This document shows, piece by piece, positions 1-32,227 of a stretch of DNA of 32,227 nucleotides. The position numbers were made by a program, and so were the translations under genes. The stretch covers positions 1-32,227 of the forward strand of contig CAMNNY010000164.1 of the NCBI GenBank assembly GCA_946546175.1, written 5' to 3'. A model generated the notes under the pieces. That model saw only the letters and a program-made list of their open reading frames with translations. It had not been told where the DNA came from and did no database searches. How positions within the stretch are numbered: position 1 is the stretch's first letter; each line of letters begins with the position of its first letter. Source of the DNA: an uncultured Bacteroidales bacterium. Lineage in GTDB: Bacteria > Bacteroidota > Bacteroidia > Bacteroidales > UBA932.

Positions 1-362
1 TGCTCTTCCTTCCACTCCCAGGCATACTTAAGGAATTCCTCACGCGTGAGATCTTCCTTGCTGATCCCCATACCCTTGAGCTTGGCGACCACCTTGTTCT
101 CGGTGGCGATACTTGCGTGGTCGGTTCCGGGGACCCAGCAGGCATTCTTGCCGTCCATGCGGGCCTTGCGGATGAGCACGTCGTTAAGGGTGTTGTTCAG
201 CACGTGGCCCATGTGGAGAATACCTGTCACATTGGGCGGCGGGATGACTATAGTATAGGGTTCGCGTTTGTCGGGTTCAGAGTGGAAGCACTTGTACCTT
301 AGCCAATAGGCGTACCATTTGTCTTCCACTTCAGCTGGATTGTATTTACTTGATAACTGCAT
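1..362 (-). CDS. valS: Valyl-tRNA synthetase, N-terminal part (truncated by the window edge)
   Basis: Reverse translation from the ATG at 362 gives about 120 residues without a stop. It begins [20 protein letters not shown] and continues with the class I synthetase signature [13 protein letters not shown] (HIGH-type ATP-binding motif HMGH), then NNTLND and [14 protein letters not shown], all typical of ValS. The enzyme charges tRNA-Val with valine in the cytoplasm. It is missing from the ORF track because the stop codon lies outside the window. Full-length family members are close to 870-900 residues, so only the first seventh is here. The start fits the family N-terminus and lies 6 nt from a TATCTTTG box, so the message may be leaderless. 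It diverges from the DUF3467 operon. Confidence 0.95.
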
Positions 363-368
363 AGCTCA

Positions 369-376
369 CAAAGATA
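369..376 (-). promoter_or_regulatory. -7 promoter box of valS
   Basis: The minus strand reads TATCTTTG, matching the Bacteroidota -7 consensus TAnnTTTG. It ends 6 nt before the valS ATG, so transcription should start at or next to the start codon. No clear -33 TTTG is seen. Confidence 0.55.
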
Positions 377-387
377 ACTATTTTTAG

Positions 388-395
388 TAACTTTG
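388..395 (+). promoter_or_regulatory. -7 promoter box of the DUF3467-kdsC-maf-rluA operon
   Basis: TAACTTTG matches TAnnTTTG and ends 20 nt before the ATG at 416, predicting a leader of about 14 nt. It lies back to back with the valS box in a 53-bp divergent intergenic region. Confidence 0.55.
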
Positions 396-415
396 CCGAA
401 ACGAAAATACTCTAA

Positions 416-742
416 ATGATGGAAAACAACGAAAAGCCCCAACTCAACATCGAGCTCAAGCCCGAGGTGGCAGGCGGAAACTACTCCAACCTGGCCGTCA
501 TTTCCCACTCCAAGACCGAATTCATCATCGACTTCGCCCAGATGATGCCCGGCATCCCCAAGCCCAGCGTGTGCAGCCGCATCGTGATGGCTCCCGAGCA
601 TGCCAAGAGGCTCATGAACGCCCTCATCGACAACATCGGCAAGTACGAGCAGCAGTTCGGCCAGATCAACCTCGGCGGAGCCACCAAGGGTACTTTCAAT
701 GTAGCCGACCTCCTCAATAACGGCAATGGCTCTAAATCTTAA
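416..742 (+). CDS. DUF3467 family protein
   Basis: A small soluble protein of 108 residues with no signal peptide. The pattern of NIELKPEVAGGNYSNLAVI, then EFIIDFAQMMPG, then APEHAKRLMNALIDNIGKYE is the conserved body of the DUF3467 family, widespread in Bacteroidota and of unknown function. The start is ATG at 416 or the adjacent ATG at 419; orthologues commonly begin MEN, so 419 is equally possible. It is the first gene of a plus-strand operon. Its last 17 nt overlap the start of the KdsC-like gene, so the two are probably translationally coupled. Confidence 0.85.
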   Translation: MMENNEKPQLNIELKPEVAGGNYSNLAVISHSKTEFIIDFAQMMPGIPKPSVCSRIVMAPEHAKRLMNALIDNIGKYEQQFGQINLGGATKGTFNVADLLNNGNGSKS

Positions 743-1253
743 GCAGATCAGGGCCTTTGCCCTGGATATCGACGGGGTCATGACCGATGGCGGAGTGCTC
801 GCCATGCCCGACGGCGACATCCTTCGAGTGTTCAACGCCAAGGATTCGTTTGCCCTCAGGATGGCGGCCCTCAATGGCTACGGGCTTGCCGTGATTACCG
901 GCGGACGCTCGCAGAGCATCTTCAAGCGTGCGCTGATGTGCGGAGTGCCCGAAGAGGACGTCTACCTCTGGTCACGCAACAAAGAGCGCGACCTGCGTAA
1001 GTTTTGCGAGGCCCACGGCTATTCCCTCGACGAGGTAGTCTACTTCGGCGACGACATCCCGGACGTGGATGCCATCAAGGCAGCCGGCATGGGGGTCGCC
1101 CCCTCGGATGCGTGCCCCGAGTGCATCGAGGCGGCCGATTTTGTCTCCGACTTCCCCGGCGGACACGGCTGCGTCAGGCAGACCGTCGAAATGGTGCTGA
1201 AGGCCCAGGGCAGGTGGAACTTCGATACCGACTCGTATGAGAAGCGTTTCTAA
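726..1253 (+). CDS. KdsC-like HAD phosphatase (3-deoxy-D-manno-octulosonate 8-phosphate phosphatase family)
   Basis: A 175-residue, cap-less HAD protein of the KdsC/YrbI type. Motif I is FALDIDGVMTDGG near residues 11-23 (nucleophile Asp plus the second Asp two residues on), motif II is VITGG near 56-60, the Lys is in the RNKERDL region, and motif III is YFGDDIPDVDA near 107-117. Length fits the family. KdsC removes phosphate from KDO-8-phosphate in lipopolysaccharide core synthesis. The exact substrate is inferred from family membership; other C0-type HAD sugar phosphatases look alike. It overlaps the previous gene by 17 nt and maf by 17 nt, so it is a central gene of the operon. Confidence 0.82.
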   Translation: MALNLKQIRAFALDIDGVMTDGGVLAMPDGDILRVFNAKDSFALRMAALNGYGLAVITGGRSQSIFKRALMCGVPEEDVYLWSRNKERDLRKFCEAHGYSLDEVVYFGDDIPDVDAIKAAGMGVAPSDACPECIEAADFVSDFPGGHGCVRQTVEMVLKAQGRWNFDTDSYEKRF

Positions 1254-1830
1254 AAGGATCATACTCGCAAGCGGATCTCCGCGAAGGCGGGAACTGCTCG
1301 CCGGGCTCGATATCCCCTTCACGGTCGATACCGGCAACACCTTCGAGGAGTCCTTCCCTGCCGGCACACCGGCCCACGATGTACCCGTGCTCATGGCAGA
1401 GGGCAAATCGCACGGTTTCCCCCGCGCGCTCGACCCTGACGAGATTCTCGTCACGGCCGACACCGTAGTCATAGTCGACCGCCCGGGCAAGGAGCCCGAG
1501 GTACTCGGCAAGCCCCATTCGCGCGAGCAGGCAATCGGGATGCTTCACGAACTCTCGGGTCGCGAACACGAAGTCGTCACGGCCGTCGTAATCCGCTCCA
1601 CAGAGTGCGAAAAGAGCTTCTCGGTCAGCACCAAAGTCAGCTTCGGAGTATTGTCCGAAGACGATATCCTCTACTATGTAGATACCTACAAGCCCTTCGA
1701 CAAGGCCGGGGCCTACGGCATCCAGGAGTGGATAGGCTTTGCCGGCATCTCCGGAATCGAAGGCTCGTTCTACAATGTGATGGGCTTCCCTGTCTACAGA
1801 TTCTGGCGCGAACTGCAGTGCTTCCTCTGA
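1237..1830 (+). CDS. maf: Maf-family nucleoside triphosphate pyrophosphatase
   Basis: A protein of 197 residues with all the Maf landmarks: ILASGSPRRRELL near the N-terminus (substrate-binding loop with the SPRR pair), VTADTVVIVD with the catalytic Asp, LGKPHSREQAIGMLHELSG, and YKPFDKAGAYGIQEW toward the C-terminus. The family hydrolyses non-canonical or unwanted nucleoside triphosphates (dTTP/UTP or modified pyrimidines) to monophosphates, acting as a house-cleaning enzyme in the cytoplasm. The ATG at 1237 overlaps the KdsC-like gene by 17 nt and places ASGSPRR where the family expects it. It is followed by the rluA-type gene with an inferred 13-nt overlap. Confidence 0.92.
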   Translation: MRSVSKRIILASGSPRRRELLAGLDIPFTVDTGNTFEESFPAGTPAHDVPVLMAEGKSHGFPRALDPDEILVTADTVVIVDRPGKEPEVLGKPHSREQAIGMLHELSGREHEVVTAVVIRSTECEKSFSVSTKVSFGVLSEDDILYYVDTYKPFDKAGAYGIQEWIGFAGISGIEGSFYNVMGFPVYRFWRELQCFL

Positions 1831-3194
1831 AGTTTACATATCCGTTCAGGTACACCCCTCACCCGCTCGTAGTGGACGCTGCGAAGCGGCTCATCTCAGA
1901 AATAGACTCCGACCCCGAACTTTCCGGCATCTTCAGTGAAGGCAAGATGCTCGGTGTCATGGTCTGTGAGTCTCCAGACGGCTCGATGGTGACCCTGCGG
2001 GCTTTCTCCGGGCTCGCCGGCGGCCGCAGCACCCTTCCCGGCTTCGTTCCCCCGATCTTCGACACCCTCTCAATGCCGGAGCTATGGGGGTCATCAGAGG
2101 CGGATGGGCGTCTGCCCCTGCAACCGTCTCGCTTACGCTCGACCCCACCGTTCACTTCGTTCACGGTCCCCCCTCTTACGCGGCCGAGGGTGGCACGTGT
2201 TGCCGGGGCAGACGCCCACTCCGCCTCATCAGAACGCTCGGCTGCGCTCCAAGAACGGCTCTTTCGCAGTTACCGGGTTCACAATGCCCTGGGAGCCATG
2301 TCAGACCTAAAGGAGATTTTCGCGGAACGCGGACTTGTACCACCTGGCGGGACGGGCGAATGCGCGGGTCCTAAACTCCTCGAATACGCTTTTCGCCACG
2401 GTCTTAGACCGCTCGCCATGGGCGAATTCTGGTACGGCGCCTCCCCTTCCGGCGGCGAAGTTCGCGAACACGGCAGATTCTACCCTTCATGCACCGGCAA
2501 ATGCGGTCCGTTGCTTTCGTGGATGATGCAGGGGCTGGACGTGGAGGACAATCCCCTGCAGCGCCGCATCGACGATCGCGAGATACGGGTACTGTACGAA
2601 GACGAGGCAATTTTGGTCGCCTGCAAGCCTTCCGGCATGCTCTGTTCGCCAGGTCTAACGGGAGTTCCATCGCTTCAAGAAATACTCGAGTCAAGCCATG
2701 GTAAACTCTTCGAGTGCCACAGGTTAGATATGGACACAAGCGGCGTGATAGTCTACGCCAAGACCCCGGAAGCGCAATCCGTAATCCGCAGCCAGTTCGA
2801 GAATCGCGAAGTTCGCAAAACCTACCTTGCCCACCTTTCCGCCGGCCACCGTCCATGGAAAGGAAAACGCACGGGCACCATCGCCCTGCCTCTGGCTCCC
2901 GACTGGGACGACCGCCCGAGACAGAAAGTCGACCGCGAACACGGCAAGCAGGCGATTACGCAATTCGAGATTCTTGACATCTTCCCTGACGGTGAGATGG
3001 ACGTACGCTTCACTCCTCTCACCGGCCGTACTCACCAGCTGCGGGTCCACAGCGCTTCCCCGCTGGGACTTGGCCGTCCGATCAAGGGGGACGCCCTCTA
3101 TGGCAGCCCCGACGGCGGCCGACTCGAACTCTACGCCGAAACTCTCACCTTCCGCCACCCGGTGAGCGGAGAAACCGTCAGTTACACCATATAA
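1818..3194 (+). CDS. RluA-family pseudouridine synthase with Bacteroidota-type N-terminal domain, carrying an in-frame insertion element
   Basis: The C-terminal half is a complete RluA-type rRNA/tRNA pseudouridine synthase: VACKPSGMLCSPG, then HRLDMDTSGVIVYAKT (catalytic Asp in HRLD), then GRTHQLRVHSASPLGLG and IKGDALYG. The N-terminal half, from FTYPFRYTPHPLVV to the Cys-containing FYPSCTGKCGPLL, matches the extra domain of Bacteroidota RluA proteins. The ORF track starts at 1605, but its first 71 codons lie inside maf in another frame. GTG at 1818 puts the start just before LPLKFTYPFRYTPH, with a 13-nt overlap with maf; this start is inferred. About 45 residues between ELWGSSE and RSAALQERLF are encoded by a palindromic insertion (2091-2233). 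The long coiled coil I remember at this place in Bacteroides orthologues is absent. Target RNA unknown. Confidence 0.85.
   Translation: MLPLKFTYPFRYTPHPLVVDAAKRLISEIDSDPELSGIFSEGKMLGVMVCESPDGSMVTLRAFSGLAGGRSTLPGFVPPIFDTLSMPELWGSSEADGRLPLQPSRLRSTPPFTSFTVPPLTRPRVARVAGADAHSASSERSAALQERLFRSYRVHNALGAMSDLKEIFAERGLVPPGGTGECAGPKLLEYAFRHGLRPLAMGEFWYGASPSGGEVREHGRFYPSCTGKCGPLLSWMMQGLDVEDNPLQRRIDDREIRVLYEDEAILVACKPSGMLCSPGLTGVPSLQEILESSHGKLFECHRLDMDTSGVIVYAKTPEAQSVIRSQFENREVRKTYLAHLSAGHRPWKGKRTGTIALPLAPDWDDRPRQKVDREHGKQAITQFEILDIFPDGEMDVRFTPLTGRTHQLRVHSASPLGLGRPIKGDALYGSPDGGRLELYAETLTFRHPVSGETVSYTI
2091..2233. repeat. 8-bp target-site duplication TCATCAGA (2091-2098 and 2226-2233)
   Basis: The two identical octamers directly abut the outer ends of the inverted repeats and are 135 bp apart. 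In protein they give a duplicated Ser-Ser-Glu on either side of the insert. Confidence 0.8.
2099..2225. mobile_element. MITE-like palindromic element inserted in frame in the rluA-type gene
   Basis: This 127-bp sequence has terminal inverted repeats of 26/27 bp. The left arm (2099-2124) starts GGCGGATGGGCGTCTGCCCC. The right arm (2199-2225), reverse complemented, is the same except for one extra G and one T-to-G difference. The repeats end exactly at an 8-bp direct repeat, TCATCAGA, on each side. There is no internal transposase ORF, so it is non-autonomous. Element plus one duplication is 135 bp, exactly 45 codons, and contains no stop in the host frame. Removing it joins SSE to RSAALQERLF, which fits the family sequence as I remember it. 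Confidence 0.82.
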
Positions 3195-3201
3195 AAGAAA
3201 T

Positions 3202-3231
3202 GCCCCTACAGCTATCTGTAGAGGCGTTTTT
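3202..3231 (+). terminator. Rho-independent terminator of the rluA operon
   Basis: GCCCCTACA and TGTAGAGGC form a stem with one mismatch around the loop GCTATC, followed by a short T run. It begins 7 nt after the rluA stop and may also serve the opposing tRNA gene. Confidence 0.8.
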
Positions 3232-3233
3232 AG

Positions 3234-3304
3234 AGGTGCCTAGCGGAATTGAACCGCTCTAACTGGTTTTGCAGACCAGTGCCTAACCTCCCGGCCCAAG
3301 CACC
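3234..3304 (-). tRNA. tRNA-Cys (anticodon GCA)
   Basis: The minus strand folds as a 71-nt tRNA. The acceptor stem is GGTGCTT/AGGCACC, with discriminator T as expected for tRNA-Cys. The short D stem is GCC/GGC. The anticodon arm is CTGGT-CTGCAAA-ACCAG with GCA in the loop, and the T arm is AGCGG-TTCAATT-CCGCT. CCA is not encoded. It lies alone between the rluA operon and the small-RNA region. Confidence 0.95.
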
Positions 3305-3313
3305 AATTCAGTG

Positions 3314-3343
3314 CAAAGATAAATAAATTCTTTCAAAAACAAA
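3314..3343 (-). promoter_or_regulatory. Promoter of tRNA-Cys
   Basis: On the minus strand, TTTG (3340-3343), an 18-nt spacer and TATCTTTG (3314-3321) match the Bacteroidota -33/-7 promoter pattern. The -7 box ends 9 nt before the tRNA 5' end. Confidence 0.65.
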
Positions 3344-3387
3344 GAAAACGCGCCTTCAAAAAAAATTTGAAAAAATTATTAAAAAAA

Positions 3388-3418
3388 TTTTGTAATTAAA
3401 TAAAATGTTGTACCTTTG
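3388..3418 (+). promoter_or_regulatory. Promoter of a putative small RNA
   Basis: TTTTG (3388-3392), an 18-nt spacer and TACCTTTG (3411-3418) form one of the best -33/-7 matches in the window. It sits in AT-rich DNA and no plausible gene follows, pointing to a non-coding transcript. Confidence 0.65.
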
Positions 3419-3424
3419 TACTCG

Positions 3425-3538
3425 GGTTGAGTAAGAGCTGGTTCTCAGCCGTCAGCCTATTGGTTATTAGTTTTAGTGTTATTAATTATGTGGTTAGTAT
3501 GAGTTGTTGCCGTGAGGTCACAACTCATTTTCTTTTAT
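3425..3538 (+). ncRNA. Putative small non-coding RNA of about 115 nt
   Basis: The predicted transcript starts about 7 nt after a good TACCTTTG box and ends at a hairpin with a T-rich tail (3499-3539). An early GCTG-GTTCT-CAGC mini-hairpin and a U-rich middle (GTTATTAGTTTTAGTGTTA) precede the terminator stem. The TTG-started ORF at 3427 runs straight through the terminator into GC-rich repeats and does not look like a gene. A stand-alone abundant RNA, for example a 6S-like regulator as proposed for some Bacteroidales RNAs, is possible, but I cannot assign a family. Both ends are predictions. Confidence 0.5.
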
Positions 3539-3539
3539 T
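3499..3539 (+). terminator. Rho-independent terminator of the putative small RNA
   Basis: A perfect 9-bp stem, ATGAGTTGT/ACAACTCAT, with a 12-nt loop is followed by TTTTCTTTTATT on the plus strand. Confidence 0.75.
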
Positions 3540-3573
3540 ATCCCCACCCCCAAAAAACTGCTATCCCCCCGTC

Positions 3574-3595
3574 ATCGCCGGCCCCGCCCGGCGAT
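3574..3595. repeat. GC-rich hairpin
   Basis: ATCGCCGG and CCGGCGAT form a perfect 8-bp stem around a 6-nt loop. No T tract follows, so it is unlikely to be an intrinsic terminator. Confidence 0.6.
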
Positions 3596-3619
3596 CTTCT
3601 GATAAGAATTTGTACGACT

Positions 3620-3664
3620 CTGCCCCATCCCTGCTTCGCCCCGCGAAGCCTTCGCGTGTGGCAG
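3620..3664. repeat. Compound GC-rich hairpin
   Basis: An inner perfect stem GCTTCGC-CCC-GCGAAGC is flanked by outer CTGCC/GGCAG arms. It belongs to the palindrome cluster between the small RNA and fprA. Confidence 0.55.
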
Positions 3665-3732
3665 GGCCTCCGCACCTCGCTCCCGGTTCCGCGCGAGTGG
3701 CGCGTGCGCCTGGTGCTCAGGCCAAGAAGTTC

Positions 3733-3868
3733 GCTCGGTGGGAGCGGAGGTTTTTGGCAGTTACACCGGTAGGCAGCCCGTTCCCGCTGGGCCGGTCGAT
3801 CTCGGCGACCCCCGCCGCACTCGTTAGGCCGGCGCGGTAACTGCCGAAAACCGACGAAACCACCGAGC
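3733..3868. repeat. Long imperfect inverted repeat (about 136 bp)
   Basis: The left arm reads GCTCGGTGG, then GGTTTTTGGCAGTTAC and CCGG. The right arm, reverse complemented, reads GCTCGGTGG, then GGTTTTCGGCAGTTAC and GCCGG. The arms are about 36 nt with a few mismatches and small gaps, around a GC-rich core of about 60 nt. Size and build resemble the element in rluA, but the terminal sequences differ and I found no clear flanking duplication. Confidence 0.55.
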
Positions 3869-4022
3869 CCGCGGACACTCACGCCCGCGACTTGCTAATC
3901 GCGTAGGAGTGATGGTAGTACATACGAATTCAGGTGATTTTCGCGACGTAATGAAGGTAGCACCTTCGGATGCGCAGCGTCTCCACAAAAGACCGGAGGT
4001 TGCACATCTGACGCCCTTTTCC

Positions 4023-4048
4023 GTTAGTAAATCGGCCATTTTACTAAC
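4023..4048. repeat. Palindrome 1 of a pair (GTTAGTAAA/TTTACTAAC)
   Basis: A perfect 9-bp stem encloses an 8-nt loop TCGGCCAT. It shares its architecture and loop core GGCCA/AGCCA with palindrome 2, which begins 22 nt later. The half-site ATCGGCCAATATACTAACGG reappears at 32012-32031. Confidence 0.65.
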
Positions 4049-4069
4049 CAAATCACCTTCGAAAACCCA

Positions 4070-4103
4070 TTCCGTCAGTAAAACAGCCAATTTACTGACG
4101 GAA
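4070..4103. repeat. Palindrome 2 of a pair (TTCCGTCAGTAAA/TTTACTGACGGAA)
   Basis: A perfect 13-bp stem encloses an 8-nt loop ACAGCCAA. It pairs with palindrome 1, and the stems are variants of the same TNAGTAAA sequence. Because they are palindromes, both strands give similar short peptides (SVSKTANLLTE, SVSKLAVLLTE), which explains the repetitive-looking ORFs here. Confidence 0.7.
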
Positions 4104-4141
4104 TTTCTCCCCAACAACCAATCCAACTGAAGAGGCATACT

Positions 4142-4247
4142 GCCGTTATTTTCAATCATCTGATAACCAGACAATTGCTGAAATGATCTCGCATTTCTGG
4201 AGTGATCATATCTGTTATCCACTAACACTCAGGCGGTTACGAATTAC
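4142..4247 (-). repeat. Dispersed repeat block, copy A (diverged 106-bp unit)
   Basis: Its reverse complement aligns without gaps over 106 bp to 32072-32177. Shared islands include GTAATT, CCTGA, GATATGATC, GATC-N-TTTCA, TTATCA and AAATAACGGC. Substitutions are many and indels none, suggesting that spacing or structure is maintained. The function is unknown. Confidence 0.6.
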
Positions 4248-4438
4248 GCGCAATCGTGCGGCTGCAGATAGGAGAGAAGGCGCCAGATCGCGCTTCGCCG
4301 AGCTCGTCGGGGCGGTTCTATCATGGGGCAGCAGAGCTTCCCCCGACACCCCCTGCGGCCTTTTCGCCTTTCCGACTTTAGCTCGCGCAAAAGTCCCGCC
4401 CGGCCGGCGCTCTGATGAGGGCTTGTTACCCTCCGACC

Positions 4439-4464
4439 GGCCGCGCACGACACGATGCGCGGCC
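4439..4464. repeat. GC-rich hairpin GGCCGCGCA/TGCGCGGCC
   Basis: A perfect 9-bp stem with an 8-nt loop CGACACGA. It lies in a GC-rich stretch of about 220 bp that interrupts copy A of the dispersed repeat compared with copy B. Confidence 0.6.
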
Positions 4465-4524
4465 TCACAATGAAGAGGATGCGGAGAATGTGGAGCGAGG
4501 GAAATGGCTAAAGCCAAGAAAGCG

Positions 4525-4570
4525 GACCAAACCGTGCAACAAACGGAACACATACTTTTGGACGTGATCC
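4525..4570 (-). repeat. Dispersed repeat, 46-bp identical segment, copy A
   Basis: The reverse complement of these 46 bases is identical to 31961-32006 at all positions by eye. Both copies encode the chance peptide DHVQKYVFRLLHGLV in the ORF track. On the plus strand it contains TACTTTTG, a TAnnTTTG match (4553-4560), followed closely by the hairpin at 4577. Confidence 0.85.
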
Positions 4571-4576
4571 ATTTTT

Positions 4577-4602
4577 AAGGGAGAGCGACATGCTCTCCTT
4601 TT
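4577..4602 (+). terminator. Rho-independent terminator upstream of fprA
   Basis: AAGGGAGAGC-GACAT-GCTCTCCTTTT forms a 7-10 bp stem followed by a T run. It would stop transcription arriving from the repeat region before the fprA promoter. Confidence 0.7.
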
Positions 4603-4646
4603 GCTTTGAGGTGCCTCTGGCACTACTATTTTTATAAAATTCTGTG

Positions 4647-4654
4647 TAATTTTG
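4647..4654 (+). promoter_or_regulatory. -7 promoter box of fprA
   Basis: TAATTTTG matches TAnnTTTG and ends 21 nt before the ATG at 4676. It also covers the TTG that the ORF track uses as a start (4652), which rules that start out. No clear -33 TTTG is present. Confidence 0.55.
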
Positions 4655-4675
4655 TCGGGACAAAAGTGCATCAAC

Positions 4676-5857
4676 ATGAAAACCATCAGCGATTCAATCA
4701 TCTATATCGGGGCCGATGACCTCGACCTCGACCTTTTCGAGAGCCAGTATATGCTCGAAGAAGGCATGGCCTACAACTCCTACCTGATTAAAGACGAAAA
4801 AACGGCCATCATGGACACCGTCGATGCCCGTTGCGCCGGGCAGTGGAAGCAGAACCTCTCCGAAGCCCTTGCCGGCTCTCAGCCTGACTACCTGGTCGTC
4901 CACCACATGGAACCTGACCACTCAGCGCTGATCGCATGGGCGATGCAGACCTACCCGCAGCTCACACTGGTCGCTTCGGCCAAGGCCATTCAGATGCTTG
5001 GCCAGTTCTTCGGCACGGAAGCGTTCGAAGGGCGTACGCTCGCCGTAAAGGAAGGCGACACTCTCCCCCTCGGAGCCCATACGCTTACCTTCTACGCCGC
5101 TCCGATGGTCCACTGGCCGGAAGTGATGGTATCGTTCGAACAGAGCGAAAAAGTCCTTTTCAGCGCCGATGCTTTCGGCAAATTCGGCGCTCTCTCCAAG
5201 TGCGGATTCTTCGGAGAAGAAGACGACGACTGGGCCTGCGAAGCACGCCGCTACTACTTCAACATCTGCGGCAAGTACGGCACGCCTGTCCAGACGCTGC
5301 TACGGAAAGTATCCACTCTGCCCGTAAAGATCATCGCCCCTCTTCACGGCCCGATTCTTCGCAAAGACCTCAAAGAGTATCTAGACCTTTATAATATATG
5401 GAGTTCATACGGAGTTGAGACTGAGGGCGTTTTCGTCGCCGTCGCCTCCATCCACGGAGGCACTCTCGAAGCAGCCGAAAAGCTGGTCGATATCCTCAAG
5501 GCCAAGGGCTGCCCGAAAGTCGCTTTCTCGGATCTCACCCGCGACGACCAGGCAGAGGCCGTCGAAGACGCCTTCCGCTACGGCAAACTCATCGTCTGCG
5601 CCGCTTCCTACGATGGCGGCCTCTTCCCTCCCGCATTCAGTTTTATCCACCACCTGCAGGACAAAGCCTGGCAGAAACGCCGCGTCGGACTAGTCGAGAA
5701 CGGCTCTTGGGCTCCTTCTGCCGGAAGAGTGATGAAAGAACTCTTCTCGGGCATGAAGGAAGTTGAAATCGTAGAACCGCTTGTTACCATCCGCTCCAGG
5801 ATGAAAGACTCGGACCTTCCGGCACTCGAAGCGCTGGCAGAAGCAATACTCGCATAA
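4676..5857 (+). CDS. fprA: FprA/ROO-type flavodiiron protein (A-type flavoprotein)
   Basis: The 393-residue product from ATG 4676 has two domains. The first, about 1-250, is a metallo-beta-lactamase-like di-iron domain with ligands in HMEPDH (His77, Glu79, Asp81, His82), His146 in MVHWPEV, Asp165 in FSADAFG and a later His in APLHGP. The second, about 255-393, is a flavodoxin-like FMN domain starting VFVAVASIHGGTLEAA. No rubredoxin domain is attached, so it is a class A enzyme. These proteins reduce oxygen to water and/or nitric oxide to nitrous oxide in the cytoplasm of anaerobes, fed by rubredoxin or a related donor. It is monocistronic, with its own promoter and a terminator at 5863. Confidence 0.93.
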   Translation: MKTISDSIIYIGADDLDLDLFESQYMLEEGMAYNSYLIKDEKTAIMDTVDARCAGQWKQNLSEALAGSQPDYLVVHHMEPDHSALIAWAMQTYPQLTLVASAKAIQMLGQFFGTEAFEGRTLAVKEGDTLPLGAHTLTFYAAPMVHWPEVMVSFEQSEKVLFSADAFGKFGALSKCGFFGEEDDDWACEARRYYFNICGKYGTPVQTLLRKVSTLPVKIIAPLHGPILRKDLKEYLDLYNIWSSYGVETEGVFVAVASIHGGTLEAAEKLVDILKAKGCPKVAFSDLTRDDQAEAVEDAFRYGKLIVCAASYDGGLFPPAFSFIHHLQDKAWQKRRVGLVENGSWAPSAGRVMKELFSGMKEVEIVEPLVTIRSRMKDSDLPALEALAEAILA

Positions 5858-5862
5858 CAAAA

Positions 5863-5887
5863 TCGCCCGGACTGGAAGCCCGGGCGA
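5863..5887. terminator. Bidirectional terminator between fprA and the SusCD-protease operon
   Basis: TCGCCCGG/CCGGGCGA form a perfect 8-bp stem with a short loop. On the plus strand it is followed by the T-rich AATTATTTAAT. It lies between convergent stop codons. Confidence 0.7.
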
Positions 5888-5912
5888 AATTATTTAATCA
5901 AGCCTTCTTCTC

Positions 5913-8099
5913 TTAGTCGAGCGAAACAGGCGAATTGATGCTGAGCTGTTTGACTCTGGCCAGAGCACTCCAATCCTGGAGATAATAGCATGTGAAAGGA
6001 GTCGAACCTGTCAGCTTCACGGTTGCAGGACTCTGAGGCCTGCCCTCCAGACCTGCTTCTGTTGCCTTGCAGGTAAGATCGATGGTAATCTTACCGTTAG
6101 CAAGAGTAACAGAGCCGGAGACGGGATAGTAAGTGGTTCCCGTGAATGTGTTCTGCGCGTAGCAACGGGAAGATGCACCATATCTGAGAGGGATCAGAGC
6201 TCCGATCTTGGCCTCCGTGCCGAAGGTATAAGTACCATCCTGAACCGGAGTCGAGCAGAATCGGTTGTTGAAATTCTTCTCATAAGTGTAGTTCTCATCG
6301 GCAATAAGTCCAAGCATCACGCTCCATGTATCGTTGAAGTAAGAGTTGGAACCGATCGAGAAGACATTGCAGGCAACAGGATTGCTCTCGCCGTCAACGA
6401 TAGCGGGGAGCATGTTATTAGAGCTGTCGGCCCCGATATGGCTTCCATACCAGTATCCGATATAGACTGTTCCGGCAGCGCCGTCAAGCGATACGATCTC
6501 TGTATCGGCATCGATATGAGGTTTTGTAGCCTGATCGGTCGCCTTGCCAAGTACAACATTGACATCGATATTGAGGTCGAACTCATCTCCATATATCTGT
6601 TCAGTCCATTCATCATTCCATGCCCAGGGCTTAGCTTTGCCGGTGTACTTGAAATTGTACGTACCGTCAGAGTTCTTGGATATGGTTACACTGGTTCCTT
6701 CCGTGCTGACTTCAATGTTTCTTGAGTCGCCGTACAGATTGAAGCTGACATTGGTGAGCTGACCTGCCTGAGCAAGAAGAGTACCGTTCTTGTACTTGAG
6801 ATCAGGATCATTCTCCGGAGTAGAGAAGGTATAGGTTCCGACGGGAAGTTCATCGAGGTTGGCTTCACCTGCAGCGGAATAGAACGTGAACGAAGCAAAG
6901 CTGGCATTGGCTGCGTCTCCACCGACATAAGGAAGACGGACAGACACTTCCCAACCGTTCACTTTGGTCGTGAAGAAGGTCTCGTAATTGTTCTTCCAAT
7001 TGACCTGGCTGTATGTGGAGAAGAACTCTTCGGTAAGTTCAATCGCACCTGCATACGAGTAGTTGTGCTGAACACCTGCGGCATCGACAAGGATCGCAGT
7101 AATCTCGTATCCTTCCTCTGTCTGAGCGACAGTGATGGCGCCGTCGTAAATTACAAGTTCGCGTCCCTCGACGACAAGTCCGGTATAGTACTTCTCAGTA
7201 CCGGAGGAGGACTTGATCGAGAAAGTGTTGTCGGCATACTTACCGGCAGCGTCGATCTCATACTCGCCGGCAGGGATTACGTCGGTAGGATAGTACTCTC
7301 CTTCGAATTCATAGGTTTCTTCGTTGAACGTGAAACCGTTCTTGTTCAGAAGCAGAGTCACCTCGTCGCCCTCTTCGCTTACAAGGATGACCGCAAACTG
7401 CTGGTGGAGGTTCATCGTCCATGTCTCGGAATTGTAGGGTTCCTGGCTGTTGCTGAGGTAAACGGCCTCGGCACTCACGGTAGGAATCCATGCTGCCGAC
7501 TGAACGACCGTGTAGGTCTGTGAGTATCCGGGAGCTGCGATGGTGAAGCTGCCGGTACGGGGACCGAGTTCGGTGTTGGCGCTCACATGGACCTTGATCG
7601 TACCTTCCTTAGGAGCGGCTTTGGTGGCGGTCACCGTAATCCATGACGAATTCTCATCAGGAGTGACGGTATACTCAACGTTGGTCTTGACGGGGACGAG
7701 GAGGTCCTGGGCCTTGTCGTTGATGTTGAAGGTGAAACCGGTCTCAAGAACGGACTCAGTGCCCTGAACGACAGTGAAGACGGTCTTGGCAGATCCGACG
7801 GTGACGGTTACTTTTCCGCTGCGCTCTTCCCATGTATCGTTTTCCGATACGGAAAGTTTGAGGGTTACTTTCCCGGCCTCTCCGGAGGTCTGATCGGGAA
7901 CAATCCACTGCGAATCGCTTTCAGCAGTCCACGCTTTGGACGCGTTGAAAACGATTTCCGGAGCTGATGCATCCTTCCCCACCGTAAGGGTAGTACCCTC
8001 CAGGGTGATTGCATCTTCCGGCTCTACCGGCTCCTGCTGGCAGGAGACTGCAGCCAGTCCGATGAGGACCGAAACTGCGATTGACAAATACTTTTTCAT
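5913..8099 (-). CDS. BACON-domain lipoprotein with three diverged C-terminal repeats, last gene of the SusCD-protease operon
   Basis: The start MKKYLSIAVSVLIGLAAVSC carries a lipoprotein signal with Cys in the lipobox and an acidic, Gln/Glu-rich stretch after it (QQEPVEPED), consistent with export to the outer surface. ATG 8105 (adds MF) is an alternative start. Two BACON-type beta-sandwich domains follow, about 25-115 and 118-205, each ending in a TVVQ strand. The remaining 520 residues seem to contain three diverged beta-rich modules marked by IPAGEYEI, LPVGTYTF and VQDGTYTF, each followed by a Gly/Ser-rich strand pair. No catalytic motif is visible. It probably binds substrate or holds the surface complex. 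It follows the pseudoprotease gene by about 20 nt. Confidence 0.8.
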   Translation of the reverse strand: MKKYLSIAVSVLIGLAAVSCQQEPVEPEDAITLEGTTLTVGKDASAPEIVFNASKAWTAESDSQWIVPDQTSGEAGKVTLKLSVSENDTWEERSGKVTVTVGSAKTVFTVVQGTESVLETGFTFNINDKAQDLLVPVKTNVEYTVTPDENSSWITVTATKAAPKEGTIKVHVSANTELGPRTGSFTIAAPGYSQTYTVVQSAAWIPTVSAEAVYLSNSQEPYNSETWTMNLHQQFAVILVSEEGDEVTLLLNKNGFTFNEETYEFEGEYYPTDVIPAGEYEIDAAGKYADNTFSIKSSSGTEKYYTGLVVEGRELVIYDGAITVAQTEEGYEITAILVDAAGVQHNYSYAGAIELTEEFFSTYSQVNWKNNYETFFTTKVNGWEVSVRLPYVGGDAANASFASFTFYSAAGEANLDELPVGTYTFSTPENDPDLKYKNGTLLAQAGQLTNVSFNLYGDSRNIEVSTEGTSVTISKNSDGTYNFKYTGKAKPWAWNDEWTEQIYGDEFDLNIDVNVVLGKATDQATKPHIDADTEIVSLDGAAGTVYIGYWYGSHIGADSSNNMLPAIVDGESNPVACNVFSIGSNSYFNDTWSVMLGLIADENYTYEKNFNNRFCSTPVQDGTYTFGTEAKIGALIPLRYGASSRCYAQNTFTGTTYYPVSGSVTLANGKITIDLTCKATEAGLEGRPQSPATVKLTGSTPFTCYYLQDWSALARVKQLSINSPVSLD

Positions 8100-8124
8100 A
8101 AACATAACTATTATGGTTTTAAAG

Positions 8125-10506
8125 TTATTTCTTCAGGGCACCCTCGATGGTGGAGATGCTGTAACCTATCCTATCCTTGGCGTAATCGCTCCGGGCAGCG
8201 TCGCGGCACTTTAGAAGTATGCCATAAAGACGCTCCATCTCTTTTGCGCAGGCATTCTCAAGGGTGGAAGCGTAGAGGCTTTTGGGGAAAGGCGTCGGAA
8301 CTGAAACTGACACCTCGTCGGAAACAGCGGCCAAAGAGGCGGTTTTATGCATGTAATCAGAATAATTCCTGGCATAAACAGGAACATTTTTCATAAGACC
8401 CATGGAGATCCAGACTCCCATCAGGAAATCTTCTCCCTCGGGCACGGAGCCTTTTCTCAGATTGACTGTCACCTCATCCGTGATGTCGGAAAGCAGATCT
8501 TCAAGCCGGTAGGTACTGACGCCCAGTTTCTCTGCTGCTGCGGCCCACTTGAGACGGGTGATGATGCCTGTCTGATTGAGGGAATTTACTCTCATGAGCG
8601 GTGAAAATCCGTTGAAGGCACCGCTGAACTCAAGCAGAGCCTTGTTTGAATCCAGATAATCCAACTGGCTCAGACCTCTGAAAGCCGTAACCATAGCTTT
8701 TTTCTGGATCTTCCCGGGCACAGGCTCATACTTGGACCCCGACGACAGGTCGTGGATATACAGCCCGCCCACAAGACGGCCGAGCTTTCGATGCTCGTCG
8801 ATGTGGCGAAGCAGCATCTGTTCAGCCAACATCGACCGGAATCCTGTATTCTGCGGTACTGTTGCTTCCAACCATTCGGGGATACCGGCTGCAATAAACT
8901 TCAGCTTGGACATCGCTGTCGCATACTCTTCGAAAGGATCGTTGCCAAGATCCCCGGAGCAGACACGCGGATCCGGGCTGTCTTTCATTGCAGGCAGATA
9001 CAAGAAGGCCGGATTGCCGGCTTTCGAAGCAAGGATCGAGTCGGCAAGTTCACGGTCAGACTTCGTCCCTGCATCGGAATATATCCATTCGACAGCCATG
9101 AAATCGTACTGACCGGGCTTGTCGACTATAGTCTTCACGCCTTTTGCCACATCAGAAGGACGGGCAAGCGTGTTGAAAAGGACATCGTCAGTAACCGAAG
9201 CTGTGATACCATGCTCGCGGGTGAACTGCGGATCCCGAAGCTGGGCGGGCGAATAGGCGTATGAGCCGGCGGCATTGGCGCTCAGCCCGAGGGCTTTGGC
9301 AAACGCCTGCATCACGCGTGCGCTCAAGGCTTCACAGAAAGCGTCTTCGGGGGTATCATACTCCCTCCACCTGGGATCGACGTCTGCAATCTTGAGCAGG
9401 CCTTCCTGCCTCATGGCTGAACGCATACCGGCGGGAATGGTAATGCTGCACGACAATACCCTGCCGACAGAGCGGTCGGAAAGGACCGAAAGCGACGGAA
9501 GCTGCGAAGAACTGTGGAGGTCGGCAAAGACCTTGCTCACAAGGGGATTCTCGGCTGAGAAACAGCTGTCGCGCTCGAAGGGCCTGACCTCAACCGGAGA
9601 GCCGAGACCTGCAGCCTCGAAGGCTTCGTTCCACGCGAGCAGTCCCCTGCTCACGGCATCAAACTGGGACTGTGAGAAAAGCGTGTCGACATAAACGACA
9701 ATATGCTTGCCCTCAGAGATATCCCAGCGATTGATCACTTCCTGCGTTTCTATGCCTCTTTCTGCCGAAAAGACCTGACGGGGTGAATTGAGGGTGCCTA
9801 TGCGCCCATCTGCCACCCTCGGCTCGAACGGAGTATCCGGAACGACGGTAAGGACCGTAGCCACATCTCCTTCGAGTCTGAAAAGTTCTTCGTCAATTAC
9901 CTGAAGCATGCCTTTCCCGAGATCGTATGCAGGCGCGGCCTTGAATGTTACGTTCCTGACGACTCCCACCGAAGACGGATAAGCGACCAATTCCTTGAAA
10001 ACCGTGAATTCGTCCTGCGGGGTCGCTTTGTAGACCATGGCATTGGCATCGATCTGGATCCCTTTGGGATTGACCACATCTTTGTTGGAAACGCTGAAGA
10101 GTTTGCTTGCATCCACAACTACCGAAGTACTGTCGGCACTGCGGTACTTGATAGGGAAAACATAACGGACAGGAGCCAGGACAGATGCTTCAGTCTTGAC
10201 AAGAGGGCTGGAGAGAATAAGGAGCGAATCGGTCTTGGAGATCACGAACACTTCCTTCGAGGATACATCCTTTCCGCATGTGGTCCAGCCGGAAGAGCTT
10301 CGCATGAAAGAAGAAAGAATCACCCTGCGTCCCATCAGGGAGTCAGGGAACTCGAGCCAATACTTCTGGCCGTCTTTGTGGATGCGCAGACCGTCTCCGG
10401 CATGTTCGACGCCGGATTTGGAGAGAAACGCCGAATAAGAGACGGCCGCGGCATGGACTGCGATGCAGGCCGAAAGCGCAAGCAATGTTGAAAGTATCTT
10501 TTTCAT
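8125..10506 (-). CDS. Catalytically dead paralogue of the DUF5117-type zinc metalloprotease (pseudoprotease)
   Basis: This 793-residue exported protein (signal ending near IAVHAAA) is collinear with the neighbouring metalloprotease: EPRVADGRIG versus HPRIADPRIG, LLAWNEAFEAAGL versus VLQWNEVFERIGF, and KPGQYDFMAVEWIYSDA versus FGKYDYYAIRWGYTPV. At the zinc site the active enzyme has HEVGHTLGLMHN; here the segment reads QAFAKALGLSAN, so both metal His, the catalytic Glu and the third His become Gln, Lys, Ala and Ala, while LGL and Asn persist. The frame is intact and length is normal, so it is not a decaying pseudogene. I infer a structural, inhibitory or substrate-binding partner of the active protease. 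Its ATG overlaps the upstream stop codon by one base (TAATG). Confidence 0.85.
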   Translation of the reverse strand: MKKILSTLLALSACIAVHAAAVSYSAFLSKSGVEHAGDGLRIHKDGQKYWLEFPDSLMGRRVILSSFMRSSSGWTTCGKDVSSKEVFVISKTDSLLILSSPLVKTEASVLAPVRYVFPIKYRSADSTSVVVDASKLFSVSNKDVVNPKGIQIDANAMVYKATPQDEFTVFKELVAYPSSVGVVRNVTFKAAPAYDLGKGMLQVIDEELFRLEGDVATVLTVVPDTPFEPRVADGRIGTLNSPRQVFSAERGIETQEVINRWDISEGKHIVVYVDTLFSQSQFDAVSRGLLAWNEAFEAAGLGSPVEVRPFERDSCFSAENPLVSKVFADLHSSSQLPSLSVLSDRSVGRVLSCSITIPAGMRSAMRQEGLLKIADVDPRWREYDTPEDAFCEALSARVMQAFAKALGLSANAAGSYAYSPAQLRDPQFTREHGITASVTDDVLFNTLARPSDVAKGVKTIVDKPGQYDFMAVEWIYSDAGTKSDRELADSILASKAGNPAFLYLPAMKDSPDPRVCSGDLGNDPFEEYATAMSKLKFIAAGIPEWLEATVPQNTGFRSMLAEQMLLRHIDEHRKLGRLVGGLYIHDLSSGSKYEPVPGKIQKKAMVTAFRGLSQLDYLDSNKALLEFSGAFNGFSPLMRVNSLNQTGIITRLKWAAAAEKLGVSTYRLEDLLSDITDEVTVNLRKGSVPEGEDFLMGVWISMGLMKNVPVYARNYSDYMHKTASLAAVSDEVSVSVPTPFPKSLYASTLENACAKEMERLYGILLKCRDAARSDYAKDRIGYSISTIEGALKK

Positions 10507-12926
10507 TATCTTACGCCGTATTCGATTGTACTTTTAAGCAGTGAATAGTGAGCACCGTCCGGGCCCTTGCCGGCTCTCTTCTCAAGCAGCCTGAGCACCT
10601 TGTGGAGTTCGGCATAGACAGTGGACAGAGTAATCCGTCCTCCGCCAATAGACCTGGGCTCCCATTCGAAGCCTGATACCTCACTGTAGGTTATGCCGCC
10701 GAGTGCCGGGTCAGGTGCCATAAGATCGCAATGCGTCTGGGCGATGGCCTGCGGGGCCTCGCTGATATTGGGATTCTTGAATCCTGCGGTAGCCATCAGG
10801 CTCTCCACATAAATCCTCTGGAAGAGCCGGTCCGCTTCGGTGAGTTTTTTACCTTTGACCGTGCGCTTCCAGACATTGTCAAACAGGATATCGTTTACAG
10901 CCTTCATATCCAGCTGGTTACTCTCGATCCCATCGATTACCGCCGCGGCAAAAGGCTTAGACATAAGATTGGAAGCTATGCCTGTGCGGACACTCTCAAC
11001 CGGAGAACCTACGACAGGGAGCCTTCCCAGGACCTTCTTGTCTTCCATCCAGTCGAGATCGTTGTACATATTGAAGATTTCCTTGAGCGCACGCCTCTGG
11101 ACTGCCTCGGGCACGTTCTCAAATCTCTTGAAACCATCGCCGGGGACTGTTTCGTTGCGGTAAATGCCTTCGATGTTGGCCATGATGTGGCCGGCGTAAC
11201 GCATATACTGGTTGACGAGTCCCAGATACAACTGCGTCCTGTACTTCATGTCCGGATCGCTCTTGTCGTCTATCCAGTCCATGAAATTGGACATGATGTA
11301 CTTAAGGTTCCTGATACCGGCCGCAGTGGCGGCAAAAACATCATTGCTGAGGTCTTCGGTCTGGCAGCGCGGATCGAAGAAAAGTCCCATCTGCTGCTTT
11401 CCGTAGCGATAGACCGGGGAGAATGCGACGGAATCCGTTATCCACTGGGTGGTGATGCGGGTTTCCTCTTCAAAACTCCCGGCATCGAAAACCGGAGTGT
11501 ATCCCCACCGTATTGCATAATAATCGTATTTGCCGAAGCGTGGAGGAGTCAGCTTGACACCCCTTTCCTTGTCGCCGGGGCCGGCCACATAGTTGAAGCG
11601 GGCATAATCCATGATGGACATCGTAGTGCCGTTCTCGCTGCTGAAGGCAGGATCAAGCAACTGGTCCATGGTGATACAGGTAGAAGCACTCATATTGTGC
11701 ATCAGGCCCAGCGTATGTCCCACTTCGTGTTTGATGACATACATGAGTGCATCGCCGAGAACTTCCTTGGGTATATCGACGCTGCGCACATCGGGATCGG
11801 CCTGCGCCGTCTGGGCGAACATCCAGACGCTGAGAAGCTTGATAACACCGTGATAAACCCAGACGGAAGCATTGATGATCTCTCCGCTGCGCGGATCCAC
11901 CCACGAGGGACCCATGGCATTCTGGATTGCTACAGGAGCATAACGGATACAGTTGTAGCGAATGTTTTCAGGATCGAAATCAGGGTCGTCCTCGGGGAAA
12001 GGAAGCGCCTGCATGGCGTTTTTGAAGCCGATGCGTTCAAATACTTCGTTCCACTGGAGCACGGCATCCGCAATATAGGGCTTCCACCACTCGGGGAATT
12101 TGTCATCGATGTAGAAAGTGATAGGTTTTACCGGTTCGACGGCCTCTCCCCTTCGGTACGCAGCGGTATCGGAGGGCTCCAGACGCCATCTGTTGGCAAA
12201 CCAGATGTCTTTGGTCGTAGAATTGAGATCCTCCACGGCGGCGCGCCTGGTAAAGAAGAATCCGATTCGCGGATCTGCGATTCGCGGGTGGTAGATTTCG
12301 GAAGGAAGCAGCAGGAACGAAGTCACGCTCTCGACCGTGAACGGGATATTCTTGCGATTCTTGGAGTCGTAAGTATATGACCTGCTTACCGATACCGAGA
12401 AATTGTCGTCGAAAGACTTTGCAGAGACAATGTAAGAAAGATCCTTTTTATAGTTTTTCTTGAGTTCTCCACCGCCCATCGGGTTGGACTGGGTAGGATC
12501 GAGTTCTTTCCTGTCGGAAAGGAAATAGTCGGTCATATCGACAAGATACTTTCCTGACGGCGCATCTGACTTGAGCTTGAACTTTTCGACAGCCGCGCCC
12601 GTATGGCTTACAGAAAGAGCATCCATGATATTGCTCTCGGAGGAGAGGTAGTCAAAACTTACTTCCTTGAGACGGAGGGTACTGTCCACCATCTCGAAAG
12701 TGTAGAAATTCAGTCCGCCTACATCCTTGAGGCCGACATTGCCCAGACGGTTGTTGCTGGTAGACCTCACGGTCGTCGCCATAGCCCATGTCCTCCCAAG
12801 CAGGGTGTCGGGAATCTCCATGAGTATTTTCCCTTTTTCAACATAAGCCCTCACGGCAGTGGTATCCTTCCCCGCAGCGAGAAACTGGAGGGAAAGCAGA
12901 GCCAAAGCCAATACAATTCTTCTCAT
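10506..12926 (-). CDS. Zinc-dependent metalloprotease, DUF5117/DUF5118/DUF4953 type (active)
   Basis: An 806-residue exported enzyme with an N-terminal signal (MRRIVLALALLSLQFLAAG) and no lipobox Cys. A DUF5118-like start, a DUF5117-like middle (DIWFANRWRLEP) and the catalytic region follow. HEVGHTLGLMHN gives zinc ligands His400, His404 and His410 with Glu401 as general base, the metzincin-like HExxHxxGxxH pattern. MSIMDYARFNY about 35 residues later may supply the Met-turn. The C-terminal 350 residues are helical and typical of DUF4953. The family is common in Bacteroidota and little characterised. It probably acts in the periplasm or at the outer membrane on peptides delivered by the SusCD pair. 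It follows the PKD-like gene by 7 nt. Confidence 0.92.
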   Translation of the reverse strand: MRRIVLALALLSLQFLAAGKDTTAVRAYVEKGKILMEIPDTLLGRTWAMATTVRSTSNNRLGNVGLKDVGGLNFYTFEMVDSTLRLKEVSFDYLSSESNIMDALSVSHTGAAVEKFKLKSDAPSGKYLVDMTDYFLSDRKELDPTQSNPMGGGELKKNYKKDLSYIVSAKSFDDNFSVSVSRSYTYDSKNRKNIPFTVESVTSFLLLPSEIYHPRIADPRIGFFFTRRAAVEDLNSTTKDIWFANRWRLEPSDTAAYRRGEAVEPVKPITFYIDDKFPEWWKPYIADAVLQWNEVFERIGFKNAMQALPFPEDDPDFDPENIRYNCIRYAPVAIQNAMGPSWVDPRSGEIINASVWVYHGVIKLLSVWMFAQTAQADPDVRSVDIPKEVLGDALMYVIKHEVGHTLGLMHNMSASTCITMDQLLDPAFSSENGTTMSIMDYARFNYVAGPGDKERGVKLTPPRFGKYDYYAIRWGYTPVFDAGSFEEETRITTQWITDSVAFSPVYRYGKQQMGLFFDPRCQTEDLSNDVFAATAAGIRNLKYIMSNFMDWIDDKSDPDMKYRTQLYLGLVNQYMRYAGHIMANIEGIYRNETVPGDGFKRFENVPEAVQRRALKEIFNMYNDLDWMEDKKVLGRLPVVGSPVESVRTGIASNLMSKPFAAAVIDGIESNQLDMKAVNDILFDNVWKRTVKGKKLTEADRLFQRIYVESLMATAGFKNPNISEAPQAIAQTHCDLMAPDPALGGITYSEVSGFEWEPRSIGGGRITLSTVYAELHKVLRLLEKRAGKGPDGAHYSLLKSTIEYGVR

Positions 12927-12933
12927 TCTTATC

Positions 12934-14472
12934 CTATTTTAATGTTGATGTTATTGCCGTTATTTTTCCGAAGCCGCCATACACTCCGTTGTCCTTGAAG
13001 GTGAAAAGGCCGGTGCTGACATTGAATGGACGAAGGTAAATCTTTCCATCTCCGGTAGATTCATTGTACGTGCTGATTACGATCTGGAGCCGGTTGGTCG
13101 GAAGCTGGAATCTGTAGGAGGCTACGTCGTAGCCGTGGGTCCCGTACCAGCCCTGGGTATAGAATTTAATCCCGGTTATGATCTCGTCCGCATCATCGGG
13201 TTTCCAGGTCAGTTCACGGTAAGCGGGAGTGCCGCCGATCACCGCAACCGAATAGATCTTCTTGTCCGAAGCCATGAACAGTATCTCCGAATTGTCGCAG
13301 AAAGCATAGTACTTCACATCCGAATGCCACTGACTGTCATCAAGTGCGTAATAAGTCAGAATATTCTTTGTGGGTTCGGTATAGATGATATGGTGAGAAC
13401 CTGTCTTGTCTTCGATAAGAAAAGCGGCGGTTCCGTTCTTTCCGGCTCCGGCCCATAGAGATTTGCCTCCGGAAAGGTCGGCCGGAACAATCTCTGAGCT
13501 GGCAGAAAAACTGCCGTAGCCGGAGAATTGAGAGTGCATGTAATAGAAACGTCCTTCTGCCTCATTGAAGAACACGATGTCGCTCTGCTGGACAGCATAG
13601 GCATAGCCGACATTTGTCGGGGTGAACACATCCGAAGGCACTCCGGCATATCCGGCCTTGTTGAAGATATTGTTCGTATGTCCGATATTCAGGTAAAGCT
13701 GCCTGCCGATCTGGGCTGCGGTCATTATCTGTCCGTAGTTTATCAGGTTCCTTACGTTGAGAGTCGTCTCCTTGAGCCCGTTGAAGAGCGTTCCGTCCTG
13801 CTTCGCAATAATGAAAGTCAGAGGATCAAGGGCATAAAGATGCGAATCCGTGCCCACAAGGATCAATGTCTCGTTATAGACGGCGCCATCAGAGCGCACA
13901 ACCGGAAGCACGGCATTTACCGTCCCCTCCAGCGGCTCACCGTTGGCAAGGCTGTAGATGTTTCTGGTGTAACGCGGAGCGTCCATGTTGTATCCGTAGG
14001 TGGCGGCCTTGCAGGTGATCAGGTCGAAGTCGGTAGTCGCTCCGCCGTCGCGGGTATGCGCCACCAGTATACCTTCCCCAAGCGAAGATCTCACATAGAC
14101 AAAGCAGGACTTGGTCTTGGAGAGACCGGTCTGGGTATCAGTTGCTGTGAAAGAAAGGCAGTACGGTGCATCATTGGGCCGGTTGGCAACCCTGTAAGTC
14201 ACATCTGGCGTGTCTGCTATCACCATGCGGTCCTTGGAGACACCGGGACGGAAATCTATCGCCCACTCGTAGCTGAACGAATCATACTCTTCGCCCCCGA
14301 GAGTCACTGACGCTTCGAGAATGATATCATCCCCGTACAGCGTCTCAAGGGTGTCCGGTATTCCGCTAATCTCTATGTCCGGGATAGTGCGGTAAGCTAC
14401 GGTGCTCAGATCCTGATAGCAAGCGCAGAAGACAGAGACAGCAAGCAGTATTGCAGTAATGCGTTTGATCAT
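12934..14472 (-). CDS. PKD-like family surface lipoprotein
   Basis: The product has 512 residues with a lipoprotein signal ending in VFCAC (Cys about residue 18). A PKD/Ig-like domain comes first, about 30-130 (EASVTLGGEEYDSFSYEWAI to CFVYVRSS). About 380 residues rich in beta strands follow, with motifs such as LILVGTDSHLYALDP, ILFMASDKKIYSV and RFYYMHS spaced like blades of a propeller. This matches the PKD-like lipoproteins that regularly accompany SusCD, DUF4843 and DUF5117 genes in Bacteroidota. A substrate-binding role at the cell surface is inferred. Its start overlaps the stop of the DUF4843 gene by 4 nt (ATGA). Confidence 0.82.
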   Translation of the reverse strand: MIKRITAILLAVSVFCACYQDLSTVAYRTIPDIEISGIPDTLETLYGDDIILEASVTLGGEEYDSFSYEWAIDFRPGVSKDRMVIADTPDVTYRVANRPNDAPYCLSFTATDTQTGLSKTKSCFVYVRSSLGEGILVAHTRDGGATTDFDLITCKAATYGYNMDAPRYTRNIYSLANGEPLEGTVNAVLPVVRSDGAVYNETLILVGTDSHLYALDPLTFIIAKQDGTLFNGLKETTLNVRNLINYGQIMTAAQIGRQLYLNIGHTNNIFNKAGYAGVPSDVFTPTNVGYAYAVQQSDIVFFNEAEGRFYYMHSQFSGYGSFSASSEIVPADLSGGKSLWAGAGKNGTAAFLIEDKTGSHHIIYTEPTKNILTYYALDDSQWHSDVKYYAFCDNSEILFMASDKKIYSVAVIGGTPAYRELTWKPDDADEIITGIKFYTQGWYGTHGYDVASYRFQLPTNRLQIVISTYNESTGDGKIYLRPFNVSTGLFTFKDNGVYGGFGKITAITSTLK

Positions 14473-15263
14473 AACGATATGAGGGTTGAATAGATTGTGG
14501 GAATGACGGAAGGCTTTACACCCTGCCCTACCGGAGTATCCGCCTTGGGATAGTCTTCGTAGTCTTCGCTATGCATGTAGGGAGCATCGGGATGAGCCGT
14601 ATCGTGATCGCGAACCAGTTCTCTTACTCTTTTGTTGAGAGCGCTCCACCAGGTGGGGTCTTTGTAGATGAGTCCGTTCTCCGCAGTCACATCGCCTTTG
14701 GACCTGACACACTTGTCGATGTCGTCGCCATACTCTTCTACAAGAATCCTGTGGAGAGCCTTGCTGTATCCGGTACTGATATACAGATACCAGTTTTTCC
14801 AGACTGCAGGCACCGGACGCGCATACGAATCGGTCCACTTGACTACGGCCTTACTGTAAGCCGGCAGCCCCTCACGGAAAAACTCGTTGGGAACTATCGA
14901 GAGCACTATGACTTTTTGTTCTACTCCTTCCTTGAGGGCCTGTACCCTGATGACTATGTCGGCTGAGAGTTCTCCTGCCTTGATCACAGACGAGAGTATC
15001 TCATAGTCACCGGGGCCCGCAATGGAGTCCTTGACCTCAAGGGTAATCTCCCTGTCATAATCGGCCGGTATGCCCAGCACATTGACCTTGACATGAAGAT
15101 CCCGGTATTCTTCGGTCATTCCCCGAAGCGAAAATGAGTTCTCGACTCCGTCAAAATAAACTGAGCAGTCTTTCATGTTGAAAGTCTGAATCTCACTCTT
15201 CTCGCAGGAAGACAGAAAAACGGCGGCTGCGACAGCCAATAATAGTACTGTTATCTTTTTCAT
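14469..15263 (-). CDS. DUF4843 lipoprotein
   Basis: A 264-residue lipoprotein; the signal ends VFLSSC and the mature part begins CEKSEIQTF. An early SVYFDGV strand, a Calx-beta-like stretch with VKVNVLGIPADYDREI and IVLSIVPNEFF, and a C-terminal tail with PAVWKNWYLYISTGYSK fit the DUF4843 family, nearly always found directly downstream of susD in this type of locus. A function has not been established; a cell-surface accessory of the transporter is the likely role. It overlaps the susD stop by 4 nt and the PKD-like start by 4 nt, so translation of the three genes is probably coupled. Confidence 0.82.
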   Translation of the reverse strand: MKKITVLLLAVAAAVFLSSCEKSEIQTFNMKDCSVYFDGVENSFSLRGMTEEYRDLHVKVNVLGIPADYDREITLEVKDSIAGPGDYEILSSVIKAGELSADIVIRVQALKEGVEQKVIVLSIVPNEFFREGLPAYSKAVVKWTDSYARPVPAVWKNWYLYISTGYSKALHRILVEEYGDDIDKCVRSKGDVTAENGLIYKDPTWWSALNKRVRELVRDHDTAHPDAPYMHSEDYEDYPKADTPVGQGVKPSVIPTIYSTLISL

Positions 15264-16774
15264 AATTCCTGTTTTCTTCCGTAAGACAATTCATCGACAG
15301 GGTAAGGATATGCGCCAAGCGAAAGTATCCTGTTAAACCATGTCGGATCCAAATCGACATAAGAATTGCGTTTTGCCGCTATCCGCCTTGTGGCATAATA
15401 CGCAACGCCTTCTCCACAGAACTCCTTGAAATATTCCAGAAGGACGTTCTCATTATTGGAGGATGAAGAAATAAACAATCCATCCGCCGGGTCCTGAATG
15501 CCGCGGTGACGCCGTACTTCATAAAGGTTTTCATTGACCGACTCAGTATCGCTCCTTTCCGCCGCGATTTCGGCCATGATAAGGTACAGCTCGGAGACCT
15601 TGATCATAGGTACACGGTTACGGTATCCTTCGTAGTAGGAAGAGTTGTTGTAGTACTTGTAGGGACGGTAGTTGTCGCTGACAAACTTCAGCATGAGAGC
15701 CGGCCCCCTTATATCCTCCGCAGATGAGACAAAGGACGGATTGAAAAGCGACACATCGGCAATGGCCTTGTCGATGAGAAGTGATGACGAGCCAAGAGTG
15801 GAAGCATTGAAAATTAAAAGGTCGGTGAGATTTTGGAGCTCGCTTACTTCCAACGCAAATATCTGTTCGGAAGAGAAGGTCCAGTCTACTTCGTCATTGG
15901 ATGTCGCGCTGGTCATCGCCTCCGCATCAACCCACGAAAAGGCATTTGCCGCTTTGAGTTCGGCAATCAGGTCTTCTGCCGCACTGTAAGCGGAATCAAG
16001 TTCGGACTTGAACAACAGGACTCTGACCTTGAGGGCCTTGGCGGCAAAATAGTTCATTCGCTTGTCCCTGTTGTCCCAGAAGCCGTCGGCGTTGGCGTTT
16101 GCCATGAACGTTTCAGAGGCATTCCCCCTCACGGGATCCTCCGAGAGCAGTGTTATGGCCTCGTCAAGATCCTTCTCCAGAAGCTCAAGTGTCTCCCTGT
16201 AGTTTCTTTGGGGCGCGGGATCTTTGACATATTCAGTGCTGTACGGGATAGCCAGCTTTGCAAAATCATCTTCGGAAGTGAGCTGCGCCAGACCGAACAT
16301 GCGCATCATGTCGAAGTGGATATAGGCTCTCAAAGCCAGAAGCTCTCCTCTCATAAGATCTCGCTCGGTCTTGTCGGAGACAATTCCGGGGCGGGCATCC
16401 AGCTCATAAAGGACCTTGTTTGCGTTGGCGATCGAGAAATAACCGGCCTGCCACATATTGTGGAGAATGAGAATAAGCCTGTTGTCTTCCCATTTGTGGT
16501 TCTGGATAGCGGTAAAAACCGGACTGGATTGGGGAGCATACGGTCCGTAGACGAGTTCGTTCACATACCAGGTCCAATACGAACCGTATTCATATTCGCT
16601 GCCCATGCTGATGTAAACCCCGCAAAGGGCATCCTGAAAGCCGCTCCTCGAAGAATAGAGAGTCGCATCAGAGACTTGGGTGGAAGACGTAGCCTCCAGC
16701 CAACCGTTGCAGGAGCCCAGAAGCGACACGGCTACGGCAAGACTTAATGTATTCTTTATTATCTTGTTTTTCAT
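15260..16774 (-). CDS. SusD/RagB family outer-membrane lipoprotein
   Basis: A 504-residue lipoprotein whose signal ends SLLGSC, followed by NGWLEATSSTQVSDATLYSS, the usual SusD start. TPR-like helices with MRGELLALRAYIHFDMMRMFG and the late VSELYLIMAEIAAE region complete the family pattern, ending ...RILSLGAYPYPVDELSYG. SusD proteins form the lid over the SusC barrel and bind the nutrient. There is no sign of a starch-type operon here; the partner genes are proteases, so an oligopeptide or protein substrate is inferred. It starts 7 nt after the susC stop and overlaps the DUF4843 gene by 4 nt. Confidence 0.93.
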   Translation of the reverse strand: MKNKIIKNTLSLAVAVSLLGSCNGWLEATSSTQVSDATLYSSRSGFQDALCGVYISMGSEYEYGSYWTWYVNELVYGPYAPQSSPVFTAIQNHKWEDNRLILILHNMWQAGYFSIANANKVLYELDARPGIVSDKTERDLMRGELLALRAYIHFDMMRMFGLAQLTSEDDFAKLAIPYSTEYVKDPAPQRNYRETLELLEKDLDEAITLLSEDPVRGNASETFMANANADGFWDNRDKRMNYFAAKALKVRVLLFKSELDSAYSAAEDLIAELKAANAFSWVDAEAMTSATSNDEVDWTFSSEQIFALEVSELQNLTDLLIFNASTLGSSSLLIDKAIADVSLFNPSFVSSAEDIRGPALMLKFVSDNYRPYKYYNNSSYYEGYRNRVPMIKVSELYLIMAEIAAERSDTESVNENLYEVRRHRGIQDPADGLFISSSSNNENVLLEYFKEFCGEGVAYYATRRIAAKRNSYVDLDPTWFNRILSLGAYPYPVDELSYGRKQEL

Positions 16775-16781
16775 GGCGGTA

Positions 16782-19700
16782 TCAGAATGACGCGTTTACA
16801 CTCAAAGAGAACTTCCTGGCGTAGGGATAGGAAGTGCCTCTTTCAATGTCGATGGACGAGAAAGTGTATATATCGTTAGTATAGAGAGTGATCCTCAGTC
16901 GGCTGAGTCTGAGCGAACTTACCAGCCGCGTCGGGAACTCATAATAGACGGAAGCCGAAGACAGATGCATCACATTGTTTTTCTGGACGAAGCGGCTGGT
17001 TGGCCGGGTAAAGTAGTTGGACGCCGTATTCTGGGCTTTGTAAGGAGCCACATCTCCGGCCTTTGCCCAGCGGCCGCTGAACACCCTGCGGTCTACATTA
17101 TTATCAAGAGTAGTATTCTCGACCTTGTCCAGGAGAGTGCTGTTGTACAGATAGCCTCCGGCATAGAAAGTTGCTACGAAGTTGAACCCGAATCCTTTCA
17201 CTTCGCCGTTGATACCCACATTTCCGTTGACAAGAGGATCGGACGAACCGCAGTTGTACAGATCGGCGGGATTCCACGTTGTGGTGATATTGCCATTCCT
17301 GTTGATATACACCTCGTTGCCGTCGCTTGAGTTGATTCCCAGAGAGCGGACGACCCAGATGGAATGCAGGGGCATGCCGTCGTAGTACTGGATGACCGGA
17401 GCGGTGGCGCCGACTTCCTTGGCAAGGGCCTGCTGCTGCTCATTGAAAGCCTTGAGCGCATCGGAGATCCTGAGGACGCGGTTGTCGTTGAAGGCTGCCT
17501 TTCCAAAGAGATTGATATATGATGCTCCGCTCCTGTAGAGAGTCCAGTTGACGCTCAGTTCTACACCTTTGTTACGGACCATGCCCATATTGTCGTTGGT
17601 CATGGGAAAACCGGTCGAAGGCAACAGCGTCCTTGAGAACACGAGGTTGCGCGTGTCGGCGATATAGGCGTCCGCAACGATATTGAGATTGCGTGTGCGG
17701 AAATCGATTCCTATGTTGTAGTCCATCTTTTCCTCCCAGCCCAGCTCGGGATTGGCCATATTCTGGAGGTAGGCACCGGTGAAGCCGCTATAGTAAGCCG
17801 ATGAGTAATACTGATAGACGGGAAGCGCTACATTGGTGGTGTAGTTCTGGTTACCGGATGAGCCCAGGCTCGCCCTGAGTTTGAGTTGGGTCACCCAGTC
17901 GGCATAGTCTTTCATCCACTGCTCGTTGTGGAGGTTCCACGCAAGTCCGGCGCTCCAGAACACGCCCCAGTGGTTTTTGGTTCCGAACACAGAGGATGCA
18001 CTTCCCTTGATGGTCGCGTCAGCCATGTAACGGTTGTCGTAGCTGTAACCTGCAGTCGCGAGAGCGCCGAGGTTGCGGTTGAGTCCGTCGGCCCCGGTAG
18101 GCACGGAATTGTCCTGATACTGACGGGCGAAAGTAATGCTCTTCATGTTGCTGTTCGGGAAGCCTTCCGTGTAGTTCACTATCTCCTCGTAGTTGGTCTG
18201 GGAGATACTCCAGTCAACGGTTCCGAAGATGTCGTGCTTGCCGCCTATGTTGTGGTTCAGCTGAGCGGAGACATCGCCGGAATATGTGGTATACCGACCG
18301 TTGGACTGGGTGTACCGGCCTCTTCTAAGGATGTCGGCAGTCTCCACAAAACTGGTATGCTGCCCGGGATAGAACTCGTCCGACCTTGTATTCTGGGACT
18401 CGATTCCGAACCTGGCTACCATCCTGAGCGACTTCATGAACTGGTATTCCGCATAGAAATTGTTCGTGACGGAAAGATACGAACTGGTGTCGGTAGTTCC
18501 GATAGTGGCGTTGTACATCGGATTCGTCACCACTTCTCTGGAGACTGATACTCCCTCGTACGTGAAAAATCTGGTCTGGAGAACTTTCTTCAGGTTGCCC
18601 TCTTCATCGTAAGGAGAAAAATAAGGGTTCAGTGCTGCATATTCTGAGAAATTGCCCCATGGAGACTCTGCGCTGTTCATGTGGGAGATACCCATGATAT
18701 TGCGGAAAGTCCATCCGCCGCGCCTGTAGGCGATATTTACATTGCCACCGAACACATCACGGAAAGAACCTTTCATCGCACCCTGGGTATCGTTGTAAGA
18801 GAAGGTAGCCAGAGCCTTGAGTTCTTTCGAACCGAGCTCGATGCTCACCGAATGCTTATGCCCGATACCAAGTCTCAGCGGTTTCGAGAGCCAGTATGTA
18901 TCTTCTCCTTCCATGGCTCTTTTAAGCCTTTGGCTGTAAAGGGCCTGAAGGGCGAAAGTCTCAAACGAACTGTCGTTTTTGTAGTAGCCCTCGCGGCGCT
19001 CGACCTCGAGTTTCTCAAGGGAATTACACAGATTGTAACTTGTAAGGTCGGGGGCTTCAATGGAGAGGCTTCCATTATAGGTCACACGGCTCTTGTCGTT
19101 GGTCAGAGCCTTAGTCTCGATTACGATGACGCCGTTGGCGCCCTTGGATCCGTAGATTGCTTTTGCAGAGGCGTCCTTGAGGATGGTAATGCTCTGGACC
19201 CTGTTCATATCCATGTCGGTTATCTTTTCGAGGGTGGTCTCAAAACCGTCCAGGATGAACAGAGGCTGGTTCGCCTTCGAAAGGAAGTTGCTTTTGAGGC
19301 CGGAAGTTTCGGCCGCGAGGGTGGAGGCTCCACGGATCTGCATAGAGGCCATTGCATTGGGGTTCGATCCGGCCTCAAGGTTGTCGAGAATAACGAGCGA
19401 GGGGTCCATGTTTTTGAGCGACTCCACGACATTGCTGTTGGAGACCCTCTTGATATCGTCACTGGTCATCGACTGGACCGAGCCCGTAAAACTCTCCTTG
19501 CTGCGGGTAAAGATACCGGTGACAACGGCTTCCTCAAGCATCTGAGAGTCTGGCTCCAAGTAGACAGTCACATCGCCTTTGATCTGGGAAACCTGTATTT
19601 CATAAGGCTTGTAGCTCACCATTTCAACGGTGAGGACGGCGTTAAGAGGAACGCTTTTGATAAAAAACTTACCGTCGATGTCGGTGGTAACGGCGATTTT

Positions 19701-19874
19701 TAGCTTGCGGTTCATGACGACCACGCCGGGGAAAGGCTCCCCCGCCTCATCATAGACGGTTCCCTGGACCTGACGGGTATTCTGCGCCCGCCCGAGAGGG
19801 ACAAAGAGCACAAAAAAGAACACGACGGCCAGAACCCTCGATATAGATATCTTGGAAAAGGACATAACCAACAC
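16782..19874 (-). CDS. SusC/RagA family TonB-dependent outer-membrane transporter
   Basis: A 1030-residue barrel protein, first gene of the seven-gene operon. After a signal peptide (VLAVVFFFVLFVPLGRAQ) comes a CarboxypepD_reg-like domain (QVQGTVYDEAGEPFPGVVV, about 35-110), then the TonB-box/plug region (LEEAVVTGIF, SMQIRGASTL, PLFILDGFE, ITILKDASAKAIYGSKGANGVI) and a beta-barrel ending in the aromatic YPYARKFSLSVNASF. It imports large nutrients across the outer membrane using TonB energy, with SusD as lid. ATG 19874 gives a leader of about 10 nt from the predicted promoter; ATG 19865 (MSFSK) is also possible. There is no adjacent anti-sigma/ECF pair or hybrid two-component regulator, unlike many such loci. 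Confidence 0.94.
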   Translation of the reverse strand: MLVMSFSKISISRVLAVVFFFVLFVPLGRAQNTRQVQGTVYDEAGEPFPGVVVMNRKLKIAVTTDIDGKFFIKSVPLNAVLTVEMVSYKPYEIQVSQIKGDVTVYLEPDSQMLEEAVVTGIFTRSKESFTGSVQSMTSDDIKRVSNSNVVESLKNMDPSLVILDNLEAGSNPNAMASMQIRGASTLAAETSGLKSNFLSKANQPLFILDGFETTLEKITDMDMNRVQSITILKDASAKAIYGSKGANGVIVIETKALTNDKSRVTYNGSLSIEAPDLTSYNLCNSLEKLEVERREGYYKNDSSFETFALQALYSQRLKRAMEGEDTYWLSKPLRLGIGHKHSVSIELGSKELKALATFSYNDTQGAMKGSFRDVFGGNVNIAYRRGGWTFRNIMGISHMNSAESPWGNFSEYAALNPYFSPYDEEGNLKKVLQTRFFTYEGVSVSREVVTNPMYNATIGTTDTSSYLSVTNNFYAEYQFMKSLRMVARFGIESQNTRSDEFYPGQHTSFVETADILRRGRYTQSNGRYTTYSGDVSAQLNHNIGGKHDIFGTVDWSISQTNYEEIVNYTEGFPNSNMKSITFARQYQDNSVPTGADGLNRNLGALATAGYSYDNRYMADATIKGSASSVFGTKNHWGVFWSAGLAWNLHNEQWMKDYADWVTQLKLRASLGSSGNQNYTTNVALPVYQYYSSAYYSGFTGAYLQNMANPELGWEEKMDYNIGIDFRTRNLNIVADAYIADTRNLVFSRTLLPSTGFPMTNDNMGMVRNKGVELSVNWTLYRSGASYINLFGKAAFNDNRVLRISDALKAFNEQQQALAKEVGATAPVIQYYDGMPLHSIWVVRSLGINSSDGNEVYINRNGNITTTWNPADLYNCGSSDPLVNGNVGINGEVKGFGFNFVATFYAGGYLYNSTLLDKVENTTLDNNVDRRVFSGRWAKAGDVAPYKAQNTASNYFTRPTSRFVQKNNVMHLSSASVYYEFPTRLVSSLRLSRLRITLYTNDIYTFSSIDIERGTSYPYARKFSLSVNASF

Positions 19875-19890
19875 TACTGTTTTTTCGGTT

Positions 19891-19921
19891 TAAAGTTAAC
19901 TTTTAAATACGAAAAATCAAA
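19891..19921 (-). promoter_or_regulatory. Putative promoter of the SusCD-protease operon
   Basis: On the minus strand, TTTG (19918-19921), a 19-nt spacer and TAACTTTA (19891-19898) fit the Bacteroidota pattern with one mismatch in the -7 box, compatible with a regulated promoter. Confidence 0.45.
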
Positions 19922-19947
19922 GTCTGCAAGTGCCTAATTAACACGCC

Positions 19948-19982
19948 ATTCGCCCCTCCTATTAACCATACAAGGGGCGAAT
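19948..19982. repeat. Inverted repeat between the WYL regulator and susC
   Basis: ATTCGCCCCT and AGGGGCGAAT form a perfect 10-bp stem with a 15-nt loop. It has no T tract on the minus side, so it may be a weak terminator of the WYL gene or a protein-binding site upstream of the susC promoter. Confidence 0.5.
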
Positions 19983-20002
19983 TCGTTAAAAATGTTAGTA
20001 TC

Positions 20003-20908
20003 CTACCGCTTCAGCAGATATTTCGAAACATAATCTGAGACATATTTCTCGAAATCATTAGATTCGAGAATTTGCACATCCGATGCGGCGCCAACATAAA
20101 ACCGGCAGATTCCGGCATAGTTATACACTTGCGTGTCGAGTATCCAACTCCCCTTCTCTTCCGTAAGGTCGTTTTCTGCGAGCGGATGCTCTTCCAGCAG
20201 GAGGTTTTTGGCCATGACGCCAAGACGGAGCCGGACATGGAGCGGAGTCCTCCCCGACATTCCGAACACGTCCAGCCCCTGTTTTTCGTGCTTGGCTTCA
20301 TTGGTCCAATCTTCTTCTTCGAGCAAAAGGGCCTGCTCCATGCGCGAGAGTTTGAACAGTTTATTGCGACCGTCCTGAAGATCAAAGCCCCAGACATCTA
20401 TATAATTGGTAGTAAAACCGAACGGCTCTATGAAACGGTCACGAACAGTATGGGAATGTCCCGACTCATAGTTTTTCAGCACCACCTTTTTCTTACCTCT
20501 GATACCTTTGGCGAGAGTCTCAACAATGCCGCGCATTGGCCGCCCTCCGGCGATATCGGCGATTCCCGTGCTGTCGTAGATAACGGCCAGTTTTTTCTGG
20601 AGATTGGCCTTAAGGGCGTTGGTCGGGTCAAGCCTGTCGATAAGGTTATTTACAAGATGGGCTTCCTCATCGGAAAAGCATACGAGATTTGAAAACTCCG
20701 GGTAGTCGTCCGGAGTGCTGACGAGTTTATAGAGATTGGGAGCGCGCTTCTCCACTACGAATCCACACTCCTTGAAGGTGTCGATATAGCGGTAGACAGA
20801 CCGGTAGGACGTACCAAGCTGACGCGCAAGTTCGTCCACGGTATAGTCCACGTTTCCGGACATGAGCGCCATGAGGCGCAGCAGTCTTTCCACCTTCGGC
20901 TGGTCCAT
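20003..20908 (-). CDS. WYL-domain transcriptional regulator (YafY-like)
   Basis: The product from ATG 20908 has 301 residues. An N-terminal helix-turn-helix (MDQPKVERLLRLMALM, YTVDELARQLGTSYRSVYRYI) is followed by a WYL-type sensor domain of about 200 residues (KKKVVLKNYESGHSHTVRDR, EPFGFTTNYIDVWGFD). The ORF track extends to 20986, but those 26 extra codons overlap the upstream micro-ORF in another frame. GGAGG lies 7 nt before ATG 20908, supporting this start. WYL regulators bind nucleic-acid-like ligands or other small molecules and often control their own promoter. The palindrome at 21045 is a candidate operator. Whether it also controls the susC operon 129 bp downstream is unknown. Confidence 0.87.
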   Translation of the reverse strand: MDQPKVERLLRLMALMSGNVDYTVDELARQLGTSYRSVYRYIDTFKECGFVVEKRAPNLYKLVSTPDDYPEFSNLVCFSDEEAHLVNNLIDRLDPTNALKANLQKKLAVIYDSTGIADIAGGRPMRGIVETLAKGIRGKKKVVLKNYESGHSHTVRDRFIEPFGFTTNYIDVWGFDLQDGRNKLFKLSRMEQALLLEEEDWTNEAKHEKQGLDVFGMSGRTPLHVRLRLGVMAKNLLLEEHPLAENDLTEEKGSWILDTQVYNYAGICRFYVGAASDVQILESNDFEKYVSDYVSKYLLKR

Positions 20909-20910
20909 GA

Positions 20911-21006
20911 TTATTCCTCCACTCCGATAAATTCGAGATCGAGTTCGTCGATAAGCATCGCGACTTCCGCTGAAGTGCTGATCCATTCTGTCATTTCCTT
21001 GCTCAT
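20911..21006 (-). CDS. 31-residue micro-ORF upstream of the WYL regulator
   Basis: This ORF is too short for the ORF track. It starts ATG at 21006 behind a Shine-Dalgarno-like AAGGAG, encodes a peptide beginning MSKEMTEWIS and ending EFIGVEE, and stops 2 nt before the regulator ATG (TAATCATG). The peptide is acidic, with one amphipathic helix (EVAMLIDELDLEF) and no signal or membrane segment. Promoter, ribosome-binding site and tight coupling suggest that it is translated. It could be a partner or inhibitor of the regulator, or a leader that sets its translation. I do not recognise a family. Confidence 0.6.
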   Translation of the reverse strand: MSKEMTEWISTSAEVAMLIDELDLEFIGVEE

Positions 21007-21030
21007 AGTATTCTCCTTTTGTTTATGATG

Positions 21031-21038
21031 CAAAGATA
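21031..21038 (-). promoter_or_regulatory. -7 promoter box of the micro-ORF/WYL operon
   Basis: TATCTTTG on the minus strand matches TAnnTTTG. It ends 24 nt before the micro-ORF start. No -33 element of normal spacing is visible; that position is occupied by the palindrome. Confidence 0.6.
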
Positions 21039-21044
21039 TGACGC

Positions 21045-21069
21045 ATTTTTGACAACTATCGTCAAAAAT
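21045..21069. promoter_or_regulatory. Candidate operator, ATTTTTGAC-N7-GTCAAAAAT
   Basis: A perfect 9+7+9 palindrome starts 7 bp upstream of the -7 box and covers the -33 position. Such a site fits a dimeric repressor or activator; autoregulation by the downstream WYL protein is the simplest reading. Confidence 0.6.
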
Positions 21070-21093
21070 ACAAAAGTATGAAAAAAAACGCTT

Positions 21094-22287
21094 TTATTCC
21101 ACGTAAAGGACAAGCCCCTTCAGGTACTCGCCTTCCGGATGGTAGATATTGACCGCGTGGTCGCAAGGCTGGCAGAGGCGGTCCATGATGCGCACGGTAC
21201 GGCCGGTCTGGGCAGCGGCGCTGAACACGGCAAGGGCGAAAGCCTCTTTGTCGACCACCTGCGAACAGGAGAAGGTGAAGACTATACCGCCGGGAGCAAC
21301 CTTGGAGATAGCTGCGGCATTGAGCCTCTGGTAGGCCCGGAGAGCATTGTTCAAGACTCCACGGTGCTTGGCAAATGCCGGAGGATCGACTATCATGAGA
21401 TCGTACTTACCCGCTTCGCATTTTCCGAGAAAATCGATGGCGTCGGCCGTATAGGAGGTATGTTTTGCAGCGTCAAAGCCATTGAGCGCAACATTGCGGT
21501 CTACCATCGCCATAGCTTTGGCGGAAGAATCGACGGAATCGACGTGGGCGGCACCGGCAGCAAGCGCATAGACCGAAAAACCTCCTGTGTAACAAAACAG
21601 ATTGAGGACATTGCGGTCCTTGGCGTAGCGGCCTACAAGGTCGCGGTTTTCCCTCTGGTCCAGGAAGAAGCCTGTCTTCTGACCTTCATTCCAGTTGACA
21701 AGGAACTTGTGGCCGTTTTCGAGCACGACGGTCTCCGAAGCTTCAAACCCGGGTGCGACATAAGTGTAGCCGTCGATCAGGTCGAGCCCCGCCTTGAAGG
21801 GCGCAGTCCCCGAACTCTTGTCGTAAACAGCCTTGAGAGAATCGCCGAACACCTCCTGCAGGGCTTCAGTGATTTGTTTTTTTGCGCGGAACATACCGGC
21901 GCTGTGGGCCTGCATGACGCATACGCCGTCGTACCAGTCGATGATCAGGCCCGGGAGGCAGTCGCCTTCGCCATGGACAAGCCTGAAGCAGTTGGTATCC
22001 GGACTATCAATCAGTCCGAAAGCTTTGCGGGCATTGTAGGCGGACCTGATGGAGTCGGCCCAGAAATCCGTGTCGATATGGTCCATGCCAAAGGAAAGCA
22101 TGCGGACCGCTATGGAACCTATCTGGTAGTGACCGCACCCAAGTACAGTCCCGTCAGAGGCCTGTACCGTCACCACATCTCCTTCTGCAGGGTGTCCTGT
22201 GACCTGCGCAATCGCCCCGGAAAAAACCCAGGGGTGAAATCTCAGAAGGGAGCCTTCCCTATCTTTCTTTAGGATGACCTTGCTCAT
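21094..22287 (-). CDS. RlmI-like class I SAM-dependent rRNA methyltransferase
   Basis: A 397-residue protein with an N-terminal PUA-like domain (VILKKDREGSLLRFHPWVFSGAI), a central domain containing LPGLIIDWYDG, then GQKTGFFLDQRENR, the SAM site NLFCYTGGFSVYALAAGA, VDPPAFAK and the late FTFSCS with the catalytic-type Cys. This is the RlmI/RlmK-type layout, in which RlmI makes 5-methylcytosine in 23S rRNA. It is last in a five-gene operon and overlaps the exonuclease gene by 29 nt. The exact target base is inferred from family membership only. Confidence 0.88.
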   Translation of the reverse strand: MSKVILKKDREGSLLRFHPWVFSGAIAQVTGHPAEGDVVTVQASDGTVLGCGHYQIGSIAVRMLSFGMDHIDTDFWADSIRSAYNARKAFGLIDSPDTNCFRLVHGEGDCLPGLIIDWYDGVCVMQAHSAGMFRAKKQITEALQEVFGDSLKAVYDKSSGTAPFKAGLDLIDGYTYVAPGFEASETVVLENGHKFLVNWNEGQKTGFFLDQRENRDLVGRYAKDRNVLNLFCYTGGFSVYALAAGAAHVDSVDSSAKAMAMVDRNVALNGFDAAKHTSYTADAIDFLGKCEAGKYDLMIVDPPAFAKHRGVLNNALRAYQRLNAAAISKVAPGGIVFTFSCSQVVDKEAFALAVFSAAAQTGRTVRIMDRLCQPCDHAVNIYHPEGEYLKGLVLYVE

Positions 22288-22897
22288 CTGTCTTAAGCGG
22301 ATTTTTTTCTGTGTCTTGGAGTTTGAGATACATTTCGCGGCATACCCACGCGTCAGTTGCCGCGTACAGTTGCTGGGCGGGAGACAGTTTGTCCGCCTCC
22401 CAGTTGGAAAGCTGCTGGGTCTTGGATATACGGATTCCGAGAATATGGGCAGCCATCTTCTTGACGCTCTTGTCGCTGATGCCCCACTCCCAGACTATCT
22501 TCTGGAGGTCCACAAAACCCTTGCCCTCGAATGGTGCCAGACGCTGCAGGCTCCTTACGTCGTCGAGCGAAGCTGCACCTATCTTGAGGATATCCGGATC
22601 TGAAAGGATATAGCGGAGCCTGCGCCTGAGGCCCATCTTTCCCACCCTGAAAAGGTAGGCTTTGTCCGGGCCGGAGAGTTGAAGCAGCGCTACTCCGCGG
22701 TGAGGATGATGAGGTTCGAAGACCGGACGTGTTTCGGTATCGAAACCCAATACCTTCTGCTTCCTGAGGTACTGAGTCGCCCTGTAGAACTCCAAGCCTG
22801 GAGAGTCGATGACGACTATCTGGCCTTCAAAAGCCTTAAGGGGAAGCTGCTCGAGTTCTTCGGGCGTTATTGTCGGTTTGAAGCTGTTATCTGTCAT
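22259..22897 (-). CDS. RNase D-like 3'-5' exonuclease (DEDDy type)
   Basis: The 212-residue protein contains the DEDD exonuclease signature: FDTETRP (Asp, Glu), AASLDDVRSLQ (Asp) and the last motif with YAATDAWVCREMY (Tyr and Asp). It lacks the HRDC domains of full RNase D, as in many short Bacteroidota homologues. Probable role: RNA 3'-end trimming in the cytoplasm. The ORF track uses a TTG at 22906; ATG at 22897 is likelier and gives MTDNSFKPTI. It overlaps the lipoprotein gene by 11 nt and the methyltransferase gene by 29 nt. Pairing with an rRNA methyltransferase suggests RNA metabolism. Confidence 0.86.
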   Translation of the reverse strand: MTDNSFKPTITPEELEQLPLKAFEGQIVVIDSPGLEFYRATQYLRKQKVLGFDTETRPVFEPHHPHRGVALLQLSGPDKAYLFRVGKMGLRRRLRYILSDPDILKIGAASLDDVRSLQRLAPFEGKGFVDLQKIVWEWGISDKSVKKMAAHILGIRISKTQQLSNWEADKLSPAQQLYAATDAWVCREMYLKLQDTEKNPLKTDEQGHPKER

Positions 22898-23876
22898 CAG
22901 AATCAATCAGGATATGCTGCAGATCCCCCGACGGTTCCGCCGTATAAGCAGTCCACCTGGGATAAGCTACTCTGTGGGTAAATATGTTACGGCTGCGCAT
23001 GGCGCGGAAGCAGGCTTCGGCCGTCACGGCGGCAGGGTCGACCACTTCGACCTTCGGGAAGCGGGCCCTCAAGGTATCTGCGGGCACGGCGGGATCGTCG
23101 AGCAGGAGAACGTCAAGCGCGAGAGAATCAGCAATGCTGGTCTGAGTGGCGAGGACGGTCTCTTTTGGAAAAGCTCCGATAAAGTGTCCGCGGGCATCTT
23201 CCCTGAACCTGAAATACTCATCGTAGAGTTCCTGCGGCTTCGAAGTAACTATTCCTATCCTCGATTCCGCCTTGGAAAGAGCCTTGTCCGCCATGAGTTC
23301 CAGAGGGAAAAACACTGCAGATTCAATTCCGAAAGCTCTCATCAACGAATCCACGTCGTACTTGCCGTACGATGCCATCTGAGAAGATGTCATCACCACC
23401 ACCTTTCCGCGGTGCTTGTGGGAGTATGAAGAAAGATCGCTCGGTGTGCGATAACTCAGAGTATCGATTGACGAAAGCACGGCTCTTACTGTGAGTTCAC
23501 GAAGCGACGAGCCTTCATCCGCGCCATAACTATCCAGCACTTCGGGATTTGAGAGCACAACCTGACAGATTACTTCCCCGCTGAAATCAGGGAGGGAATC
23601 ACTTATCGGGCGTGCATCCACATTGTCGAAACGGTCACTCGAAAGAAGAGCCAGCGACATCGAACGGACTTCGTCCGAAGGGCCGAACACCACTATGTCT
23701 CCGAGGGGATCGCGCTGATCGAAAGCCGAGAGCAGCTGATGGCCGCTTTCCGACCTGTCTTCTATGATTTCATCCACATAACCGACCACTGCACGCTGCG
23801 GCGCAGGCTTGGGCTGACAGGATGCTGCTAATGCCAGAATAAATGCAGACAGTATGGACCAATACTTAACTTTCAT
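22887..23876 (-). CDS. Lipoprotein of unknown function
   Basis: I do not recognise this 329-residue protein. It has a lipoprotein signal ending LALAASC, then QPKPAPQRAVVGYVDEI. Beta-alpha alternation with hydrophobic strands (DIVVFGPSDE, GEVICQVVLSNPEV, KVVVMTSSQMASYG, ALDVLLLDDPAV) suggests a Rossmann-like or periplasmic-binding-protein fold, perhaps with two lobes. No metal or catalytic signature stands out. It begins directly after the pssA stop (no gap) and overlaps the exonuclease gene, so it is a full operon member. A periplasmic role facing the inner or outer membrane is inferred from the lipobox only. Confidence 0.7.
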   Translation of the reverse strand: MKVKYWSILSAFILALAASCQPKPAPQRAVVGYVDEIIEDRSESGHQLLSAFDQRDPLGDIVVFGPSDEVRSMSLALLSSDRFDNVDARPISDSLPDFSGEVICQVVLSNPEVLDSYGADEGSSLRELTVRAVLSSIDTLSYRTPSDLSSYSHKHRGKVVVMTSSQMASYGKYDVDSLMRAFGIESAVFFPLELMADKALSKAESRIGIVTSKPQELYDEYFRFREDARGHFIGAFPKETVLATQTSIADSLALDVLLLDDPAVPADTLRARFPKVEVVDPAAVTAEACFRAMRSRNIFTHRVAYPRWTAYTAEPSGDLQHILIDSDDR

Positions 23877-24599
23877 CTAAACCTTGAATAATGCGTAAAG
23901 AATGTTCTTGATTATATAAAGTGCGCACGAAAGCGTTACGGCAAGCGACCAGTTGAGCCCGAGAAGCATCGTAAGTCCGACCACCGCAGCTATCTCCACA
24001 ATGTATGATATCCGCTTGATTCTAACTGACTTTGAGGCTTTATCCCCGCCGAACTTCATCGAGAACATAGGAATCTCACTGACCAGCAGGAAACAAAGGC
24101 ATACTGTCAGGACAGGCACGAACACCAGCCCTCCGCTCAACGTTGCAAGAAGTGAAGCGGGCTCGAACGCCACGAAGTAACTGAGTGAGCCGCAGAGCAT
24201 CGCGCTGACCGGAACCGGGAGGCCGACAAAAGACGTATGCTGCCGCGGGTCAAGATTGAATTTTGCGAGCCTGAGACCTGAGAAAACGGCGATCAGAAGC
24301 GGCACAAAACACCATGCGCTCGAGGAGAACGTGCATGTCCTCATCAGGTTATAAAGCATCACCGAAGGGAGCACGCCGAAACTAACGAGATCGCTCAGCG
24401 AATCGAGTTCCTTTCCGAAATCGGAGTAAGCCCCAAGAAGACGCGCCGCCAAGCCGTCGCAGAAATCGAAAACGGCAGCGGCTATCATCAGAGGGAATGC
24501 CACACTTATGTTGCCCTGCATGGCAAAGACCACTCCCAGGACACCTGAAGCCAGGTTGAGCGAAGTAATAAAATCCGGGATGTATTTCCTTACAGACAT
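23877..24599 (-). CDS. pssA: CDP-diacylglycerol-serine O-phosphatidyltransferase
   Basis: A 240-residue membrane protein with about six hydrophobic segments. It carries the CDP-alcohol phosphotransferase signature DGLAARLLGAYSDFGKELD followed by SLSD (pattern DG-x2-AR-x8-G-x3-D-x3-D), whose Asp residues bind divalent metal. The start MSVRKYIPDFITSLNLASG is typical of type II PssA. The enzyme makes phosphatidylserine, the precursor of phosphatidylethanolamine, in the inner membrane. It lies 9 nt after the C1 peptidase gene and abuts the following lipoprotein gene. No psd gene is in the window. Confidence 0.9.
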   Translation of the reverse strand: MSVRKYIPDFITSLNLASGVLGVVFAMQGNISVAFPLMIAAAVFDFCDGLAARLLGAYSDFGKELDSLSDLVSFGVLPSVMLYNLMRTCTFSSSAWCFVPLLIAVFSGLRLAKFNLDPRQHTSFVGLPVPVSAMLCGSLSYFVAFEPASLLATLSGGLVFVPVLTVCLCFLLVSEIPMFSMKFGGDKASKSVRIKRISYIVEIAAVVGLTMLLGLNWSLAVTLSCALYIIKNILYALFKV

Positions 24600-24608
24600 A
24601 CAGGCCGT

Positions 24609-25832
24609 TTACTTGTTGATATTAGGGTGCTTCTCGGCAAAGCCTTCTGGAAGTGCGCTCTTGTGGATCATGATATCGAGGGTCTGACCCTTTACGAACT
24701 TCTCGCTGGCATACCAGATTCCTTTGTACTTGCCGGTTTCGCCCCATGAGTTCTTGACAAGGTAGTATTTGCCGCCCCACTGGTCTTTGGCAATACCGTA
24801 GATATGCATACCGTGATCGTCGGTCATGGTCTTGTTGAGGAAATCGGCCTGACGCTGCTCCTGTGAGACTTCCTTTTCCACTACATTATTGGTCTTGGAG
24901 CCGTTCTTGGGAGCCTTCTTGGCATCCTTGGCCTCGGCATAACCAACCCAATGCGCCTGGTCGGATCCTGCATTGGTAGCTTCAACGTCGGCAAGGATGG
25001 CAAGGCCGTCACGGGTAAATCCGGGCTCGCTTACATCTGCGCCCCAGGCTGCGGTATAGCCATTGTTGAGAGCGTTCTCGAGGATCTCCATAAGTTCGTC
25101 GATGGGGACATTGTAGACTTCGTCCCAGCGCCAGTTGTCACAAACCTCCAGTGGGAACCAGGTATAGAAGGGGTGGTGTGTGAAAGAGGTAAGGGTCACA
25201 TAGTCATCGGGGTTGAATCCGAGGGCGTCGCGATAACTCTCCGGAGTGTATTTCTTACCGTCCACCGAGAAGGTCTCGGGATACTCTCCAAGATACTCGT
25301 CAAGGATAGCCTGGAAACCTCTCTTCCATGCGGTCGTGAGAGTCCTGTTGGGATTTTTGGCTACGGCTCCGATATAGGCCTTGAGAACGGCGTCGAGTTC
25401 GGCCTGCTTGGGAAGATCGGTACCATAGTTCATACCTGTCATCTCGGCATTGGGCACGATACCGTAGTCACGGATGACATCGAGCACATCGTCCGCCTCG
25501 CTGCCGGCAGCGAAGGTGAGGTTTCCGTCGAGCATCACATATTTGTCGGCACGGTCGGAGTAAGAGTGGCTGACAACGAAGAACTCCGAGAAATCGGGGA
25601 ACTTGGCCGTATCGGTGATGCCGTTGAGACGGATCACCTCAGATTCCACAAAACTGATAGTAGAATATGCCCAGCAGGTACCGCTGCTCTTCTGATTCTT
25701 CACGGAAGTGACGGGGTTCTCCTTGACGGTAGTAAATATATACTCGGGGAAGTTCACTTTGGGTTTCTGGGCCTGGGCGAAAGCTCCAAGCGAGACGGCA
25801 AAGAGGCCGGCCACAACAATAATCCTTTTCAT
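24609..25832 (-). CDS. Secreted C1-family cysteine peptidase (bleomycin hydrolase/aminopeptidase C-like)
   Basis: A 407-residue protein with a signal peptide (MKRIIVVAGLFAVSLGAFAQ) and the papain-fold catalytic set: NQKSSGTCWAYSTISFVESE (Gln and Cys53), DDHGMHIYG (probable His340) and YLVKNSWGE (Asn361). SQFV-like spacing and the long insert between Cys and His, including HHPFYTWFPLEVCDNWRWDE, place it in the bleomycin-hydrolase/PepC branch. Unlike cytoplasmic PepC it is exported, so it probably trims peptides in the periplasm. It is the first gene of a five-gene operon with pssA, probably driven from the box at 25876. Confidence 0.9.
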   Translation of the reverse strand: MKRIIVVAGLFAVSLGAFAQAQKPKVNFPEYIFTTVKENPVTSVKNQKSSGTCWAYSTISFVESEVIRLNGITDTAKFPDFSEFFVVSHSYSDRADKYVMLDGNLTFAAGSEADDVLDVIRDYGIVPNAEMTGMNYGTDLPKQAELDAVLKAYIGAVAKNPNRTLTTAWKRGFQAILDEYLGEYPETFSVDGKKYTPESYRDALGFNPDDYVTLTSFTHHPFYTWFPLEVCDNWRWDEVYNVPIDELMEILENALNNGYTAAWGADVSEPGFTRDGLAILADVEATNAGSDQAHWVGYAEAKDAKKAPKNGSKTNNVVEKEVSQEQRQADFLNKTMTDDHGMHIYGIAKDQWGGKYYLVKNSWGETGKYKGIWYASEKFVKGQTLDIMIHKSALPEGFAEKHPNINK

Positions 25833-25875
25833 CTTATAAGTGTTTATACATTACTATTCATATCTGTCCGAGTTC

Positions 25876-25883
25876 CAAATTTA
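25876..25883 (-). promoter_or_regulatory. -7 promoter box of the C1 peptidase operon
   Basis: TAAATTTG on the minus strand matches TAnnTTTG, predicting a leader of about 37 nt. It lies back to back with the plus-strand box at 25907. Confidence 0.5.
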
Positions 25884-25906
25884 CGAAGAATATCTAAAAA
25901 AAGCAC

Positions 25907-25914
25907 TACCTTTG
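25907..25914 (+). promoter_or_regulatory. -7 promoter box of the fimbrillin-C10 operon
   Basis: TACCTTTG matches TAnnTTTG and ends only 4 nt before the ATG at 25919, predicting a leaderless or nearly leaderless mRNA. Confidence 0.55.
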
Positions 25915-25918
25915 CGGC

Positions 25919-27115
25919 ATGAAAAGAATAACATCTCTGATAGCCGCTGTTTTGGTCCTGGCATCGTGCCAGCAAGAGCCCAAGGGCAGGACGACGCGTG
26001 GAGAAAGGCTCAATCTCACGGCAGAAGAGTCAGAACATATCGCCAGCGGCGATCTCATCGGGGTCAACATGGACTATCCCCTCTCGTACCGCAATGTCCG
26101 CACCTCATATTCCGGAGGCAAACTCACTCCGGTCAATCCCCTATACTGGCCCAAGGCCATGCCCGACAGCGCTGTCGCTTTCAGGGCATACTTCCCCTAC
26201 GACGAGCGCTTCAACGAAGGCGGCAAAGTGGTATTCTCGGTGTATCCCGACCAGAGAAACGATAAGGACTTCAGGGCTTCCGGGCTTTTTGTCAGTGAAA
26301 CCCGCGCTTCGGTTTCCGACCCTGCCGTAGTATTCAGGTTCGAGCCAAAGATGACTAAACTTGTACTGTATGTACGCAACGATACGGGAAGTGAAATCAA
26401 CGACGTCTTTTTCAGCGCCTATCCGTCGGTGACTTTCAACATGGACAGGAACACAGTCAAGGTCAGCGGTGACAAAGCAGAACTTCACGCTCACCTCAGC
26501 GCGACCTCAAAGGACGGAGTCAGCGCCTACGAGGTGATATTCGCGCCTCAGAACACCTTGCTCTCAATCACGCTGAGCACCGCGGGCGGTGATTATTCGG
26601 CTGTTCTCGGTTCAGTCGGCCAGTTCGCTGAAGGCAGACAGTACTCCAATTCCAGGCTTCTTGTATTGGAATCAGGTCATTCGACCCCCTATCCCTTCAC
26701 CGTCTCAGAACAAGATTGGGCCACGTCTCCCGACTTTAAATATAAGGAGCCGCTTGCAGGAGGTGCCGAACTCGCAGAATTCACCGACCCCGGTATCTAC
26801 AAGATAGCAAAAGGGGTCGCCACTCCCATCAAGGCATTCGTCGGAGGTCTGGACCAGACGGCTATCGTCTCGCGCAACTCCGCCCTCTCCGAATGGAGGC
26901 TCCAGAATCCTTCTACCGGCGAATTGCTTAGAATCAGCACCTCTGCCGCCGCCTTCACCGAAGAGACTTCAGCCGATCTCTCGGTCCGCAGCTATGGGAT
27001 AGCCGGTTTAGAAAGCGAATTCACCTCAAAGGCGACTGTAGTCAAGGCCGACGGAGAAATGGTATGGCTCGTCGACGAGAATGAAAAATACGGCTACATC
27101 ATCACTGTGAAGTAA
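25919..27115 (+). CDS. Fimbrillin-like (Mfa-like) lipoprotein
   Basis: A 398-residue lipoprotein with signal MKRITSLIAAVLVLASC and mature start CQQEPKG. IASGDLIGVNMDYPL, the SYSGGKLTPVNPLYWP stretch and AFRAYFPYD follow the order seen in the fimbrillin/Mfa-like family, with a second beta-rich domain after about residue 150. These proteins are surface lipoproteins; true fimbrillins polymerise after protease removal of an N-terminal strand. No chaperone or anchor genes (Mfa2-5 type) are next to it, so it is probably not part of a full pilus locus. It sits 5 nt upstream of the C10 peptidase gene, so a shared function, such as a surface partner or propeptide-like regulator, is possible. Confidence 0.75.
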   Translation: MKRITSLIAAVLVLASCQQEPKGRTTRGERLNLTAEESEHIASGDLIGVNMDYPLSYRNVRTSYSGGKLTPVNPLYWPKAMPDSAVAFRAYFPYDERFNEGGKVVFSVYPDQRNDKDFRASGLFVSETRASVSDPAVVFRFEPKMTKLVLYVRNDTGSEINDVFFSAYPSVTFNMDRNTVKVSGDKAELHAHLSATSKDGVSAYEVIFAPQNTLLSITLSTAGGDYSAVLGSVGQFAEGRQYSNSRLLVLESGHSTPYPFTVSEQDWATSPDFKYKEPLAGGAELAEFTDPGIYKIAKGVATPIKAFVGGLDQTAIVSRNSALSEWRLQNPSTGELLRISTSAAAFTEETSADLSVRSYGIAGLESEFTSKATVVKADGEMVWLVDENEKYGYIITVK

Positions 27116-27120
27116 TTGTC

Positions 27121-28875
27121 ATGAATATCAGACATATAGCATTAGTAAGCATTTTAGGCATTCTCTTCCAGGGCATTGCATTCGCAGATACCGTAAGCGT
27201 AGAGAAAGCCGGCGAAATAGCCTCCAAGTGGCTCGGCTGCGAGGTCAGGCAGGAAAACTACGGCTCCGACGCTTTTTACGTTTTCAGCGGGAGCCGCGGA
27301 GGCTGGATAATAATCTCGGCAGAAGACGCAGTTACACCCGTGCTTGGGTATAACGAGACCGGAACCTTTACTCCGAAACGCATGCCTGACAACCTCAGGA
27401 CATGGATGTCTGGCTACGAAAAAAGCATCAAGGCTGTTCGGGCAGCCGGTGTCCGCCAGAATTCGGAAGTCGCATCACTTTGGAAAACAGCTGCTTACAA
27501 GACCAAGGCATCAAGCAGGAAAGTACTCGGCACCGCCCTTTGGGGGCAAGACTCCCCTTTCAACGACCAATGCCCGACGGTAGTTGAAAGCGGCCGCACG
27601 GTACGTGCGCTCTCCGGCTGCGTGGCCACCGCGATGTCCGAAGTAATCCGCTACCACCAATGGCCTCAACAGGGCAAAGGCACCATCGGCGGATATACAT
27701 ACACGAGTGACACCGATAAAAAATACACCATTGACAGCTACAGCATCGACTCCCACCGCTACGACTATACTCTGATGCCCATCACTTATTCAAAATCTGC
27801 CACCTCTGCCCAAAAAGCGGCGGTCGCGCAGCTCATGCACGACTGCGGAGTGATGGTCGAGGCAATGTACAACTACGAAACCGGAACCGGTGCTTACTCC
27901 GAGAATATAGTCAATGCCATGGTCAACCACATGTCTTACTCTGCTTCTGCCCAGCTGCTCTACAGGCAGGCCTACACCGATGCGGAGTGGACACAGATCA
28001 TCATCAGGGAGATCGACTGCGGCAGACCGGTAATCTATGCCGGCAGCAGCGAGACTGACGGCGGCCATCAGTTTGTGTGTGAGGGCTACGACGAGCGGGA
28101 CTTCCTCTATATGAACTGGGGATGGTCCGGCGAGTCCAACGGCTTCTTCACCCTTACCCTGAAGATTCCCGGCTCCTACACCTTCGACGAAGACCACAGC
28201 ATGGTAGTGGGCCTCGAGCCGGACAGGGAGGGCGACGACCCCGTAATGGCCGGTCCCATAATCTTCGACTGTAACGACGAAACGAGCAAGGGGCTCAGCA
28301 TTACCTCCGGAAGCATCCAGGGCAAAGCGTTTACCCTTGCCGCAGACGCACTGACCAACATCAACTACTATCAGGACTATAAAGGGGCGGTCAAGGCTGC
28401 GCTCGTAGACTGGAAAGGAAACCTCAAGGAGTATGTCTCGGAAGAGAGCCCTCTGGAGATTCCCGCCTACAATATCGTGACTCTCAGCGGCATCCAATGC
28501 AAAATCACCGGCAATGTCGCTTTCGGCGACAGGGTCCTGCTCTACTACAGAGACTCCGCCGGCAACTGGACGCCTGTAAAAGGAAAGGAAAGCTACACTT
28601 ATCCGGCTGGCAAGACCATCTATCTTTCCTCTTCCGTTCCGGCCGTGGATGCCGCGTTCATCGCGCTCCCCGAGAACCCCGTCGCCGGAGACACTTACTA
28701 CTTCGAACTTGTGGCCGGATCCACTCCGATAAAGAGCGTAACCTGGTACTACGACTCCCAGAAACAATCCGGCGTATCGGCCATCCTTAAGTCCGGGGTA
28801 CACAGAGTAGAGGCATCCGTCACCTTGAGCGACGGTACCACAGAAACGATCAAAGCTCAGATAACGGTGAAATAA
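27121..28875 (+). CDS. Secreted C10-family cysteine peptidase (streptopain/interpain-like)
   Basis: The 584-residue product has a signal peptide ending near GIAFA, then a Spi-type propeptide (AGEIASKWLGCEVR, FSGSRGGWIIISAEDAVTPVLGY). The mature enzyme begins before GTALWGQDSPFNDQCP. The active site is Cys167 in ALSGCVATAMSEVIRYHQWP and His316 in DGGHQFVCEGY, with NWGWSG after it, as in streptopain, SpeB and interpain A. About 200 C-terminal residues of beta-rich sequence follow (from about 385), probably an accessory or sorting domain. The enzyme should be secreted as an autoprocessed zymogen. It is co-transcribed with the fimbrillin-like gene and ends directly against lpxB. Confidence 0.92.
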   Translation: MNIRHIALVSILGILFQGIAFADTVSVEKAGEIASKWLGCEVRQENYGSDAFYVFSGSRGGWIIISAEDAVTPVLGYNETGTFTPKRMPDNLRTWMSGYEKSIKAVRAAGVRQNSEVASLWKTAAYKTKASSRKVLGTALWGQDSPFNDQCPTVVESGRTVRALSGCVATAMSEVIRYHQWPQQGKGTIGGYTYTSDTDKKYTIDSYSIDSHRYDYTLMPITYSKSATSAQKAAVAQLMHDCGVMVEAMYNYETGTGAYSENIVNAMVNHMSYSASAQLLYRQAYTDAEWTQIIIREIDCGRPVIYAGSSETDGGHQFVCEGYDERDFLYMNWGWSGESNGFFTLTLKIPGSYTFDEDHSMVVGLEPDREGDDPVMAGPIIFDCNDETSKGLSITSGSIQGKAFTLAADALTNINYYQDYKGAVKAALVDWKGNLKEYVSEESPLEIPAYNIVTLSGIQCKITGNVAFGDRVLLYYRDSAGNWTPVKGKESYTYPAGKTIYLSSSVPAVDAAFIALPENPVAGDTYYFELVAGSTPIKSVTWYYDSQKQSGVSAILKSGVHRVEASVTLSDGTTETIKAQITVK

Positions 28876-29997
28876 TTACCGGAGAAGAGAGATCATCTCA
28901 CTTGCTACAGCCCTCGACGCGCCACCGCCACCGAGGGCTTTTTTGATGGCAGCATAGTCAGAGAGCATTCCCTCACGGTACTCGGAATCCTCACAGAGCC
29001 TGCGGACCTCTTCGAGTACACCTTCCACAGTAAATTCTTCCTGGACCAGCTCACGGAACGCAAGTTTGTCGAGAATCAGGTTCCCGAGGCTGATGTATTT
29101 GATATGGTCCATGACGTGGAGGATCTTACGGGCGATAAAGGCCGTCACCGGCGTAGTTGACCAGCACACGACCTGCGGGGTCCCGATCAGAGCCGCTTCA
29201 AGGGAGGCCGTCCCGGAGTTGATTATCGCGGCCTTCGCCCCTTTCAGCACATCGTATGTGCGGCCGAACACGAGTTCGACGTAGGCCTCACGCCCTTCCA
29301 GCCATGACGCATAGTCGGCCTCGCTGCGAGCCGGCGCTCCCGCCACCACGAACCTGTAGCCTGAATACTCCGGCAGCGCGTGCAAGCGGTCGGCGACCTC
29401 CATGCACACTGGCATCATACGCGATATTTCGCCTTTTCTGGAACCCGCCAGAACAGCCATATAGGGCTGCTCGCAGACCGTCCCGAAAGAAGTGGACTCG
29501 ACTGCATCAACAAGCGGATTGCCCTTATAGACAAAGGGTATCCCCTTGGACTCGAAATACGGTATTTCAAACGGGAAAACGATGAAAAGCCTGTCTACAT
29601 AGCGGCGGAGTTTACGGTTGCGTCCTTCGCGGGAGGCCCAGGTCTTCGGGGCGATGTAGTAGAATACCTTCAGCCCGTGGCCATGGGCGAACTTCGCGAT
29701 ACGCATATTGAAGCCGGGATAATCGACAAGGATCACCACATCCGGTTTCCAGCTCAGGATATCGGCCTTGCAAGAACGCAGGCGCGAAAGCAGCGCTCCG
29801 GCCTTGCGCAACACATCCGCTCCCCCCATAACGGCCCCTTCCTTGAAGTGGAAGAGCATGGAGCCTCCCACCGCCGCCATAAGGTCGCCTCCCACAAAGC
29901 GGAATTCCGCCCCGGGATCTTCGGCCTTGAGGCCTTTCATAAGGTTGGATGCGTGGAGATCGCCGGAGGCCTCTCCCGCTATGAGGTAGTATTTCAT
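28876..29997 (-). CDS. lpxB: Lipid-A-disaccharide synthase
   Basis: A 373-residue GT19 glycosyltransferase. The N-terminus MKYYLIAGEASGDLHASNLM, followed by FVGGDLMAAVGG, is diagnostic of LpxB. VVILVDYPGFNMRIAKFA, YYIAPKTWASREGRN, YKGNPLVDAV, LAGSRKGEISRMMP and INSGTASLEAALIGTPQVV confirm it. It joins UDP-diacylglucosamine and lipid X to form the lipid A disaccharide at the inner membrane. Its start directly follows the surE stop (29998), so the two are co-transcribed. The stop abuts the C10 stop with no intergenic base. Confidence 0.96.
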   Translation of the reverse strand: MKYYLIAGEASGDLHASNLMKGLKAEDPGAEFRFVGGDLMAAVGGSMLFHFKEGAVMGGADVLRKAGALLSRLRSCKADILSWKPDVVILVDYPGFNMRIAKFAHGHGLKVFYYIAPKTWASREGRNRKLRRYVDRLFIVFPFEIPYFESKGIPFVYKGNPLVDAVESTSFGTVCEQPYMAVLAGSRKGEISRMMPVCMEVADRLHALPEYSGYRFVVAGAPARSEADYASWLEGREAYVELVFGRTYDVLKGAKAAIINSGTASLEAALIGTPQVVCWSTTPVTAFIARKILHVMDHIKYISLGNLILDKLAFRELVQEEFTVEGVLEEVRRLCEDSEYREGMLSDYAAIKKALGGGGASRAVASEMISLLR

Positions 29998-31879
<1,882 letters not shown>

Positions 31880-31893
31880 TTACCCTGCTTCAA

Positions 31894-31928
31894 CAAAAAA
31901 AGCTGGCCGAAACGGTCAGCTTTTTTTT
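31894..31928 (+). terminator. Rho-independent terminator of gapA
   Basis: AGCTGGCCG-AAA-CGGTCAGCT forms a 9-bp stem with one mismatch, preceded by an A run and followed by eight Ts. Confidence 0.92.
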
Positions 31929-31960
31929 GTGCCTCGCCTATTGTCAGCAGGCTTTGCTCC

Positions 31961-32006
31961 GGATCACGTCCAAAAGTATGTGTTCCGTTTGTTGCACGGT
32001 TTGGTC
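31961..32006 (+). repeat. Dispersed repeat, 46-bp identical segment, copy B
   Basis: Identical by eye to the reverse complement of 4525-4570. It follows the gapA terminator by about 30 nt. It continues into a half-palindrome, ATCGGCCAATATACTAACGG (32012-32031), related to the palindromes of copy A. Confidence 0.85.
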
Positions 32007-32071
32007 AATAGATCGGCCAATATACTAACGGAAGGGGCTATCTCCCTCGCGCACAAAGACCGTCATAGGGT

Positions 32072-32177
32072 GTAATTTATAACTACCTGAATCACAGAAA
32101 AATGCTGATATGATCTGCTGAAATTTAAGTGATCGTTTCACGAACTTACTGATTATCATTTAGTTGCAAATAACGGC
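32072..32177 (+). repeat. Dispersed repeat block, copy B (diverged 106-bp unit)
   Basis: Aligns without gaps to the reverse complement of 4142-4247. In copy B it lies about 65 bp after the 46-bp segment; in copy A about 280 bp separate them because of GC-rich insertions. From 31929 to the window end I see no gene, only these repeat pieces. The unit may continue past 32227. Confidence 0.6.
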
Positions 32178-32227
32178 TCGCGTTCAGTATGAGTTTTGCG
32201 CCTGGGTGCTTCGCTTCTGAAGGGGTG

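Follow-up and report, generated by a model that had tools for sequence, protein, structure and literature searches.

The Rickettsia palindromic elements (RPEs) and their Wolbachia counterparts are dispersed sequences of 100-150 bp that form a long stem-loop with terminal inverted repeats, and they lie in frame at tolerated sites of conserved protein genes, with the same locus occupied in several orthologues (PMC3767692, PMC2229807). Bacterial MITEs are bounded by conserved terminal inverted repeats and duplicate their target, and in some of them element frames are fused with host genes (PMC2229807). REPs are shorter, at 20-40 bp, and chiefly extragenic (PMC3733652).

Here we analyse the window, a 32,227-nt stretch of DNA from an uncultured Bacteroidales bacterium (contig CAMNNY010000164.1), in which a first-pass annotation had noticed a palindrome inside a pseudouridine synthase gene and likened it to RPEs. 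The insert belongs to a family of small mobile elements of gut Bacteroidales that had not been described before and that we provisionally name Bacteroidales host-armed palindromic elements. Judged by the published descriptions, the likeness to RPEs is borne out: the element is a palindrome of ~100-150 bp with many dispersed copies, is tolerated in frame in conserved genes, and in the window occupies a tolerant linker between domains. Unlike RPEs, it belongs to another phylum, lacks an Rfam match, has a pseudoknotted core, carries outer arms that are specific to each copy and match the native flank of the host, and occurs in both orientations in host genes. With REP/REPIN-RAYT systems it shares the imperfect palindromes, the numerous copies, the lack of a target duplication, and Y1 genes that are common in the genus, but its unit is larger (~80-100 nt), intragenic, pseudoknotted, and away from Y1 genes. 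Like the bacterial MITEs Correia/NEMIS, RUP, and ERIC/RU-1 it is small, palindromic, and non-autonomous, whereas its outer arms are unconserved and duplications are lacking as a family feature. Inverted repeats shaped by template switching likewise have homogenised arms, with spacer inversion in coding sequence (PMC8604942) and creation of hairpin stems (PMC8794818); those systems use pre-existing short repeats, while the Bacteroidales mobile core would carry a starting hairpin to hundreds of sites.

The insert in the pseudouridine synthase gene

The features of the host gene and the insert are as follows, in window coordinates.

1827..3194, plus strand: RluA-like RNA pseudouridine synthase gene, the host (PF00849, orthologues)
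2091..2098, no strand: left direct repeat TCATCAGA (window sequence)
2099..2124, no strand: left palindromic arm P1, its inner ~10 nt like other copies and its outer part copy-specific
2122..2201, minus strand: conserved structured core (93.1 bits with covariance model R1)
2126..2143, minus strand: P2 hairpin, GTC/GAC (folding, covariation)
2147..2167, minus strand: P3 hairpin, ACCGT/ACGGT, with inner ACGAAGT triloop (folding, covariation)
2171..2196, minus strand: H-type pseudoknot (covariation and count across copies)
2196-2192 with 2185-2183, minus strand: pseudoknot stem S1, GTGCC pairing with GGC
2190-2186 with 2175-2171, minus strand: pseudoknot stem S2, CCCTC pairing with GAGGG
2182-2176, minus strand: pseudoknot loop CGCGTAA
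2199..2225, no strand: right palindromic arm P1', pairing with P1
2226..2233, no strand: right direct repeat TCATCAGA (window sequence)

The first-pass annotation described a 127-bp palindrome with arms of 26 and 27 bp, and we confirm it at 2099-2225; a repeat search recovers the arms as inverted repeats of 20 nt at 95% and 8 nt at 100%. Element and repeat together add 135 bp to the synthase gene, which are 45 in-frame codons without a stop, also as annotated. Under RNA folding the hairpin reaches a z-score of -6.4 on the plus strand and -6.8 on the minus strand, and none of 200 shuffles equals it. The host protein matches PF00849 (PseudoU_synth_2) at ~2610-3056 with an E-value of 9.7e-28; its gene lies immediately downstream of a Maf-like gene (1237-1830), and its start codon is uncertain, being either CTG at 1827 or farther upstream. 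The 45 codons follow a conserved N-terminal part and precede the PseudoU_synth_2 domain. In an AlphaFold model (20 relatives), residues 89-133, which are essentially the insert, have pLDDT values below 50 and are flanked by two confident parts. The inserted residues are read, from this predicted model, as a disordered loop, which supports the proposal that the linker is tolerant of disruption.

Other repeats lie farther along the window. A different dispersed palindromic repeat at 3725-3875 (arms 3733-3764 and 3837-3868) has 26 matches in the same genome at 71-100% identity, many of them at contig ends, and its arms match between copies, unlike those of the family described here. Two short repeats that form hairpins, GTTAGTAAATCGGCCATTTTACTAAC and CCGTCAGTAAA..TTTACTGACGG, lie at 4020-4104, and similar hairpins flank element copies in genome G031 (L093, L107).

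A conserved core with an H-type pseudoknot

On the minus strand the core runs GTGCC-A-CCCTC-GGC..-GTAA-GAGGG, followed by P3 and then P2, with the arms closing the junction. The pseudoknot has a 1-nt first loop and a last loop that ends in A. It can be formed by 116 of 123 distinct copies, compared with 2.3% of shuffles and with one copy on the opposite strand. Pairing holds in 89.8% of the cells of alignment A5, against 76.1% after shuffling and at most 57% when the alignment is slid, and both sides have changed in 18 of 25 pairs. Stem S2 covaries, occurring as CCCTC/GAGGG, CCCGC/GCGGG, and CCCAT/ATGGG. C(GNA)G triloops are the commonest class among the hairpin loops that could be assigned by script; such triloops resemble very stable DNA mini-hairpins and would favour a fold of single-stranded DNA. 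In two copies of genome G004 (L096, L110) the P2 hairpin itself makes up a long and almost perfect stem, as though the inner hairpin had been extended too.

Family size and range

Family searches used covariance model R1, which was built on the ~80-nt core. It gives 497 matches in 43 of the 61 genomes of the genus, with up to 37 copies per genome, and it also finds the element in 8 of the 26 genera of the family and, beyond that family, in two others of the order; a sample of 396 across the phylum gives no match outside the order. These matches extend the range past the single genus that a DNA search had suggested. A homologue at 62% identity carries the label Candidatus Cryptobacteroides, and the genus may be Cryptobacteroides-like. 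The window's own genome holds a second close copy (C60:2372-2464, 88% over the core), which lies in the reverse orientation to its gene, within the open frame of a protein that we named zinc-ribbon/FHA-like by eye. The further copies that the first-pass annotation had called for are thus present, one more close copy at home and hundreds in relatives. Identical cores at unrelated sites within one genome (L187/L188, L154/L155, L267/L268) are evidence of mobility, as is presence or absence at orthologous sites in UvrA and a FAD-dependent oxidoreductase gene.

Five loci of the window's own genome (L210-L214, on C136, C138, C62, C111, and C68) form a second subfamily with the pseudoknot stem CCCGC/GCGGG. 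Their arms are near-perfect yet differ from one another, suggesting recent activity in this genome.

A search of Rfam 15 returned no family above its gathering score, the element giving sub-threshold matches of the kind expected by chance, and we found no prior description of the family in a literature search that covered a minority of subscription journals. All genomes are drafts, mostly metagenome-derived. An assembly artefact is nevertheless an unlikely source of the copies, because they are in frame, mostly internal to contigs, and recurrent across independent assemblies.

Insertions inside genes

Both genes and intergenic DNA receive the element, which may face either way. In 77 of the 123 distinct copies a reading frame stays open for 40 codons or more on both sides, which is a lower bound for copies inside open frames. 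A codon-usage classifier of coding flanks proved too weak for these calls (21 copies called both in-gene and open), and open frames together with Pfam matches were used instead. All 20 in-frame copies that were scanned match known protein families in Pfam. Hosts include UvrA, a FAD-dependent oxidoreductase, MiaA, IspE, IspH (LytB), Fmt, a class-III aminotransferase, aldehyde dehydrogenase, 2-oxoacid dehydrogenase E2, KsgA, MetH, RecQ, RsmF, GH3, TrmB, RibF, DnaX, and a tyrosine integrase, among others. In several of them (LytB, Aldedh, Aminotran_3, RrnaAD) a single Pfam domain is split around the insert.

The strong covariation and the conserved pseudoknot could mean that the element is a functional RNA, its stem kept by selection because the transcript works in the host gene, and the cores at shared sites are indeed conserved at least as well as the host flanks. 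The 77 in-frame copies are, however, evenly divided, with 39 antisense and 38 sense to the host gene, so that the structured strand is missing from half of the host transcripts. The insert is also frequently absent from orthologues, and copies decay by internal deletion (L301, L006). We consider selection for a working RNA very unlikely.

Copy-specific arms without a target duplication

The outer arms do not follow the core from copy to copy. Among 11 same-genome pairs with cores at least 98% identical, the median outer-arm identity is 0.50, against a baseline of 0.46, while the arms within each copy are complementary at 0.93. In L267/L268, for example, the 73-nt cores are identical and the ~20-bp arms are unrelated. 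Identity between copies falls to chance level beyond ~10-13 nt from the core; complementarity within a copy reaches ~26 nt. The outer arms are not transposon ends.

This pattern bears on the proposal of the first-pass annotation that the insert is a classic MITE, derived from an insertion sequence with a DDE transposase, mobilised in trans by way of terminal inverted repeats of 26 bp, and flanked by a target duplication of 8 bp. In the window copy a perfect 8-bp direct repeat does stand exactly at the arm ends, and TCATCAGA is single in the linker of a close relative (L006), both as a MITE would have it. The duplication stands for this copy and fails as a family feature: in a search of 95 copies that allowed boundary shifts of up to 4, a flush direct repeat of at least 7 bp was found in one, the window copy itself, and further copies with 8-bp duplications did not appear. 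Arms that differ despite identical cores, and an arm in UvrA that consists of host sequence (described below), likewise speak against transposase-recognised ends. As a mechanism for the whole family the classic MITE is contradicted, and we give it the least credence of the explanations weighed here. Should the outer arm be host DNA, the boundary of the insertion would not coincide with the arm end, and the window repeat TCATCAGA is thus probably fortuitous or secondary.

Five copies in G353, a genome from another family of the order (L255, L258, L272, L273, L274), are recent and have common arms together with an extra left hairpin, TCTCCATAAGTGGAGA; arms can therefore travel along with the core. 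Beside two of these (L258, L272) lies a second, diverged element.

Arms and host sequence at shared sites

At the UvrA site (L088/L121), the compared orthologues are free of the insert, except for L301, where a decayed copy occupies that position. The flank on the right encodes the native, conserved FSSRFELDG, and its nucleotides are identical, TTCTCCAGCCGCTTCGAGC, in the insert-free orthologue L281 (G011). The left arm of L121 and L088 includes CGAAGCGGCTGGAG, which is exactly the reverse complement of CTCCAGCCGCTTCG within the FSSRFELDG codons, and this sequence match shows clearly that the left arm is a copy of host codons. The FAD-dependent oxidoreductase gives a suggestive second case for a host origin of an arm. 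Two copies (L103, L327) occupy the same site in opposite orientation, the remaining orthologues are empty, and either species has a right arm that mirrors the left flank found in that same species (GCCATTTCCTC/GAGGAAATGGC; CATCTC/GAGATG).

Across 16 pairs of copies at matching sites, the median identity is 0.79 for host flanks, 0.83 for cores, and 0.54-0.55 for arms, and the arms within each copy are complementary at 0.75-0.83. The core orientation is opposite at some of the sites, and some pairs, chiefly those with the core reversed, may have arisen by separate insertion into the same tolerant loop.

Such arms could also be formed in the insertion event itself, by a recombinase that, in inserting the core, copies ~15-25 nt of flank in inverted form. 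This is the main rival to the mechanism proposed below, and it gains from pairs such as L267/L268 and L187/L188, where identical cores already have complete, different arms, so that the arms must form at once or very fast. In RsmF (L159/L202), however, where the arms are 0.89 identical and the insertion is clearly shared, the outermost arm bases differ on both sides (GGTCAGACC in L159, CGTCTTCCC in L202) and the inner arms are alike. These two-sided changes point to continued conversion after insertion, and we judge formation in the insertion event to be unlikely, though it deserves more weight than any other alternative.

At the window site, the closest relatives (L006-L008) lack the core. 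L006 was considered as an empty site and then dropped, since its linker retains TCATCAGA together with a right-arm-like remnant, GGGGCAAACGACCGCTCCGCC; L008 keeps a small palindrome. A family copy occupies the same linker in L053, whose protein is 69% identical, and the RluA-like orthologue L034 (linker at ~2600-2775 of that locus) has an insert there that went undetected by the covariance model and is either a strongly decayed family copy or another element. Empty-site orthologues of the sort sought by the first-pass annotation exist, with short, insert-free linkers in L009, L010, and L011 and further insert-free orthologues besides. The L053 copy, the L006 remnant, and the L034 insert in one linker make the insertion older than that annotation implied. 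The simplest account is one old insertion that decayed repeatedly; repeated insertions into a tolerant linker are possible.

Candidate mobilisers

Host-copied arms are also compatible with a REP-like element mobilised by Y1 transposases of the RAYT type. A target duplication is not expected from such enzymes, and the C(GNA)G triloops, being like very stable DNA mini-hairpins, would suit them. Y1_Tnp matches occur in 38 of 43 element-bearing genomes, compared with 8 of 18 element-free ones (Fisher p 0.0007, with kinship ignored), and the association has a Spearman coefficient of 0.41 (p 0.001), with genome size correlated likewise. RAYT genes typically have their REPs alongside, but the 24 loci around Y1 genes contain no confident element, with two weak matches only, and five element-bearing genomes have no Y1 match. 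Mobilisation by Y1 enzymes is accordingly doubtful, a shade more so than arm formation at insertion. Throughout the genus (for example L235, L243, L248), genomes carry several divergent RAYT-like Y1_Tnp genes encoding ~300 aa. A retroelement moved by an RVT_1 reverse transcriptase is not what we find, with this domain absent from the high-copy genomes G016, G033, G137, and G353. These comparisons yielded no protein that mobilises the core.

Discussion

The explanation that we favour, and hold to be probable, is a gene-tolerated mobile core resembling RPEs, with outer arms made from the host flank, probably by template switching during replication. The mobile unit would comprise the ~80-nt structured core and ~10 nt on each side, the core folding on one strand into a pseudoknot and two hairpins at a junction. 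In essential genes, selection would spare only those insertions that keep the frame, contain no stop, and fall in tolerant loops. The element would not itself bring the outer 10-35 bp of its two arms, which would instead be reverse-complement copies of adjoining host sequence. We suppose that the core stalls replication and that its short complementary ends prime template switching, which would copy one flank into the other and so lengthen and re-perfect the stem. Template switching homogenises the arms of inverted repeats and inverts spacers inside genes (PMC8604942), and it can make perfect hairpin stems in one event (PMC8794818). If it at times inverts the core, the opposite orientation of copies at matching sites would be accounted for. 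We infer template switching from end products, and an insertion reaction that left an inverted duplicate of the flank would yield similar arms.

The stronger form of this proposal is that the core, after landing, makes replication copy the host flank as its reverse complement, so gains host-derived arms particular to each copy, goes on re-perfecting them, can flip, and rewrites adjacent codons of housekeeping genes, and so acts as a generator of coding palindromes; we regard this as evenly poised between true and false.

To our knowledge, protein-coding palindromes have been a rare curiosity, mainly of Rickettsia and Wolbachia. The elements described here are a second large natural set, with hundreds of copies in Bacteroidales of the gut and rumen, many of them in genes such as UvrA, DnaX, IspE, IspH, and Fmt. 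Palindromic inserts of this kind are open to being misread as domains or as signs of positive selection, which calls for caution. The family makes testable where the perfect arms of palindromic elements come from, how a parasite enters essential genes without killing its host, and whether template switching makes new blocks of protein sequence, and it offers a route by which parasitic DNA can alter the proteins into which it is inserted.

Follow-up and report, generated by a model that had tools for sequence, protein, structure and literature searches.

The 32,227-nucleotide stretch of Bacteroidales DNA analysed here (the window) contains an operon read entirely from the minus strand. It begins with a SusC/RagA TonB-linked outer-membrane transporter of 1030 residues (16782..19874; TIGR04056, E 7.9e-166), whose closest solved chains are SusC homologues and RagA, and continues with a SusD-like surface lipoprotein of 504 residues (15260..16774; PF14322 and PF07980), a DUF4843 protein of 264 residues (14469..15263; PF16132) that is also kept in the operon of other species, and a likewise kept PKD_2 family protein of 512 residues (12934..14472; PF16407). 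Two large genes follow. Gene A encodes a DUF5118/DUF5117/DUF4953 zinc metalloprotease of 806 residues (10506..12926; PF16313, E 2.7e-83) and gene D a full-length, inactivated paralogue of 793 residues (8125..10506; PF16313, E 9.6e-43), both predicted to be exported. The last gene encodes a BACON-domain lipoprotein of 730 residues (5913..8105; PF13004, E 3.2e-19), and the same position is held by such a gene in many related operons. SusC and SusD, surface lipoproteins and a degrading enzyme thus lie in one operon, as is characteristic of a SusCD nutrient-uptake locus. As far as the 1.73-Mb assembly goes, in which the window is contig C164, A and D are the sole DUF4953 genes of the genome; RUG489, a metagenome-assembled Bacteroidales genome, holds a dead copy 95% identical to D.

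An earlier note, made from the sequence alone, had described two full-length paralogues translated back to back, and this is indeed their arrangement: base 10506 is common to both reading frames, within a TAATG stop/start overlap (10504..10508) that couples their translation. The order given there is also correct, because on the minus strand the 'first' gene is the one with the higher coordinates. An open frame of 549 codons antisense to the active protease gene (10731-12380, plus strand) is probably spurious, a by-product of codon usage. Elsewhere the window encodes a C10 (streptopain-like) peptidase with a Spi-type propeptide (27121-28875, plus strand), directly 3' of a fimbrillin-like gene (25919-27115, plus strand), and a C1-like peptidase (24609-25832, minus strand), and thus carries several protease genes.

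A and D score 280 and 147 bits against PF16313 (cut-off 24.2), both match the DUF5117 profile PF17148, and they align with 25% identity over 636 columns (E 5e-43), which identifies them as paralogues. The zinc site of A, HEVGHTLGLMHN (residues 400-411; 11694..11729, minus strand), reads HEVGHTLGLMH and fits HExxHxxGxxH; a Met-turn, SIMDY, follows at residues 437-441 (11604..11618, minus strand). At the aligned positions D has QAFAKALGLSAN (9274..9309, minus strand) and the Met-turn remnant SVTDD (9184..9198, minus strand). Replaced are H400, E401, H404, H410 and M439, that is, the three metal ligands, the catalytic glutamate and the methionine of the Met-turn, while L406, G407, N411, S415, G433, S437, D440 and N445 are unchanged. 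The loss of every ligand and of the glutamate amid preserved surroundings, which the earlier note had pointed out, is hence borne out by the alignment and extends to the Met-turn. Judged by these residues, D is a homologue of the DUF4953 'Met-zincins' (PF16313 with PF17148/PF17162), but a non-catalytic member.

Both proteins start with a hydrophobic export signal, usually devoid of a lipobox by a rule of thumb rather than a trained predictor; the signal of D in the window does contain 'LSAC', and the cysteine is missing there in close relatives. Confident AlphaFold2 models were obtained for A (pLDDT 84.9, pTM 0.88) and for D (pLDDT 79.2, pTM 0.82), and the latter retains the former zinc helix (residues 387-405). 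Searches of the PDB with both models gave no match with E < 0.001; guesses about an interface are therefore not transferable from solved structures. Sequence matches to metzincins were weak and confined to the surroundings of the motif (ECXA, E 0.22; E 0.012 using a profile). Neither A nor D matches an M16 profile in Pfam, and the motif is HExxH, not the inverted HxxEH.

How widespread is this arrangement? Adjoining genes for an active and a dead DUF4953 protease are carried by gut and rumen bacteria. Genome-wide searches and fetched loci together yielded 57 tandem pairs (51 from a first survey, then L224, L229 and L230, L263, and L304 and L305), of which 56 have one intact site, a single pair (L185) has two and none has zero. 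The active copy lies upstream in 52 pairs and the dead copy in four (L184, L176, L224 and L305). Pairs occur in the genus of the window, in another genus of the same family and in several further Bacteroidales families, including named, cultured Butyricimonas genomes (L034, from Butyricimonas synergistica, and L036), and outside Bacteroidales in two families, f142 (G1074/G1084) and f121 (G927). The two genes overlap in 24 of the 51 pairs of the first survey, and most remaining gaps are within 20 bases. Dead copies in that survey always adjoin an active copy save for three that sit at contig ends, so that chance pairing and genuinely lone dead copies can be dismissed. Because a profile of dead copies would bias the search, a second survey used the Pfam family profile; it found an intact site in 46 of 46 checked solo copies (a further solo place, G504:C16, lies outside this count) and one dead copy in each of 16 tandem loci. 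Outside that survey, one apparently solo copy departs from the intact-solo pattern: L233:891-3578 (G185:C113), on a contig that starts 891 bases upstream of it, has HEVGHCLGLMLN, in which HExxH is kept and the third histidine is replaced by leucine. Orthologues of D are nearly all dead as well, in many species and families, which eliminates a recent, local loss of the site, and the residues at the old site vary widely from one dead copy to another.

The usual setting of the pair is the order SusC-SusD-DUF4843-PKD-A-D-BACON, and related SusCD operons with A but no D also exist, implying that D is dispensable for some members of the family. The pair is likewise found without any transporter: L182 and L183 stand amid housekeeping genes (NADH dehydrogenase-like, amino acid kinase, AMP-binding enzyme). 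The earlier proposal that a complex is dedicated to a SusCD port is right in part: the majority of pairs do lie in SusCD operons, but the conserved unit is the pair, not the port. At L180 (8399-18689), Mfa2-like and large fimbrillin-like genes come after an active/dead pair, in place of SusCD.

The dead copies are maintained proteins, as indicated by dN/dS values of 0.08-0.19 among close relatives, with about 0.1 for active copies; these values come from comparisons with usable dS, a pair with dS > 2 being excluded. The aligned dead copies contain no stops and no frameshifts. D changes at a higher rate than A (mean distance 1.06 vs 0.62). Its conserved positions belong nearly all to the scaffold common to A (W292, F296, G300, G348, N411, G433, N445, G465, D468, Y476), and the released ones comprise the ligands, the glutamate, the methionine and the cleft strand 327-366, which is most conserved in A. 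Since this strand is the most relaxed part of D, substrate binding via the old cleft is not favoured. Within the genus of the window, dead copies show strong conservation between the dead site and the Met-turn, with an entropy minimum at residues 407-446. A selected, non-catalytic role for D, as the earlier note had suggested, is well supported by the occurrence of dead copies across families, the conserved pairing and the strong selection; the idea has likewise withstood the two checks that the note had set for it, a search for homologues of D that keep HExxH and one for a lack of conserved pairing with relaxed selection.

In trees built with the motif columns taken out of the alignment, the main dead copies group together, and the branching within their clade follows that of the active partners as far back as Butyricimonas (the clade has support 68 when the long-branched L178 copy is included). 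A single origin of every dead copy is rejected (p-AU 6e-78). Separate cases of inactivation are the upstream copies of L184/L176, the pairs L186/L263, the pair L305 and the f142 pairs; on these trees, the site requires at least 5-6 inactivations, provided that lost sites were never regained. Sister to the upstream-dead pairs L184/L176 is the pair with two intact sites (L185:8773-13898, in G675), a natural intermediate.

Roles are exchanged within a single genus of f142, where L224 (G1074) has an upstream dead and a downstream active copy and L304 (G1084) the reverse. The upstream copies are mutual nearest relatives (45% identity, 815 bits) and so are the downstream copies (49% identity, 838 bits), each sister relation with support 100. 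L224 alone had left a swap undecided (p-AU 0.15-0.18); its congener L304 settled it, and a tree without a swap, in which the dead copies of both loci are joined, is rejected (p-AU 1e-67). As a cause of the swap, gene conversion at the motif is made unlikely by the flanks, which retain paralogue-specific letters up to the motif; residues 361-420 are equivocal, and a very short conversion tract at the motif itself may be the sole remaining alternative. The upstream protomers of L224 and L304 have a lipobox-like signal (ITACQ, NVACQ) that is lacking in the downstream protomers, so that in this lineage one member of each pair may be anchored in the membrane.

Do A and D evolve as a unit? Distances between loci correlate at r = 0.94 for A and D. 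As neighbouring genes share a history, the distances of SusC, SusD and PKD were held constant, and the partial correlation of A with D is then 0.68 (0.73 by rank; 0.61 in a thinned set), equal to the highest for any gene pair of the operon. The known SusC-SusD complex gives 0.47 and SusC-PKD 0.67 (0.39 by rank), while the directly adjacent genes PKD and A give -0.07 (0.26 by rank), a value too small for linkage to be the sole source of the co-divergence. The partial correlations of D itself with SusC (0.33) and SusD (0.17) are weak. The operon appears to fall into two modules, {SusC, SusD, PKD} and {A, D}, which speaks for A and D being a single unit, short of proving contact; inheritance as a cassette, or similar rates and rate quirks of paralogues, can also produce co-divergence, and some 47 pairs are too small a set for coevolution between residues.

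How might a dead protease serve an active one? We consider it somewhat probable that A and D form an asymmetric hetero-oligomer, in its simplest form a heterodimer, in which D is the non-catalytic protomer. A would carry the single zinc site of a periplasmic peptidase, and D would give structure, help to grip or orient the substrate, or stabilise A. The pair would usually degrade a protein or peptide imported by the neighbouring SusC/SusD, and would have arisen when the gene of a self-associating enzyme was duplicated in tandem and one site, now dispensable, was lost. A duplicated, self-associating protease needs one site per dimer, so that one or the other site is free to decay although both chains are still needed, and a swap of roles comes naturally where either protomer of a former homodimer could carry the lone site. 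We infer physical contact and a self-associating ancestor along with periplasmic export and a peptide substrate, the location from export signals without a lipobox and the substrate from the importer genes and from a prolyl-oligopeptidase-like gene downstream of the pair in L186. Such a heterodimer predicts exclusive pairing, translational coupling, co-divergence, repeated loss, the absence of dead/dead pairs and of dead copies on their own, and roles that can be interchanged, and all six are seen. Among the roles that the earlier note had offered for D, the heterodimer is favoured by the co-divergence, the translational coupling and the exchange of roles. More tentatively, and at somewhat worse than even chances, we envision selection for exactly one active site per pair, with either subunit free to be the dead one, in a homodimer-derived heterodimer that was inactivated in many lineages and whose roles were exchanged.

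Alternatively, D might be an inhibitor or folding chaperone dedicated to A, keeping it inactive or assisting its folding up to its arrival at the proper location or substrate; D would then leave or be degraded, with no part in the working enzyme. Obligate neighbourhood, coupled translation and specific co-divergence would fit this equally well, and D outpaces A in evolution, as inhibitors often do. We regard it as rather unlikely all the same, because the many solo copies of A argue that the enzyme needs no inhibitor as a rule, because the enzyme mostly comes first in the gene order, and because the swap between L224 and L304 is harder to explain if an inhibitor must have turned into an enzyme. 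A receptor or carrier that hands peptides from SusC to A in the periplasm, without stable contact, would suit the location in SusCD operons and the well-conserved segment between the dead site and the Met-turn in the genus of the window. It is quite unlikely in view of the weak partial correlations of D with SusC and SusD when compared with that between D and A, the retention of pairs away from SusCD, and the poor conservation in D of the edge-strand part of the cleft. These two models cover some of the observations only, and neither explains the exchange of roles.

That D now catalyses a different reaction, at a site elsewhere in the protein, would agree with its full length and the strong selection on it, but is very improbable: nearly all conserved positions are those of the shared scaffold, with no conserved polar cluster in replacement, and the old-site residues differ widely between dead copies. 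Ordinary decay of a redundant, functionless duplicate has in its favour the faster evolution of the dead copies and is scarcely credible in the face of their intact frames, dN/dS of about 0.1, cross-family conservation and repeated retention.

Tandem active/inactive metallopeptidase heterodimers are an established kind of enzyme, in the M16B family and in Csd1/Csd2. In M16B, one of two adjacent bacterial genes specifies the active subunit and the other its inactive homologue (SPH2681/SPH2682, TTHA1264/TTHA1265), a pairing also seen in the mitochondrial processing peptidase MPP, and the inactive subunit is required for function; BHP, another member, is a homodimer with two sites, so that homo- and heterodimers both exist (PMC12731061, PMC11266112). 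The DUF4953 pairs resemble the M16B alpha/beta pairs in the conserved tandem of homologous active and inactive genes (56 of 57 pairs here), but the families are unrelated. M16B enzymes have an inverted HxxEH and clamshell halves of about 50 kDa; the present pair has HExxHxxGxxH with a Met-turn, about 800 residues per chain, DUF5117/DUF4953 domains and no solved relative that we found, and shows repeated loss and swapped roles. The Helicobacter pylori M23B proteins Csd1 and Csd2, an active zinc LytM and its degenerate, metal-free paralogue, have been crystallised as a heterodimer (PMC5053510). They are alike in their neighbouring active and degenerate genes, and differ as peptidoglycan hydrolases of another fold with a role in cell shape and no importer operon; the DUF4953 pair is known from genes and single-chain models. 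Pectobacterium FusC, an M16 protease, acts together with a TonB-dependent transporter on a protein that is taken up (PMC6071955), but as a single chain serving iron acquisition from ferredoxin. Zinc sites have also been lost in metzincin pseudopeptidases such as ADAM1 and ADAM2, which are kept for protein-protein contact (PMC11266112); these are animal membrane proteins rather than operon partners of an active enzyme. Related as well are the solo DUF4953/DUF5117 metalloproteases of Bacteroidota, with the same family, architecture and often the same SusC-SusD-DUF4843-PKD operon, but no dead partner and an intact site in all checked. Within the open-access literature we found no paper naming DUF4953 or DUF5117 or treating SusCD pseudoenzymes, and none on active/dead pairing or role swapping in this family, which is weak evidence as subscription papers are mostly missing there.

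In the same literature, we found no other bacterial case of a metzincin-like enzyme paired with a pseudoenzyme, and none with repeated loss and swapped roles. If selection does retain exactly one site, then an enzyme with one dead site outperforms one with two. The natural variants, with both copies alive, the upstream dead or the downstream dead, constitute a ready test of why one site is kept, and the cultured Butyricimonas strains with the pair make it open to experiment. The SusCD systems of gut bacteria, in which glycans have been the focus, would gain with the pair a processing protease made of two parts.
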